64,000 bases of DNA, from the NCBI GenBank assembly GCA_014607495.2, contig CP053168.1, positions 434,001 through 498,000 on the forward strand. The letters run 5' to 3'. The translations under genes and the position numbers were made by a program. The notes under the pieces were generated by a model. The model saw only the letters and a list, made by a program, of their open reading frames with translations, made no database searches and was not told the DNA's origin. Positions 1 through 64,000 of this stretch are shown one piece after another (position 1 is the stretch's first letter; each line of letters starts with the position of its first letter). Source of the stretch: Carposina sasakii. Lineage: Eukaryota > Arthropoda > Insecta > Lepidoptera > Carposinidae.

Positions 1-456
1 GTGATGAGATGTCTAACGTATTTTGGGTATTTGCCTTTGACAAAATGTTGCAATTTCTAGCTGCCTAGTCTAGTTTCGAAGATAATGATGACTAGAAAAC
101 CCTGTTTTGAGAAATTCAAGAATTTTTCATAGGTACTATGTACATGCGACGGATTAGAAGTAATATTTTTTGTGAGATTTTTTTCTCTATTTCTCTTTTA
201 ATTTACCCGAGTGAGTATCATTACGATAGGAGTTTCGTCCTCGATAGGATTTTTGTGATAATTTGCAACCTCTATTCCTAATAACAATTTTCAAGATGAT
301 AGCTTCTATACTCATATGTGTCTACGCCGCTCGGTTTAAGCTAACGTTAGCTAGAATAGCGGTGAAAACCACGCCTTGCTTATGGTGCTGACATGTGAAA
401 TGCTTTCAAGCCGATATATGACGGCACCGTTATGTTAGGATACCAATAAGCTTTAA
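1..456. other. Unassigned AT-rich sequence
   Basis: I see no open frame with protein-like composition, no RNA-gene signature and no recognisable repeat end here. It is probably intronic or intergenic host DNA or decayed repeats. Confidence 0.4.
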
Positions 457-775
457 GCGCATAAAGCGCAATACACACTGAGCCCGCCGGGCCGCCGACA
501 CAGCCCGCCGACACAACCCGGCGGCCTATATGGAAAGAATCATGTCGGCAACATAAGCCAGCGTGTGTTGCCCGCCGACATGTTGGCGGCTTGCGTACGC
601 CTGCCCTCTTGCCCGGCGACTCTCGACCCGTAGTGATGTGCTAGTATTTTGTAATTTGTCATCTCAAGCCGCCGACAAAATTTTCCGACTTGCAATTAGT
701 GAAGCCGCCAACTAGCCCGCCGACAAAAGTTGCCGACATAGGTCGGCGGCCCGGCGGGCTCAGTGTGTTTTGCGC
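457..775. mobile_element. GC-rich MITE with long terminal inverted repeats, TTAA-flanked
   Basis: The two ends are reverse complements over about 35 bp (left from about 466, right to 775). They share cacactgagcccgccgggcc followed by gccgac. TTAA sits immediately outside both ends (453-456 and 776-779), the target site used by piggyBac-type elements. The motif gccgccgac recurs inside in both orientations. No coding capacity. The left end carries an extra ~9 bp (a duplicated gcgcataaa-like stretch) relative to the right, so the exact left boundary is uncertain. Superfamily assignment rests on TTAA alone. Confidence 0.65.
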
Positions 776-1215
776 TTAAGCGACCACAGGTGGGTGCAAA
801 TACTAAACACTACAAGCCTTAGTGATTGATTCATTGCCTTAACTAAACTGTTTGCCTTTAGCATCTCCACTTTGCGTTTCCTTCATGAATTTATGGAAAA
901 ACGTCTCTCTTTCGTTACCTTTAAAGTAAAATTGGTTTTTTTTCACCAAATTTAAGCATAATAATATGCAATTGTTTCTGTCATATCCCAAGATCAAGGA
1001 GCTTTGTAGCTTAGAGGATTATGATTCAATTTCTACTGAAGTATGTGGGTACATTGCGTGGTTTATAAAATCTTCGTTTTAATACTATTATGTAAAATGC
1101 TTTGTTATTAACCACCCTGAAAAAGAATGTAATAGCGAAAATTGCAATTATCGTATTATATAACATGGGACATGGGGCACTGGGCAATGCTTCTATAGAA
1201 TAGAAAGTAAGTAGT
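776..1215. other. Unassigned AT-rich sequence between two transposons
   Basis: No gene, RNA or repeat end recognised. The last 8 bases (1216-1223) are the left target-site copy of the adjacent hAT insertion. Confidence 0.4.
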
Positions 1216-1223
1216 ATTAATAA

Positions 1224-1330
1224 TAGGGTTTGTTCCCGGGAATTCTCGTCCCGGGAATTCCCGGGAAATCGGTCGGTCTCGTACCCGGGAAATTCAGCTC
1301 GAGAAAAGTCGAGACATCGAGAAGTTTAAA
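1224..1330. promoter_or_regulatory. Left subterminal repeat region of the hAT element
   Basis: Directly inside the left terminus are three to four copies of cccgggaatt/cccgggaaat, followed by tcgaga-type motifs (ctcgagaaaa, gtcgagacat). Clustered short subterminal motifs are the usual binding sites for hAT transposase BED domains; that role is inferred here. The 5' untranslated region and promoter probably follow, to about 1578. Confidence 0.55.
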
Positions 1331-1578
1331 TAAACATTTTTACGCTTAGCTTTCTTTGTAAATGCGAGGCGGCAGCGGCATCCTTTGACAGCACGGCTCG
1401 TGTCTGTCGGTATCCTTTGTTTTTGCCGACAAACGCAAGCGCGACGCGGCCCCAGTTGTATTTTGTTCATTCGTGTTTCAACTCCCGCCGTGTTCGGATC
1501 GGTCGGATCATAAACCCAGCATAGTGAGTGTATTTACTATTTAGTGACGCACGAGTAATAGAATCGCAGAACAAACAG

Positions 1579-2053
1579 GTAAGTATTGTTATTATTTATT
1601 TAAATAGTTCAAGTGTTTGTTTTGTTTTGTAAGTACTTTTGTATTACCAAAATAATATTTTTGTTTAAAATGAATAGGTATGTTAAAGAAATAAAACTTT
1701 TGTTTTTAATCAAATAAGAGAATTGTTAGTGCATAAATATTTACCGATTTCATTAATTGCATTTGTATTGCAGATGTTGTAATAATCCCACAAAAGCCTA
1801 AAGTTCTAAACTAAACACATAATATTAAGACGTTGTTTTATGGCAATTTATCTACTACAAATAACACAAAACGTATCCAACCAATCCTACCAAACGTAGT
1901 ATACAAAAGGACACAGCTATTTTTTCATCATCATCATCAGCCTAACCTAACCACATCAACCCCCTGCTGGGCATAGGCCTCCCCACTGTTGCGTCAGCTA
2001 TTTTGTAGGTACTAAACTAAAATACTTACTAATTCTTGAACTGTTTGTTATAG
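1579..2053 (+). other. Probable 5'UTR intron of the hAT transposase
   Basis: A consensus donor CAG|GTAAGT (exon ends at 1578) is matched by an acceptor tgtttgttatag (AG at 2052-2053) 22 bases before the transposase ATG. Seen: both splice signals in the right order. Inferred: that they are used. The intron has been invaded by a short LINE tail at about 1927-1995. Confidence 0.55.
1927..1995 (-). repeat. RTE/SINE-A 3'-end fragment in the hAT intron
   Basis: catcatcatcatcagcct followed by ctgctgggcataggcctcccc is the reverse complement of the conserved RTE/SINE-A 3' end (ggcctatgcccagcag...gatgatgatg). Only about 65 bp remain. It lies wholly inside the predicted hAT intron, where it would not disturb the transposase frame. 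Confidence 0.6.
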
Positions 2054-2075
2054 ATTTTACAACTAATGAACCAAA

Positions 2076-4012
2076 ATGGAAACTTCCAAAGTTTGGAAAT
2101 ATTTCAAGAAAAATAAGGACGCCTCAAATGCGTAATGTCTAAAATGTCCTAAAACCATAGCCTGTAAAGGATCAAACACAAGCGGACTAGTGAGGCATTT
2201 AGCTCATGTACACAAAATTGATGTAAGATCCACCGAGGTTCAAATGGACACAGAAGAAGCATCTACCAGTTCGTCTAGTTCCGGGGTGACGGCACCAAAA
2301 AAATTAAGAAGTGATTTTAAAACTATGCACGTACAGCAAACACTGAAATTTGACGTTCAACCCAGAAAATCGTTAGGTGAAATTTTAGCTAAACTTTCAG
2401 CCCAAGATGGTTTTACTATAAGAGGCATTACTAAAAGTGAATTTATCCGTGAATCACTTGCTGCCAAGGGGTATAAACTTCCAAAGACCCAAACCGAAGT
2501 TATGAACCTAATATTGAAGTTTTATGATGAAAAGGAGAAAGAGATGATAAAAGAGCTTTCTCAGCTTTGCACATCAGGAAACCGGCTAAGTGTGACAATT
2601 GACGAGTGGACGAGCATACGAAACAGACGATATTTTAGCGTCTGTGTTCATACAGCAGAGGCAAAAGTTTACAATTTGGGGCTAGTTTACATACCCGGAA
2701 AATGCGGTGCCGCAGAGGTTAGAGAAATAGTAGAGGAGCGTTTGAAATACTTTGGGGTAAACTTCGAGCATTATGTCTTGGCCGTAACAAGCGACGGGCC
2801 AAATGTTATGAAAAAATTTGGCAGAGAGAGCCCCTGTGAGATGGTCCTCTGTGTAAACCATGCCATCCATTTGGCTATTCTTGATACCTTTTGCAAAAAA
2901 AAAAAACAGTAACTACAGTTGCTAGAAGAAACACACCTGTTAGCGACGATGAACACAGCAGCTCTGATGAAGCCAGCACTGATAACGATGACGAAGAATC
3001 TGATGATGAATCTATATTGCAGCCTATTGACGACATAAACAAAGTGCTAAATGAGACCCGTTCGATCATAAGATTTTTCAGAAAGAGTCCCCTTAGAAAT
3101 ATCACACTACAAAAACATGTGAAGACTGAATTCGGGGCCGAACTAGTCTTATTACAGGATGTCAGAACTAGGTGGAATTCAATGCTAACAATGATTGAGC
3201 GTTTCTTGAAGTTAAAAAATTCCATTAAAAAAGCCTTGATTGATTTAGATAGCTCATTTAAATGGAAGGAGGAAAATATTCCTATACTACAAAAATTGCG
3301 GTTGATATTGACGCCAACTAAACTTGCAGTTGAAGCATTGAGCAGACAAGATGCCAATTTACTAACTGCAGAGGCTATAACAGATGTGTTGCTAAAACAA
3401 TTAGAAAGTATCGACGACCCTTTGGCTCTTCAGTTAGTAGAATCTCTTAAAATGAAAATATCAGATCGTCGGAATACACCTCTAATATCGCTGCTACGCT
3501 ACCTAAACAGCCCCGATAATTTTATTCTCAAAAAGAGTGCTTATTTTACCGATAACAGCAAGACATTTTTAATTGGATACGCTGAAGACTTATTCAATCG
3601 TCTATACCCCACTGTTCCCACTACTACAGAACCTTCGACAGGAAATAATTCAGAAGTTGTCGAAGCAGGCGTAAGCGAATCAGAAACTGAACAAGACAGC
3701 TTTGCAGCTCAATTAGAGAGAGCAATAAAAGGTGTTTCGAGAAATGGTGAATCAACTAATGCTGTGGTGCTTTCCAAATCAATTATAAAAAAAGAGTTTT
3801 TGCTATTTGAAAAAACAGGCAAGAGGACCCCTAATCTGGAAACACTATACAAAGCATTAATTTCAGTCAAGCCGACTTCAACAGAAAATGAAAGGGTATT
3901 TTCCATATCGGGAAATGTGGTCAGTAAGATTAGGAGCCGGCTGTCTGATAAATCTATTAATGCTTTGGTTTATCTTAAGGCATATTTCATAAGAATTAAT
4001 AAGCAGGCTTAA
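2076..4012 (+). pseudogene. hAT transposase (BED finger, DDE core, hATC domain), broken
   Basis: DDE transposase that would excise and reinsert the surrounding element. The ATG is at 2076. Codons 3-45 form a BED-type zinc finger (VWKYF, C-x2-C, H-x4-H), interrupted at codon 20 by TAA (2133-2135), one base away from a lysine codon. The frame then stays open from 2136 to 2909. It contains TIDEWT (first catalytic Asp), VTSDGPN (second Asp) and C-x2-H (LCVNH). At an A12 run (2895-2906) the frame is lost: stop TAA at 2910, with the rest continuing in the -1 frame to 4012. The second part starts with a very acidic Ser/Asp/Glu stretch, then an alpha-helical region, and ends in a hATC dimerisation domain with TSTENERVFS, whose Glu at 3890-3892 is the expected third catalytic residue. 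The total is about 645 codons, normal for the superfamily. Two lesions imply a recent pseudogene. Slippage at the A run could bypass the second lesion but not the first. Confidence 0.9.
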
Positions 4013-4109
4013 AGACAGTTATATTTTTCGTATTAATAGTAGATAGATATCTCTTATTTAATTACATTAAAACTGCCAAAAATTGTGATACCATACAACC
4101 CACATAGTG

Positions 4110-4315
4110 AGATTAGTGAGTGATCTTTAGTTATGATGAGAAAAATTATGATTGTTTTTAGTTAAGATGTTTGTTTTAAGCTGATTGTTAACAGAGATTT
4201 TGTTTTTTATTAAAGATTAGTGAGATTAGTTATAATAAGAAGAAGTATGATTGTTTTTAGTTAAGATGTTTGTTTTAAGCTGATTGTTAACAGAGATTTT
4301 GTTTTTTATTACAGA
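4110..4315 (+). repeat. ~100-bp direct repeats in the hAT 3' region
   Basis: Two adjacent copies begin agattagtgag (about 4110 and 4214) and run through ttatgattgtttttagttaa and agctgattgttaacagagat. A third, diverged copy lies at about 5121-5220, beyond the nested insertion. They follow the transposase stop by about 100 bp and are non-coding. Confidence 0.75.
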
Positions 4316-5120
4316 CTAGTGGCCCGCCCTCGCTTCGCTTCGGTACATATCAATACATAGATACAACTTTATATGTAGGTACAGCGGTTTTCGTTTAAAT
4401 TTGGAACTCCCGTTGGTCCCCTTCCCGTGGGAATTTCGGGAAATCCGTTCTTAGAGCTTCCTTGTAGCCCTAATCCGATTTCAGCTTCGTATAAATAGCT
4501 GTTTTCGTAAAAAAATTAAATTCCCGTAACTCCCCTTCCCATAGGAATTTCGGGAAATCCGTTCTTAGTGCTCCCTCGCAGTCCCTAATGAACATACAGG
4601 TCCAATTTCAAATTCATATGTATCGCAGTTGTCGTAAAAAAAATGAATTCCCGTTTGTCCCCTTCCCGTGGGAATATCGGGAAATCCGTTTGAATTCCCA
4701 TTTGTCCCCTTCCCTTGGGAATTTCGGGAAATCCGTTTTTAGTCCTTCCTCGTTGTCCCCAATGAACATATATGCCCGATTTCAGCTTCATATGTATAGC
4801 GGTTCTCGTAAAAATTATGAATTCCCGTTAGTCCCCTTCCCGTGGGAATTTCGGGAAATCCGTTTTTAGTCCTTCCTCGTTGTCCCCAATGAACATATAT
4901 GCCCGATTTCAACTTCATATGTATAGCGGTTTTCGTAAAAAATATTAAATTCCCGTTGGTCGCCTTCCCGTGGGAATATCGGGAAATTCTTATAGCCTAT
5001 GTTCATCCAGGTCCAATAAGGATTCTAACGGTGAAAGAATTTTTGAAATCGGTCCAGTAGTTTCGGAGCCTATTCATTACAACCAAACAAACAAAGTTTT
5101 CCTCTTTATAATATTAGTAT
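4316..5120 (+). mobile_element. Nested CTAGT-type repeat with internal tandem expansion
   Basis: The start resembles the dispersed element beginning actagtggcccgccctcgct. The end reads gaatttttgaaatcggtcca, then ataatattagtatag, a tail common in lepidopteran non-LTR/SINE-like repeats. The target looks duplicated as agaYtagt (4313-4320 and 5121-5128). Inside are five to six copies of a unit with period about 117-127 bp, carrying ccccttcccgtgggaatttc and gggaaatccgtt, plus one short copy of about 47 bp. Insertion split the hAT 3' direct repeats, so it is younger than the hAT element. Confidence 0.7.
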
Positions 5121-5255
5121 AGATTAGTGAGATGAGATTAGTTATGATAAGGAGAAGAAGTATGATTGTTTTTAGTTAGCAATTTTGTTTTGAGCTGATT
5201 TTTTATTGAGAACTTGTTTTTTTTGTTAAAAATTATGTTGATTTTTTTCATGTAA

Positions 5256-5261
5256 AATAAA
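5256..5261 (+). terminator. Poly(A) signal AATAAA of the hAT element
   Basis: AATAAA in the last ~150 bp of the element, downstream of the third 3' direct repeat and before the subterminal motif cluster. This is the expected place for the transposase transcript 3' end. Confidence 0.5.
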
Positions 5262-5310
5262 CACAGTTAAATTAAAGACTCTTTTTATTAATTAAACAAA
5301 AATTTAGACG

Positions 5311-5410
5311 TATTTTATTTTTTCTCGACAACCCGAGAAGACCCGAGAAATCAGGCTCGAGAAGTCTCGACACCCGAGAACTAAAAAACCTCGAGAAATC
5401 GGAAACCCTA
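5311..5410. promoter_or_regulatory. Right subterminal CCCGAGAA motif cluster of hAT
   Basis: In about 85 bp the motif cccgagaa/ctcgagaa/tctcgaca occurs about seven times, ending at the terminal inverted repeat (aaaccct + a). The left end holds related tcgaga and cccgggaa motifs. These are presumed transposase-binding sites. Confidence 0.55.
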
Positions 5411-5574
5411 ATTAATAAGTACTTAGATATAAGTGGTGGGGGACAAGGGTCACATATAAACCACCCAGGGATTATGTGACCCTTATTAAAATTGTAAAAA
5501 AACCTATATTATATAATAAATAAATAAAAAAAAAAACAGCCATCGCAAAGAAATTTGGTATTGATACGCGATAA

Positions 5575-5750
5575 AGTGCCCCATGTCTGCCCGTGGGTAT
5601 CGTAAGAGGCGACTAAATGTTTCCAGAAGGTGCGCAGCAAAGCCTCCCGTATTGAGAACATAGTCCGAAAATCACACTGCGGTTACGAACCCGGCTGCCC
5701 AGCGTGGTAACTATAGACAAAACTCCCTATCACAGGAGGCCTACGTGATG
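5575..5750 (+). mobile_element. SINE-A copy, truncated
   Basis: It shares with the other SINE-A copies ccccatgtctgcccgtgggt, ...gtaagaggcgactaa, a cctcccgt block, the aatcacactgcggttac block and aggcctacgt. The 3' TGATG tail is worn to gtgatgcgatagatg. No clear target duplication. Confidence 0.7.
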
Positions 5751-6294
5751 CGATAGATGTATAGGTTTTTGCTTTTGATTCGTAATAAGCGATTTTTATT
5801 GCATTATACTGTTCGATGCAATTTCAAGATATTTTGGACCCTTTATCCTACCTAGTCTTGTATTTCAAAGAAAGTCACATAATATTACACAAAAGCACCT
5901 ATATAACACCAGATATACGCCAGAATATATTCTCCACTGAAACTGAAATGTTTTATTCCTTCAGGATTTTACATACCGGAGCGATGTTTACACGATCAAG
6001 TGAATGTCTAAGCTTATGTGATAAATACGAAGGCTTTACCTTTGCAGATAAAGCGGGGTGTGAAAGCCCTTTTTCAGAAGATGTATGTTTCGCATTTTCA
6101 ATGAGAGGCAAAGCTGTAAGCTATGTTATTGGACTGAAGAGGTAGCGAGTTCGATTTACGGTTGGTAGATAGTTGATGCAATAAAGAGTACTACTACTAT
6201 AAATAAGGGCTACTTTTATTCTCGAAATTCCCGCGGGAATGGGTATTAATGCATGATTATTGAATTTTTCTGCATGATCGAATCAGAAATTAGG

Positions 6295-6600
6295 ATATCC
6301 GCAGACGTACAAAGATCACCGACATAGCTCAACGGTCCAGCAAGCTGAAGTGGCAATGGACAGGGCACATAGCTCGAAGAACTCATGGCTGATGGAGTCG
6401 GAAAGTTGTAGAGTGGATACCACGTATTGGCAAACGCAGCGTGGGAAGGCCACCCGCGAGGTGGATGGACGACCTGGCCAAAGTCGCGGGCGTCAGTTGG
6501 ATGCAGGCTGCTTCCGACCGGTCGGAGTGGAGGTTGTTGAGGAGGAGGAGGGGAGGCCTATGTCCAACAGTGGACTTCTCAGGGCTGTAAATGATGAATA
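6295..6600 (+). mobile_element. RTE-type LINE, 5'-truncated 3' end of the RT ORF
   Basis: A shifted frame reads the typical C-terminus of RTE reverse transcriptases: RRRTKITDIAQRSSKLKWQW, then GHIARR, RSVGRPPARWMDDLAKVAG and QAASDRSEWR, followed by a diverged aggcctatgtccaacagtgga and an atgatgaataatgatt tail. There is an in-frame stop (after RRTHG) and small indels, so this is a dead fragment. Confidence 0.85.
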
Positions 6601-6761
6601 ATGATTGAAATTTTGATGAATTCCATTAAAGTATTTATTCTTCGGTCTGTGTAAATTTTCTGCTTTTTGGCTAACTATGCGTATTGCATTGTATAGGTAG
6701 AACATTTTATTGCACTTTGTTAATAATACATTTTGGAATGCGATCTTCCTGACACAGTGAT

Positions 6762-6895
6762 TTTAATAATTTTTCGTGAAAAAATATTGTCACACGCGCC
6801 TATGTGCATTTATGCAAATAAACGCAGGCTATTTACTCAACTTTGGACCCTAATATCTTGGGAACCAGTCACCTACTAGGTATGCTTCCATGGAG
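6762..6895 (+). mobile_element. MITE-1 fragment (right half)
   Basis: Contains ttttcgtgaaaaaatattg, tttactcaactttggaccct, aatatcttgggaaccag and aggtatgcttccatggagaa in family order, but both termini are missing. Confidence 0.7.
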
Positions 6896-7221
6896 AACAC
6901 CCACTCACCATAATTAGATATTAAACCTAAATACCACGGAATACTTTAGCGTTGAGCAAAGCCTAAGCAAGCAATCCAATGCTAAAGCCAGAAAAAATCC
7001 ATACTATTGTATGTCACGCTGAAAAATGTGAGTTTTGAGAATTGTGAGAAAAAAATCGATAGCTGATGAGTAGCGTGGAGGGAATTTTAATTTTTGTTTT
7101 GTTCTGTTTCATAGTTACCTCTTCCTCGGGTTATACCAAATTACTTATATCCATAACATTATATAAGTACCTATACGTCTGTGTTATCAAAATAGAGTAG
7201 CCAGTACCATGAAGGAGATTA

Positions 7222-7682
7222 TACAGGTTGATGTTTGGTCGTCAACGTTCCCGAAAACTACGGAATCTCCTCATCATTACGATTATTTTTCTCCATGGAA
7301 GCATACCTGGGAAGTGTCTGGTTTTTTTATTTTTATTTATTTTTGATTTTTAAAAGAATTACAATTAGGTTCAGGATGCCATTAAACCGGAGGGGTTCCC
7401 AAGATATTAGGGTCCAAAGTTGAGTAAATAGACTGCGTTTTTCTGCATCAATGCACATTGATGCGTGTAGCAAGATTTTTTCACGACAAATAATTAATAT
7501 CTGTCTATAAAAAAACTAGCATAGACACTGGACACCATAAATTTCGCCCGATCAAGTGTTTAAAAAAAAATATCAAAAAAATTAACATCGTTTCCCAGCA
7601 TTTTTTTTGGCACAAACTTACTTTATTTGATGTATAGAGTACGTACCCTTCGTTAAGGGTGGCGACGAAAAAACATCCTGTT
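7222..7682 (-). mobile_element. MITE-1, full length, reverse orientation, interrupted
   Basis: Left end tacaggttgatgtttggtcg, right end cgacgaaaaaacatcctgtt; these are the family termini in reverse. The internal blocks (cgttcccgaaaactacggaa, tactctatacatcaaataaa complement) are all present. It is interrupted at 7324-7393 by a short LINE tail. No coding capacity. Confidence 0.85.
7324..7393 (-). mobile_element. 70-bp 5'-truncated poly(A) LINE tail, antisense
   Basis: A T-rich run, then aaaagaattacaattaggtt and caggatgccattaaaccgga, inserted into MITE-1 at a ggtt duplication (7320-7323, 7394-7397). On the minus strand it ends in an A/T-rich tail (attaaaaataaataaaaa type). The same segment recurs at 25848-25929. 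Confidence 0.75.
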
Positions 7683-7929
7683 AGCATAGTGTGGCATATA
7701 CTAGTTAATTTACATACCGAAATTGCCGATAGTATGTACCTATTACGCTAGAACTGCACTATATTTCAGCGTAAGTAGGCCAGGAGTGAAGAAACTTAGG
7801 TCATACATTAATCACGCTTAAAATAATGTAAAGTTAGATGATTAATCAAATGCAGGTTCTGATTCATGTTCGCTCTAGACTTTAGGTTTAGATTTTGGAT
7901 CGATGAAATGTGGAAAAAGGTTGCAATTG

Positions 7930-8095
7930 ACTAAAAGGTCAGGTCAAGAGCACCCTAAACTGGTATGAAGAATATCATGAAAGTAGATGAAGCGAAAGAG
8001 GTGTGTCAGGATCGTAGCAAATGGAGATCCGTGATCTCTGCCTACCCCTCCGGGAAAGAGGCGTGACTTTTATGTAAGTGTGTATGTATGTCAGA
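7930..8095 (+). mobile_element. LINE 3' end with (GTAT)n-type tail
   Basis: The sequence gaagcgaaagaggtgtgtca, gatcgtagcaaatggagatc, ctctgcctacccctccggga and aagaggcgtgacttttatgt, then tgtatgtatgt, is a dispersed 3' end. A reverse copy lies at about 28595-28770. One frame reads KVDEAKEVCQDRSKWRSVIS, similar in kind to the C-terminus of RTE-like RTs, so this is probably a 5'-truncated LINE. Confidence 0.65.
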
Positions 8096-8439
8096 TAGCT
8101 TATTCAAAAGATGTGGTGGTGATGAAAAGGGAAGCGCTTCTGGCCCCACCGGGCCGCTAGTTGTTGTTTGGCCCATGTATACATTCCAAAATTTATGAGA
8201 AACTTTGATATCGCGTTTAAGGATTTTGCATTCGATTGTGGTTCTCTCCTGCATCCGATAGATGGCTCCGCTACAAAAGATACCTAAAGTTAATAAGTTG
8301 ATACTGTCTTTCTCAAAACTTGATCAATATAGAAACATCATCAAGTTTATCTTGTTATTAAACAATGGCTCCGTTCGAGTGAATATCGCTTATTGTCTGG
8401 AAGGGGTATAACAATAGTTAACGACTCATTCTCACTCCT

Positions 8440-8535
8440 ACCAAATATACCCACAAAATTTCATAAGAATCAGTCAAGCCGTTTCAGAGGAGTTTAGTCA
8501 TAAACACCGCGATACGAGAATTTTATACAGAGTTA
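8440..8535 (+). repeat. LINE/SINE 3'-tail-like fragment
   Basis: ctaccaaatatacccacaaa, atttcataagaatcagtcaa and gccgtttcagaggagtt resemble the conserved 3' untranslated end of insect non-LTR elements. Short, diverged and without visible ends. Confidence 0.4.
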
Positions 8536-9175
8536 ATTTTAAAACATCAAAAACCTCGCAGGACTAGATAGCTACAATCATAAACAATAACATTTGTTCT
8601 ACGAGTTGTATCATAACTCAATACATTAATTAAAAAAGATTTTCCATGCTTTTATTGTACTGTCGTGACATTCCATTCATAGGTATGTCGCAGTAAGATA
8701 GATAACATAGTTATACGAATATTTTTATCGTATCGTATTAATACGAAAATATCTTTCGGCCGATCCGAATCTGGCAATATAGGTTAGAAGAATGAGGCGG
8801 CGGCCACGGCCACCGCCGATTTCTTCGGTGTTAGGATACATGTTTCAGTTTAAGACGATAACTATATTCCTAGTGAGATAGTAATGGATCGCTTTCGTAT
8901 AACTATGTTACGGTATCCTTAGGGATATAACTATATTACGGCTTTATCTATTTTACTGCGACAGGTATACGAAAAGGTTGTCGCGCGCAATCGCGCGAGC
9001 CGCAGTATTATGTCATATTATGTACAGACTTAAGAACATTCAGAGGTAATATTAAATTGATATTATTTTTAGCATGAAAGTAAAATGTGACAAATTATCA
9101 AAACTCGTAGAACAAATCTTGTTGTTTATGATATTAGCTAGCTAGTCTTGCGAGGTTATTGATGTTTTAAAATTA
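8534..9175. mobile_element. MITE with ~75-bp terminal inverted repeats
   Basis: The left arm, taattttaaaacatcaaaaa then cctcgcaggactagatagct and ttgttctacgagtt, matches the right arm in reverse (9100-9175, ending gatgttttaaaatta). The centre holds a second inverted-repeat element (8686-8963) and a GC-rich patch (gaggcggcggccacggccac). No coding capacity. The target duplication is not resolved because the ends are AT-rich. Confidence 0.75.
8686..8963. mobile_element. Nested MITE, TIR TGTCGCAGTAA
   Basis: Starts tgtcgcagtaagatagataa and ends tctattttactgcgaca, an inverted repeat extended by catagttata/tataactatattacggctt blocks. GGTA flanks both sides (8682-8685, 8964-8967). It sits inside the larger inverted-repeat element and is thus younger. 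Confidence 0.65.
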
Positions 9176-9185
9176 TTCCTGTATA

Positions 9186-9542
9186 TTAGATAATCATTAT
9201 AATGTGAAAACTTTTTTGAGGTACGAATATGAAGAGACAAATTGTTGGTACAAAAAGCTTTATACCAATTTTGCTGTTAGTACTAACAGCTGATATTACT
9301 AGAGAAAATAGAAATAATAAAATTCCAAACCACATTCCGGTTCTCATTGGATGGAAATAACTTATATTCAGTCCAATGGCGCAGGCAATTTCATACTTTA
9401 TAGTTCTAGCACATGATTCAATTTGGTTTTTATGAATTGGCGATATAATGTGATTTGCCACGATTTCCTGTGGTGGTAACGAATCTAAGTTTTCATATTG
9501 TATTCTTCGATCGTATTTCATATCTTTTATTGTACACGAGTA
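9186..9542 (-). CDS. Open frame with one membrane helix, unknown; possible exon
   Basis: A 119-codon frame without a convincing start: the first codon is GTG at 9543-9545, the first ATG is 9 codons in, and a stop lies just upstream. It reads a polar segment with two cysteines (ESCARTIKYEIACAIG), an N-glycosylation sequon (NIS), HPMRTGMWFG and a hydrophobic helix (ILLFLFSLVISAV). The charge pattern and TM topology look more protein-like than the other short frames in the window. It could be a single exon of a membrane protein, or chance. It lies only about 10 bp from a MITE end. I do not recognise the family. Confidence 0.25.
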   Translation of the reverse strand, partial: YSCTIKDMKYDRRIQYENLDSLPPQEIVANHIISPIHKNQIESCARTIKYEIACAIGLNISYFHPMRTGMWFGILLFLFSLVISAVSTNSKIGIKLFVPTICLFIFVPQKSFHIIMII

Positions 9543-9694
9543 CACTATTTCTTATCATTTTAACGTTTATAACAAAAATTGTGATAATCGAATTTTATTA
9601 ATAATGTAAATAAATGTAAATGAACGTGGAATAGAGACGGAATATTCACACCTTGTAAAAATTTTAATTTTTAGTTAAATTACTCCGAAATATA

Positions 9695-9963
9695 AAGCTA
9701 ATCTATACATATAATAAAAACCTTTATCAACGCAATAGTACCCAAAATAATGATTTTTTGAATTTTTGTCTGTTTGTTGGTTTGTCTGTGCGTTTGTGCA
9801 CGCTAATCTCAGAAACGGCTGAACCGATTTCGATTTAGTTCTCAGGAATATATTGTGGCCGGTCCTACTTAACATATAGGCTACTTTTTATCCCGGGAAA
9901 ATGGTTTTATCCCGGATAGTTTCGTCATTTTTTTTTCTGCAGTCCACGCGGGCGTCCACTAGT
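9695..9963 (-). repeat. Repeat-N copy (CTAGT-ended dispersed repeat)
   Basis: Contains the family blocks taataaaaacctttatcaac, gcaatagtacccaaaataat, ggtttgtctgtgcgtttgtg, aaacggctgaaccgatttcg, taacatataggctacttttt, atcccgggaaaatg and ctgcagtccacgcgggcgtc, and ends cactagta. The same order occurs at 51690-51988; partial copies lie at 27345, 45190 and 60745. Confidence 0.75.
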
Positions 9964-9984
9964 ATGAATAATAAGTAACAGACA

Positions 9985-10182
9985 TAGTATCGCAATCTAG
10001 CAAACTAAGGTGTCAGTGGGCTGGTCACATTTGTCATAGAAGACGGTGAAGTAAGCGGGTTCTCGAATATACACCGCGTTGGACGCCCTCCGGCCAGATG
10101 GACCGGATGGCGAATGCGGGATATCGAGTCTTGTGACATGCTGTGGGAAGACCTATGTCTAGGAGTGGACTGCAATAGACTG
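9985..10182 (+). mobile_element. RTE-type LINE 3' fragment
   Basis: gtgtcagtgggctggtcaca, gttctcgaatatacaccgcg, ttggacgccctccggccaga, tggaccggatgg and aagacctatgtctaggagtg (a diverged LGEAYVQQWT-coding 3' end) identify an RTE RT C-terminus in decay. Confidence 0.75.
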
Positions 10183-10637
10183 ATTTGATAACTAATGAAA
10201 TGAATGTAATAACTTTTTTTGCTATATTTTGAGATATTTGCTCAATAAGAAAATTCCATTTCAATAATTTTATGTCAATATTAAATAATTTATTACTATA
10301 GTATGTAGTATCTAGTAATACGAAATTAAATATAAAATATAAAATTCCTTCTTTTACGGTTTAAGATATCTTCACTAAAGTTTTAAATATTTAACGTTAA
10401 CCAATTCGAAAAGTGAAATTTGTCACAGCACCTTTCAAAATTCCATAAAAATTTCAGCAAACGAACATCGAACCCTATTTCAAATAAACCTAATTCGGTT
10501 TTGGGACCATAAAAGCGTGTATAAACGAAAGAGAATTATGTGTAACGCTGCCAACTTATTAGGATATAAGTGGCGACGCAACCAGTTGCGCAACCACAAA
10601 GTATTGAATATTCACGTTATATGACGGTCGAAGATCA

Positions 10638-10740
10638 GGTGGCAAGATGCAGGCTGCTTCCGACCGGTCGGTATGGAGGTTGTTGGGGGAGGCCTATGTC
10701 CAGCAGTGGACTTCCCAGGGCTAAAATGATGATGATGATG
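10638..10740 (+). mobile_element. RTE LINE, severely 5'-truncated, with 17-bp target duplication
   Basis: The 103-bp insert begins ggtggcaagatgcaggctgc and ends gggctaaaatgatgatgatgatg. It is bracketed by the direct repeat atgacggtcgaagatca (10621-10637 and 10741-10757). The inserted sequence carries ccgaccggtcggtatggagg and ggcctatgtccagcagtgga, the RTE 3' end. The perfect duplication shows a recent target-primed insertion. Confidence 0.9.
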
Positions 10741-11010
10741 ATGACGGTCGAAGATCACAATACATTACAATAAATTTTATGTGCATTAAATATGGGTGTT
10801 ACATCGATAGATACAAATATAAAATTATTGATCCGACATATTTTGCCAAGTGTGGTAAGAAAATATTTAAATTATAAAATTATTAATAAAAATATTTAAA
10901 TATAAATTACCGCGTTAGTGTAATGAAATGTAAACAAATAAGTATCTCAGAATAAAAATATGTTACAAATTCAAAAAATCTTTACTTGTGGCATATAGGT
11001 ATTTGGTATC

Positions 11011-11145
11011 TTCTTCAGCCTATTGCAGTCCACTGCTGGATGTAAGCCTCTCTCAGGGTACGCCACAAGACTACTGCCATAGTTTTGCCCATAGTCACCA
11101 CGCTGGGCAGGCGGGTTGGTGACCGCAGTGTGATTTTCAGTGTTC
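11011..11145 (-). mobile_element. SINE-A fragment
   Basis: Reverse copy: cagcctattgcagtccactg, ctggatgtaagcctctctca, gggtacgccacaagactact, tagtcaccacgctgggcagg and cgggttggtgaccgcagtgt. Confidence 0.75.
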
Positions 11146-11326
11146 CGTCAGATATGAACCGACCCTAAGGCGTTCAAAATAAAGCATATAATAATATACC
11201 CAAATCTGTATAAGGGCCAATTTTCTAACAATTATCTACTTATCTGAAGGATAAATTTGATGTTGTCTCTGTCTAAAACTTGATCAAGATATAGAGAGTA
11301 CATCACAAATTGATCTTTTACCTATA

Positions 11327-11708
11327 TACAGGGTATTTTTTCGTTGCCATCCTTGACGAAGGGTACGTACTCTATACATCAAATAAAGTTTATGCCAAAA
11401 AAAAATGCGGGGAAATGATGTAAATTTTTTTGATTTTTTTTTATTTTTATTTGATCGGGTGAAATTTATAGTGTCCAGTGTTTACGCTAGTTTTATCATA
11501 GATAGATAGTAATTATTTCTCGTGAAAAAATCTTGCTATACACGTCAATGTGCATTTACGCAGAAAAACGCAGTCTATTTACTCAACTTTGGACCCTAAT
11601 ATTTTGGAAACCATACATTTCCCAGGTGATTCCATGGAGAAAAATGATCGTGATGATGAGGAGATTCCGTAGTTTTCGGGAACGTTGACAACCAAAAATC
11701 ACCTGTAT
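11327..11708 (+). mobile_element. MITE-1, full length
   Basis: Starts tacagggtattttttcgttg, ends ccaaaaatcacctgta; TA flanks both sides. Internal: gacgaagggtacgtactcta, tactcaactttggaccctaa, agattccgtagttttcggga. About 380 bp, non-coding. Confidence 0.85.
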
Positions 11709-12250
11709 AGGCTATCTGACAATAAGAAAAATCTGCGCTAAATGAAGAAGATTGGCGACCATGAAGCCTGCCAATCAGACAAGTCTCTGAAGCGTTCTAT
11801 ATCACTGAAAGAGAATTATGTGCCACAGAAAAAAGGCTTTAAAGTAAAAAAGGATTTAATTCCAACGCAGACGGGTTTAGGAGTGTCAGCAAATGTAATC
11901 ATTGCTAGCTCGTGTACGGTCTGCAAAAACGGGTACACTAGATTGTGTCGAGTTTCTTTTGTTTGCTGACTCTGTTTAATTTGTAACTGGGTATGAGAAA
12001 ACCGCACTTTTGGTGACTATTGGCTGATTTGATACTTGCTACTTCTGTATAGCCAGAATCATATCTGTATACTTTATTGTACATAGAAAACATAGTATAA
12101 TGTACAAAGGCGAGTTTATCTCTAAAAAAAACAATGTATTTCTAAGTAGTGACTTTTTTTTTAAAGAATTTAAGAAGATTAAGTCAACAAAATCAAATAA
12201 AATTCAATAACAACTTTATCGCCATCCTACATGTAATTTAAAGAATACAT
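11709..12250. other. Unassigned sequence
   Basis: A 75-codon plus-strand frame (11742-11969) has no recognisable domain. Otherwise AT-rich sequence without repeat ends. Nothing here is called as a gene. Confidence 0.35.
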
Positions 12251-12254
12251 TATT

Positions 12255-12345
12255 TAACGCCCACGACTTCGTGCGCGTGAGCTGCAGAAAAGAGCAAAAT
12301 GTGAATATTTTCCGGAAAAAAAATGACAAAGGTTGTGGGTAGTTG
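12255..12345 (-). repeat. Older CTAGT-type repeat, left remnant, split by the LINE
   Basis: ttaacgcccacgacttcgtg, cgcgtgagctgcagaaaaga and tattttccggaaaa match the end of the Repeat-N group (gcccgcgacttcgtccgcgt). The rest of a similar repeat (gacagacaaacagatggaca ... tttataatattagcaaggat) resumes at about 17024, beyond the LINE. Confidence 0.5.
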
Positions 12346-12530
12346 TATGTGCAACACAAATAAAAATAGCTTCATTTTATAATTCAATTTAAAAATATTT
12401 ACAGTTCATATTTTCAACTAATAAATGTCCATATAACTCAACTTACCCCTGCACTCTATTCCGGACAATAATTTCACAAATTCACATCACTTTACTTTGG
12501 AATACAAACAAACAAAAAGCAAACACTGAA

Positions 12531-13298
12531 ATGGATATTTACACAAAACTAAATCAAAACATGGAAGTTATGGCAAGTGAATTCCAACAGAGAATGGGCC
12601 AGTATGAGCAGGAGCTGCGTGATGCCAAGGTTGCAAAGAGCCCTCGGATGCACGACATATCAAGCTTGTCACGGGAGTTCGCAGAATTCAAAACAATAAT
12701 GTTAAAGTCCCTTGAAATGCTCCGTTCACAGGTGGGTCTACTTGCATTAGGTCTGGACCGTTTAGAGATGGCTTCGAGGAGGAAGATAGTTCTTGTCCAT
12801 GGCATTGATGAAGAAGAGAACACCGTCATGCCAGCTGCTGCTATAACACAGGTGTTGAGTAGCCATTACAGGATGCCACAATTGGGGCAAGACATTCTTG
12901 TGTGTCATCGTCTGGGCAGTAAAAAGGACAAAGCCAGGCCAATATTAGTTAGATTTAATAAGTTCTCTTCCAAGACTGAAATGTGGAACTCCAAAGCCTG
13001 CCTTAAAGGCACCGGGGTAACTGTGACAGAATTCCTCACTAAGTATAGGCATGAAGTGTTTCTCCAAGCTAGAAAGCATTTTGGCATCCAAAAGTCTTGG
13101 ACTAGTGAGGGGAAAATTGTCATCCTGCTGCCAGATAAGTCGCGACTTAAAGTTGAGCAGATGTCTGATCTTGAGGCTGTCATGAAGAGGTTCCCTTGTG
13201 AAACAGTGAAGCCACTATCCCAGACATCGGTGGAGCCGTCGGCGTCTAGGGTTAGGCCCAAGCGTGGTCTGTCTGCGGCTGCGACCAAAAAACCTTAA
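12531..13298 (+). CDS. LINE ORF1 protein (coiled coil + RRM-like, L1-type)
   Basis: 255 residues. Nucleic-acid-binding chaperone expected to coat the LINE RNA in a ribonucleoprotein particle. Residues ~1-80 are heptad-rich (MEVMASEFQQRMGQYEQEL, EFKTIMLKSLEMLRSQVGLL), a likely trimerising coiled coil. Residues ~85-160 form an RRM-like segment (RRKIVLVHGIDEEEN ... ILVCHRLGSKKDKARPILVR), and ~160-225 a basic C-terminal domain (FLTKYRHEVFLQARKHFGIQ, KIVILLPDKSRLKVEQMSDL). The basic tail RPKRG...ATKKP may add RNA affinity. No CCHC knuckle is present, unlike Jockey gag-type ORF1. The start is the first ATG after a non-coding leader; the stop at 13296-13298 is followed by the inter-ORF spacer. No frameshift or internal stop. 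Confidence 0.85.
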   Translation: MDIYTKLNQNMEVMASEFQQRMGQYEQELRDAKVAKSPRMHDISSLSREFAEFKTIMLKSLEMLRSQVGLLALGLDRLEMASRRKIVLVHGIDEEENTVMPAAAITQVLSSHYRMPQLGQDILVCHRLGSKKDKARPILVRFNKFSSKTEMWNSKACLKGTGVTVTEFLTKYRHEVFLQARKHFGIQKSWTSEGKIVILLPDKSRLKVEQMSDLEAVMKRFPCETVKPLSQTSVEPSASRVRPKRGLSAAATKKP

Positions 13299-13766
13299 CA
13301 TTCCAGTGGTTCTTGGCTGGTTTGTCTTTCATCTAAAATTTTCCTTATGTAGAATCTTGCGGGTAAATTCATATTTGTGGGTAATAACTCAATTTTCTTT
13401 ATTTCTACATGTAAATTTAAATTTAAATTTAACCCTCATAGAAAGATTTTTTTATTAACAATTTATTTTTGAGATTTTTGATGTTTGTTTTGTTACCTGG
13501 CTGTCATTGTCACTTGCACAGACTAAGTAGATGTCACTGTTTTTTTTTGTGTCTCTTTTGTGGTAACTGTAATCCATACAGCCAGTAAGTTTGTTTTGTA
13601 CTAGCTAGACAATAATATTACTCCTAAATTTTAACACGATTGTAAAGTTTTTTCCAGTGCCCGGGGAGAGAAGGGGGTGAGATTGCGTTTGATTGTGTCG
13701 TCCCTTTTTTTTAATTTAAATAGGTATTTATTTATATTTTAAGTTTATCTTTAATATATTATTATT
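13299..13766 (+). other. LINE inter-ORF spacer
   Basis: 468 bp, AT-rich, with stops in all plus frames. ORF2 must therefore be translated by reinitiation or internal entry rather than by readthrough or frameshift. It contains T-runs and gcccggggagagaagggggt at about 13660. Confidence 0.55.
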
Positions 13767-16712
13767 ATGACAGACTTACTGATGGATCTTGATGATAGTT
13801 TTTTCTCCTGTTCCTCGTCAGATGACTATGGTAGTGCAATTAGTGATGATTCTACGGCCACGGAACTGCCTTTGCATGATCAGTTGTGTCACGTATTTAA
13901 TAATTATAAAAATAACTTAAACATTGTGCATATCAATGCGCAAAGCATTCCGGCTCATTATCCTGACCTTCTGGCATCATTTAGCAATCAGCGAATAGAC
14001 TGTATTCTAGTTTCTGAAACGTTGCTTAAGCCCTCCCTTCCATCTACTACATGTAGTCTGCCTGGATACGTTCTAGTTCGTAATGACCTAACGGAAAAGG
14101 GGTGGGGTGGTGTTGCAATGTATCTACGAGCCGATATTCCATACACAGTTATTAATCAGTCTCCAAGTAATTACACTGCATCTGCTGAACACCTGTTTGT
14201 AGAGATTTGCCTTCGACACAAAAAGTTACTAATTGGGGTTGTTTACAGTCCTTCACTACATATAGATTACTTTTCATCTTTTGAGTCTTTATTAGACTTG
14301 CTCAGTCCTCAATATGAAGATACGATTATTCTTGGCGATTTTAATACTTGTTTACTAAAAAATGACTCTCGTTCTACGAAACTTAAAAATATAATTTCAT
14401 CGTTTAATATGTACATTTTGCCATCTCGCGCTACACACCAATCTCCTCATAATCGTCCAACTCTCCTTGATCTAATAATTGTTGGTAATATCTCTAAGGT
14501 CGCGGCTCATGGACAGCTCAATGCTCCTTTTTCCTATCATGATCTAATTTACCTTTCCTACAAAGTGCGTCCTCCAAAATGTAAGTCAAAATTCGTTCTG
14601 CTACGTAGTTTTAAAAATATTAATCTAGATGCACTAAAAAGTGATGCGCTACAAATCGACTGGTCTCCCGTCTTGGAGGGTACGACCACGGATATAAAAC
14701 TGGAGCACTTTAACCGGATAATAATTTGTCTTTTTGATAAGCATGCTCCATTGAAAAAGGTTAAGGTGAAGCATCTCCCGGCGCCATGGCTTAGTGATGC
14801 TATAAGAAAATGTATGGCCAAGCGTGATCTTGCAAAACGGAAGTATAAGGGCTGTCCATCGGATATTAACTTCGTTCGTTATAAAAAGCTACGGAACTGC
14901 TGTGGTCGTATGTGTAGGGATGCAAGGAGACGTCACATCCATGAATCCATTGAAAAAAGCAGCCCAGCACAAATGTGGAAGTTTCTGAAAACCCTGGGTA
15001 TTGGCAGAAGTTCGGAAACAACCACGTGTAAGGTTGACTTAAATAATCTTAATAAATACTTCTCCTCTCCCCCCTTCTCAGTGGATACTAATTTCAAATC
15101 AAAATCTCTTTTAGCGTTAAACAGTAAACCTAGGCCTGTTTGTGATCCGTTTGAATTTACATCTATAGACTCGAGTGACGTTCGGAAGGCCATACTCTCT
15201 ATTACTTCGAAAGCTGTTGGATTTGACCAAATTCATGCCCAAATGCTGCGTCCCATTTTGGATGAGCTCTGTTTAATCATCCAGCACATTATTAACTACT
15301 CATTAACCACGAGCTCCTTCCCATCAACATGGAAAATGGCTTATGTTATTCCTCTTCCTAAAATAGCGAATCCCTCATCCTTCTCCCAGTATCGTCCCAT
15401 TTCCATCCTTCCCATTCTTTCCAAAGTCCTAGAAACTGTTGTACATAATCAACTGTCCTCCTATCTCTCCAGGAACAACTTACTTAATCCCTTTCAGTCG
15501 GGATTCAGAAGGGGACACAGTACTGTCACGGCATTATTGAAGGTTACTGATGACATCCGACTGGCTATGGACAACCAACAGCTCACCATTTTAGCTCTGC
15601 TAGATTTTAGCAGCGCCTTTAACTGTGTTGACTTCGACATTGTATTAGGCATACTTGGCTCTCTGAATGTTTCTCCACGGGTTATAGTATGGTTTACTTC
15701 TTATCTTAGGGGTCGTCTGCAGTGTATACGCTCGGATGAGTTATCATCTGACTGGTGCGAGCTTACTGCAGGCGTTCCACAGGGAGGTGTTCTTTCGCCT
15801 CTCCTATTTTCGATATTTATAAATTCTATCACTGATGTTCTTTCGTCTTGCTTCCATCTCTATGCAGACGACTTACAGCTTTATTATCACTTCAATGTTG
15901 AGGATCTGGAGTTGGCCACGTCTATGGTAAACAAAGACTTAACCAACATCCATGGCTGGGCACAGTCGTTTGGCCTCGTTGTTAATCCGGACAAATCTCA
16001 GGCTATGGTTATTGGTAGCAGGTTTAAGCAACAAATTTTAAATCAATCTAACATTCCGCAATTATTATATAATGGGGTTGTGATACCCTATACTGATAAG
16101 GCCAAGAACTTAGGTCTTACATTTGACCGTATTTTTTCGTGGTCATCTCAGGTAAGTGAGGTAAGTAGGAAAGTGCATTCCACCTTCCATGCACTTAAAC
16201 GTCTCCAAAATTTGCTACCTTTTAGCACAAAAATCACTTTAGCTCAATCCCTTCTTCTGCCACTATCAGACTATGCTGATGTTTGCTATCCTGATGCCAA
16301 TGAGGAGCTGCTCAATAAACTAGAACGTCTTCAAAATTTGGGTATTCGTTTTATATACGGCTTACGCAAGTATGACCATGTAACTCAATTTCGGAAAGAG
16401 CTCAAATGGCTCCCAATTCGACTTCGCCGGAATGTTCACATACTAACACTTCTATTTAAAATTTTATACCATATACCCTGTCCTGTTTATTTGCGTGAGC
16501 GATTTGATTATCTGTTCTCAAGAGATCGCCCACTACGATCAGCTACTACTTCTCTTCTTAAAACTCCCCGTCATCATTCTGTTGCATATGACTACTCCTA
16601 CACTGTCTATGCAGTCAAGCTGTGGAACTCACTACCGCACACCATACGTGATTGTCCTACAATTGACATCTTTAAGAGACAAGTAAAGGCATACTACCTT
16701 TCTCTTCCTTAG
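13767..16712 (+). CDS. LINE ORF2: AP-type endonuclease and reverse transcriptase
   Basis: 981 residues, uninterrupted. It nicks target DNA and reverse-transcribes LINE RNA from the nick. After an acidic/Ser-rich leader (1-50) comes an EEP endonuclease (about 51-265): N57 in HINAQS, E84 in SETLL, GGVAMYLRADIP, GVVYSPS, D191 and N193 in LGDFN, D235 in LLDLI, and S256/H258/D259 in SYHD, the full catalytic set. The linker (~270-460) is basic. The RT domain (~500-760) has YVIPLPK, YRPISILPILSKVLE, FQSGFRRGHST, D613 in LLDFSSAFN, AGVPQGGVLSPLLFSIFINS, YADD at 699-702, and NPDKSQAM. The C-terminal part ends with PLRSATTSLLKTPRHH and KLWNSLPHTIRDC. All three RT aspartates are present. No RNase H and no zinc knuckle seen. 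It is the best-preserved enzyme in the window. Confidence 0.93.
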   Translation: MTDLLMDLDDSFFSCSSSDDYGSAISDDSTATELPLHDQLCHVFNNYKNNLNIVHINAQSIPAHYPDLLASFSNQRIDCILVSETLLKPSLPSTTCSLPGYVLVRNDLTEKGWGGVAMYLRADIPYTVINQSPSNYTASAEHLFVEICLRHKKLLIGVVYSPSLHIDYFSSFESLLDLLSPQYEDTIILGDFNTCLLKNDSRSTKLKNIISSFNMYILPSRATHQSPHNRPTLLDLIIVGNISKVAAHGQLNAPFSYHDLIYLSYKVRPPKCKSKFVLLRSFKNINLDALKSDALQIDWSPVLEGTTTDIKLEHFNRIIICLFDKHAPLKKVKVKHLPAPWLSDAIRKCMAKRDLAKRKYKGCPSDINFVRYKKLRNCCGRMCRDARRRHIHESIEKSSPAQMWKFLKTLGIGRSSETTTCKVDLNNLNKYFSSPPFSVDTNFKSKSLLALNSKPRPVCDPFEFTSIDSSDVRKAILSITSKAVGFDQIHAQMLRPILDELCLIIQHIINYSLTTSSFPSTWKMAYVIPLPKIANPSSFSQYRPISILPILSKVLETVVHNQLSSYLSRNNLLNPFQSGFRRGHSTVTALLKVTDDIRLAMDNQQLTILALLDFSSAFNCVDFDIVLGILGSLNVSPRVIVWFTSYLRGRLQCIRSDELSSDWCELTAGVPQGGVLSPLLFSIFINSITDVLSSCFHLYADDLQLYYHFNVEDLELATSMVNKDLTNIHGWAQSFGLVVNPDKSQAMVIGSRFKQQILNQSNIPQLLYNGVVIPYTDKAKNLGLTFDRIFSWSSQVSEVSRKVHSTFHALKRLQNLLPFSTKITLAQSLLLPLSDYADVCYPDANEELLNKLERLQNLGIRFIYGLRKYDHVTQFRKELKWLPIRLRRNVHILTLLFKILYHIPCPVYLRERFDYLFSRDRPLRSATTSLLKTPRHHSVAYDYSYTVYAVKLWNSLPHTIRDCPTIDIFKRQVKAYYLSLP

Positions 16713-16990
16713 TAGGTCTGTCGGTTATTTTATTATTGTAAGATACTTTTATTGTAAGTCTATGTAGGTTAGGTTTATTATATGTAGATATGTATTATTA
16801 TTTAGGTATATTGATATTATGTAGGTTTATGTAAGTATATTTATTTGGTATTGTGTACACATACAATCTACCTTTTTCACCCAACTTTCGCTATCTCAAG
16901 TGGTTTGCTGGAAGAAATCTCTTATAGGGATAAGCACGCCTTTGTACATTGTCAATGTAAAATGTTTTTCCATATAAAATGTCTGTGTAC

Positions 16991-17021
16991 AATAAAGAAT
17001 AGAATAGAATAGAATAGAAAG
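16991..17021 (+). terminator. LINE poly(A) signal and (AGAAT)n 3' tail
   Basis: AATAAA at 16991-16996 is followed by four gaatagaatagaat-type pentamer repeats that end the element. Short tandem 3' termini are typical of CR1-group LINEs. Confidence 0.7.
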
Positions 17022-17112
17022 ACTGATAGATAGACAGACAAACAGATGGACAGACAGATAGATTGACAGACAGACTGATCTACTTTTTCATTTATAATAT
17101 TAGCAAGGATAG
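17022..17112 (-). repeat. Right remnant of the repeat split by the LINE
   Basis: A gatagatagacagacaaacagat-rich block, then ctactttttcatttataata and ttagcaaggata, the usual terminus of CTAGT-type repeats. With 12255-12345 it suggests the LINE landed inside an existing copy. Confidence 0.45.
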
Positions 17113-17154
17113 GTATTAATCAAGCTACGAATACAGATTAACTCATTTGAAGGA

Positions 17155-17235
17155 AACTTAACTCGCTTCTCGTAGTCTGTTTCGTAGTTTACTACGCGTC
17201 GTAGCAGCGTAGTAAAATGAGTCGTAGTAATTTGT
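17155..17235. repeat. CGTAG-rich patch
   Basis: cttctcgtagtctgtttcgt, agtttactacgcgtcgtagc and agcgtagtaaaatgagtcgt: eight cgtag/ctacg motifs in 80 bp, both orientations, around a central ctacgcgtcgtag near-palindrome. A similar patch lies at 59700-59785. Confidence 0.5.
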
Positions 17236-17589
17236 ACACTGAGGACTTTAATCAAATTACTGAACTGAATTAAGATGAATTGTTTCATTACATATGATTT
17301 ATTTGTTTTAGACGAGCATTTAGTACATGTAAATATTTGGTTCTAATTCGAATCTTTAGGGATTAATTTTACGAAGTAGATTTACCAAAGGAATATTACT
17401 TTTCTATAGCTAATGATTTGTTTTGAAGTGGATGTTTTATGCAAGTCTTTATATGGTGTGAGTTTATGTGGTAAAAGCATTTAGCTAAACACTATTTAAC
17501 ATTATTACGTATTACATTCGTTTTATAAAGTAACTAATCATTTCACAAAATGGCGGCTCTTCAATCCGGCTGCTATTATATAAAACAAG
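17236..17589. other. Unassigned AT-rich sequence
   Basis: No frame, RNA or repeat end that I can support. Confidence 0.35.
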
Positions 17590-17762
17590 CGAATACGAGT
17601 ATACTATATAACACATACGGCTCTCCTTCCGAAATGGGAAAGCCAGAACTGCAGGATCATAGCGGAGATCCTGCAGCCACGTTTATTACGGGAATATATA
17701 TGTTAGTGGTCAGTGACAAGTTGCTAGCTTATCGCCTGAGAGAATGCTCTAAATTTCTTTAA
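17590..17762 (-). repeat. SINE-B copy, reverse
   Basis: Reverse complement of the family blocks: ctctccttccgaaatgggaa, gaactgcaggatcatagcgg, agatcctgcagccacgttta, cagtgacaagttgctagctt and atcgcctgagagaatgctct. No protein function is implied by the short frame it contains. Confidence 0.65.
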
Positions 17763-17794
17763 AAAAAAACTAGGTATAGCCTTACGTATAACAA

Positions 17795-18062
17795 ACATAC
17801 ATACATATAACCACGCTTTTATCCCTTACGGAGTAGGCAGAGCACCAAGGGCCGATAGAACCACATGGTGCCACTTCTGACCAATTTTGAGGGTATAGTT
17901 GAGATGTACAAGTTCGGTTAGTAGTGACAGGTGGTCAGCCCATCGCCTACAAAACACCAAGACCCTCTTGTCCCTCTACTGACGTGTACAGTATGCCCGG
18001 GAAGAAAAGCAGCTGTAGTATTATACGTTTCTTTTTTTCACTCCCAGAGCAGCATAGAAGAA
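17795..18062 (-). repeat. SINE-C copy, reverse, full length
   Basis: Starts with a (cata)n-like tail, then cttttatcccttacggagta, ggcagagcaccaagggccga, ccacatggtgccacttctga, aagttcggttagtagtgaca, gcccatcgcctacaaaacac and cccgggaagaaaagcagctg, ending ctcccagagcagcatagaag. Collinear copies at 50325-50605 and 56530-56880. Confidence 0.75.
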
Positions 18063-18310
18063 CATATGTAATTAACTATGAGCATCTCTTGTTAGTCTGT
18101 GTAACTTTGATCCCCATACATACAGGTCATGTAAAAGGTCAGCATGGATTATATATCGCTTTCGCTTTCAATTTACATCGGTCGCCCCTAATGAGGCGTA
18201 TCTGTTTCATATTCAGAACTGACACATGTCTGCGTCACCATATCGCATCGTATGGCGGTGTTAGTTTTCATCTGGACATAGATATATGCACTTGTTTTTA
18301 AGACCAAGTA

Positions 18311-18578
18311 GCATCATCATCATCATCAGCCTATTACAGTCCACTGCTGGAAGTAGGCCTCCCCCAGGGCGCGCCACAAGACTGCCATGGGGGGTATTTG
18401 CCCATAGTCACCACGCTGGGCAAGCGGGTTAGTGACCGCAGTTTGTATTTTGGACTATGTTGTCAACACGGGAGGCGCTGCTGCCCACCTCACCGGAAAC
18501 CCTTAATCGTCTCGTACGATACCCACGGGCAGAGATGGGGTGGTACGAATTCTACTCTGCCGGCACCACGCGGCAGCA
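18311..18578 (-). mobile_element. SINE-A copy, reverse, near full length
   Basis: gcatcatcatcatcatcagc, ctattacagtccactgctgg, aagtaggcctcccccagggc, cgccacaagactgccatg, atagtcaccacgctgggcaa, gggaggcgctgctgcccacc, cgtctcgtacgatacccacg and ggtacgaattctactctgcc, ending ggcaccacg. About 265 bp. Confidence 0.8.
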
Positions 18579-18616
18579 TGGGATATAAATAGTAATTTTT
18601 TCTTACTATTTTTATC

Positions 18617-18990
18617 TCATGCTGTTGAGGTGCATCTCCTTCCGTGCATGTCAACTAAGGCTCAATTTACACCGCGGAATGGAGCTGAAGCGAATTTTCG
18701 CAACGAAATCGTATATAGCATAATGGACTTTATATCATCAGCGTCAATTTTCAAATTCCGTTACGTCAAATCATCGGAGAGTTCTCGTGAATGCGCGAGG
18801 ATTCCGTGGAAGACGCGCGACATTTTTTTAGGCTCGTAGTTTGTTTGTTATACACTTGACATAAAGTTCATTATGCGATGTACAAAAGCTTCCATTCCGT
18901 TCCATTCCGAGGCGGTGTAAATTGATCCTAAGGAACTCAGGGGCGTTATCTGAGACGATGAACTAGTAAATAATCAGTGATCTATTCAAA
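18617..18990 (+). repeat. SINE-B copy interrupted by a PIF/Harbinger-like MITE
   Basis: gaggtgcatctccttccgtg and catgtcaactaagg are separated from aaggaactcaggggcgttat, gagacgatgaactagtaaat by the insertion at 18659-18928. Comparison with the uninterrupted copy at 38645 gives the pre-insertion site. Confidence 0.7.
18659..18928. mobile_element. PIF/Harbinger-like MITE with TAA target duplication
   Basis: Terminal inverted repeats GGCTCAATTTACACCGC (left) and, in reverse, GGATCAATTTACACCGC (right), one mismatch in 17. TAA is duplicated (18656-18658, 18929-18931). 270 bp, non-coding. A 3-bp TWA duplication is characteristic of PIF/Harbinger; the assignment follows from that and the TIR length. 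Confidence 0.85.
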
Positions 18991-19478
18991 ATGTGACAAT
19001 ACGACTGATAAAAAACCTGACATTCATGATATTAATTTTATTATTATTCTGTTCCGTTGAGATTCTTAGAAAACGCATCAACTAGGAATCAAACCTATTG
19101 CCTCTCGATTAACATACATCAACCAAACCAAACTGCCCCTTATTACGTCTCTTACAAAAACAATACCATAGTAACATGAAAGCAAAAATTTTACGATTAT
19201 CGATGATCGCAAAAGTTATAAGTATACCAGTGCACTAAGATAATTTAACAAGGTTTCGCATTGACGTTCGTTATCATAACACCCACTAGTGGTTAGACTT
19301 GATCACGTGATTTGACGGGCGCGCGAAAATGCAAGCTTCCTATTGGTGAAAACGTTACGATGACGATTCGATCGATTCGTTCTAGAGATAATGTTACTTT
19401 GTCTAAGTAACAAGTTTCGTTATCGTATTGCTGCCGCCTTGCTATTGCAAGATACATAATAACTTCATTTATTTTAAA
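18991..19478. other. Unassigned sequence with a few dispersed motifs
   Basis: No gene seen. gacgttcgttatcataacac at about 19264 (reverse) matches motifs at 28379 and 42957 (aacgaacgtcgatgc type), so part of it is an uncharacterised dispersed repeat. Confidence 0.3.
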
Positions 19479-19600
19479 AAACCTGACTGCGTAAAAAATT
19501 GACTCAATGTCACTCTCTGGCGACTAAGACGAATCTAATGACACCTCTCCAACTCAAATGCAACGGGCCGTCTAGGCTCTAGAGCATAAAATGTACATAT
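19479..19600 (+). repeat. CCCGACTGCG-type element, left-end fragment
   Basis: acctgactgcgtaaaaaatt, tcactctctggcgactaaga, cgaatctaatgacacctctc and gtctaggctctagagcataa correspond to the left half of the element at 20950-21596. Confidence 0.6.
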
Positions 19601-20074
19601 TGGTGGCCATAAGGGAGGCCTTATTATATGTATGGTGGCCATAAAGCCCCGAAACGGCAACGTATGCTTGAAAGACCGTAACAAAACGCACGAGCTTTCC
19701 TTTTTTTTTGTTTAAACTCAAACTTTTTTGTGTTGTTGTCTGGTAGCGGTTTCATTTTAAGGTGTGAACATGGATAGTAAAATATATAAAAATTACAATA
19801 GACAAACAAGCTTGTATATGCTTTCATGTCGAATAAATGATTTGATTTGAAAAACTTAATCATTCTTCTGGTGCAGTCGGGTAATGAAGGGGCGATCAGA
19901 CGTCGACGCCTCTTGTGATATGCACCACCCTCCACTACCTAACGAGCCATGTCTGCGGCGCGTTCAAAACTGACACGCGTCTATATTACCGATCGTACAG
20001 AATAACATGAAGAAAATATCATGAGGAGGTGTGCTAAGGTTCCGGCCCCATATAACCTAACTAGAAAAAGCAAT

Positions 20075-20190
20075 GCGAAAATCAAACTGCGCTCACCCCC
20101 AGCGTGGTGACTATGAGCGAAAACCCCCTTATGGCAGTAGCCTTGTGGCGTGCCCTGTGGTAGTGGACTATAAATAGACTAATATATGTG
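20075..20190 (+). mobile_element. SINE-A fragment
   Basis: gcgaaaatcaaactgcgctc, cccagcgtggtgactatgag, aaaacccccttatggcagta and gccttgtggcgtgccctgtg; 5' part lost, tail degraded. Confidence 0.65.
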
Positions 20191-20212
20191 TGCGCTAAGG
20201 TTCGCTTATAGA

Positions 20213-20510
20213 AAACTAGTGGATGCCCGTGTGGTATAATGCTATATGTAGCTAGCCCCTTTAAGATATTTCCTTAAAAAACTTTATAAATCACGTAATT
20301 TCCATATCAACTTTCATCCCCTTATACCTTTTTCACATTAAAAAGTATCTTCGTCTACAAGATCGAGACTATTTCTGCACTAAATTTCATTTAAATCTAA
20401 TTTCATAAATCACAACTCCACCCTCCATTTGCTTCATGAAGCGAAATATTCACAATTTATTCAGTACAGCCGTTTCGGGGTTGCAAGTAATTTCTATTTC
20501 TTTTTTGTTA
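20213..20510 (+). repeat. CTAGT-type dispersed repeat, diverged
   Basis: Starts aaactagtggatgcccgtgt and ends tacagccgtttcggggttgc. Contains aactttcatccccttatacc and tttcatttaaatctaattt blocks typical of lepidopteran LINE/SINE 3' regions. Boundaries approximate. Confidence 0.5.
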
Positions 20511-20949
20511 TAGAAATTTTGTTAACTGAAGTTTTAAAATGGACAGTGCAGTGCGTGTGACATTTAAAAAAAAACTATTTGATTATGCATGCACGGATAG
20601 AAACATCGCTGATTTGGTGGCGTAAGTGAGAAATGCATCGCTTTTGTAGCATCATAGTTTTTTTGAATGTGCCTTTTCATCACAATGGGCAACTGTCAAA
20701 TTGCTTTTAGATAATCTATACAAATAATAAATTTGTAAGGAGATAGAGATATTAGCAGTAAAATTATATGGAACCTTTTGAGAGCCAATAGAAACCAAAA
20801 CGAAACTTTGTATGTGTGTCTGTATGTTTGAATTGAATACGGTTTTCACTGTTTTATTGTAGTAGGTTTAACTAGTATATGTTTTGTCATAATAAGATAC
20901 TTTTTGTTGCATAGTATTAGTATGTACAGCTGATTTACTTAAAGAAAAA

Positions 20950-21062
20950 TACCCGACTGCGTATAAATACCCGACTACGTATATATACCCGACTGCGTAT
21001 AAAATACCCGACTACGTATAAAATACACGACTACATATAAATACCCGGCTACGTATAAATTT
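20950..21062 (+). repeat. ~17-19-bp tandem array of the element end
   Basis: Six consecutive copies of tacccgactRcgtataaa, 16-19 bp each, with minor variation (one tacacgactacatataaa). The repeated unit is the terminal motif of the element itself. Confidence 0.85.
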
Positions 21063-21157
21063 TTACCTAGTGTCGCTCCCACGGCAAAGACGAATCTAAT
21101 GATACCTCTCAAGCTCAACGACCAGCCGTTTAGGCTCTAAAGCGTGCCAAAGACATA

Positions 21158-21537
21158 TACAGGATGTTTTTTCGTTGCCACCCTTAACGAAGGGTACGTA
21201 CTCTATACATCAAATAAAGTAAGTTTATGCCACAAAAAAAAAATGCTGGGAAACGATGTAATTTTTTTTTTAATTACTCGATCGGGCGAAATTTATAGTG
21301 TCCAGTGTTTATGCTGGTTTTTTCATAGACAGTTATTAATTATTTCTCGTGAAAAAATCTTGCTACGCGCGTCTATGTGCATTTATGCAGAAAAACGCAG
21401 TCTATTTACTCAACTTTGGACCCTAATATCTTGGGAACCAGACACTTCCCAGGTATGCTTACATGCAGAAAAATTCACGTGATGATGAGGAGATTCCGTA
21501 GTATTCGGGAACCTTGACGACCAAAAATCACCCTGTA
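21158..21537 (+). mobile_element. MITE-1, full length, nested
   Basis: tacaggatgttttttcgttg to aaaatcaccctgta, TA-flanked. Internal family blocks are intact, including gaagggtacgtactctatac and tggaccctaatatcttggga. Lies inside the CCCGACTGCG element. Confidence 0.85.
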
Positions 21538-21596
21538 TAGTAACATACAAACATATTCTCGAAAAACCATAACCCTCCTTCTGACGCAGTCGGGTA

Positions 21597-22261
21597 AAAA
21601 CAATAGAGTGTTATATTGTGTCTTTTTCACATTCCTAGAAAAAACTGTACCGAGTTACATTACAGATATTATGTTATAAATTCAGGGAAAACGTTCTCCA
21701 GTATAATAATATTGGAAACATTTTTTTAAAACAATTTGAAACAAGCTCACGAATATGAAATCGAATATTGCTGAAAGTGGCCATTTAAGTTCATATTTCT
21801 ATATTTGTATTTTTTTTTTTTCGTTAAAATTTGGCTTGCTTGTTGGTATCACTCTAAAATGTTTACCTTTTTGTAAGGCGAGATTATTCAGTACTGATGC
21901 GGGGCTTCACAAGACTACATCAGCTTCATCTCCTACCGTGCTTCTTTAATTCCCGAAAGGCAGACAAATATCAATTCTTCAAAACAGTTTTGATTGTGTT
22001 TAATACCTTTCAATGAATGTAGAACCTCTCTCTTCTCCTATGACTTGTGCCTCATAGCAGTAGTTAACGAAGCGAGGTGCGACATAGCAGCACGCAGCCG
22101 TATGAGATTCGATTCGGCAGCCATTTTCTATTTCATTTACAAAATTACTTTTGAATAGTGTGAGTGCTATAGATAAGGTAACATCAACTTTGCATTATTT
22201 CTACTTTTAAAACCCTCCTATAGAGGGACTTTGTGCTAAAAAGCCTTAATAAGATTACATG
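21597..22261. other. Unassigned, with a SINE-B scrap
   Basis: actgatgcggggcttcacaa and cagcttcatctcctaccgtg at about 21893-21935 are the 5' end of SINE-B. The rest shows no recognisable feature. Confidence 0.4.
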
Positions 22262-22570
22262 TTGTTGTCGTCAGCCTATTGCAGTCCACTGCTGGACGTA
22301 GGCCTCCCCCAGTGCACGCCCCATAGCTTGATCTCCCGTTTTTACCATCCAGTCACTACCAGCCGTCCTCTTTAAGTCATCGGTCCATCTGGCCGGAGGG
22401 CGCCCAACACTATGCTTGCCGAGGCGCGGTCTCCATTCGAGAACCCGTTTACTCCACCGACCATCGGTTCTACGACAGATGTGGCCTGCCCACTGCCACT
22501 TCAGTCAGCTACATTTCGCGACTATGTCTGTCACCTTGGTCTTCTGCCGGATAATCTCGTTTCGGACTTT
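22262..22570 (-). mobile_element. RTE-type LINE 3' end, reverse
   Basis: Reverse strand encodes the RTE RT C-terminus: the blocks cagcctattgcagtccactg, gacgtaggcctcccccagtg, gtccatctggccggagggcg, cgaggcgcggtctccattcg and gatgtggcctgcccactgcc correspond to GHICRRTDGRW, RRPPARWTDDL and LGEAYVQQWTAIG-like segments. 5'-truncated at about 22570 and without an intact frame. Confidence 0.8.
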
Positions 22571-22659
22571 GGACTTTGAATAAGATTACATACTTTAATG
22601 AAATACTTAGGTACGTTTCACACAGTACTAGGCTAATGAGTTGTGATATGCGATATCGC

Positions 22660-22850
22660 CAAGGTAGAATAGCATAACCATATGCTTGCCATTGGGTGTC
22701 ATAAGATGTGACTAAGAATTTCCGGGATATGAGTCCGAAGCCGTCACCAACCAGCTCAACGTGATGACAAAACCCTTGCTATAGTAATAGCCTTGTAGCG
22801 TATCCTGGGGGACGCCTACTCGTATGTCCAGCAGTAGTCTGCAATAGGTT
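22660..22850 (+). mobile_element. SINE-A, strongly diverged
   Basis: attgggtgtcataagatgtg, actaagaatttccgggatat, gtcaccaaccagctcaacgt, tagccttgtagcgtatcctg and tccagcagtagtctgcaata keep the SINE-A order at low identity. Confidence 0.6.
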
Positions 22851-23845
22851 GATGTCTCACAATCCAAAAGTCGACGTGCATTATTACCAAGTATTATATT
22901 TAAAAGGTTTTTCACTATCAATATGTAACCTATATTGCAAACACTGGCAAGTAATTAAACATACAACCTGATACCCGCACTATTGTCAGCTTTGTCTATT
23001 GTTAGAAATTTTAATACGATGTATATTGTTCCCAATCCGGCAGATATTCAGCGAATACCTTCAATTTATACGTGTATTCAGAACTGGCAACACCGGCTTA
23101 CTAAGGGGATTACCACACGGAACGGCATCATGCTTAGGCGTTTCTATCGACGCAGATAAGCGCGTAAATGCGGGTGTGCGTGGATTTGAGACCTTAGACA
23201 ACGTATGTAGTTCATTGCTTTGTATTGCATCGATTTTGTCATAATATTTCTTATTTCTTCTAATACGAATCCTTCATTTTGTGTGTTTGATATAGTAGTC
23301 TTCCCTCAAGGGCACGCCACAAGGCTACCGCCATAGGAGGGGTTATTTCCCTGGGGATAAATTCGGCCACGCGCACGTGAATACGTTTCTCTGCATGAAT
23401 GCACCTGCGATCATATTTTTAGTATGTATAAGTATTTTAAATAGTACTGTAAATAATGTATTTTCAATAAATAACATACACAGGCATTATTAGAACACGT
23501 AGCGTTTCGCTGCGTACTGCGGACCGTGTGAAAAGCCCCTTACAATATGATGATATGCTAACGTACTGGTATTTATGGACATATTATTTGCTTTGAGTGA
23601 TAGCGTGTATAAACTCGGAACTAATGATGTGTTTCAACGTACAGTTACGGTATTAAAAGGTATCCGATACCGGGCGGGTTGGCATAGTTTATGTGGCTGC
23701 TCGAAATCTGTCTGACATCCCAATAGGAACAGACTTGGTTTAATAGTAATATCAATAAATGTTTGTTTTTGAGTCAATAATATTTAGGGGTATTTATTAC
23801 CGGACCAATCGTGCGATCGTCAATCGACGGCATCGAATCGATTTA
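22851..23845. other. Mostly unassigned, with a SINE-A scrap
   Basis: At about 23290-23350 ccctcaagggcacgccacaa and ggctaccgccataggagggg are a reverse SINE-A fragment. A small gcgtttcgctgcgtactgcg motif is at 23509. Nothing else recognised. Confidence 0.4.
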
Positions 23846-23981
23846 AGGCTCGAGCACACCGGATGCATATGCATGCACGTAAGCGTAGACGTACACGTAC
23901 CTCTGAGTTTAATGTATGGAACTGTCACCGCTTGACGTCTATGCTTACGTCTACGCATACGCATCTGGTGTGCTCGAGGCT
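23846..23981. mobile_element. Short PIF/Harbinger-like MITE, TTA target duplication
   Basis: 136 bp. Left end AGGCTCGAGCACACCGGATG, right end in reverse AGCCTCGAGCACACCAGATG, flanked by TTA (23843-23845, 23982-23984). The inverted homology continues with cgtaagcgtagacgt/acgtctacgcatacg blocks, so almost the whole element can fold. Confidence 0.8.
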
Positions 23982-23999
23982 TTATTCAGGGGCGTTCCG

Positions 24000-24110
24000 A
24001 GATAGAAACTTGTCTCTTATCTATATCTGGTCCCCCTATGCAAAACGTGGCTATAGGATGTCTATTTTGATTACCCCATTTCGAGAACACAGCCGTTTGT
24101 AGATATGTAT
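24000..24110 (+). repeat. SINE-B 3' fragment
   Basis: aacttgtctcttatctatat, tatgcaaaacgtggctatag and ccccatttcgagaacacagc, collinear with the copies at 41875 and 45385. Confidence 0.55.
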
Positions 24111-24150
24111 AATAGTTAATTGTATCAGGCGTTACTATTCGGAAGTTCAA

Positions 24151-24504
24151 ATTTCTATCGAGGTTTCGTCCACCACCGGGCCCTACACCCTCCGCTGACC
24201 CTCGGATCTGCCGTTTCATGGTCATAAACACACGAACACAAGACCCTACAGTCATAACGAGAAGCCAGATCCGTGCAACCATAAATACATAGCTGCTAAT
24301 CCGAAAACGAATCAACCAACTAAAACCAATATCACGGGTGTTGGCGAAACATATGTCGATTAACAATTTTAATTGGTTTTCGAATTAGCAGCTATGTATT
24401 TATGGTTGCATGCTAGTGTTTTGTGTGCGTGACCATGAGTCGGCAGATCCGAGGGTCAGCGGAGGGTGTAGGGCCCGGTGGTGGGCGCACCCTCGATGGA
24501 GATA
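24151..24504. mobile_element. Family P palindromic element (two arms)
   Basis: Two arms of about 135-160 bp in opposite orientation around a ~60-bp centre. The left arm runs caccaccgggccctacaccc, tccgctgaccctcggatctg, gagaagccagatccgtgcaa to taaatacatagctgctaatc; the right arm repeats these in reverse to gtgggcgcaccctcgatgga. Upstream tgtatcaggcgttactattc ggaagttcaa is the family's outer end. Other copies (40213, 60088) show only one arm. Confidence 0.7.
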
Positions 24505-24510
24505 TAGAGA

Positions 24511-25059
24511 TATAATGTCAAGTTATTTTATTTAACAAAATTCATCTGAAATATTTTTAAAGTTACGTTGGCAACTCGCAATTGGCAACTCCCTATTTAT
24601 GTGTTGGGGGTAACAAATTACAAAATGGCGTCTCACCAGCTTGTGAATTTAAAATTAACATGTACACGACGATAGTAGAGTGATTATTATGCTAATATCA
24701 CAATTTGGTGTGCTGTTTGTCTATGTAGAGAAGATTATGAAAATGTGTAGCATTTCAGGTACACATACATATATAAGTAATCCTGGAAGAAGTTGCCCTG
24801 GTATTCTTAGTTTTGTTTTGGGCCTACCCTCATTCGAGGAGGTAAAACTTTTATCATGAAAGTTATTTTTAAGAGGAAGGTAAAGTGTTTAGTTATAATT
24901 TATTGCATGGTGTTACTATTAAACTGCCAAGTTTCATGGAAATCTGTTCGGTAGTTTTTGCGGGCAAGAGTAGAAACTCAAAACGTATACTTACTTTAAG
25001 AGTAGGTATACTCATTCAATAAAATGTACTCTTCACTATTTATACTTAATATACTACTA
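24511..25059. other. Unassigned AT-rich sequence
   Basis: No gene or complete repeat. gccaagtttcatggaaatct and gttcggtagtttttgcgggc at about 24927 resemble LINE/SINE 3' tails. Confidence 0.35.
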
Positions 25060-25061
25060 TA

Positions 25062-25321
25062 CAGGATGTAACAAAAAGGGTATGTTAAGCGAAAAGCTAT
25101 GTAAATAGCCCACTATAGAGAACCTATCCACAAAATTTGAGATCCGAAATCACATGTTTATTTTTCCCGACTGTATGGAGAATTTTTAAATATCTCAGGT
25201 ATTTTCATACAATCTTGAAAAATAAAAATGTAATTTCTAGTTTCAAATTTTGGAAATAGGTTCTCTATAGTGGGCTATTTATACAGCTTTTCGCTTAACA
25301 TACCCTTTCTGTTACATCCTG
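25062..25321. mobile_element. MITE-2, near-perfect palindrome, TA target duplication
   Basis: 260 bp that folds on itself over nearly its whole length: CAGGATGTAACAAAAAGGGT at the left and its near-complement at the right (ccctttctgttacatcctg), with taagcgaaaagctatgtaaa and cccactatagagaacctatc also mirrored. TA flanks each end (25060-25061, 25322-25323), as in Tc1/mariner. Non-coding; the transcript would be a long hairpin. Confidence 0.88.
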
Positions 25322-25847
25322 TATAAATATATTTCAAGGTTCTGCTCATCGTCTGTATATTTAAATAAATATTAAAATAACACGTTACAGTACCGTGTCA
25401 TAATAATTCACAATAAAATTGTATTCACTTCATCCTATAATTAACAGTACAATTTAAGTTAGGAGACTGTACTATTATTACATAGGTAACAGGACATAAC
25501 CCTTTCATTTAAAAAACGGGAATAAATAAATTTTCTCCAAAAGTACACATTTCAAAAAGATCCAAATTGATGTACCTACTAACATCATAATAGGAGGGTA
25601 GGAGCGGGTAGTTATAGTACGGCAAAGTTATATATACCTATAAATACACACATATAAAAAATACACACAGCTGTTCTCAAATTGGGCTATAATTACAGTA
25701 AAAATAATTAATTATTACCCTTCCTCTTTGGGAGATAAAAGGCGTACCTATATGTATGTATGTTAAACAGTATACGTGTTATTGTGGAATAATTTAAACA
25801 TCGTTTAAGTTAAACAAGCACATATTTTGACATCATAGGTTTTTAAT
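25322..25847. other. Unassigned AT-rich sequence
   Basis: No feature supported beyond a gagataaaaggcgtacctat scrap near 25730 that resembles the tail side of a SINE. Confidence 0.35.
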
Positions 25848-25929
25848 CTTTTTTTTTTTTTTTTTTATTTATTTCAGATTTTTTAAAAGAATTACAATTA
25901 GGTTCAGGGTGCCATTAAACCGGAGGGGT
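25848..25929 (-). mobile_element. 5'-truncated poly(A) LINE tail, antisense
   Basis: T18 followed by atttatttcagattttttaa, aagaattacaattaggttca and gggtgccattaaaccggagg: the same ~70-bp 3' end as at 7324-7393, here with a longer homopolymer. Confidence 0.7.
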
Positions 25930-26897
25930 TTCACTTGGCGCCCTTTATGTAACTATTAGCCTGGGACACATTTATACGTTTCACCGAATAGCTTCTATTA
26001 CCGCTTTTTCTTTTTTTTTATAAACACTTATCTATTCGAAACCGTCACTTTTATTAGACATAGCTACAACAATATATACACTGCACTGCATAGATAGTAC
26101 CTATGGGCGTGCACGGCTTAGTAGCTAGCGCCATCATTCACAGGAGCCATTCGGCGAAACGCAGGTAGCTTAGAGCAACGCGGGCTGTAGATAGGACCTA
26201 CTGTGGGTACAGTATTTATTTAAAGATATAAGTGACTCAACATTATTAGTACAGGAATAATACTTCTGAGTCTGTGCAGTCGTGCGCAACTTTATATGAG
26301 GGTAGTACAAGAAATGGAAGTAGAATCAATCACGGTAGGTCCTTACCAAGCAAAAAATAGTTTAGACTTTGGCAGGTATTCATATCCATATTATTAAGTG
26401 CCGGTCAAGCAATGACAAAGCGTGCAATTCGATTTCCTTGCTTCGTTCTTGACATATACGATGATTATAATATTACAGAACGGTTTCTTAAGTTAGACAC
26501 TGTTTAACAATGACATTTGACAGCAAAATGTGGTATTCCATACATTATATGATCACCGTATGTGTCAAGAATAAAAATCTATGATATTCCATTACTTTAA
26601 ATTTTAGTCTGATATCGTTAAGTTATTTAAAAATGTGTATTATGAAGTGATCTGCACATATATTTTTGCCGAGGTATACTCGTATTTCTCGGATCCCTAT
26701 TCCTCCTGAGTAATGTATCGTGGAGTTGTCTAATGGCGGAGTAATTTTACGATAAAATCTGCAGTAACTAGCGCCTACTTATCTTTGCTAGAATCGCCCG
26801 CTGGTGGTCGAAACCCGACCTCAATATCTATGTATTTTATGTGTTATTATATTAACTACCTGACCACCAAGTTTCATAATTTGTTGAGCAGTTTATA
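25930..26897. other. Unassigned sequence
   Basis: About 970 bp without a protein-like frame or repeat terminus. 26490-26545 is the reverse complement of part of 44610-44665 (ttgacagcaaaatgtggtat / gtattccatacatta), a small unnamed dispersed repeat. Confidence 0.35.
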
Positions 26898-27013
26898 CGC
26901 GAAAGACTATGAAAACAGTCCACTATAAAGAACCTGTCCACAAAATCTTTTCTGAGATCAAATTTTAGAGATATGCATTTGGCTTAACATATATTTTCTG
27001 TTACACCCTGTAT
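26898..27013 (+). mobile_element. MITE-2 fragment
   Basis: gcgaaagactatgaaaacag, tccactataaagaacctgtc and cacaaaatcttttctgagat, then tttctgttacaccctgta. Central part deleted. Confidence 0.65.
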
Positions 27014-27344
27014 ACTGAACATTACTGTTCTTACAGTAGTATTGTCGCGCTAAAGCGAATCCCCAAATAAATTTCAATATTCCTTCTTACATCATTTATC
27101 TTTTTCATTGAGTTCTACAAAGCTCACCCTCTCAATCAAATTAACTTTATTTTAAAGGGTTTCAACCCTAGTCATTCTGAATCTTATAAACGAGTAGGAA
27201 AGGCATCTAAGACAACAAAAGGCAAATTAATTAATTTAATGCTACAGAAAACAAAAAAAAAAAACAATGCACGTAGATTTCAGTAGATGACAATAGTTCA
27301 TTTCGCTTGAGTAATACTCGTATATTTAATGTTTATCCTACTAA

Positions 27345-27592
27345 TATTATAAACGCGAAAGTTTGTAAGTATGGATGGATGGATGGATGTTTTCACGTAA
27401 AAACGGCTCGAGCCGATGGATGTTTGTTACTCTTTCACTTAAAAACGGCTGGGGCGATTTTAATAAAATATGGTATGGAGTTAGCTGACAACCTGGATTA
27501 ACACATAGGCTACGAGTACTTTTTAACCCGGATAATTTCGACATTTTGTTTTTTCTGCAGTCCACGCGGATGAAGTCGCGGGCGTCCACTAG
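27345..27592 (+). repeat. Repeat-N related copy with ATGG microsatellite
   Basis: Starts ctaatattataaacgcgaaa gtttgtaagt, has (atgg)5, then aataaaatatggtatggagt, aacacataggctacgagtac and ctgcagtccacgcggatgaa, ending gtcgcgggcgtccactagtg. Both family ends are visible. Confidence 0.7.
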
Positions 27593-27746
27593 TGATCTAT
27601 AATTTTAATTTCAGCCACCACCTCCACTGCAACCTATTGGACTACATCCAGCACCTAGATACCCCAGGTCCTGATTAGGTCTTTGGTCCAACGTTGCCAA
27701 TATGTAATTTAGAAAAGAGATGGTAAAATTCGTCATCCGAGTAATT

Positions 27747-27819
27747 GACCCGGTGGCTCAGTGGTGAGAGCGCTGACACGCGGAATGCAGAGGTCGTGGG
27801 TTCGATTCCCACCCGGGTG
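27747..27819 (+). repeat. tRNA-like SINE head (tRNA pseudogene)
   Basis: The sequence folds as a tRNA: acceptor gacccgg/ccgggtg (6 of 7 pairs), D stem GCTC/GAGC, T arm gtggg-ttcgatt-cccac. It has A-box (tggctcagtggtgagagc) and B-box (ggttcgattcc) promoters. The anticodon stem has only three pairs, so a working tRNA is unlikely. A T-run and attaataa-rich tail follow, and a related piece is at 48800, pointing to a SINE head. Confidence 0.6.
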
Positions 27820-27899
27820 AGGATTTTTTTCCATTTCTTTATTAATAATTTTATAATTATTTATTTTCAAATTCAATGTTCATTATTTTTAACACTGGA

Positions 27900-28455
27900 T
27901 TTACAATAATAATAATGTAGGTGCGTACTTTTGCACACTTCTGCCCAACCTCTGTGAGAATAATGGATGTGATTATTTGTATGTATTGGTTGTAGTGATA
28001 GTTATTGAGAGGAATAGGGCACAAATAAATAACTACAGATTATCAGCTCTACCAGCAATTTCTTTCGATGGGAATCAAGACAGACGTATCTACGTATACC
28101 TCTGTCTATAAGGCAAAAGAATTAAACGCCATTCAGTCAGAAACATAAACCAGATTTGCACAACAACGTCGGAGATAGCTGTGGGAAAAACGGAGGCCAT
28201 TTTGTTTTATTGCTAATGGGTATGTGTTTGACCTCTCGCTTCACCTCAATTTGGCCTGATGGAGAGGCAAGATTCACATGAGGGTGTAGGGTAACTGTAT
28301 GTTGTAAAATGAACGTTGCTGATGAATGAAGCCGAGAAAAATTAGTTGGATCTTGCGTGTTAAGTTCCAACGGCCATTGGTGTTGCGATAAACGTCGATG
28401 CCAAACGATGTATAAATCTTAAACCAGGTTTTATACATATAATTAAAATAATAAA
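27900..28455. other. Unassigned sequence
   Basis: cacacttctgcccaacctct at 27944 is a motif seen in other repeats (39000, 48070, 60525). Otherwise nothing supported. The 77-codon minus frame at 28137 has no recognisable domain. Confidence 0.3.
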
Positions 28456-28458
28456 CAT

Positions 28459-28535
28459 ATTCACTATGGATGCGCCCACCACCGGGCCCTACACCCTCCA
28501 CTGACCCTCGGATCTGATAATACCCATAGTGAATG
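28459..28535. mobile_element. Family P mini-copy with its own flanking inverted repeat
   Basis: cgcccaccaccgggccctac, accctccactgaccctcgga and tctga, framed by attcactatgg and cccatagtgaat, an 11-12-bp inverted repeat. gaacttccgaattgtaacgc ctaatacaatt, the family's outer end in reverse, follows. Confidence 0.6.
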
Positions 28536-28594
28536 TTTGAACTTCCGAATTGTAACGCCTAATACAATTTCATTAATAAACATATAATTAAATA

Positions 28595-28770
28595 AAATAC
28601 ATACATAAAATCACGCCTCTTTCCCGGAGGTGTAGGCAGAGATCACCGATCTCCACTTGCTACGGTCCTGACACACCTCTTTCGCTTCATCTACTTTCAT
28701 AGTACTCTTTATGCAAGCTCGTCAGTTTAGTACCTACTCTTGATCTGACCTTTCTCTAGAATTTCACCAA
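28595..28770 (-). mobile_element. LINE 3' end, reverse
   Basis: acatacataaaatcacgcct, ctttcccggaggtgtaggca, gagatcaccgatctccactt and cacctctttcgcttcatcta are the complement of the 3' end at 7930-8095. Confidence 0.65.
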
Positions 28771-28802
28771 TTTGATCGGTGATCGGTAAAAATTATTAAT
28801 AT

Positions 28803-29150
28803 ACATATGTTTTTTAGTTGCCACCCTTAACGAAGGGTACATACTCTATACATCAAATAAAGTATAAGTTTATGCAAAAAAAATATTTATTTATTTATTT
28901 TTCGGGCAAAATTTATAGTGTCCAGTGTTTATGCTAGTTTTATCATAGATATATATTGATTATTTCTCGTGAAAAAAATCTTGCTTCGCGCATTTATGCA
29001 GAAAAACGCAGTCTATTTACTCAACTTTGGACCCTAATATCTTGGGAACCAGACAATTCCCAGGTATGCTTCCATGGAGAATAATGATCGTGACGATGAG
29101 GAGATTCCGTAGTTTTCGGGAACGTTGACGACCAAAAATCACCTTGTATA
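28803..29150 (+). mobile_element. MITE-1, nearly full length
   Basis: gttttttagttgccaccctt to aaaaatcaccttgta with most internal blocks; the left-terminal cagggtg is eroded and a short internal deletion follows ttcgcgcatttatgcag. Confidence 0.8.
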
Positions 29151-29439
29151 AACGCACAGGACAAACCGGGCTAGAAACTTAAAAATTCCGAACCCGAATT
29201 AATCTTAAGAAGCATAATCAGCGATCCGCACCGGTTCTGCTGGTTGCAATGCTGATACGGAATTCCTCTCTGTCTCAGTCGTCGGCGGCCGCTAGTTTAT
29301 AGATAAAATAATCAATTCACACACTATCTGTATATCAAAGATACACATACATGTAAATTCAAAATTCAAAGTACGCTTTGATAAGCCTAGTACCTCCATT
29401 AGTATATGTCGGTGAACTTAGCAACTCGTTTTCCAGCAG

Positions 29440-29920
29440 CTCAAAAATAAATCTGAGTTCTATTCTAGTGCAGGTGAGTTCTACAGTTCCTGATACTTTT
29501 TATAAATAGTTCTGGCATTTTTACCCTGAAAAACTTAAATTGAAAAAATGAGCTGCTAACTTCCCGTAGCAGATCACTTTTCAGTAAATGAAAAAAAAAT
29601 GAGAGTTCTATTAGCAAACAGGTGAGTTCTATAGTTCCTGATACTTTTTACAAATAGTTCTGCCCTTTTTCCATGAAAAACGTCAATTGAAAAATGAGCT
29701 GCTAACTTCCCGTAGCAGATCACTTTACAGCAAATCAAATTTTAATGGGTGTTATATTCACATGCAGCTCAGTTCTACAGTTCTTGATAGTTATTATAAA
29801 TAGTTCTGTTGTTTTAACCTCTAAAAACGTCAATTGATGATAATCTGATAACTTGCCATAGAAAATCAATTCACAGCGGATCATGTAAGTTTATCGTTCC
29901 AAACAATTTTTAATGAATAA
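29440..29920 (+). repeat. Left subterminal ~165-bp repeats (three copies)
   Basis: Three diverged copies contain caggtgagttctacagttcc, tgatactttttataaatagt and atgagctgctaacttcccgt, starting at about 29440, 29600 and 29760. They are mirrored at 37020-37480. Confidence 0.8.
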
Positions 29921-29949
29921 CTCTTTCACAATATATTATTCCGTAGCAG

Positions 29950-32900
29950 ACCTGCAACCTGAAACTAAACTGAAGTCCAGAACTCACGTATAAAATCCAG
30001 CAGCTCATACCGGAATGTAGAAAATACACAAAGTATATAAAAACATTTTCAATCGTTCAAAAAAAATCTCAAAACTTCTCAACAGCCAGAACTCTTTTGT
30101 TTTACATAGACCTGGAGTAGACCTGCAACCTGATACTAAAATCAAGCCCAGAACTCACGTAAAAGTTCCAGCAGCTCACACCTGAATGTAAAAAACACAC
30201 AAAAAATATAAAAACACTATCAATCGTTAAAAAAAAAATCTCAAAGCTTCTCAACAGCCAGAACTCTTTTGTTTTTCTATAGACCTGGAGTAGACCTGCA
30301 AACTGATACTAAAACCAAGCCCAGAACTCACGTAAAAGTTCCAGCAGCTCACACCTGAATGTAAAAAATACACAAAAAATATAAAACACTTTCAATCGTA
30401 CAAAAAAAAATCTCAAAGCTTCTCAACAGCCAGAACTCTTTTGTTCTCCAAAGACCTGGAGTAAACCTGCAACCTGATACTAAAATCAAGCCCAGAACTC
30501 ACGTAAAAGTTCCAGCAGCTCACACCTGAATGTAGAAAATACACAAAAAACATAAAAACACTATCAATCGTTCAAAAAAAAATCTCAAAGCTTCTCAACA
30601 GCCAGAACTCTTTTGTTTTTCTATAGACCTGGAGTAGACCTGCAAACTGATACTAAAACCAAGCCCAGAACTCACGTAAAAGTTCCAGCAGCTCACACCT
30701 GAATGTAAAAAATACACAAAAAATATAAAACACTTTCAATCGTACAAAAAAAAATCTCAAAGCTTCTCAACAGCCAGAACTCTTTTGTTCTCCAAAGACC
30801 TGGAGTAAACCTGCAACCTGATACTAAAATCAAGCCCAGAACTCACGTAAAAGTTCCAGCAGCTCACACCTGAATGTAGAAAATACACAAAAAACATAAA
30901 AACACTTTCAATCGTTCAAAAAAAAATCTCAAAGCTTCTGAACAGCCAGAACTCTTTTGTTTTCTATAGACCTGGAGTACACCTGCAACATGATACTAAA
31001 ATCAAGCCCAGAACTCACGTAAAAGTTCTAGCAGCTCACACCTGAATGTAGAAAATACACAAAGAATATAAAAAAAATTCAATCGTTCAAAAAAAAATCT
31101 TAAAGCTTCTCAACAGCCAGAACTCTTTTGTTTTCCATAGACCTGAAGTAGACCTGCAACCTGATACTAAAATCAAGCCCAGAACTCACGTAAAAGTTCC
31201 AGCAGCTCACACCTGAATGTAGAAAATACACAAAAAACATAAAAACACTTTCAATCGTTCAAAAAAAAATCATAAAGCTTCTCAACAGCCAGAACTATTT
31301 TGTTTTCCAAAGACCTGGAGTAGAACTGTAACCTGATACTAAAATCAAGCCCAGAACTCACGTAAAAGTTCCAGCAGCTCACACCTGAATGTAGAAAATA
31401 CAAAAAGTATGCACAAACTTTTCAATCGTTCAAAAAAAAATCTAAAAGCTTCTCAACAGCCAGAACTCTTTTGTTTTCCATAGAACTGGAGTAGACCTGC
31501 AACCTGATACTAAAATCAAGCCCAGAACTCACGTAAAAGTTCCAGCAGCTCACACCTGAATGTAGAAAATACACAAAAAACATAAAAACACATTCAATCG
31601 TACAAAAAAAATCTCAAAGCTTCTCAACAGCCAGAACTCTTTTGTTTTCCATAGACCTGGAGTAGACCTGCAACCTGATACTAAAATCAAGCAAAGAACT
31701 CACGTAAAAGTTCCAGCAGCTCACACCTGAATGTAGAAAATACACAAAGAATATGAAAACAATTTCAATCGTTCAAAAAAAAAACTCAAAGCTTCTCAAC
31801 AGCCAGAACTCTTTTGTTTTCCATAGACCTGGAGTAGACCTGCAACCTGATACTAAAATCAAGCCCAGAACTCGCGTAAAAGTTCCAGCAGCTCACAACT
31901 GAATGTAGAAAATACAAAAAGTATGCACAGACTTTTCAATCGTTCAAAAAAAAATCTCAAAGCTTCTCAACAGCCAGAACTATTTTGTTTTCCAAAGACC
32001 TGGAGTAGAACTGTAACCTGATACTAAAATCAAGCCCAGAACTCACGTAAAAGTTCCAGCAGCTCACACCTGAATGTAGAAAATACAAAAAGTATGCACA
32101 AACTTTTCAATCGTTCAAAAAAAAATCTAAAAGCTTCTCAACAGCCAGAACTCTTTTGTTTTCCATAGAACTGGAGTAGACCTGCAACCTGATACTAAAA
32201 TCAAGCCCAGAACTCACGTAAAAGTTCCAGCAGCTCACACCTGAATGTAGAAAATACACAAAAAACATAAAAACACATTCAATCGTACAAAAAAAATCTC
32301 AAAGCTTCTCAACAGCCAGAACTCTTTTGTTTTCCATAGACCTGGAGTAGACCTGCAACCTGATACTAAAATCAAGCAAAGAACTCACGTAAAAGTTCCA
32401 GCAGCTCACACCTGAATGTAGAAAATACACAAAAAACATAAAAACACATTCAATCGTACAAAAAAAAATCTCAAAGCTTCTCAACAGCTAGAACTCTTTT
32501 GTTTTCCATAGACCTGGAGTAGACCTGCAACCTGATACTAAAATCAAGCAAAGAACTCACGTAAAAGTTCCAGCAGCTCACACCTGAATGTAGAAAATAC
32601 ACAAAAAACATAAAAACACTTTCAATCGTTCAAAAAAAATCTCAAAGCTTCTCAACAGCCAGAACTCTTTTGTTTTCCATAAACCTGGAGTAGACCTGCA
32701 ACCTGATACTAAAATTAAGCCCAGAACTCACGTAAAAGTTCCAGCAGCTCACACCTGAATGTAGAAAATACAAAAAGTATGCACAGACTTTTCAATCGTT
32801 CATAAAAAAAAACTCAAAGCTTCTCAACAGCCAGAACTCTTTTGTTTTCAATAGACCTGGAGTAGACCTGCAACCTGATACTAAAATGAAGCCCAGAACT

Positions 32901-33524
32901 CACATAAAAGTTCCAGCAGCTCACACCTGAATGTAGAAAATACACAAAAAACATAAAAACACTTTCAATCGTACAAAAAAAAATCTCAAAGCTTCTCAAC
33001 AGCCAGAACTCTTTTGTTTTCCATAGACCTGGAGTAGACCTGCAACCTGATACTAAAATCAAGCAAAGAACTCACGTAAAAGTTCCAGCAGCTCACACCT
33101 GAATGTAGAAAATAAAGAAAGAATATAAAAACAATTTCAATCGTTCAAAAAAAAATCTCAAAGCTTCTCAACAGCCAGAACTCTTTTGTGTTCCATAAAC
33201 CTGGAGTAGACCTGCAACCTGATACTAAAATCAAGCCCAGAACTCACGTAAAAGTTCCAGCAGCTCACACCTGAATGTAGAAAATACAAAAAGTATGCAC
33301 AGACTTTTCAATCGTTCAAAAAAAAAATCTCAAAGCTTCTCAACAGCCAGAACTCTTTTGTTTTCCATAGAACTGGAGTAGACCTGCAATCTGATACTGA
33401 AATCAAGCCCAGAACTCACGTAAAAGTTCCAGCAGCTCACACCTGAATGTAGAAAATACAAAAAGTATGCACAGACTTTTCAATCGTTCAAAAAAAAATC
33501 TCAAAGCTTCTAAACAGCCAGAAC
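29950..33524 (+). repeat. Left satellite array, about 21 units of ~172 bp
   Basis: Unit landmarks are gcccagaactcacgtaaaag, ttccagcagctcacacctga, atgtagaaaatacacaaaaa, tttcaatcgttcaaaaaaaa, ctcaaagcttctcaacagcc and agacctggagtagacctgca. Successive gaactcacgt sites are spaced 171-173 bp. Superimposed higher-order repeats are visible: a dimer (344 bp) repeated at about 30299 and 30643, and a ~690-bp tetramer at about 31288 and 31979. Confidence 0.9.
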
Positions 33525-33528
33525 AGGC

Positions 33529-36500
33529 TATCAGGCTGCAGGTCTACTCCAGTTCTATGGAAAACAAAAGAGTTCTGGCTGTTAAGAAGCTTTGAGATTT
33601 TTTTTGAACGATTGAAAAGTTTGTGCATACTTTTTGTATTTTCTACATTCAGGTGTGAGCTGCTGGAACTTTTACGTGAGTTCTGGGCTTGATTTTAGTA
33701 TCAGGTTGCAGGTGTACTCCAGGTCTATAGAAAACAAAAGAGTTCTGGCTGTTCAGAAGCTTTGAGATTTTTTTTTGAACGATTGAAAGTGTTTTTATGT
33801 TTTTTGTGTATTTTCTACATTCAGGTGTGAGCTGCTGGAACTTTTACGTGAGTTCTGGGCTTGATTTTAGTATCAGGTTGCAGGTCTACTTCAGGTCTAT
33901 GGAAAACAAAAGAGTTCTGGCTGTTGAGAAGCTTTAAGATTTTTTTTTGAACGATTGAAATTTTTTTTATATTCTTTGTGTATTTTCTACATTCAGGTGT
34001 GAGCTGCTAGAACTTTTACGTGAGTTCTGGGCTTGATTTTAGTATCAGGTTGCAGGTGTACTCCAGGTCTATAGAAAACAAAAGAGTTCTGGCTGTTCAG
34101 AAGCTTTATGATTTTTTTTTGAACGATTGAAAGTGTTTTTATGTTTTTTGTGTATTTTCTACATTCAGGTGTGAGCTGCTGGAACTTTTACGTGAGTTCT
34201 GGGCTTGATTTTAGTATCAGGTTGCAGGTCTACTTCAGGTCTATGGAAAACAAAAGAGTTCTGGCTGTTGAGAAGCTTTAAGATTTTTTTTTGAACGATT
34301 GAATTTTTTTTTATATTCTTTGTGTATTTTCTACATTCAGGTGTGAGCTGCTAGAACTTTTACGTGAGTTCTGGGCTTGATTTTAGTATCAGGTTGGAGG
34401 TGTACTCCAGGTCTATAGAAAACAAAAGAGTTCTGGCTGTTCAGAAGCTTTGAGATTTTTTTTTGAACGATTGAAAGTGTTTTTATGTTTTTTGTGTATT
34501 TTCTACATTCAGGTGTGAGCTGCTGGAACTTTTACGTGAGTTCTGGGCTTGATTTTAGTATCAGGTTGCAGGTCTACTCCAGGTCTATGGAAAACAAAAG
34601 AGTTCTGGCTGTTGAGAAGCTTTGAGATTTTTTTTTGTACGATTGAAAGTGTTTTTATGTTTTTTGTGCATTTTCTACATTCAGGTGTGAGCTGCTGGAA
34701 TTTTTACGTGAGTTCTGGGCTTGATTTTAGTATCAGGTTGCAGGTCTACTCCAGGTCTATGGAAAACAAAAGAGTTCTGGCTGTTGAGAAGCTTTGAGTT
34801 TTTTTTATGAACGATTGAAAAGTCTGTGCATACTTTTTGTATTTTCTACATTCAGGTGTGAGCTGCTGGAACTTTTACGTGAGTTCTGGCCTTGATTTTA
34901 GTATCAAGTTGCAGGTCTACTCCAGGTTTATGGAAAACAAAAGAGTTCTGGCTGTTGAGAAGCTTTGAGATTTTTTTTTGAACGATTGAAATTTTTTTTA
35001 TATTCTTTGTGTATTTTCTACATTCAGGTGTGAGCTGCTGGAACTTTTACGTGAGTTCTGGGCTTGATTTTAGTATCAGGTTGCAGGTCTACTTCAGGTC
35101 TATGGAAAACAAAAGAGTTCTGGCTGTTGGGAAGCTTTGAGATTTTTTTTTGAACGATTGAAATTTTTTTTATATTCTTTGTGTATTTTCTACATTCAGG
35201 TGTGAGCTGCTGGATTTTTTACGTGAGTTCTGGGCTTGATTTTAGTATCAGGTTACAGGTCTACTCCAGGTCTTTGGAAAACAAAAGAGTTCTGGCTGTT
35301 GAGAAGCTTTGAGAATTTTTTTTTGAACGATTGAAAAGTCTGTGCATACTTTTTGTATTTTCTACATTCAGGTGTGAGCTGCTGGAACTTTTACGTGAGT
35401 TCTGGGCTTGATTTTAGTATCAGGTTACAGGTCTACTCCAGGTCTATGGAAAACAAAAGAGTTCTGGCTGTTGAGAAGCTTTGAGATTTTTTTTTGAACG
35501 ATTGAAATTTTTTTATATTCTTTGTGTATTTTCTACATTCAGGTGTGAGCTGCTGGAACTTTTACGTGAGTTCTGGGCTTGATTTTAGTATCAGGTTACA
35601 GGTCTACTCCAGGTCTATGGAAAACAAAAGAGTTCTGGCTGTTGAGAAGCTTTGAGATTTTTTTTTGTACGATTGAATGTGTTTTTATGTTTTTTGTGTA
35701 TTTTCTACATTCAGGTGTGAGCTGCTGGAACTTTTACGTGAGTTCTGGGCTTGATTTTAGTATCAGGTTGCAGGTCTACTTCAGGTCTATGGAAAACAAA
35801 AGAGTTCTGGCTGTTGAGAAGCTTTGAGATTTTTTTTTGAACGATTGAAATTTTTTTTATATTCTTTGGGTATTTTCTACATTCAGGTGTGAGCTGCTGG
35901 AACTTTTACGTGAGTTCTGGGCTTGATTTTAGTATCAGGTTACAGGTCTACTCCAGGTCTATGGAAAACAAAAGAGTTCTGGCTGTTGAGAAGCTTTGAG
36001 ATTTTTTTTTGTACGATTGAAAGTGTTTTTATGTTTTTGTGTATTTTCTACATTCAGGTGTGAGCTGCTGGCACTTTTACGTGAGTTCTGGGCTTCATTT
36101 TAGTATCAGGTTGCAGGTCTACTCCAGGTCTATTGAAAACAAAAGAGTTCTGGCTGTTGATAAGCTTTTAGATTTTTTTTTTAACGATTGAAAAGTTTGT
36201 GTATACTTTTTGTATTTTCTACATTCAGGTGTGAGCTGCTGGAACTTTTACGTGAGTTCTGGGCTTGATTTTAGTATCAGGTTACAGTTCTACTTCAGGT
36301 TTTTGGAAAACAAAAGAGTTCTGGCTGTTCAGAAGCTTTGAGATTTTTTTTTGAACGATTGAAAAGTCTGTGCATACTTTTTGTATTTTCTACATTCAGG
36401 TGTGAGCTGCTGGAACTTTTACGCGAGTTCTGGGCTTGATTTTAGTATCAGGTTGCAGGTTTACTCCAGGTCTTTGGAGAACAAAAGAGTTCTGGCTGTT

Positions 36501-36965
36501 GAGAAGCTTTGAGATTTTTTTTGTACGATTGAAAGTGTTTTATATTTTTTGTGTATTTTTTACATTCAGGTGTGAGCTGCTGGAACTTTTACGTGAGTTC
36601 TGGGCTTGATTTTAGTATCAGGTTGCAGGTCTACTCCAGTTCTATAGAAAAACAAAAGAGTTCTGGCTGTTGAGAAGCTTTGAGATTTTTTTTTGTACGA
36701 TTGAAAGTGTTTTTATATTTTTTGTGTGTTTTTTACATTCAGGTGTGAGCTGCTGGAACTTTTACGTGAGTTCTGGGCTTGATTTTAGTATCAGTTTGCA
36801 GGTCTACTCCAGGTCTATAGAAAAACAAAAGAGTTCTGGCTGTTGAGAAGCTTTGAGATTTTTTTTGAACGATTGAAAATGTTTTTATATACTTTGTGTA
36901 TTTTCTACATTCCGGTATGAGCTGCTGGATTTTTTACGTGAGTTCTGGACTTCAGTTTAGTTTCA
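33529..36965 (-). repeat. Right satellite array, about 20 units of ~172 bp, inverted
   Basis: Same unit in reverse (ggtgtgagctgctggaactt, acgtgagttctgggcttgat, caaaagagttctggctgttg). Variants such as gtgcatactttttgtatttt and atttttttatattctttgtg alternate in an order that matches the left arm only for the outermost three or so units. Confidence 0.9.
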
Positions 36966-37019
36966 GGTTGCAGGTCTGCTACGGAATAATATATTGTGAA
37001 AGAGTTATTCATTAAAAAT

Positions 37020-37480
37020 TGTTTGGAACGATAAACTTACATGATCCGCTGTGAATTGATTTTCTATGGCAAGTTATCATATTATCATCAATTGACGTTT
37101 TTAGAGGTTAAAACAACAGAACTATTTATAATTACTATCAAGAACTGTAGAACTGAGCTGCATGTGAATATAACACACATTAAAATTTGATTTGCTGTAA
37201 AGTGATCTGCTACGGGAAGTTAGCAGCTCATTTTTCAATTGACGTTTTTCATGGAAAAAGGGCAGAACTATTTGTAAAAAGTATCAGGAACTATAGAACT
37301 CACCTGTTTGCTAATAGAACTCTCATTTTTTTTTCATTTACTGAAAAGTGATCTGCTACGGGAAGTTAGCAGCTCATTTTTTCAATTTAAGTTTTTCAGG
37401 GTAAAAATGCCAGAACTATTTATAAAAGGTATCAGGAACTGTAGAACTCACCTGCACTAGAATAGAACTCAGATTTATTT
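37020..37480 (-). repeat. Right subterminal ~165-bp repeats (three copies)
   Basis: Reverse of the left block: acgggaagttagcagctcat, gtatcaggaactgtagaact and cacctgcactagaatagaac. Near-identical to the left side, closer than the inner arrays are to each other. Confidence 0.8.
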
Positions 37481-37709
37481 TTGAGCTGCTGGTAAATGAG
37501 CTGCTAAGTTCACGGACACCATTAGTATGAAACCGGAAGTTCTCGAGCGGAAGTGACGTTCCGGTAGTTGGCCCCGACAAATTCAATATCCTTTGGATCT
37601 TTAAGAATTCAGTATCGCTTTGCTGTTTGTAAAAATAGAGAACTATTTACGAGCGGAAAAAATATAAGTATCTGTTTTTGCATAGAGGAATAAGATGTAG
37701 ACATAGAGT

Positions 37710-37921
37710 GCGAATGTCATACAAACTGTTTCGATGCACCATTAGACTTTTCAGTGCCTCACAATTCTAGTCCTTGACACTTAGATTCGTGTAATGTATA
37801 GTAATGTACTACTTTAATAATGTATTGTAACGTATAGTAATGCAATTTAAGTATCAAGGACTGGAATTGTGAGGCACCTAAAAGTCTAATGGTGCATCGA
37901 ATCTGTTCGTATGACATTAGC
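37710..37921. mobile_element. MITE with ~70-bp terminal inverted repeats
   Basis: gcgaatgtcatacaaactgt, tcgatgcaccattagacttt and tcagtgcctcacaattctag, tccttgacactta are mirrored at the right (aaggactggaattgtgaggc, aagtctaatggtgcatcgaa, tctgttcgtatgacatt). The centre is AT-rich with tgtatagtaatg repeats. Exact termini and target duplication are unclear. Confidence 0.7.
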
Positions 37922-37927
37922 GGTGAC

Positions 37928-38235
37928 AAAAGCGGTGATAGCCCAGTGGTTAAGACGTGCACCTTCCAAGCGGGAGGCGTAAGTTCGATCCCAGTCACGG
38001 GTCATTCGTGTACCAATGAATTTATTTCATGTACAGATTTTAATGTTGCAAAATTGTCACTTAGCTCGTGCCTCGGAAAGCACGTAAAACCGTTGGTCTT
38101 GCGCCTGATCTCTCTCCGGTCGTGTCGGCTTTCTGTCCCATCGGACTATGAGAGTAACGAAATAGAGAGTGCATCTGTGTTTGCGCACACACTAGTGCAC
38201 TATAATACCTCCTGCGTACCTGGCCAATCTAAAGA
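37928..38235 (+). mobile_element. tRNA-derived SINE (Metulj-like)
   Basis: The head gcggtgatagcccagtggtt aagacgtgc has an A box and taagttcgatcccagtcacg a B box. The body reads cacttagctcgtgcctcgga, aagcacgtaaaaccgttggt, cctgatctctctccggtcgt, cccatcggactatgagagta, tagagagtgcatctgtgttt and gcacactagtgcactataat, ending cctgcgtacctggccaatct. This is the well-known lepidopteran tRNA SINE type; the name is from memory. A reverse copy is at 62333. Confidence 0.8.
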
Positions 38236-38644
38236 AAAACTAAGAATCTGAATAATTCTTTATTATTTCATTTTTATAGAAAATGGATTGTATGATAAAT
38301 TGATAGATTAATTTTCATTGAAAAAATTTCCTAAATATTATGAAAATTATTTAGATACCCTATTTTGTTCTTTCTACGAACACAACTTATAAAAGTTAAA
38401 TACTGGGCTATTACGCTTCCCATTTCACCACCCTCACAGCTGTAGGTACTGAATAATTCCTGAATATTTTGTTATTTTCCATGAAAAAAAATTTATGACG
38501 GTTTTTTTTTTTTAATTGTATGCTTGTGTAATTGTACCAGCCGAAGTAATCAAAGTTAACATGCAAAAGAATAATTAATAATTTCTTAGAACGACCCGTT
38601 TCCAAGGAAATAACAAGATTACCTAACATACCTATCTCGTGTGT
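38236..38644. other. Unassigned AT-rich sequence
   Basis: Nothing supported. Confidence 0.35.
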
Positions 38645-38820
38645 TGATTCGCGGCCTCACTAGAATACATCAGCTGCATCTCCTTCCGTGCGCGTAAGAG
38701 GCGACTAAGGAACTCGGGAGCGTTCTCTCAGGCGATGAACTAGCAACTTGTCACTAATCTTTCACTTGTCCGCTATGCTAAACGTGGCTGAGGGATCTCC
38801 TTTGCCATCAAACCTAGTAA
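38645..38820 (+). repeat. SINE-B copy
   Basis: cggcctcactagaatacatc, agctgcatctccttccgtgc, taagaggcgactaaggaact, gagcgttctctcaggcgatg, aactagcaacttgtcactaa and tatgctaaacgtggctgagg. Best uninterrupted copy of the family here. Confidence 0.7.
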
Positions 38821-38964
38821 AACTAGGTAAGGTTTGATTATCTAATCAACTCGTAATCCTTCCTATTCAATCAAGTATCCTCGCTATGTTATTAACAGAA
38901 ATCTAAGTTTATTAAGTTACTAAGGTACTAAGTTTAGCCAGGTAAATAGGTATACTTGTACATA

Positions 38965-39185
38965 CATACATACATAAAGGTCACGCTTATGGACGGAAAG
39001 GAGTTTGGGCAGAAGTGTGCAAATTGCACACCCACTTTTCACCGGTTAGCCTAGTTAGTCCTACGCGGTAACGAATTCAACAGGAAATGTTTCCGCGCTA
39101 AATTGGTATCATAAGCTATTTAGCGCCAGAGCCTCGTCCGTTAAATAGCAGGGTGCACCACGGGCAGGTGAGGTTGACTTTGGAT
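38965..39185 (-). repeat. Repeat with (CATA)n tail, reverse
   Basis: acatacatacataaaggtca, cgcttatggacggaaaggag, tttgggcagaagtgtgcaaa, ggaaatgtttccgcgctaaa and gcagggtgcaccacgggcag. Related pieces occur at 48070 and 60420. Boundaries approximate. Confidence 0.45.
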
Positions 39186-39231
39186 CAACATATAATATAA
39201 TACATATTATATTGACATAACATATAATACG

Positions 39232-39610
39232 TACAGGATATTTTTGTTGCCACCCTTTACGAAGGGTACGTACTCAATACATCAAATAAAGTAAGTTTAT
39301 GCAAAAAAAAATGCTGGGAAACGATGTTAATTCTTTTGTTTTTTTTTAATCACTTGATCGGGCGAAATTATTGTGTCCAGTGTATGTGTTAGTTTTTTAT
39401 GGCCTTTTTCAAATTATTTTTCGTAAAAAAATCTTGTTACGCGCGTCCATGTACATTTATGCAGAAAAACGCAGTCTTTTTACTCAACTTTGGACCCTAA
39501 TATCTTGGGAACCAGACACTTCCCAGGTATGCTTTTATGGAGAAAAATGATCGTGATGACGTAGAGATTCCGTGGTATTCGAAAACGTTGATGACCAAAA
39601 AAACACTGTA
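39232..39610 (+). mobile_element. MITE-1, full length
   Basis: tacaggatatttttgttgcc to ggtgttcaaaaacactgta-type end, TA at both sides. It abuts MITE-3 with only the two TA dinucleotides (tata, 39609-39612) between them. Confidence 0.8.
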
Positions 39611-40009
39611 TACTGGGTGCAAAAAGACAACTTTCTTCTTTTAATGCCTCGTATTCTTTGTAATATCACGATAATTTTTTTCTATGGAAATACCCCTGGG
39701 AAACCACAGGTTTCCAAGATATTGAGGTCCAAAGTTACATTAATATTATAATTTTTTTTACATAAATCCATCTGAAATCGGTTAACAAACATTTTTTTCA
39801 AAGATACCATGTCAAAATGTTATAATGTTAGTTTTGTAGGTACATTTGTACTTTGCGCATCAAACGAATACATTGCTTGCAATAAAATGACAGTATTTTT
39901 TCGTAATTTTTTTGTCGTTTCCCAGGGTTGGTTCCATAGAAGAAAATGATCGTAACCTTACAAAGAATACGAGGTATTAAAAAACATCGTTGTCTTTTTA
40001 CATCCTGTA
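39611..40009 (+). mobile_element. MITE-3, full length
   Basis: Ends tactgggtgcaaaaagacaa and ttgtctttttacatcctgta form terminal inverted repeats with TA outside. Internal: tcgtattctttgtaatatca, tctgaaatcggttaacaaac, aagataccatgtcaaaatgt, ttacaaagaatacgaggtat. Second copy at 54666-55054. Confidence 0.8.
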
Positions 40010-40212
40010 TACAGTACTTACATTTATTTCCATAAATAGAGTGACGAAACATCGAGTCGAGGCCTAAATCAGTCCATGATTGATGAATTGATGTAATTAA
40101 CAGAATTTTCCATCATAACCCATAATTAAGATTTTCGAGTATGTCGTCATAACATAGATAATTAAACATAGTTATGTCGAAAGAATGTCAGTCTATTTTA
40201 ATTTAGCTATTT

Positions 40213-40590
40213 AATTGTATCAGGCGTCACTATTTGGAAATTCAAATTTCCATCAAGGGTTCGCTCACCACCGGGCCCTACACCCTCCGCTGACCCTCGG
40301 ATCTGCTGACTCATGATCACGAATACAAGACACTACTGTCGCAACGAGAAGCCAGATCCAAGCACCTAGCATGCGACCATAAATATAACCATAAATCCGA
40401 AAACCAAATAAAATTATTAATCGACATATCGCACCTTTGGTAGAACAAGGGCACAATTGCGTATTGCAATTTATGACAATTGTGCCCTTGTTCTACCGAA
40501 GGTGCGATATGTTTCGCCAACACCCGTGGCATAATCAGGATTAGTTTTTCACGTTAGTTCTAACTACCGAATCAACTAACTAACAACTGA
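40213..40590 (+). mobile_element. Family P element, single-arm copy carrying a nested hairpin MITE
   Basis: attgtatcaggcgtcactat, caccaccgggccctacaccc, tccgctgaccctcggatctg, gagaagccagatccaagcac, ctagcatgcgaccataaata, then tttcgccaacacccgtggca and aactaccgaatcaactaact. The copy at 60088 has the same parts in a different arrangement. Split by a 79-bp MITE at 40430-40508. Confidence 0.75.
40430..40508. mobile_element. 79-bp hairpin MITE, TA target duplication
   Basis: Arms tcgcacctttggtagaacaa + gggcacaattg and their reverse complement (one mismatch in about 31) enclose a ~17-base loop, cgtattgcaatttatga. TA is duplicated (40428-40429, 40509-40510); the uninterrupted site cgacatatgtttcgcc is visible in the copies at 24340 and 60205. 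It looks like a complete minimal Tc1/mariner-type MITE. Confidence 0.88.
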
Positions 40591-40605
40591 ATTAATTTAG
40601 CTTTT

Positions 40606-40735
40606 TGTACCCGACTGCGCCAGAAGGAAACTTATGTTTTTCGAGTGTATGTTTGTATGTATGTATATTTTTTGAGCTTGAGAGGTATCTTAAGATTCGT
40701 CTTAGTCATGAGAGTGATACTGGGTGAAAATTTTT
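40606..40735 (+). repeat. CCCGACTGCG-type element, one end
   Basis: tacccgactgcgccagaagg, atgtttttcgagtgtatgtt, tgtatgtatgt, gagcttgagaggtatcttaa and gattcgtcttagtcatgaga: complement of the inner parts of the element at 20950. Confidence 0.55.
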
Positions 40736-41030
40736 ACGCTTTCGGATTTTTTCTTTTAATAAATGAGGTTATAGAATTTATGTTTTACTCTTTTGTATGT
40801 GCATTAAAAACCTATTCTGTTCTATTACTGCCTATACATTCCGTCGTAATTTAATGAACGTATTGCTATCCAGTTTGAATTAAGAAATTAAGAGGCAATG
40901 TATAATCCTTATCCATAAATACGCAATGATTACGGAATAGACAATTCAAATGTAATACGTGGGTTTGAAATTTACACACTTCTGCCTTACCTATTTGGGC
41001 AAGAAATTAAAATATTTAAAAAAAACTTAC

Positions 41031-41163
41031 CTATACAGCGGCTTGCCACCAGCATGTCTGAACCACAGCACCATGTAGACTCTATCCTCATTGGAGTCAG
41101 GTTCAATGTCGCATGGCAGCGAGGCGGTCCTCCCCACCACCGCCTCCACCTCCTGCGTGGACA
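41031..41163 (-). CDS. Exon of a Sidestep-like immunoglobulin-superfamily protein
   Basis: A 133-bp internal exon. On the minus strand an acceptor (ttttgttccag) precedes position 41163, and a consensus donor AG|GTAAGT follows 41031 (intron starts at 41030). The 43 full codons read STQEVEAVVGRTASLPCDIE, PDSNEDRVYMVLWFRHAGGK and PLY: the first half of a V-type Ig domain. Visible are the first disulfide Cys in SLPCD and the core Trp in VLWFR. VEAVVGRTASLPCDI...VLWF...PLY is the hallmark of insect Sidestep-family receptors, motor-axon guidance ligands of Beat proteins on the cell surface. Codons are split at both ends (2 bases each). Codon use is GC-richer than the surroundings. No neighbouring exon was found, so the introns on both sides are probably many kb. 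Domain call firm; subfamily inferred. Confidence 0.85.
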
Positions 41164-41874
41164 CTGGAACAAAATCCACTGGAATTTCAATTATATGACG
41201 TAATTACGTATTGGTTCGCTAGATGGCATTATAATTATTAACTCGAAAAACAACGTTAATTATTTTTTAAAACCTCGATTTTGGCGCGATTATTAATGAT
41301 ACATGGTATAATTTGAGCAAGCTAATGCTAAAGCAGAAGCATTTGTAGATAAAATCTTGGAGAATACGTCCTGTGCCATACTTTGTATAAAAATTTTCAA
41401 ACCCCTTTAATTTTGATTTACTTTTCATTCTTTCATTTAAGAAAGTCAAGTCAAATTCAAGATATTGTACTATTTTGATTAATTTCTGAAAATCATAGAT
41501 ATACAGAGTGTAACAGATAATAAATCTTACAAAAAGAACCAACTACAGAAAACTTCATAAGTTTTTATCTCATAATCTGTCAAACAGACATCACATTGGC
41601 CCAAGTATAAAACTACATTAGGGGTACTTTCTGGTGTTTTTATCGAGCGTTCCCGATCATTTGGACCCGCGGGGAAGTCGTTTCTTTTTACGCGGAATAA
41701 AACAGGTCCCCGGGACGTAGTGGGTGACGTAAAAATTCGCTCTTAGGTACTTTGATGACTTTTACGGAATATATGAGGGGCACTTAATATTTTGGTCTTT
41801 TTTTACTGAAAAACCAGAAGCAAGTTTTTAGCTGTCATAATACAGAATGTAGCAGAAGGGGTATCAGGTCCTGC
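41164..41874. other. Unassigned, intron upstream of the Ig exon
   Basis: Short MITE-2-like end scraps (tacagagtgtaacagataat at about 41502; acagaatgtagcagaagggg at about 41825). The 91-codon minus frame at 41267 has low-complexity, TM-poor content and no recognised domain. Confidence 0.4.
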
Positions 41875-42085
41875 GTTGATGCGGGGCTTCATTATAATAC
41901 ATAAGCTGTTTCTCTTTTCGTGTCGTAAGAGTCGACTAAGGAACTCGGGCGTTATCTCAGGCTATAAACTAGAAACTTGTCACTGACAATTAACATGTTT
42001 CCCGGTTATACTAAACGTGGTAGTGGGAACTCCTTTATGATCCTACAATGGCGTATGGGGAACACAGCCATGTGTATAATTAATG
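41875..42085 (+). repeat. SINE-B copy
   Basis: gatgcggggcttcattataa, gtcgtaagagtcgactaagg, aactcgggcgttatctcagg, aacttgtcactgacaattaa, tatactaaacgtggtagtgg and gaacacagccatgtgtataa. Confidence 0.65.
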
Positions 42086-42573
42086 TATCTGACACAAATG
42101 CACATATCTTCAGTTACACGTGTATGTATTTTTCGTGTACTGTCCTACCTTACTCTAATGGCTAGACCTTGTAGCAGCTATCTAGTCGCGGTCTGTCATA
42201 AAACGGTTCATATTTGAAGTCCGAGGGACGTAGTAGGTATACTTTATATTCCATATTTTGATTACAGATCTGGTTTTAATTATGGCACACTAATGGTGCC
42301 TTTCAACAAATCCATAAAAAATTTACTACAAGAAAATTGTATAGTTTTTAACAAAACTTAATTGAAAATCCAACTTAAGTATACGCTTTTAACGTTAAAA
42401 ACGCGAAGCATAATCTACATTCAGAATAGAATCCGAAAGAACAGCCTGTAAAAAACTACCTCGCCTGGAAAAGTCGTGGTCTAGAAAAAGCTTTGACTAC
42501 CTTGACAGTGATATATTTACAGAAAACCGTATGTTAAAGGTAATAAAGAGTTTCTATTCGCTATATCTATGAC
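42086..42573. other. Unassigned sequence
   Basis: Nothing supported. Confidence 0.35.
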
Positions 42574-42832
42574 TTAGCCGCGTGGTGCTGGCAGAGTAGA
42601 GTTTATACCACCCCATGCCTGCCATGGGTATGGTACCAGGCGATTAAGGGTTTCCGGGAGGTGGGCAGCAGCGCCTCCCGTGCTGACAACATAGTCCGAA
42701 AATCACACTGCGGTCACCAACCAGCCTGCCCAGCGTGGTGACTATGAGCATAAACCCCCCTATGGCAGTAGTCTTATGGCGTGCCCTGAGGGAGGCCCAG
42801 TGGACTGCAATAGGCTGAAGACAAGACAAGAC
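42574..42832 (+). mobile_element. SINE-A copy, near full length
   Basis: ttagccgcgtggtgctggca, ccccatgcctgccatgggta, ccgggaggtgggcagcagcg, cagcgtggtgactatgagca, tggcgtgccctgagggaggc and agtggactgcaataggctga. Candidate target duplication atatctat(g/a)ac at 42563 and 42833. Confidence 0.8.
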
Positions 42833-43147
42833 ATATCTATAACTAGCCGGAATGTATATAAATCGACTAAAGATTAACAACATACTAATTTAATATTATT
42901 TATAGGTCATAGTAGCTACACAGTGAAGTGTCAAGTAATTAATTATTATTATTATCGGTGTGTTGCGACAACGAACGTCGATGCCTAACGATGTTACTTT
43001 GTCTAAGCAAAATATACAATACACATACACAACAAAATATATAACAAAAAGCGCTCTCATATAAGAATTCTCTATTCACGCCACTATAGGACAACTGACT
43101 TTTAGCAGTTCTCCTAGATTTTTTTATGTATAAAAATTAACATACTA
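42833..43147. other. Unassigned sequence
   Basis: ttgcgacaacgaacgtcgat at 42963 recurs, diverged, near 19264 and 28383. No gene. Confidence 0.35.
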
Positions 43148-43509
43148 TACAGGTGTTATTTGGTCATCAACGTTCTCAAAAATTACGGAATCTCCTCATC
43201 ATCACGATCATTGGAAGTATCTGGTTCCCAAGATACGAGTATTAGAGTCCAAAGTTGAGTAAAAAGACTGCGTTTTTCTGCATAAATGAACATAGTCGCG
43301 CGTAGCAAGATTTTTCACTAGAAATAATTAATATACCTATTCTATGAAAAAACTAGCATTAACATTTGACACTATAAAATTCGCGTGATCAAGTTTTTTT
43401 ATTTTTTTTTTATTTACACCGTGTCCCAGCATTTTTTTGGCATAAACTTACTTTATTTGATGTATAGAGTACGTACCCTTCGTTAAGGATGGCAACGAAA
43501 AAACACCCT
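43148..43509 (-). mobile_element. MITE-1, full length, reverse
   Basis: tacaggtgttatttggtcat to ggcaacgaaaaaacaccctt; internal ctcctcatcatcacgatcat, ttgagtaaaaagactgcgtt and tgatgtatagagtacgtacc. Confidence 0.8.
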
Positions 43510-43811
43510 TAATATAAAATGACAATCGACAAATAACTTGTGTATGCTTTCATGTCGAACAAATGATTTCAATTTCTATATATCATATTCTACTATGTAT
43601 TATTATCTTACTCTACAGATATGTCTCAGCCAGTGTACAGGAATATAAACCGTTTGCCAGGCTGCTATCGGCGGGAAACGTGAGCGTTTAGCATTTGTAC
43701 ACCCCGTGGAATGTTGAACTAGGTCTTATAGGTCGAGCTGGATAGGGTTAAGCGACCCTAGCTGTGGTCGATTGTTGGATGGGTTATCATAGATTATATA
43801 ATACCTTACTA

Positions 43812-44067
43812 AAGCCGCCTGGTGCCGGCAGAGTAGAATTCGTCCACCCCATGTCTGCCCGTGGGTATCGTACGAGGCGGTCAAGGGTTTTCGGGAGGTG
43901 GGCAGCAGCGCCTCCCGTGTTGACAACATAGTCTAAAATACAAACTGCGGTCACCAACCCGTCTGCCCAGCGTGGTGACTACGGGCAAATACCTCCCATG
44001 GCAGTCTTGTGGCATGCCCTGGGGAAGGCCTACGTCCAGCAGTGGACTGCAATAGGCTGATGATGAT
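43812..44067 (+). mobile_element. SINE-A, full length, with 12-bp target duplication
   Basis: Starts aagccgcctggtgccggcag and ends ataggctgatgatgat. The direct repeat aataccttacta flanks it (43800-43811 and 44068-44079). It shares its last ~45 bp (aggcctacgtccagcagtgg ...) with RTE LINE 3' ends, implying mobilisation by RTE machinery. Head: gccggcagagtagaattcgt; no canonical tRNA boxes seen. Confidence 0.88.
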
Positions 44068-44079
44068 AATACCTTACTA

Positions 44080-45189
44080 GTATAGACTTTATCTCAAATG
44101 AGCAAGCGTGGAGAATTTTACGCGAATTGTTCGAATAATTTTTTTCATAACAAAAGAAAACTTAAAGTAGATCTGCTTGGAATTAGAACTAACCATCAAT
44201 AATCGAGTATGAAAAACTGGTTACAGATCACGTGTTCACTATCATCCTGTATATCTGACTGTCACGTACACCTTGTATTAACGGTGTATGACATGTTTAT
44301 TTATAAAACGTCATGAATTATCGTGCATTATATAATGCACCTTTCCTTTTATGTAGAAAGGTCTAGAATCGTTAGCTGGCTATTTAACAAGAGCTATTAG
44401 CCTTTGTTCTTGGTGGTTAGGACATTGCTTAGGTTTTCTAGATATAACTTATTAAGCTTACGTTTTATTTTTGGATATTAAATTTCTTTCAGAATAAACA
44501 ATATTTTTTTTTGAAGTTAACACTAGTGCAGTATTCCCAGTAATATGAAACAGAACATGTATTTTTGCAAAAGAATTTGAACATTGTTTCAGCATAGTTG
44601 ATAGGTATTCCATATATTTTGCCGTCAAATGTAATTTTCAAACAGTGTCTAACCGCGTTTTTGTTATAACACCACTTATGTCCTGTAATATAGGCATGGG
44701 AAGTCAGTCATAAAACAAATGCCAAATCCTTGGAAATATGGGATCAATAAGGAAGTCATTTAATAAATAATACCAGTGGGTCTTGCGTGTAATTCATAAT
44801 AGAGTCAAAGTAAGCTGCTGGGACATAAACCATAGTCATATAGTCATCAATCATAGTCATATAGGGCCATAGTCAGAACTTTGTTAAGCCTCTCAACTGA
44901 CAAAGCATTTTAGGTTAACAACCTATATAGAAGTTTTGAACTGAAGTTCCCATAGGAAAAGTCAGAAGGGGATAGATAGGTTGCATAGGTTTCAATGTCG
45001 CTGGTTTAGAAGTGCGCCTTCAGAGTACGTTTCAGGTCTTGGTGAAGATGCAGCTGTTGTCCTTCTCCGTACTTATAACTATTGTGTATGCAACATATCT
45101 AGAACAATGATTAAGTAAATAAAGCGTGGAGGGGTATCAGACAAACTTATTTTTGAATTAGTAATACGAGTATTAGTTAGATTTAATAC
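44080..45189. other. Unassigned sequence
   Basis: About 1.1 kb with no protein-like frame. A perfect 18-bp palindrome gtgcattatataatgcac lies at about 44322. Part of 44610-44665 is a small dispersed repeat shared with 26490. Confidence 0.35.
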
Positions 45190-45345
45190 TAGTAATATTA
45201 TAGCGATTTTAATAAAATTTGGTATGGAGTTAGCTGACACAAAGGCTACTTTTTATCCCGGGAAAATATCTTTATCCCGGATAATTTAGACATTTTGTTT
45301 TTTCTGCAGTCCACGCGGATGAAGTCGCGGGCGTCCATTAGTAAA
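45190..45345 (+). repeat. Repeat-N fragment
   Basis: gcgattttaataaaatttgg, tatggagttagctgacacaa, aggctactttttatcccggg and ctgcagtccacgcggatgaa, ending gcgggcgtccattagta. Confidence 0.7.
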
Positions 45346-45384
45346 GTAATATGATTAAACTTATCTCGGTCTGCATCTTCGTTT

Positions 45385-45550
45385 ATGTATGTCTTAAGAG
45401 AGGAACTCAGGGCATTCTTTCAGGCCATAAGCTAGCAACTAAGTCTTGTCACTGTCATCTGCTCCCGCAATACTAAACGTGACTGTGAGATCTTCTATAA
45501 GATCCAGCAGTTCTGGCTATCCCTATTTCGGGAACACAGCTATGTGTTTT
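45385..45550 (+). repeat. SINE-B copy
   Basis: gtcttaagagaggaactcag, gcattctttcaggccataag, ctagcaactaagtcttgtca, caatactaaacgtgactgtg, gatccagcagttctggctat and ttcgggaacacagctatgtg. Confidence 0.6.
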
Positions 45551-45829
45551 ATGATTAAAATTTATCTCTATGTTTAATCCATCCATGCTAAGTGCTAGCT
45601 GCACATAGGTTGGGAACGAGCGACATGACCCAGATTCGAATGTTTTCATTTGTTGTCCACGGTTTGGTAGAATTAGTTCAATTGTTTCACCTTTACACAG
45701 GAAATTAAATATAGATTGGATTTTTAATTGAATTATTAATAGACACATCTGTATCATAGGCTAGAAATGAAATTGAATGGTGTGTTTGGGATTTCTGAAT
45801 ACGAGGTTTTACTCAAGTAAAGTTTAGAG

Positions 45830-46188
45830 CAGGGGTGTCAACATAATTTTGTGAAGGGCCAAGTTTAGTAGTTTTGTTACTGTAGCAGGCCAAAAGAGAT
45901 TCCCAATAGCACTATTAACATATAATAAAAAGAAACTGCAATGAGATACCTACGAGTATGTGATTTAAAGAGCCTCAGGCCCGCCATACACGTACTGCTC
46001 GAGCAGTTACAAAGTGATCAACATACACGGACCGCTCTTGCAGTCAAGTATTTAGTTAGATGATAAAATTAATTAACGAAGGTTGGACCATTTTTACTGA
46101 ACGAATATCAAAGGATGTCGTTGCGGGCCGGATGAAGGGCTTATGCGGGACGCTTTGTGGCCCGAGGGCCGTATGTTAGACGGACCTG
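45830..46188. mobile_element. hAT-type MITE resembling SPIN elements
   Basis: Starts caggggtgtcaacataattt tgtgaagggcc and ends tggcccgagggccgtatgtt, agacggacctg; the ends form the inverted repeat typical of SPIN/Charlie-like hAT MITEs. The 8-bp target copies are gtttagag (45822-45829) and gtttggag (46189-46196), one mismatch. A second inverted-repeat piece, cccgccatacacgtactgct, is nested at about 45980-46050. Non-coding. Confidence 0.8.
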
Positions 46189-46304
46189 GTTTGGAGCTAA
46201 AGATTGTTTAAATGTATTAATTGTTTAAACACCCAAGTGATTTCAAGTTACTTTTTTTAACTTAAGTTATGTTTTCAGTAATCCAGTTTAACTAGTATAT
46301 ATCA

Positions 46305-46450
46305 GCTGTATCTCCTTCCGTAATCTAGTAACTTGTCACTGATCTTTAACTCCGCAATGCTTAGCGTGCCTCTAAGATGTCGGTGATGATTCGGCAATTC
46401 CGGTTTCTCTATTTCGGGAGAACAGCCATGTGTATAGTCTGAGAGAAAGG
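46305..46450 (+). repeat. SINE-B copy, diverged
   Basis: tcagctgtatctccttccgt, aatctagtaacttgtcactg, gcaatgcttagcgtgcctct and ctatttcgggagaacagcca. Confidence 0.6.
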
Positions 46451-48214
46451 CCCTGAGTTTCTTAGTTTTCCATTTAGAGTAACTAAAACCTTCTCCAAGA
46501 CAATTCCAGAAAACTCTCTCCATGTAGAACGTATCCACTAGGGCGGCAATACGTTTCAACCAATCGAAAAGTTGCATCTTGTTTAAACAGATTAAGCTTC
46601 AGGCGATTCGAGGAACTTTTCTCGACTTGCCTGATTCTTTTGATTAAATCGAGTTGAGTTTTGCATGTCGGTTTCCTTGGTTGATGTACTTAGATATATC
46701 GTGTATGTTCTGGTTATGTCACATCAATATCTGGGCATTGTTTTTAGGGTCCTGTACAAAATTTCAAATACGTAACCCTTATAAGACCACTCATGCGTCT
46801 GTCTGTCTGTCCATCCGCCTGTCAGAGCCAATTTCTCCGAATCTACAGGAGAAAATCAGGTAGAGTTATGTAATCCTGTGACCTAAATATAGATGTGTAA
46901 AGAAAATAAATATTTTTGTAAATAAGGGTCACTTTTAGGACCTTTATGTGACGAATTATGAAACTAAAAAATTCATACCATAGGTACTGTTACATTTCAA
47001 CTGAAAGTTACAATATCTTTGCTATTGTAGTAAAATAAATACATAGTTCTGATTTTATTCAAGAAATAAAACAAAAATTAACCTTTCCCCCATCGACTTG
47101 GAAGGTTGGAGTGAACCTAGCTCTGATTCCACTAATAAACCGCAATAAAGCAAAAGCGTGACGTAAGCTTGTGTCAGCCATTTTTACCCCGTGCCACAGC
47201 GTAGAATATTGTACAAAACCCGACCGCAAAACCAATATCATAGGCACCTCTTTATCCCTATTTCAGCACAGAAGCAATCTTCTTATATTATCACTTAGTA
47301 ACGTACGTGATATCGCACTCGGGGACATTGGTCACGTGGGCTGACACCGCCAATATGATCGGGGAAATATGGGAATGGGGCTTAATATGGAAGCTGCTGT
47401 TTCACAATATGCTGATGCTGCAAATGCGTAGATGAGATAGTTGGGTCATAACAATACTGTTTCACTGTCGTATCGTAATAAATAATAATGTTCACCTTAT
47501 ATTGCGCTTTAATATTTATGTAATAATAATATTTTTTTTATTATGATTGCGTTATGTTTAAACTTAACTTAACATTTGCCATGGTCATGATGTCTTCTAA
47601 CGATTTAGTAGGTACATACGGTCAGGTAGACATTATTTACTAGTAGTGGCAATATAAATATTTGAATTTAAAAATATGTTGCCAGAAAAAGAATAAAATG
47701 TCCAAATTTTCAAATACCCATTCCATTACTTAATATACGTAACAAATCAGGAATATTCCGCACAGTAGAGCAGAACCCAGTAGCTTCTATTTGAAGACTT
47801 TAGGGTCCAATTGGATCGGAAACAGAACCTTTGGGGCATGAGGCAATGCTTCAATGGTTCCGTAGATGTATAAAAGAGAAAATATAAAACTTTCATTTCA
47901 TGTCTATTTACGTTTATGTGAACTGAAGTGGGTAATGTTAGGCAATTGAGAGTTTGTAGCTCGGAATATGGCGCGTTATGATTGCTATATGAAAATACTT
48001 TAGCGACGGAAAACCTACATTGTTGGACAACCTACAGGTTGACAGGTGAAGAGTGTTTTTTTTGTGATTTGCACACTTCTGCCTACCTTGTCCCCTTAAG
48101 GTCAGTTCGCACCGAGGCACAGAGAGAGAGCACATGACACTGTCAGCTCATTTTAATAGACAGACTAAAAATATACTTCTACAGATTTTTATGGCGATAA
48201 TTCAGAACAATGCC
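46451..48214. other. Mostly unassigned sequence
   Basis: The minus-strand patch about 47140-47225 (gggtaaaaatggctgacaca, agcttacgtcacgc in reverse) looks like a dispersed repeat. gcacacttctgcctaccttg at 48072 and the following gtcagttcgcaccgaggcac are scraps of others. No gene supported. Confidence 0.35.
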
Positions 48215-48420
48215 TGTGCTCATACGCGGTTTCACTATAATACGTTAGCTGCATCGCCTTTCCTGCATGTCGTAAGAGTCGTTTAAGGAACTCAGGGAAT
48301 CCACAGGCGATGAACTAGCAACTTGTCACTGCATCATTAACATTTGACGCCGTTATGCTAAGCATGGGTGTAAGGATCTCTTTCGTGAGCTTGTAGCTTT
48401 GCCTACCCTTTTTTGCTTTA
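48215..48420 (+). repeat. SINE-B copy
   Basis: tcatacgcggtttcactata, gcatcgcctttcctgcatgt, taagagtcgtttaaggaact, acaggcgatgaactagcaac and tatgctaagcatgggtgtaa. Confidence 0.6.
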
Positions 48421-48799
48421 GCTTTTTTCTGATCTATCCCCTGAAGCGGACAAACAGGGTCAGAAATAATCAGCATAACCCAAATTAACTTTAACGTTGG
48501 ATCATAAAATGGATCATAATATTTAGATGAGCGGCCATAATTATGATAATTATGATCGTTACTGAAACAAACAAGTACACAGTTAATACACACCCATGTT
48601 TAAAAGGGCTTTGTAAACTCGCTAAAAAGTTAATATCTACCAAGTCAATAAAATCAGGAAGGGTTAATTTAACCCTTAACGGGCTCCTGTATCGAATCAT
48701 GTTAAGCTTCTTCTTGGAAAATATAATATCTTTTGCATGGACTTTGGTGTCCCTATGTATGTATGATAATAGTTTCAATGCAATCATCGGAGGAAAATT

Positions 48800-48865
48800 A
48801 TATGATCTGCTGCAATGCAACGCACGGAATGCGAGAGGTCGTGAGTTCAAATCTCACTCGGGTGT
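48800..48865 (+). repeat. tRNA-like SINE remnant
   Basis: acgcacggaatgcgagaggt, cgtgagttcaaatctcactc, gggtg plus T-run and ttcttattaatatttac match the 3' half and tail of the tRNA-like head at 27747. The 5' half is gone. Confidence 0.55.
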
Positions 48866-49227
48866 TTTTTTTTTCATTTTCTTATTAATATTTACAATAT
48901 TATCAGATTAAAGGCTGTTTAACAGATCAAATAAGGAACGATAGGAAATGAAGATTTCGTTTTCTCTGCAGTGGGTTATTTACGCATTTGGACCTAAATA
49001 TCACTTCCGACATTCCAATAATGTAATCGTCACTAGCGGTTTTAAAAATATCCCTTTTACATTCCATCGCGTGGTCCACGATTAGTCCACCACAGAGATT
49101 AAAACGAGCGAAACACTTGAATATGAAAATGGAGGGCAAACGTAACAGCTAAAGATAAAGCGACGCGCGGCATCCCAGTGGCAATTATTTATTCCGATGT
49201 GCTGTGTTTGGTGCAAGGTATGAGATA

Positions 49228-49345
49228 TACAGGGTGTAATAAAGGGGGTATTTTAAGCGAAATGCCATGTATATATCAACAAAATTTGAGACTCGAAATC
49301 ATATGTTTACTTTTCCAGACTGTACGAGTATCAATATTTCTGAGT
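49228..49345 (+). mobile_element. MITE-2 left half
   Basis: tacagggtgtaataaagggg, gtattttaagcgaaatgcca, aaaatttgagactcgaaatc and tttacttttccagactgtac; the right half is missing. Confidence 0.65.
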
Positions 49346-49904
49346 CATTTAGCTTATATTTATTTATACCACGAAATTTAGAATGACTAGGCATTTTTTT
49401 TATCTGAAAAGTGACGTAGCCTCACCCTTAACTATGTATGATACTTGAAATGAGCTGAATAAAGAAAAGTACGTGTGCTTAAGGGTCAATTTAAAATACT
49501 TAAGAACAAGAGGTCGCAGTAGGTACGTAATAATTTTAACCGCATACATAATATAAAATCTTGTAACTTGCACCCTAACCAGGAAAAAACCAACCAGCAT
49601 ATATAACGTATGTTATAATTTATTAGGTACATTGTACATGAGTGAATTATCAGTACTAAAGATAAATAGATATACAAAGCCGGTTTTGAAAAAAAAAACA
49701 TTAGTCTTGCATTCGTAACCGGTTGCTGGATCGCGCATATATGGCTAATATTCTGATTTGTATAGCAAAGGAAATTCATGACTAAATTCACCATGAGGGT
49801 TGCTTTACACCACAGATGTGCTTTTTAAAATCCTAGACCACTATGCGCCGCCGCTTCCTTACTATCGAAACAAAGCACAGCTCAAGCTGGTCATCTCTGA
49901 TGGA

Positions 49905-50010
49905 AAAGCAAAAGGAACCTACCCGCGAAATTTGAAACTCGAAATAACATGTATTTTTTTGCAAGATGTATGAGCATTTCCGAGTTGTTTAGGAATTCCC
50001 CATACTATCT
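49905..50010 (+). mobile_element. MITE-2 internal fragment
   Basis: ggaacctacccgcgaaattt, gaaactcgaaataacatgta and gttgtttaggaattccccat correspond to the middle of the palindrome. Confidence 0.5.
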
Positions 50011-50324
50011 ATACCCCTTTATATAATATACCTAATAATGGTAATGACTAATGACCTTAGTTTTGAGACGAATTTATTTTTGTTTCTATATTAAAAATTC
50101 TGAGAGGTCACGAACGCACAACAGATGTAATTATATTAACACTGTAATAATAAATTTTATTAAAAACTAACAAAGAAAATGCCCAGCTTTTATTTCGTTT
50201 TCGTTAAATTATGAAAATAACATCTTTGATGAAAAATAGCCGAACTTTAATTTTAGATGTTAAAAAATTCAAATATCAATAAACGCGTAACCTTGAATCT
50301 AATTTTTTACTATAACATCACTTT

Positions 50325-50605
50325 TTCTTCTATGCTGCTCTGGGAGTGAAAAAAGAGCGTATAATACTACAGCTGCTTCTCTTCCCGGGCATACTGTATA
50401 AGTCAGCAGAGGGACAAGAGGGTCTTGGTGTTTTGTAGGCGATGGGCTGACCACCTGTCACTACTAACCGAACTTGTACATCTCAACTATACCCTCAAAA
50501 TTGGTCAGCAGTGGCACCATGTGGTTCTATCGGCCCTTGGTGCTCTGCCTACCCCGTAAGGGATAAAGGCGTGATTATATGTATGTATGTATGTATGTAC
50601 ATCAC
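50325..50605 (+). repeat. SINE-C, full length, (GTAT)n tail
   Basis: ttctatgctgctctgggagt, gtataatactacagctgctt, ctcttcccgggcatactgta, gtcttggtgttttgtaggcg, ctgaccacctgtcactacta, ttggtcagcagtggcaccat and ctaccccgtaagggataaag, then gtatgtatgtatgtatgta. Confidence 0.8.
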
Positions 50606-51283
50606 TTTTTATAGTATAAATCAGTCTTATATAGGTAAAACAAGAGTTGATCTAACTAATAGAAGTAGGATGTAAGGTCTGAACACAAGTATTATGACAG
50701 TTTTGAAACATGGCAACCTTAGTATAAAACACTAATCATTTATCAATTATTATAACTACTTTGACTTGGCCTTCTACCATTGTAAAAGTAGTAAAAAAGA
50801 CTATTGTGTTATTTTAATTTGCACTACGAACAATTCTGCCAATTCTTTCATAGGTAGGTACATACATATCTCTCTATACGTATAATATAAAATGCTATGG
50901 GCTGTATGACTGACTGACGGAGCACAGCCTAAATACTTTTTTTTTTATTGGGGGGCTTTATTTATAAATTCTATATGTATCACTGATCCTATACATACAT
51001 ACAAAACAGTAGGCGATTAATTAAATTTTGTACTTCCTGTAAACATGGTCCAGTTTAAAAATTGTTCCTAAATTGGAAACTTCAGTATGTTTACGTTGGC
51101 ATAACGTTTACTATTTGTTATTCTTATGCTTTTAACATTTTAGATTCTTGAGAAAGTTTGATAAACGTTGGTGAAATCGGCCCAATCAAGTAGAACTTAC
51201 ATACAAAAAAACTTTTTCTTACCCTTTGCAGGTAGACTTAAATTTTATACAATGATAACATACATAGGCGCGCTTATAGACGT
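50606..51283. other. Unassigned AT-rich sequence
   Basis: Nothing supported; gatcctatacatacatacaa near 50984 may be a degraded tail. Confidence 0.35.
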
Positions 51284-51365
51284 GTCCGTGAACTTAGCAG
51301 CTCATTTACCAGCAGCTCAAAAATAAATCTGAGTTCTATTCTAGTGCAGGTGAGTTCTACAGTTC
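51284..51365 (+). mobile_element. Solo end of the palindromic satellite-armed element
   Basis: gtgtccgtgaacttagcagc, tcatttaccagcagctcaaa, aataaatctgagttctattc and tagtgcaggtgagttctaca match the outer ~80 bp of both arms of the 29406-37520 element, then homology stops abruptly. Confidence 0.8.
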
Positions 51366-51381
51366 CTGACAAAATAGAGTT

Positions 51382-51525
51382 TAATTCCAGCCCTCCTAGC
51401 ATGACCACGCATCGTGGATATCGTATCGTCTCTATACAAAATTCAACAATGCGGCTATATTTATCGTATATTTGCAGGCTAAATGTTGATAAATCGGTTT
51501 ATCATATCGGAACCACTTGGCATAG
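51382..51525 (+). repeat. Arm 1 of a widely spaced inverted repeat
   Basis: ccctcctagcatgaccacgc, atcgtggatatcgtatcgtc, tctatacaaaattcaacaat, gcggctatatttatcgtata and aatcggtttatcatatcgg are mirrored at 53648-53790. Starts only about 15 bp after the solo palindrome end. Confidence 0.75.
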
Positions 51526-51689
51526 CGAAAGTTATTATTCAAAACTGTTATGAAATATTGAAGTTTATAATCTTTTATAAAAGAAAAAGTCTCTGATCCA
51601 GTGTAGGCAACCGAAAATATAGGAGAACTATGAAAAATTGCCGCCTGTCAGTGTTTTAGGATTCTTTCGGTGTAGTTGTGATGATCGCT

Positions 51690-51988
51690 GTCTGTACATG
51701 GAAGATATATGAGAAAAAATATTATAGGAGACCTTTATTAACGCAATAGTATCCAAAACGATGATTTTTGGAATTTTTGTCTATGTGTCTGTTTGTCTGT
51801 GCGTTTGTGCACGCTTATTTCAAAAACGGCTGAACTGATTTCGATGCAGTTTTCAGGAATATATTGTGACAGGTCCCACTTAACATATAGGCTACTTTTT
51901 ATCCCGGGAAAATGTTTTTATCCCGAATAATTTCGACATTTTGTTTTTCTGTAGTCCAAGCGGACGGAGTCGCGGGCGTTCACTAGTA
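51690..51988 (+). repeat. Repeat-N, longest copy
   Basis: gatcgctgtctgtacatgga, gacctttattaacgcaatag, gtttgtctgtgcgtttgtgc, aaacggctgaactgatttcg, taacatataggctacttttt and ccaagcggacggagtcgcgg, ending gcgttcactagtatt. Confidence 0.75.
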
Positions 51989-52009
51989 TTGTAATATATT
52001 GCAATAGTC

Positions 52010-52190
52010 GGGGAGGCAGTTAGCAGCGTCTCCCGTGTTAACAACATAGTCCGAAAATCACACTGCGGTCACCAACCCGCCTGCCTAGCGTGGTGACTAT
52101 GGGCAAAAACCCCTAGGCAGTAGCCTTGTTACTTGCTCTGGAGTAGGCCTACGTCCAGCAGTGGACTGCAATAGGCTCACTTGTGTGATA
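52010..52190 (+). mobile_element. SINE-A, 5'-truncated
   Basis: ggcagttagcagcgtctccc, aatcacactgcggtcaccaa, gtggtgactatgggcaaaaa and cctacgtccagcagtggact, inserted next to the Repeat-N terminus. Confidence 0.75.
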
Positions 52191-52669
52191 TTATAAAGCC
52201 GGAGAGTTTGATTGAATTGAATAAATATTTTTATTTTAGTTGCTACACTGTTATATTGTTTTATGTCAAATGTTCTTTTGGCGCCGCTGTACGCTGTATT
52301 CTAGGTAACCAAGGCTTTTATTTAAAAAAATCAGTCGCCACTATGCGATGGACTTTTCTAAATATATTAACATAGGTAATGACATACTATGAAGCCTACT
52401 AAAGCACGTTAAAGAGGTCAAATACAGGTTACCTAACGTGAACGTGTGAGTTTTGACCTAAAAGTGTTTTAATTTGCATATTTCCTCCCCTTTCCGATAC
52501 GGTTGCATACTAAGTAGGATTTAATGACATTTCGAACTATAAATACCTATCGAAACTTTCCATCCACTAGTTCGCGAACTACAGTTTTGTTTAGTGCAGC
52601 TTTGTTTATTCTTTGTTTTGTAAACAGAATACAAGAGTTAGAGCAATGTATCCTAAATTGAGTTCAATC
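52191..52669. other. Unassigned sequence
   Basis: Nothing supported. cctataaatacctatcg near 52540 is not enough to call a promoter. Confidence 0.35.
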
Positions 52670-52682
52670 TGTGAAATCATTT

Positions 52683-52942
52683 TCCACGTGGTGCCGGCAG
52701 AGTAGAATTCGTACCACCCCATGTTTGCCCGTGGGTATCGTACGAGGCGATTAAGGGTTTCCGAGAGGTGGGCAGCAGCGCCCCCCGTGTTGACAACATA
52801 GTCCAAAATACATACTGCGGTTACCAACCCGCCTGCCCAGCGTGGTGACTATGGGCAAATACCCCACATGGCAGTCTTGTGGACTGCCCTGGGGGAGGCC
52901 TACGTCCAGCAGTGGACTGCAATAGGCTGATGATGATGATGA
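52683..52942 (+). mobile_element. SINE-A, full length, with 13-bp target duplication
   Basis: Starts tccacgtggtgccggcagag, ends aggctgatgatgatgatga. The direct repeat tgtgaaatcattt flanks it (52670-52682, 52943-52955). Internal sequence is the cleanest SINE-A here, marking a recent insertion. Confidence 0.9.
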
Positions 52943-52955
52943 TGTGAAATCATTT

Positions 52956-53647
52956 GGAAAATAACTAAGTATAATAGGGCAATCGCGCTGTTGTTCAACG
53001 TTCTTATTTATCAAAGCTAAACCACAACCTAAAACTTTATGTAATGCACATTTTTTATCGCTCTAAAATTCTAAAATGTTTAAAACTGGTTTAAAGCCAT
53101 AAGAGCAAGAAAAGGAAGACGTCGAAGTCTGAACCACTGCCAAATGAATAATGAAACCAAACGAAAGCTAGACCATAACCAAAAACTTTCCAAAAACGTA
53201 GGATGAGCATTATTTTTCAAGCGCAGTAACACTATGGACTTGCAAGCAAAATCTTTGAGATATGACTCCTTGAAGCGTTATCGAATCACTAACTATCCGG
53301 TAGTTATTACAAAAAAATATAATTTCTGAAGCGGTAGCCTTAGAATACATACCTACTCGTATATAACAATTATACGAGCGACAGCGAAGTTCGCAAAGTT
53401 ATCGAAACATTTCCATCAATAGCAATCTGCATCAGCATTTATGAACGTGATGAATGAAGGCTTAAGTTATTTTAAACGTAGCTGTAGAATTTATGTTTGA
53501 ATTATGTATGTAATTAGCTTTTCTTTAAATCCTTCTTTCATAACCTTGTTAAAGCCCGAGAAGCAAATGGCAAATCTTTGGCAATGTGAACGTAAGCAAC
53601 CATGATGCACCGACCCCGTAAATAATGGGATTATCTGCGAAACACGA
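52956..53647. other. Unassigned sequence
   Basis: Nothing supported. Confidence 0.35.
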
Positions 53648-53790
53648 TATGATAAACCGATTTATCGACATTTAGCCTGTCAAAATACGATAAATATAGC
53701 CGCCATGTTGAATTTTGTATAGAGATGATTCGATATCGTACGATACGCTATCCACGATGCGTGGTCATGCTAGGGGGGAAGGGCAGGAAG
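53648..53790 (-). repeat. Arm 2 of the widely spaced inverted repeat
   Basis: acgatatgataaaccgattt, atcgacatttagcctgtcaa, cgataaatatagccgccatg, ttgaattttgtatagagatg and gatgcgtggtcatgctaggg: reverse complement of 51382-51525 with a few indels. The 2.1 kb between contains Repeat-N and two SINE-A copies. Confidence 0.75.
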
Positions 53791-54610
53791 ATTATGATAT
53801 TAAAAGCCGCTCTCTATATTTACCACTGACTTATATTTCGACATGAAGACATGTCAGTTACCAACCAAGTGTCTAATCCCGCTCGCCATAGCTCGTTTTG
53901 ACCGTTCATTATGCTATGAAATATGGGTCAGTGAGATTGAACTGAATAGATATATTTTGGGCCTGTCCGGCGGAGAAACACGCCGCTTTTGTCTCAGTGT
54001 TTGTACTTGTAACCGGGTGGATGTAAGTGGAAACTTTTGACGGCAGGTAATTTATTTGACGTCCCACGTAGATGGTGGCGACGCAGACACTGACTAAATG
54101 AGACTGGAATATGGACAGGTTCTTTATCCTAAGTTGTATTCATTATATTGCGCTTTACGTACAAATTTTTATATATTTATTATGTAGTTTAATTCTTTTC
54201 ATGATTTTCTTCTATAGAAAGATTATCTTGTCACTGATATTTTATAACTACTTACCTACATACACTAATAAAGAACCATATAATTTAAAGTATCTGTTGC
54301 CGGGTTCTCTGTAGTCAGCTTAAATTGCATTTCATTGAACATAGATACCCTTCTGTTACACCATGTATAGCTATCTGAATTACCTAGGTCATAGTTAATT
54401 CTACATGCAAAATCACGTCCATTATTGTTAAAAACGTTAGGCAGAAGTGTGAAAATCGGGGTCTAGATTATCTAGGTAAATCTAAAATATCCCTAAAAAT
54501 TGGTTTGCAAAAGGAATATCCTATTTCCGGAGGCGGCGGCGGTGCGCTGATTCATCTTCGAAGAGTTGGGTTGAAAATATCAAGGAACAATATAAGCGCG
54601 ATATAATATA
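53791..54610. other. Unassigned sequence
   Basis: ggaggcggcggcggtgcgct at about 54529 is a brief GC-rich patch. No gene or repeat end recognised. Confidence 0.35.
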
Positions 54611-55195
54611 TAGGGTGTTACGAAAGAGGTATTTTATGCGAAATTTTTTCATACACCTACCTATACAGGATGTAAAAAGACAACAATGTTTTTTAATACC
54701 TCGTATTCTTTGTTACGATTAAAGGTTACGATCATTTTCTTCTATGGAACCAACCCTGGGAAAAGACAAAAAAAAATTGAAAAAATACTGTCATTTTTTT
54801 GTAAAAAAGCAAAGCAATGCAAGCAAAAAACAAAACTAACATCATAACATTTTGACATGGTATCTTTGAAAAAAATGTTTGTTAACCGATTTCAGATGGA
54901 TTTATGTCATAAAAATGATAATATTAATGTAACTTTGGACCTCAATATCTTGGAAACCGGTGGTTTCCCAGGGGTGCTTCCATAGAAAAAAATGATCGTG
55001 ATGTTACAAAAAATACGAGGTATTAAATAAACAAAGTTGTCTTTTTACTCCCAGTATAGCAACTCGGGAATGTTAAATTGTCTGGATTTTCTGGCAAAGC
55101 TCAAATTTTGTGTATATATTCTTTATAGGGTACTATTTCTCTTAGTATTTCGTTTAACATAGTACCCCTTTTGTTACACCCTGAATACCTATGTA
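54611..55195 (+). mobile_element. MITE-2 split by MITE-3
   Basis: Left part tagggtgttacgaaagaggt, attttatgcgaaattttttc to 54665; right part from 55055 with tgttaaattgtctggatttt, ctttatagggtactatttct and cccttttgttacaccctga. Confidence 0.75.
54666..55054 (+). mobile_element. MITE-3, full length, nested, TA target duplication
   Basis: caggatgtaaaaagacaaca to agttgtctttttactcccag; TA at 54664-54665 and 55055-55056. Internal blocks are collinear with 39611-40009 but in reverse order, that is, the inner sequence is in the opposite orientation. Confidence 0.82.
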
Positions 55196-55502
55196 TAAAA
55201 TATAATAGAATATTTTTTTATTTGAATTTAATTTACGAGTCACGTGTTAAAAGGAGGAAAGGAAGCTGAGAAAAAAAAAGTTATTTTTTAAAGGTCATAC
55301 AATATTTATCAATGTTATTATCAAAACAGTAACATGGAAAGCCAATTTCAAAGAGTAACATGTTAGGAATGAGTATCGAATACTTTCCGACTCGAATCTG
55401 AGTCAAAGGAACGAGATAGGTTAGGTTATATCAAGATTCCTTTGCCTTTACGAAAAACCGGACATATATAATATATATGAAACTTTACACAGTCATATAC
55501 CC

Positions 55503-55770
55503 ACAGGATGTAACAGAAGGCGTATGTTAAGCGAAAAGCTATGTAGATAGCCCACTATAATAGAGAACCTATTTCCAAAATTTGAGACTCGAAATCAAAT
55601 TTTTACTTTTCAAGATTGTATGAACATTCCTGAGTTGTTTAGGAATTCTCCATACTATCTGGAAAAATAAACATGTGATTTCGAGTCTGAAATTTTGTGG
55701 GTAGGTTCCTTTTAGTGGGCTATTTACATAGCTTTTCGCTTAACATACCCCTTTTGTTACACCTTGTATA
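55503..55770. mobile_element. MITE-2, full length
   Basis: cacaggatgtaacagaaggc to ccccttttgttacaccttgt, palindromic, with taagcgaaaagctatgtaga and its mirror. Confidence 0.85.
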
Positions 55771-55799
55771 TGAATATCAACTCTCGAGACTTAGGATCT

Positions 55800-56052
55800 A
55801 TAATAAATAATAAATAAATAAATATTCACACACTACACAACACATTGACCTAGTCCCACACTAAGATCCCTAAGGTCTTGTGTCGTGGGTACTAAGCAAC
55901 GGTATATAAATACATAGGTAAGTATAGAGACATCCATGACTCAGAAACAAACATCGATATTCATCATATCAATGTTTGCACCTACCGGGATTCGAACCCA
56001 GGACCTATGGCGTCGCAGGCAGGGCCACTACCTACTGCACCAATCAGTCGTC
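55800..56052 (-). mobile_element. SINE-D with tRNA-like head, reverse
   Basis: Tail ataaataaataaatattcac; body acattgacctagtcccacac, ctaaggtcttgtgtcgtggg, catccatgactcagaaacaa; head acctaccgggattcgaaccc (B box in reverse), aggacctatggcgtcgcagg and agggccactacctactgcac. Confidence 0.75.
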
Positions 56053-56257
56053 AAATCTAGCTTTTGATGACGTTCTTTAGGTATCTGCACCATTGCTTTG
56101 CATCCAAATATGATATGATTTAAATTAGGCTTCATGCCTGCCCATACCTCTATTATATAGAGTTTGTTTCATAGAATAAGGTCCCTTTTACGCATTCCTA
56201 AATTATTAAATATCGGCCGCCTGCGACTTCAAAATTATCGTAAGTGAACTTAAGAAT

Positions 56258-56320
56258 TCACGTTATTTCCCGTTCCCGTGGGAATTTCGGGAAATCTCTT
56301 CTTTGTGAACCTATATACGT
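56258..56320 (+). repeat. CCCGTGGGAATTTCGGG-type repeat fragment
   Basis: ttatttcccgttcccgtggg, aatttcgggaaatctcttct match the unit expanded in tandem inside the nested insertion at 4316-5120. Confidence 0.55.
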
Positions 56321-56529
56321 GAATCACGTTTCTTGCTTCACTAGTTTTTCCTCGGCATAATTATATATTATATAATATGACGGAAGCCTACGATTTCGTT
56401 TGCGTGATATTTAGTATTTCGAATAATTCTTTATTATTTTAGTTTTAGGTCTCTAAGACCAGCGGTTTAGTCTATGCGGTAATCCGTCAGTCAGTCAAAC
56501 AAGATAAAGCATTTTATATTAAAATTTAT

Positions 56530-56880
56530 AAATGTAAACTATTTTTCTATGCTGCTCTGCGAGTGAAAAAATAACGTATAATACTACAGCTGCTTCTCTT
56601 CCCGGGCATACTGTACAAGTCAGTAGAGGCATAGAGGAATAAAAGAATCTTAATCTTATTCCTCTATGGTAGAGGGACAAGAGGGTCTTGGTGTTTTGTA
56701 GGCGATGGGCTGACCGCCTGTCACTACTAACCGAACTTGTACATCTCAACTATACCCTCAAATTGGTCAGAAGTGGCACCATGTCGTTCTATCGGCCCTT
56801 AGTGCTCTGCCTACCCCGTAAGGGATAAAGGCGTGATTATATTTATGTATGTATGTTTATGTAAATTGTTTTTTCTGTAT
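56530..56880 (+). repeat. SINE-C copy with a micro-palindrome insertion
   Basis: Collinear with 50325-50605 from ttctatgctgctctgcgagt to ctaccccgtaagggataaag and a (gtat)n-like tail, except for 46 extra bases at 56630-56675. Confidence 0.78.
56630..56669. repeat. 40-bp palindromic insertion with 6-bp direct repeats
   Basis: catagaggaata at one end and tattcctctatg at the other (12-bp perfect arms), inserted into SINE-C and flanked by tagagg (56624-56629, 56670-56675). The uninterrupted site agtagagggacaag is inferred from 50325 and 17795. Confidence 0.75.
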
Positions 56881-57319
56881 AAAATGTCTTACGTACACTC
56901 AAAAAAAAGAAAATATCAAAAATTACGTAAACAGCTCACAAACGGAACATCAATTTAACGGCGACCGCATAAAAAAATCATGGATTCACAACGCACAAAT
57001 CGGGAGCTAATGTCGCATTTTATCCCGTGTCGGGTTAACCGGGATTGCCTATATTTACATACATACCCGGCCCTTTCGGTTCAAAGGTCGTTTACTAGCC
57101 GATAACATCTAAAAGCCCTAATACAGATATTGGGTTATGGTTTGGCAGATATATCTGTACAGTTATCATATAGCAAGTCAGGCAGGAATGATTTGAATGT
57201 TTTGTTTTATGAACCTTGAACTAAGCAACTACAATGGAGTGTCTAAATCTCTAATAAGTAATTGCGATCAAATGTTAAAATCTGTGATTAACATAGTTTT
57301 GCCTCATGTTTATCAGAAA

Positions 57320-57425
57320 CTAGCGGCCGCCCACGACTTCGACCATATAACCTTTAGGATTCCCGTTATTTCTCGTTTCCGAGGAAATTTCGGGAAATCC
57401 TTTCTTTGTGGACCTAAGCGTCACA
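57320..57425 (+). repeat. CTAGT-type repeat fragment
   Basis: aactagcggccgcccacgac, ttcgaccatataacctttag, gattcccgttatttctcgtt and tttcgggaaatcctttcttt. Confidence 0.6.
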
Positions 57426-57594
57426 AATAGAAGCTCACGATCAAAATCACTGCAGTACTTTGCTTCAGCGTTGATGTCAGTTAGGATAAGTTTTCTTATT
57501 ATCTTTATGCAATACTCGTAGTAATCTTTATGTACTTGATCTAAATGGCTGCTTTCAAGGTTCTCTAAGCTTCACCACTTTGGTCTTAGTTTAC

Positions 57595-57682
57595 ATACAT
57601 GATGTAACAGAAGGGGTTAAAGTTAAGGAAACGCTATGAAGACAGCCCATTACACATGCCCTTTTTGATACATCCTGCATTT
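57595..57682 (+). mobile_element. MITE-2 remnant
   Basis: tacatgatgtaacagaaggg, gaaacgctatgaagacagcc and gccctttttgatacatcctg; the two ends survive, the centre is lost. Confidence 0.6.
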
Positions 57683-58209
57683 ATACTTCACGCAGGACGA
57701 AGTCGTATGGTATTGTTGAGTTGAATATATTCTCTGTACATATATAATTGTCAAAAATACCAATACTAATATAGTGGACCTTTATCAAAAACCGGATAGT
57801 TTCGGTTACCCATAGGCTTTAGTTCCGAAGTTTAATTAATTTAATGTTTGGTATAGGACTTGTTGCGTTCGTACAACGGTTAATGTGAAATTGATTGTTT
57901 TATTATTAACAATAACATGAAAGCATGAATTATTATGTGGCTACTCGGTGATGGAACTAGTAGATAACGTTTGTAATTTATTCCTTACTAATACCAAAAA
58001 TCATGTACCAAATAATATCAAATTCATTATGTCACTAGGGTTACCAATGTGTATTAGAAAGGAATAGATCAAATTAACCAACGATGACTGTACGCGCTTA
58101 AAGGCAGATCCAAATTAGACAACCAAGATTTTCATGCAAGGTCCTAAACTTATTATATTGATATTGAATATAGATTATTACAAATGAGTTAAGCACATAG
58201 TATAAAATA
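57683..58209. other. Unassigned AT-rich sequence
   Basis: Nothing supported. Confidence 0.35.
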
Positions 58210-58400
58210 AACCTATAGATTTGGGGTAGACGCGCCCGCATCGTTTGCTGAGATAGTCTGTCAGTCTGGTCTGGTGGCTTCGACCCAAGCGGCCAGCCGC
58301 CCGCCGCCCGTCTGTCAGTCCGGTCTGGTGGCTTCGACCCGAGCGGCCACCCTCCCGCGCGCCCAGCACAGGGCAGCGCCGGCGACGATGGTGGCTTATA
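58210..58400. other. GC-rich island with a 54-bp tandem duplication
   Basis: About 190 bp of strikingly CpG-rich DNA in AT-rich surroundings. Two copies of a 54-bp unit starting gtctgtcagtctggtctggt (58256) and gtctgtcagtccggtctggt (58310). On the minus strand the repeat is in frame with GGWPLGSKPPDRTDR and GGWPLGSKPPDQTDR. It could be a 5' exon/promoter or an imported fragment. Not assigned. Confidence 0.5.
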
Positions 58401-58462
58401 GTGCCCGATCAAGACGCGGTAGTAACAATGACAATAGAATGAACTTGACGAATAGAATAGAA

Positions 58463-58690
58463 TGACGGCCGATAGGTCTAGTAGGTAGTGACCCTGCCTG
58501 CGACGCCATAGGTCCTGGGTTCGAATCCCAGTGGGTGCAAACATTGATATGATGAATATCGATGTTTGTTTCCGAGTCATGGATGTTTCTATACTTATCT
58601 ATGTATTATATACAGTTGCTTAGTACCCACGACACAAGACTATAGGGATCTTAATGTGGGACTTGGTTAATGTATCTTAATGTGTGAATA
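58463..58690 (+). mobile_element. SINE-D, full length, tRNA-like head
   Basis: Head: ggccgataggtctagtaggt, agtgaccctgcctgcgacgc, cctgggttcgaatcccagtg (B box). Body: gtttccgagtcatggatgtt, gcttagtacccacgacacaa, atcttaatgtgggacttggt. Tail tatttatatatttattt. Confidence 0.8.
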
Positions 58691-58744
58691 TTTATATATT
58701 TATTTAACTTAGATAAATCTATATTTTGTATTTAAAATACCTAG

Positions 58745-58982
58745 ATCAAGTAATTAAATGTTGGGGTAGGTAGAAGTGACCCTGCTGGCCGCGCCATAGG
58801 CCTGGGTTCTAATCCCGGTAGATGCAAACTATCTATGTTTGTTTGTTTCAAAGTCATGGATGTTTGTATTATGGTATTTATAGCTTAGTACTTCTAAACA
58901 AGAGTTTTGTGATCTAAATTTTCAAACACAGGATCAATGGCGCGGCAGGCATAGTCACTACCAATTACGGCAATCGACCGTT
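58745..58982. repeat. Diverged SINE-D pair, head to head
   Basis: aggtagaagtgaccctgctg, gccgcgccataggcctgggt (forward head) and, 150 bp on, ggatcaatggcgcggcaggc, atagtcactaccaattacgg (reverse head). Body match between: gtttcaaagtcatggatgtt. Confidence 0.55.
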
Positions 58983-59333
58983 ATTTTCATATACTTTGTT
59001 TCTTTCAACATATTATATTGATTGATCTAATAAGACTATTTACAAACCTAGACTTAAGCGTATGTTGTGTAAGGTTATTTAAATAACAAAATCAACGTTA
59101 AAACATCTCAATAAAAGGCCAGAAACTTACCCAAAAAGGTCGCTTTCAACTTAAATTGAGGTGACATGAGCATACCTAGTGCTGCTTGCAAACTTTTGTA
59201 TGTGGTCACTAGTTTTGTTACAAAACTTTCTCTGCCAGCATTTTATGAGAGCTTTATTTTGTAAAATGCGAGAAATAAGTTAACAGTTTTCTGAATATTA
59301 TAATTAAAATACAGATTTTGTTTCAATTTTATA
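58983..59333. other. Unassigned sequence
   Basis: Nothing supported. Confidence 0.35.
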
Positions 59334-59563
59334 TACAGGATGTAACAAAAAGGGTATGTTAAGCGAAAAGCTATGTAAATAGCCCACTGTAGAGAACCTA
59401 TCCACGAAATTTGAGACTCGAAATCACATGTTTATTTTTCAAGATTGTATGAAAATTTCTGAGATATTAAAAAATTCTAACCATACTATCGGGAAAAAAA
59501 AACATGTGATTTCGAGTCTCAAATTTTGTGGAGAGGTCCTCTACAGTTTTGTTACACCCTGTA
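59334..59563. mobile_element. MITE-2, nearly full length
   Basis: tacaggatgtaacaaaaagg to agttttgttacaccctgta, TA-flanked; about 35 bp shorter than 25062-25321 because the right arm lacks the gggctatttacatagctttt block. Confidence 0.82.
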
Positions 59564-59699
59564 TAGATACATATTATGTATAGACACGGCTGGGTCATAG
59601 AGGAGATACCACAGCCACCATAGCGGGGACAGGTGGTAAGTTATGTACTATCTCAAAGAAAAACATTGTATTACAAGCTTATCAAGATTTTTATGCGGC

Positions 59700-59785
59700 C
59701 ATGAGCTACAAAATATCGTAGTAGATTCGTAGTCCGTAGCAAGTTCGTAGTAATGTTCGCGGTGACTACGTTGCGATAGTAAACT
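59700..59785. repeat. CGTAG-rich patch
   Basis: atatcgtagtagattcgtag, tccgtagcaagttcgtagta and cggtgactacgttgcgatag: several cgtag motifs in 85 bp, like 17155-17235. Confidence 0.5.
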
Positions 59786-60087
59786 TCTATCTTAATAATA
59801 AAAATATATAAACAATTACCTTTATTATTACCTATTGTATAACTAATTTAGTCTACACCAAAACCGCAAAATCATTGAAAATAATTCTACCCCATTCCAA
59901 GTTTTACACGTGTTTGTAGACGTTAAAATAGCAAATAATTGTAACGCTAAATAGCGGTACGAACATAACAGTATCGCTTGGAAGGACACTTGTATGCAAA
60001 TGTTGCTTTGTTCCGAATACCTCGGACGTTCGGTCACTTGAATAATTTAGCACTTTTTTTTGGGTAAAAAACGAGTAGATAGGTATT

Positions 60088-60395
60088 GAATTGTATCAGG
60101 CGTCACTATTCGGAAGTTCAAATCTCCAAACTCAAAAACTGAGTTAGTTGGTTCGGTAGATAGAACTAACATGGAAAACTAATCCTGATGATGCCACGGG
60201 TGTTGGCGAAACATATGTCGATTAAAATGTTAATTGGTTTTCGGATTAGCAGCTATGTATTTATGGTTGCATGCTAGGTGCTTGGATCTGGCTTCTCGTT
60301 GCGACTGTAGTGTCTTGTGTTCGTGATCATGAGTCGGCAGATCCGAGGGTCAGCGGAGGGTATAAGGTCCGGTGGTGGGCGATCCCTCAATAGAG
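60088..60395 (+). mobile_element. Family P element, other-arm copy
   Basis: attgtatcaggcgtcactat, then gttagttggttcggtagata, cacgggtgttggcgaaacat, agcagctatgtatttatggt, gcttggatctggcttctcgt, cggcagatccgagggtcagc and ggtggtgggcgatccctcaa. Confidence 0.75.
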
Positions 60396-60419
60396 AGTAG
60401 ATAGGTGTTTTTTTTACAT

Positions 60420-60555
60420 ACATGCAAGGCACCATTTACTGCGTCTTCTCGAGTTCCTTACTGTTACCACATGGACGGAAGGAGAGGCCTCACCACGTGA
60501 GTCTTAATATGCTAACAGGCACACTTCTGCCCAAACTTTTGGGGTATAACTATAT
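60420..60555 (-). repeat. Diverged repeat with CACACTTCTGCCC motif
   Basis: acatacatgcaaggcaccat, ggacggaaggagaggcctca and ggcacacttctgcccaaact, related to 38965-39185. Confidence 0.35.
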
Positions 60556-60744
60556 ATTATAATAATCCTAGACAAAAACACTGTCTTACCTATACATGAG
60601 ACATATCGCGCAAAAGACACTAAAATGTAAATGCCTCTTTGTTCCCTCTACGGACACTAGCGTATCTGCGCGTTTACTTTAGCCGCTGAGTTTGCATAAA
60701 TTTCAATGATCATAGCGTTAAAGAAGTGTGGGGAGGAGGTGGTA

Positions 60745-60835
60745 AAATAACTCAACAACTTAGGATGTACTACTGCGTTGATAAAGGTCTCCTGTAATAT
60801 TTTTTCTCATATATCTTCCATGTCACAGACAGCGA
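60745..60835 (-). repeat. Repeat-N fragment, reverse
   Basis: actgcgttgataaaggtctc, ttttttctcatatatcttcc and acagacagcgatcc are the complement of 51690-51760. Confidence 0.65.
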
Positions 60836-61125
60836 TCCGTTACATTTTTATTATATGTATATAGGTAGATCTTCTCAAGAATAACCTCATAAACCGGGTG
60901 TTGACAGGTTGTTGTACCGAGAGCTATAGTGGGAGGAAAATATTAGTGATTGGTTCATATTGTGCTACCCAGTTCGAATCTCCTTTTTACCCTTACTTCA
61001 TGGTACGTAGCGGTTTGAGATGCTTTCGGTGTGGCATATGCGGAGTTGGAGAGATTTTTTCGTAAGTACCTACGTACTTGATCTAGTTAGAATATTTTTG
61101 GGTGTTTTCACTGTATTTATTTATT

Positions 61126-61370
61126 ATAGCAGAAGGTGTATATACAGCCAAATGCTACGAAAATAGCCTAGTGTATAGAAACCTCGAAATCACATGTTTA
61201 TTTTTCTAAATACTATGGAGAATTCCTAAACAGCTCAGGAATGTTCATGTAGGTAATCTTGAAAAATTTAGATATTACGAATCTCAAATTTTGCGGACAG
61301 GTACTTTATATGTACTATTTCTATAGCATTTTACTTGAAATATACCCTGTTTGTTTGTACATCCTTTAGG
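61126..61370. mobile_element. MITE-2, old diverged copy
   Basis: gcagaaggtgtatatacagc, cgaaatcacatgtttatttt, gaatctcaaattttgcggac and aatataccctgtttgtttgt keep the family order. Confidence 0.6.
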
Positions 61371-62332
61371 TATATCGCTATCCCAACTCCACCTTAAGTA
61401 ATGCCCACAGGAACGTAACAAACACTTAAGCACGGGTTTCCTAGGATAGGTGTCATATAGCACTCGTAATACAGCGGTGAACGATGTAACTGGAACGTTT
61501 TACATTTATTAGAAAGCCAACATAATACATAACAGTTACGTTAATACAAGTAGGACAGGAGCACATGATAATATTATGTATCACAATTACAGACTAGCAC
61601 AACTTATACAATAAATGAATATATCACTTATTATATATTACTAATTATATATCACTGTCCCATGCTCATCTTCAGACATATACGAACGGAATTAACAGTC
61701 GCTACTTGTAGCATTGTTCTGTACTAATGTCATTTGCCCTATCAATATTCGACACCAGCCATACATTTGAGCTGTTTTGTCGTGCCATATTGGGAGAGAT
61801 TACACTGAATCTAGTACTTTTTCATCTAAGTTTGGGTAATCGATGTTTGAGTCAATCGGCTATTATTGTAAAATAAATATGTACTTACTACATTTAAATC
61901 ACACAAAACACAAAATCTTCACTGACCTCATAATGCAGTAAAATGCATTCCTACATAGACTTTCCAAAACCACTGAAATTTGAATTTAGCTTGTTTTGCA
62001 TTTTCAATTCTCATAATGTTTCCGAGTTCGCCGGGCTGCCTAATATGATTTGTGATTGTTCTTGTGCTTGTACAGTCCGTTTCATAGTACAATTCATGTG
62101 GCTGATTGCGGAACTAACATTTTTTCTATACAATTTACACAGATCATGTAGTCATACAGAGAGCAACTAGCGACATCATGCAAAGGAAGTATTTGGTGAA
62201 AAGCACTTTAGTTGGTATATCTCGTTTGTGTGCATTATTGGAATACAGTTATTTAATGCTCGCAGATTGAGCTAATAGAAAAAATTACATACATATGATG
62301 ATGATCTCCGACCGTATTTCAACCAAGGCGAC
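61371..62332. other. Unassigned sequence
   Basis: About 960 bp without recognised repeats or protein-like frames; tatatattactaattatata near 61635 is simple sequence. Confidence 0.35.
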
Positions 62333-62543
62333 CAATCTCTACGGAGATTGGCCAGGTACGCAGTAGATATTATAGTGCACAAGTGTGTGCGCAAACGGAG
62401 ATGCACTCTCTATTCCGTTACTCTCATAGTCCGATGGGACGGAAAGCCGACACGGCCGGAGAGAGATCAGGCGCAGGACCAACGGTTTTACGTGCTTTCC
62501 GAGGCACGAGCTAAGTGACAATAGCGCACTGGGCTACCACCGC
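62333..62543 (-). mobile_element. Metulj-like tRNA SINE, reverse, internally deleted
   Basis: agattggccaggtacgcagt, tatagtgcacaagtgtgtgc, gtccgatgggacggaaagcc, gagagagatcaggcgcagga and tccgaggcacgagctaagtg, then directly gcgcactgggctaccaccgc, the A-box head. The B box and flanking ~90 bp present at 37928 are missing. Confidence 0.78.
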
Positions 62544-62694
62544 ATTATATACATACATACAGGGTGTAAGTGACAGCCAGGCAAATATGGATATGGTCTT
62601 TAGACCGAGCGAAAGCCACTGAATTTTTTTAGAAGAATATCCGGAAATTTACAAGGTACGCCTAAAGAAGTATTACTTCAAGAAAAGGTTAAAA

Positions 62695-62757
62695 TCTAAT
62701 ATTAATCTAATATTGTACATTTCCCTTGTGTGTACAATAAGAATAAAGAATAAAATG
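62695..62757 (+). mobile_element. LINE 3' tail, (AATAAAG)n type
   Basis: aatctaatattgtacatttc, ccttgtgtgtacaataagaa, taaagaataaaatg resembles the 3' end of the CR1-like LINE at 16960-17021 (gtctgtgtacaataaagaat). Confidence 0.55.
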
Positions 62758-63044
62758 TATAGTAACATCAAATCCCAGTCGATATTTTCCATATAAAAAC
62801 AGAAAGCCGAGATGGCGTATGATTCTGAGCGCCTCATTCTGTGTCGATACCGCCCGAGGGATATTTATAATTCAGACGTTGCTTTTTGAATACCAAAAGT
62901 CACTACCATACGTGAGAGAGGATTATTTTAGCCCGCGCATTGGAGAAAAGGCTTTCAATTCGTCAAATCTGGCTCGATAACGTGATAGGAAAGATAATTC
63001 CAATTAATATTAATGCGAAAGTAAGTTTGTTATCTCTTTCTTTA

Positions 63045-63215
63045 CTAGCGGTCGCCCATGACTTCGTCCGCGTGAAAGGGGATTACACCCGAGCGAAGCC
63101 GGGGTGAGTGATATATAGCTTTATAATCTTCCTCGATAAATAGGCTATCTAACACTGAAAGAATTTTTCAAATTGAACCAGTAGTTCCCGAGATTTTTCA
63201 GCTTTATAATATTAT
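63045..63215 (+). repeat. CTAGT-type repeat
   Basis: ttactagcggtcgcccatga, cttcgtccgcgtgaaagggg, cttcctcgataaataggcta, tctaacactgaaagaatttt and agtagttcccgagatttttc, ending agctttataatatta. Confidence 0.7.
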
Positions 63216-64000
63216 TGTATTGTATAATGTTATTTGTCTTATAATTCTTTGTCCTTTGTTTTTAAATTTTATCGCATGTTTGATACTTTGTTGATATAAC
63301 CTTTGAACGCCCAAAGTACTAACGCTCTACTTAACATTTTACAAAACATAAAATAATTCTTAATCCGAGTAACAAACGGTGTATTTCCTGTGCCACTGTA
63401 AAATCGTATTTGATTACACAGATGAAAAAGTTCGCAATAAACCCGCGTTTTAAATAACTTCACAAACAACGAAAAAGCATTATTTCCTCACTATTAAAAT
63501 TTGTTGAACGAAATCCAATTATAAACGCGAGAGATTTTTCGAATAACATCAAAATTTGTCTGTTAACAAAATTAACCCAGCGGGCGCCATATATTTGGAT
63601 AATTGACATTTTCATAATGTAAATCTGATTTTATTTATTTATATTAAATAATATTGGTGTTGATGGGGATATTTTCAATTATTGCATATTCATCTGTTAA
63701 TTCACATAATAATAAAATATTTATTACACTTGCGTATATTGGCTCAACCCCAAACTATCAACATAATAATTATTCTATGTAGAAATATTATTTTAGAATC
63801 CAGGAGTTGTATGTATGTATGTCTATTATCTGTATATATAGTTTCTTACGAGAGGCAACAGAAGAGAAAAAAAATGTTTTGGTATGTCATTTATGATATC
63901 TCTAAATTAATTTAGACCTGTAACTACACATATGAATGCAATAAAAAAATCAGATTTGGTATCTACGAGTATACATGATTTGTAAAGCAAGCCTAGACAT
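63216..64000. other. Unassigned AT-rich sequence
   Basis: Nothing supported in the last ~780 bp. Confidence 0.35.

What the first reader, a model, noticed from the sequence alone, without database searches (positions are those of the whole stretch)
29406..37520. Gene-less 8.1-kb giant palindrome built from inverted satellite arrays, bounded by an 8-bp target duplication
Seen: homologous inverted ends, the flanking duplication attagtat (29398-29405, 37521-37528), three-layered mirrored arms and a near-zero spacer. Satellite arrays are normally not bounded by a transposon target duplication, and MITEs are normally <1 kb. Inference: a non-autonomous DNA transposon (foldback-like) whose subterminal repeats grew into satellite arrays, so an apparent satellite is mobile. 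A transcript through it would be a multi-kb perfect dsRNA and thus a strong siRNA/piRNA source.
Basis: partly seen in the sequence, partly recalled or inferred. Interest (0 to 1): 0.93.

Follow-up and report, generated by a model that had tools for sequence, protein, structure and literature searches.

The report
Mobile satellite-built giant palindromic transposon
An 8-kb stretch of a genome that is likely a moth's or butterfly's, made of two mirror-image satellite arrays, is one of at least 24 such elements scattered through that genome, up to 27 kb long and 22 of the 24 flanked by a perfect duplicated target site; they are likely cut-and-paste transposons that carry satellite DNA from place to place.

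Summary
The palindrome is real. It runs 29406-37519 (8,114 bp); the flanking duplication is 9 bp (CATTAGTAT), not 8. The arms are about 95% identical, not perfect (longest exact stretch 250 bp). The assembly (399 Mb; protein matches point to Lepidoptera) holds 85 exact copies of the terminus. I found 24 two-ended elements of 2.3-27.4 kb: 22 have a perfect 9- or 10-bp duplication, against none in 2,000 shuffles of mispaired flanks. All 21 pairs with exact ends have one L-type and one R-type end. In 18 of 19 elements read in full, opposed 172-bp arrays meet with at most 19 bp between them. Five elements at five sites share one centre junction, so the palindromic form was most simply copied by transposition; in one of the five the centre is flipped relative to the tips. 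Arms within an element differ less (0.46%) than random pairings (1.15%), yet five L/R differences persist in the outer 27 bp. Some one-ended stumps keep the duplication, as aborted repair after excision would leave. No transposase was found; a 620-aa DUF7869 ORF in one copy lies in a nested transposon. Best reading: a non-autonomous foldback-type (probably Mutator-like) family, a variant of Tetris/Tm1/Galileo. The genome search for Mutator transposases did not complete.

The parts
29397..29405 (.). 9-bp target-site duplication, left copy (CATTAGTAT)
29406..37519 (.). whole element, 8,114 bp, one copy of a family of at least 24 two-ended elements
29406..29432 (+). L-type terminus (ATGTCGGTGAACTTAGCAACTCGTTTT); L/R-specific bases at positions 1, 6, 19, 23, 27
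29430..29837 (+). 146-bp repeat layer of the left arm, 2.5-2.8 copies; related to the element's own terminal stretch
29838..29947 (+). spacer of the left arm outside both repeat arrays
29948..33524 (+). 172-bp satellite array of the left arm, 20.8 units
33525..33528 (.). centre: 4-bp filler AGGC joining two arrays broken at different unit positions; junction private to this copy among 18 compared in both orientations
33529..36977 (-). 172-bp satellite array of the right arm, 20.1 units
36978..37087 (-). spacer of the right arm outside both repeat arrays
37088..37482 (-). 146-bp repeat layer of the right arm, 2.7 copies
37493..37519 (-). R-type terminus (GTGTCCGTGAACTTAGCAGCTCATTTA)
37520..37528 (.). 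9-bp target-site duplication, right copy (CATTAGTAT)
51282..51369 (+). solo R-type end of the same family, 88 bp, identical to the right end of the palindrome over that length; no partner end was found and no clear duplication remains (5 of 9)

Best explanation
The palindrome is one of at least 24 dispersed elements with the same two ends, 22 of them inside a perfect target duplication, and it is likely a non-autonomous foldback-type cut-and-paste DNA transposon predicted to be moved by a Mutator-like transposase encoded elsewhere. Each of the 21 exact pairs has one L-type and one R-type end, and the fixed L/R differences found lie in the outer 27 bp (shown). Inside lies a 146-bp repeat layer related to the terminus and then an array of 172-bp units, from about 4 to 108 units per arm, whose length is uncorrelated between the two arms (shown). 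The arrays meet head to head because the original middle, which presumably held the transposase gene, was lost by deletions with end points inside the arrays, most likely through aborted repair of the gap left by excision (inferred). Fourteen different centre junctions in 18 elements mean this loss, or later breakage at the centre, happened repeatedly (junctions shown, process inferred). At least one palindromic form then spread, since five elements at five target sites share one centre junction (shown; transposition is the simplest reading). In one of the five the shared centre is inverted relative to the tips (shown), as crossing-over between the two arms would do (inferred). Arms of one element are on average more alike than random pairings although their tips stay different, so arms are likely homogenised by recombination while selection keeps one L and one R tip (inferred). 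The arrays may act as extra transposase-binding platforms, as proposed for Galileo (inferred).
For: Terminus pattern: 85 exact genome hits, 0 for the reversed control; 21 convergent pairs, paired without regard to type, all 21 L+R. Target duplications: 22 of 24 perfect (20 of 9 bp, 2 of 10 bp), C22a 8/9, C27b sharing only CCGTTAT out of register; 0 perfect in 2,000 mispaired shuffles. All 18 joined elements show two opposed arrays, as does C22a; the five others were sampled, 40 of 40 stretches matching the array (one over 201 of 300 bases), with one orientation switch per element. One shared centre, 69 of 69 bases, at five loci with five different duplications, and no other alike pair among 18 in either orientation; C17a has it flipped relative to its tips. 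Within-element L-R divergence 0.46% against 1.15% permuted, n=17, p<=5e-5; five L/R-specific positions, all within 27 bp. Of 31 solo ends tested, 4 carry at least 8/9 of a duplication at the truncation point, null mean 0.19, at most 3 in 5,000 shuffles. Unit 51-mer: 687 exact genome copies, 483 inside the 19 fully read elements.
Against: No autonomous copy or transposase was identified, and the Mutator-family search (PF10551) did not complete in repeated tries. The only transposase-like ORF seen inside a family member belongs to a nested transposon with its own 37-bp inverted repeats and 4-bp duplication. The shared centre could also spread by gene conversion between elements. The arm homogenisation is a trend, not a rule: in 11 of 17 elements, the window copy included, at least one foreign R end is as close to the L arm as the element's own R arm, or closer. 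Array units next to the centre do not clearly follow the flip of C17a. Only 4 to 6 of 31 solo ends show a duplication; the rest, the one in this window included, may be ordinary deletions. No reads were available to confirm array lengths.
Confidence: 0.86

Rival explanations
1. An assembly artefact: two arrays misjoined, or a fold-back read taken as genomic.
For: Reads were not available; palindromes are known trouble spots for assembly (recalled).
Against: Arms differ in sequence, unit order and length; 24 loci show the structure; five loci on four contigs share one centre; flanks carry 9- or 10-bp duplications.
Confidence: 0.03
2. An ordinary satellite array that was inverted in place, with the duplication by chance.
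For: The unit is tandem, and private duplications show array turnover.
Against: 22 of 24 perfect duplications at element ends, constant ends, and the listed exact unit copies lie inside or beside element ends (first 100 of 687).
Confidence: 0.02
3. The family belongs to another superfamily with 8-9-bp duplications (hAT, P or Merlin; sizes recalled) rather than Mutator-like.
For: No transposase has been linked; a hAT transposase gene lies in the same window. Foldback structures arise in more than one superfamily (Tetris discussion, PMC4079207).
Against: Duplications are 9 or 10 bp in all 22 perfect cases, none of 8; the Mutator/foldback family Tm1 also has 9-bp duplications and different motifs at its two ends (PMC3169594).
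Confidence: 0.2
4. Palindromes arise by copying one arm (inverted duplication of a half element) rather than by loss of a middle between two pre-existing arms.
For: Within an element the two arms are on average more alike than random pairings.
Against: The two tips differ in all 21 exact pairs, array lengths of the two arms are uncorrelated (Spearman -0.10, p=0.69), and in the window copy the units next to the centre are not the most alike.
Confidence: 0.15

Closest known systems
Tetris of Drosophila virilis (PMC4079207; abstract, one results section and part 1 of the discussion read)
   Same: Apparently non-autonomous, long inverted ends with an outer flanking domain and internal tandem repeats of about 220 bp, 8-10-bp duplications, repeats forming satellite-like arrays, no transposase found, Mutator suggested from duplication size.
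   Different: Tetris inverted ends reach 1,735 bp and it has a middle domain; its authors suggest that larger arrays may have disrupted transposition. Here arms reach 19 kb, array and element are still one unit inside intact duplications, and no middle remains in 18 of 19 copies read in full.
Tm1 Mutator/Foldback family of root-knot nematodes (PMC3169594; abstract and one section read)
   Same: 9-bp duplications, variable numbers of tandem units per arm, and different motifs at the two tips (A1 and A2), as L and R here.
   Different: Tm1 units are mostly about 14 bp and 1-9 per arm; the two ends of one Tm1 element average 93% identity; some copies encode a putative transposase resembling the Phantom subclass.
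Galileo, including its 2-TIR copies, in Drosophila mojavensis (PMC3573991; passages read)
   Same: Copies built almost only of inverted ends, tandem-repeat expansion in the arms, recombination and conversion proposed to act on the arms.
   Different: Galileo 2-TIR copies average 1.7-2.2 kb and belong to the P superfamily; here 2.3-27.4 kb with 9-10-bp duplications.
Satellite-carrying Helentrons of oyster and DINE-1 (PMC7492417, PMC4067079; search listings only)
   Same: Tandem satellite-like repeats dispersed inside a non-autonomous mobile element (oyster title and abstract beginning).
   Different: Those are rolling-circle elements, which are recalled not to make target duplications; here arrays are inverted pairs with 9-10-bp duplications.

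Membership tests
Foldback-type element | Long inverted ends with internal tandem repeats | tested here: met
   arms of 1.2-19.2 kb with 146-bp and 172-bp repeats
Foldback-type element | Target duplication of 8-10 bp | tested here: met
   22 of 24 perfect, 9 or 10 bp
Foldback-type element (as in Tetris) | Middle domain between the arms | tested here: not met
   at most 19 bp in 18 of 19 fully read copies; 746 bp in C6b. Copies made only of arms are known in Galileo, so this lowers the match to Tetris rather than to foldback structure in general
Mutator-like (MULE) superfamily | Duplication around 9 bp | tested here: met
Mutator-like (MULE) superfamily | Transposase of the MULE type in an autonomous relative with the same ends | not tested
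   The genome search with PF10551 did not complete
MITE | Short (usually under 600 bp, Galileo paper) | tested here: not met
   two-ended copies of 2.3-27.4 kb
P superfamily (Galileo) | 7-8-bp duplication (recalled) | tested here: not met
   none of the 22 perfect duplications is 7 or 8 bp
Helitron/Helentron | No target duplication, no long inverted ends (recalled) | tested here: not met
Free satellite DNA | Arrays outside any element | tested here: inconclusive
   483 of 687 exact unit 51-mers lie in 19 fully read elements; 20 more listed ones lie beside the L end at C2:732312; the other 184 were not placed

The most novel reading that the evidence does not exclude
A satellite that lives only as a transposon: the 172-bp repeat exists in this genome essentially as the body of a gene-less mobile palindrome of up to 27 kb. 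Excision and gap repair are the engine that shuffles and homogenises its arms, flips its core and repeatedly fuses it at the centre, while selection preserves two different 27-bp tips. Here a satellite family is born, lengthened and dispersed by transposition itself rather than by unequal exchange in heterochromatin.
Probability: 0.45. Interest if true: 0.78.

Novelty: new variant of a known kind. Interest (0 to 1): 0.66.

Why it matters
Long zero-spacer palindromes are held to be unstable, and satellites are usually thought to spread by unequal exchange (both recalled). Here two dozen 2-27-kb palindromes made of satellite DNA sit at scattered sites, nearly all inside intact target duplications. 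That makes several questions directly testable: how large a palindrome a transposase can mobilise, whether tandem arrays in transposon arms raise transposition, whether arm homogenisation comes from gap repair, and whether such hairpins feed small-RNA silencing. It also looks like a natural record of excision repair, with shared and private centre junctions, a flipped core and one-ended stumps.

Tried and rejected
Autonomous copy: the 4,974-bp insert with a 620-aa DUF7869 ORF in element C2b first looked like the family's transposase. It was rejected because it has its own 37-bp inverted repeats and a 4-bp duplication (ATAT) inside one array unit. Its close relatives include a beetle protein at 79% identity. 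The AlphaFold model (made on the relative P0121, mean pLDDT 69.9) gave only weak matches to RNase H-like nucleases and transposases (no Foldseek E <= 0.001).

Homology of the 172-bp unit to the terminus: no better than shuffles. Mirror collinearity of array units across the window's arms: not above chance over all units (p=0.41) or interior only (p=0.95). Similarity of C6b's 744-bp centre to C2b's insert or to the window: nothing convincing. Support for the C17a flip from the ten units next to the centre: inconclusive. Terminus patterns in viral contigs and genome contigs: 0; those collections hold viral and prokaryote sequence. Literature: no paper in the library holds the word DUF7869; in searches for Lepidoptera or butterfly with foldback, satellite or inverted-repeat terms none of the listed titles and abstract beginnings describes this element. 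That speaks for this library only.

Rows dropped: the R end of C31b from the arm comparison, because it is split by a nested 4,665-bp insertion; six solo ends whose match ran 341 bp or further in the 370 bases fetched, and four with shared flanks, from the stump test; array units with spacing outside 155-190 bp; partial centre units. In one search the comparison of the copy at 51282 was off by one base; one search corrects it.
Full report
What is there. The window holds an inverted structure of 8,114 bp at 29406-37519. Its left arm is 29406-33524, its centre AGGC 33525-33528 and its right arm 33529-37519; the arms align at 94.9% over 4,001 columns. From the outside in, each arm has a terminus, 146-bp repeats (about 2.5-2.8 copies), a short spacer and an array of 172-bp units (20.8 left, 20.1 right). 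No ORF of 150 aa or more lies inside. The longest exact inverted stretch is 250 bp, so a transcript would make long but imperfect dsRNA.

Where it is. The window lies at G000:C21:434001-498000 in an assembly of 399 Mb in 31 contigs. For the 985-aa reverse-transcriptase ORF at 13755-16712, the organisms named among the 120 relatives listed (of 193) are Mythimna, Heliothis, Parnassius, Euphydryas, Plutella, Colias, Tuta, Aphomia, Melitaea and Loxostege, all Lepidoptera (recalled). The source is therefore likely a moth or butterfly.

A family. The terminus RTGTCSGTGAACTTAGCARCTC occurs 85 times exactly, 0 times for the reversed control. Pairing neighbouring convergent ends within 60 kb without regard to type gives 21 pairs, and all 21 are one L-type (ATGTCGG...AACTC) and one R-type (GTGTCCG...AGCTC). 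Three more pairs with slightly altered ends (C7a, C8c, C19) came from the similarity searches. Of these 24, 20 have a perfect 9-bp and 2 a perfect 10-bp duplication, C22a has 8 of 9, and C27b shares only CCGTTAT out of register; 2,000 shuffles of mispaired flanks gave no perfect case. I read 19 in full (18, C22a). The other five I read at the ends and in 40 samples of 300 bases: all 40 match the array, one of them over 201 bases only, with one orientation switch per element; a short middle between samples is not excluded in three of them (C9, C19, C31a). In the 18 elements sizes run from 5.0 to 27.4 kb, median 11.8 kb; C22a is 2.3 kb. Arms of those 18 carry about 4 to 108 units, and the lengths of the two arms are uncorrelated (Spearman -0.10, p=0.69; the R arms of C2b and C31b include nested insertions).

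The centre. In 18 of the 19 fully read copies the opposed arrays meet with at most 19 bp between them; C6b has 746 bp of unknown origin. Eighteen centres were compared in both orientations: five elements (C22b, C17a, C14, C11b, C11a) share one junction, 69 of 69 bases, with the filler TATCAGTATTTACTATCAA, and no other pair is alike, the window's centre included. The five sharers have five different duplications, so a palindromic form has most simply been copied to new sites. When all are turned L end first, C17a carries the shared centre inverted relative to the other four; crossing-over between the two arms would do this (inferred), though the units beside the centre neither confirm nor exclude it. 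The arrays of the five differ in length (31-72 whole units in L arms, 17-39 in R arms, as filtered) and keep only short collinear blocks, with matched units 0.4-1.0% apart, so arrays turn over fast.

Arms and tips. Between positions 28 and 540 the two arms of one element differ by 0.46% on average, against 1.15% for random pairings (n=17, C31b dropped; p<=5e-5 in 20,000 permutations). Arms of different elements differ by 1.16-1.19% whether L-L, R-R or L-R. Yet five positions, 1, 6, 19, 23 and 27, separate 18 L ends from 17 R ends (position 23 with 2 exceptions), and no further one was found up to about position 720 at the 80% criterion. I infer recombination between arms, with selection for one L and one R tip. 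It is a trend: in 11 of 17 elements at least one foreign R end is as near as the own one or nearer, and the window copy is among these.

Excision traces. Forty-one solo ends were looked at, 40 fetched plus the one at 51282-51369 in this window. After dropping six whose match ran 341 bp or further and four with shared flanks, 31 were tested for the 9-mer next to the terminus recurring at the truncation point. Three match 9 of 9 (L063, L073, L085) and one 8 of 9 (L069); two more share 7 exact bases (L088, L090). Shuffled pairings average 0.19 cases of at least 8 of 9 and reached at most 3 in 5,000. A stump of 36-326 bp between two copies of the duplication is what one-sided, aborted repair after excision would leave (inferred). 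The other 25 of 31 show nothing clear; the solo end in this window has 5 of 9.

The satellite. The 1,116 whole units from 36 arms differ by 4.7% within an arm, 4.8% between arms and 5.4% between elements. A 51-base stretch of the unit occurs 687 times exactly in the genome (0 control), 483 of them in the 19 fully read elements; the 100 places that were listed all lie in C2a, C2b, C6a or beside the L end at C2:732312. The remaining 184 were not placed, so a free array is not excluded. The 146-bp layer is related to the terminus (72-78%), but the 172-bp unit is not detectably so.

Transposase. None is known. The DUF7869 ORF in C2b is inside a nested transposon. The genome search with the MULE family did not complete. 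Assignment to the Mutator-like group rests on the 9-10-bp duplications and the resemblance to Tm1 and Tetris.

Compared with what is known. Tetris (PMC4079207, abstract and two sections in part), Tm1 (PMC3169594, abstract and one section) and Galileo (PMC3573991, passages) between them show the main ingredients: array-bearing inverted ends, copies made almost only of ends, different tips, satellite formation. What differs here is scale (arms to 19 kb, elements to 27 kb), the near-universal absence of a middle, and evidence that array-built palindromes remain intact units at many target sites. I rate it a new variant of a known kind.

Noticed in passing
G000:C2:9151235-9156208 (L019/L020): A 4,974-bp transposon nested in one array unit, with 37-bp inverted repeats (CGACGCTTGAAAGG...) and a 4-bp duplication ATAT, encoding a DUF7869 protein; DUF7869 may thus be a DDE-type transposase family (D540, D618, E668 of P0121 conserved in 90% or more of 47 sequences). 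A beetle relative at 79% identity suggests horizontal transfer.
   Followed up: partly
window 2136-4012 (+): hAT-type transposase remnant in two overlapping frames (BED finger just below its Pfam cut-off, hAT dimerisation domain above it).
   Followed up: no
window 12393-16712 (+): Jockey-like LINE (name recalled) with a 301-aa upstream ORF and a 985-aa endonuclease/reverse-transcriptase ORF that is open throughout.
   Followed up: partly
window 27746-27821 (+): tRNA gene found by Rfam and ARAGORN, which reads it as tRNA-Pro(CGG).
   Followed up: no
G000:C6:14963471-14964214 (L011:1472-2215): 744 bp with several related GACGCGCTCGAGTA-like motifs between the opposed arrays of element C6b; possibly the last remnant of the lost middle. 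Its genome search did not complete.
   Followed up: partly
window 7394-7681, 11324-11710, 21155-21540, 28799-29150, 39232-39612, 43143-43515: A dispersed repeat of about 390 bp present at least six times in the window, at 73-90% pairwise identity.
   Followed up: no
24 target duplications: The ninth base of the left flank copy is C or G in 17 of 24 and A in only 1, a possible weak target preference.
   Followed up: no
G000:C31:3481798-3493801 (element C31b): A 4,665-bp insertion sits about 95 bp inside the R end of this element, not identified.
   Followed up: no
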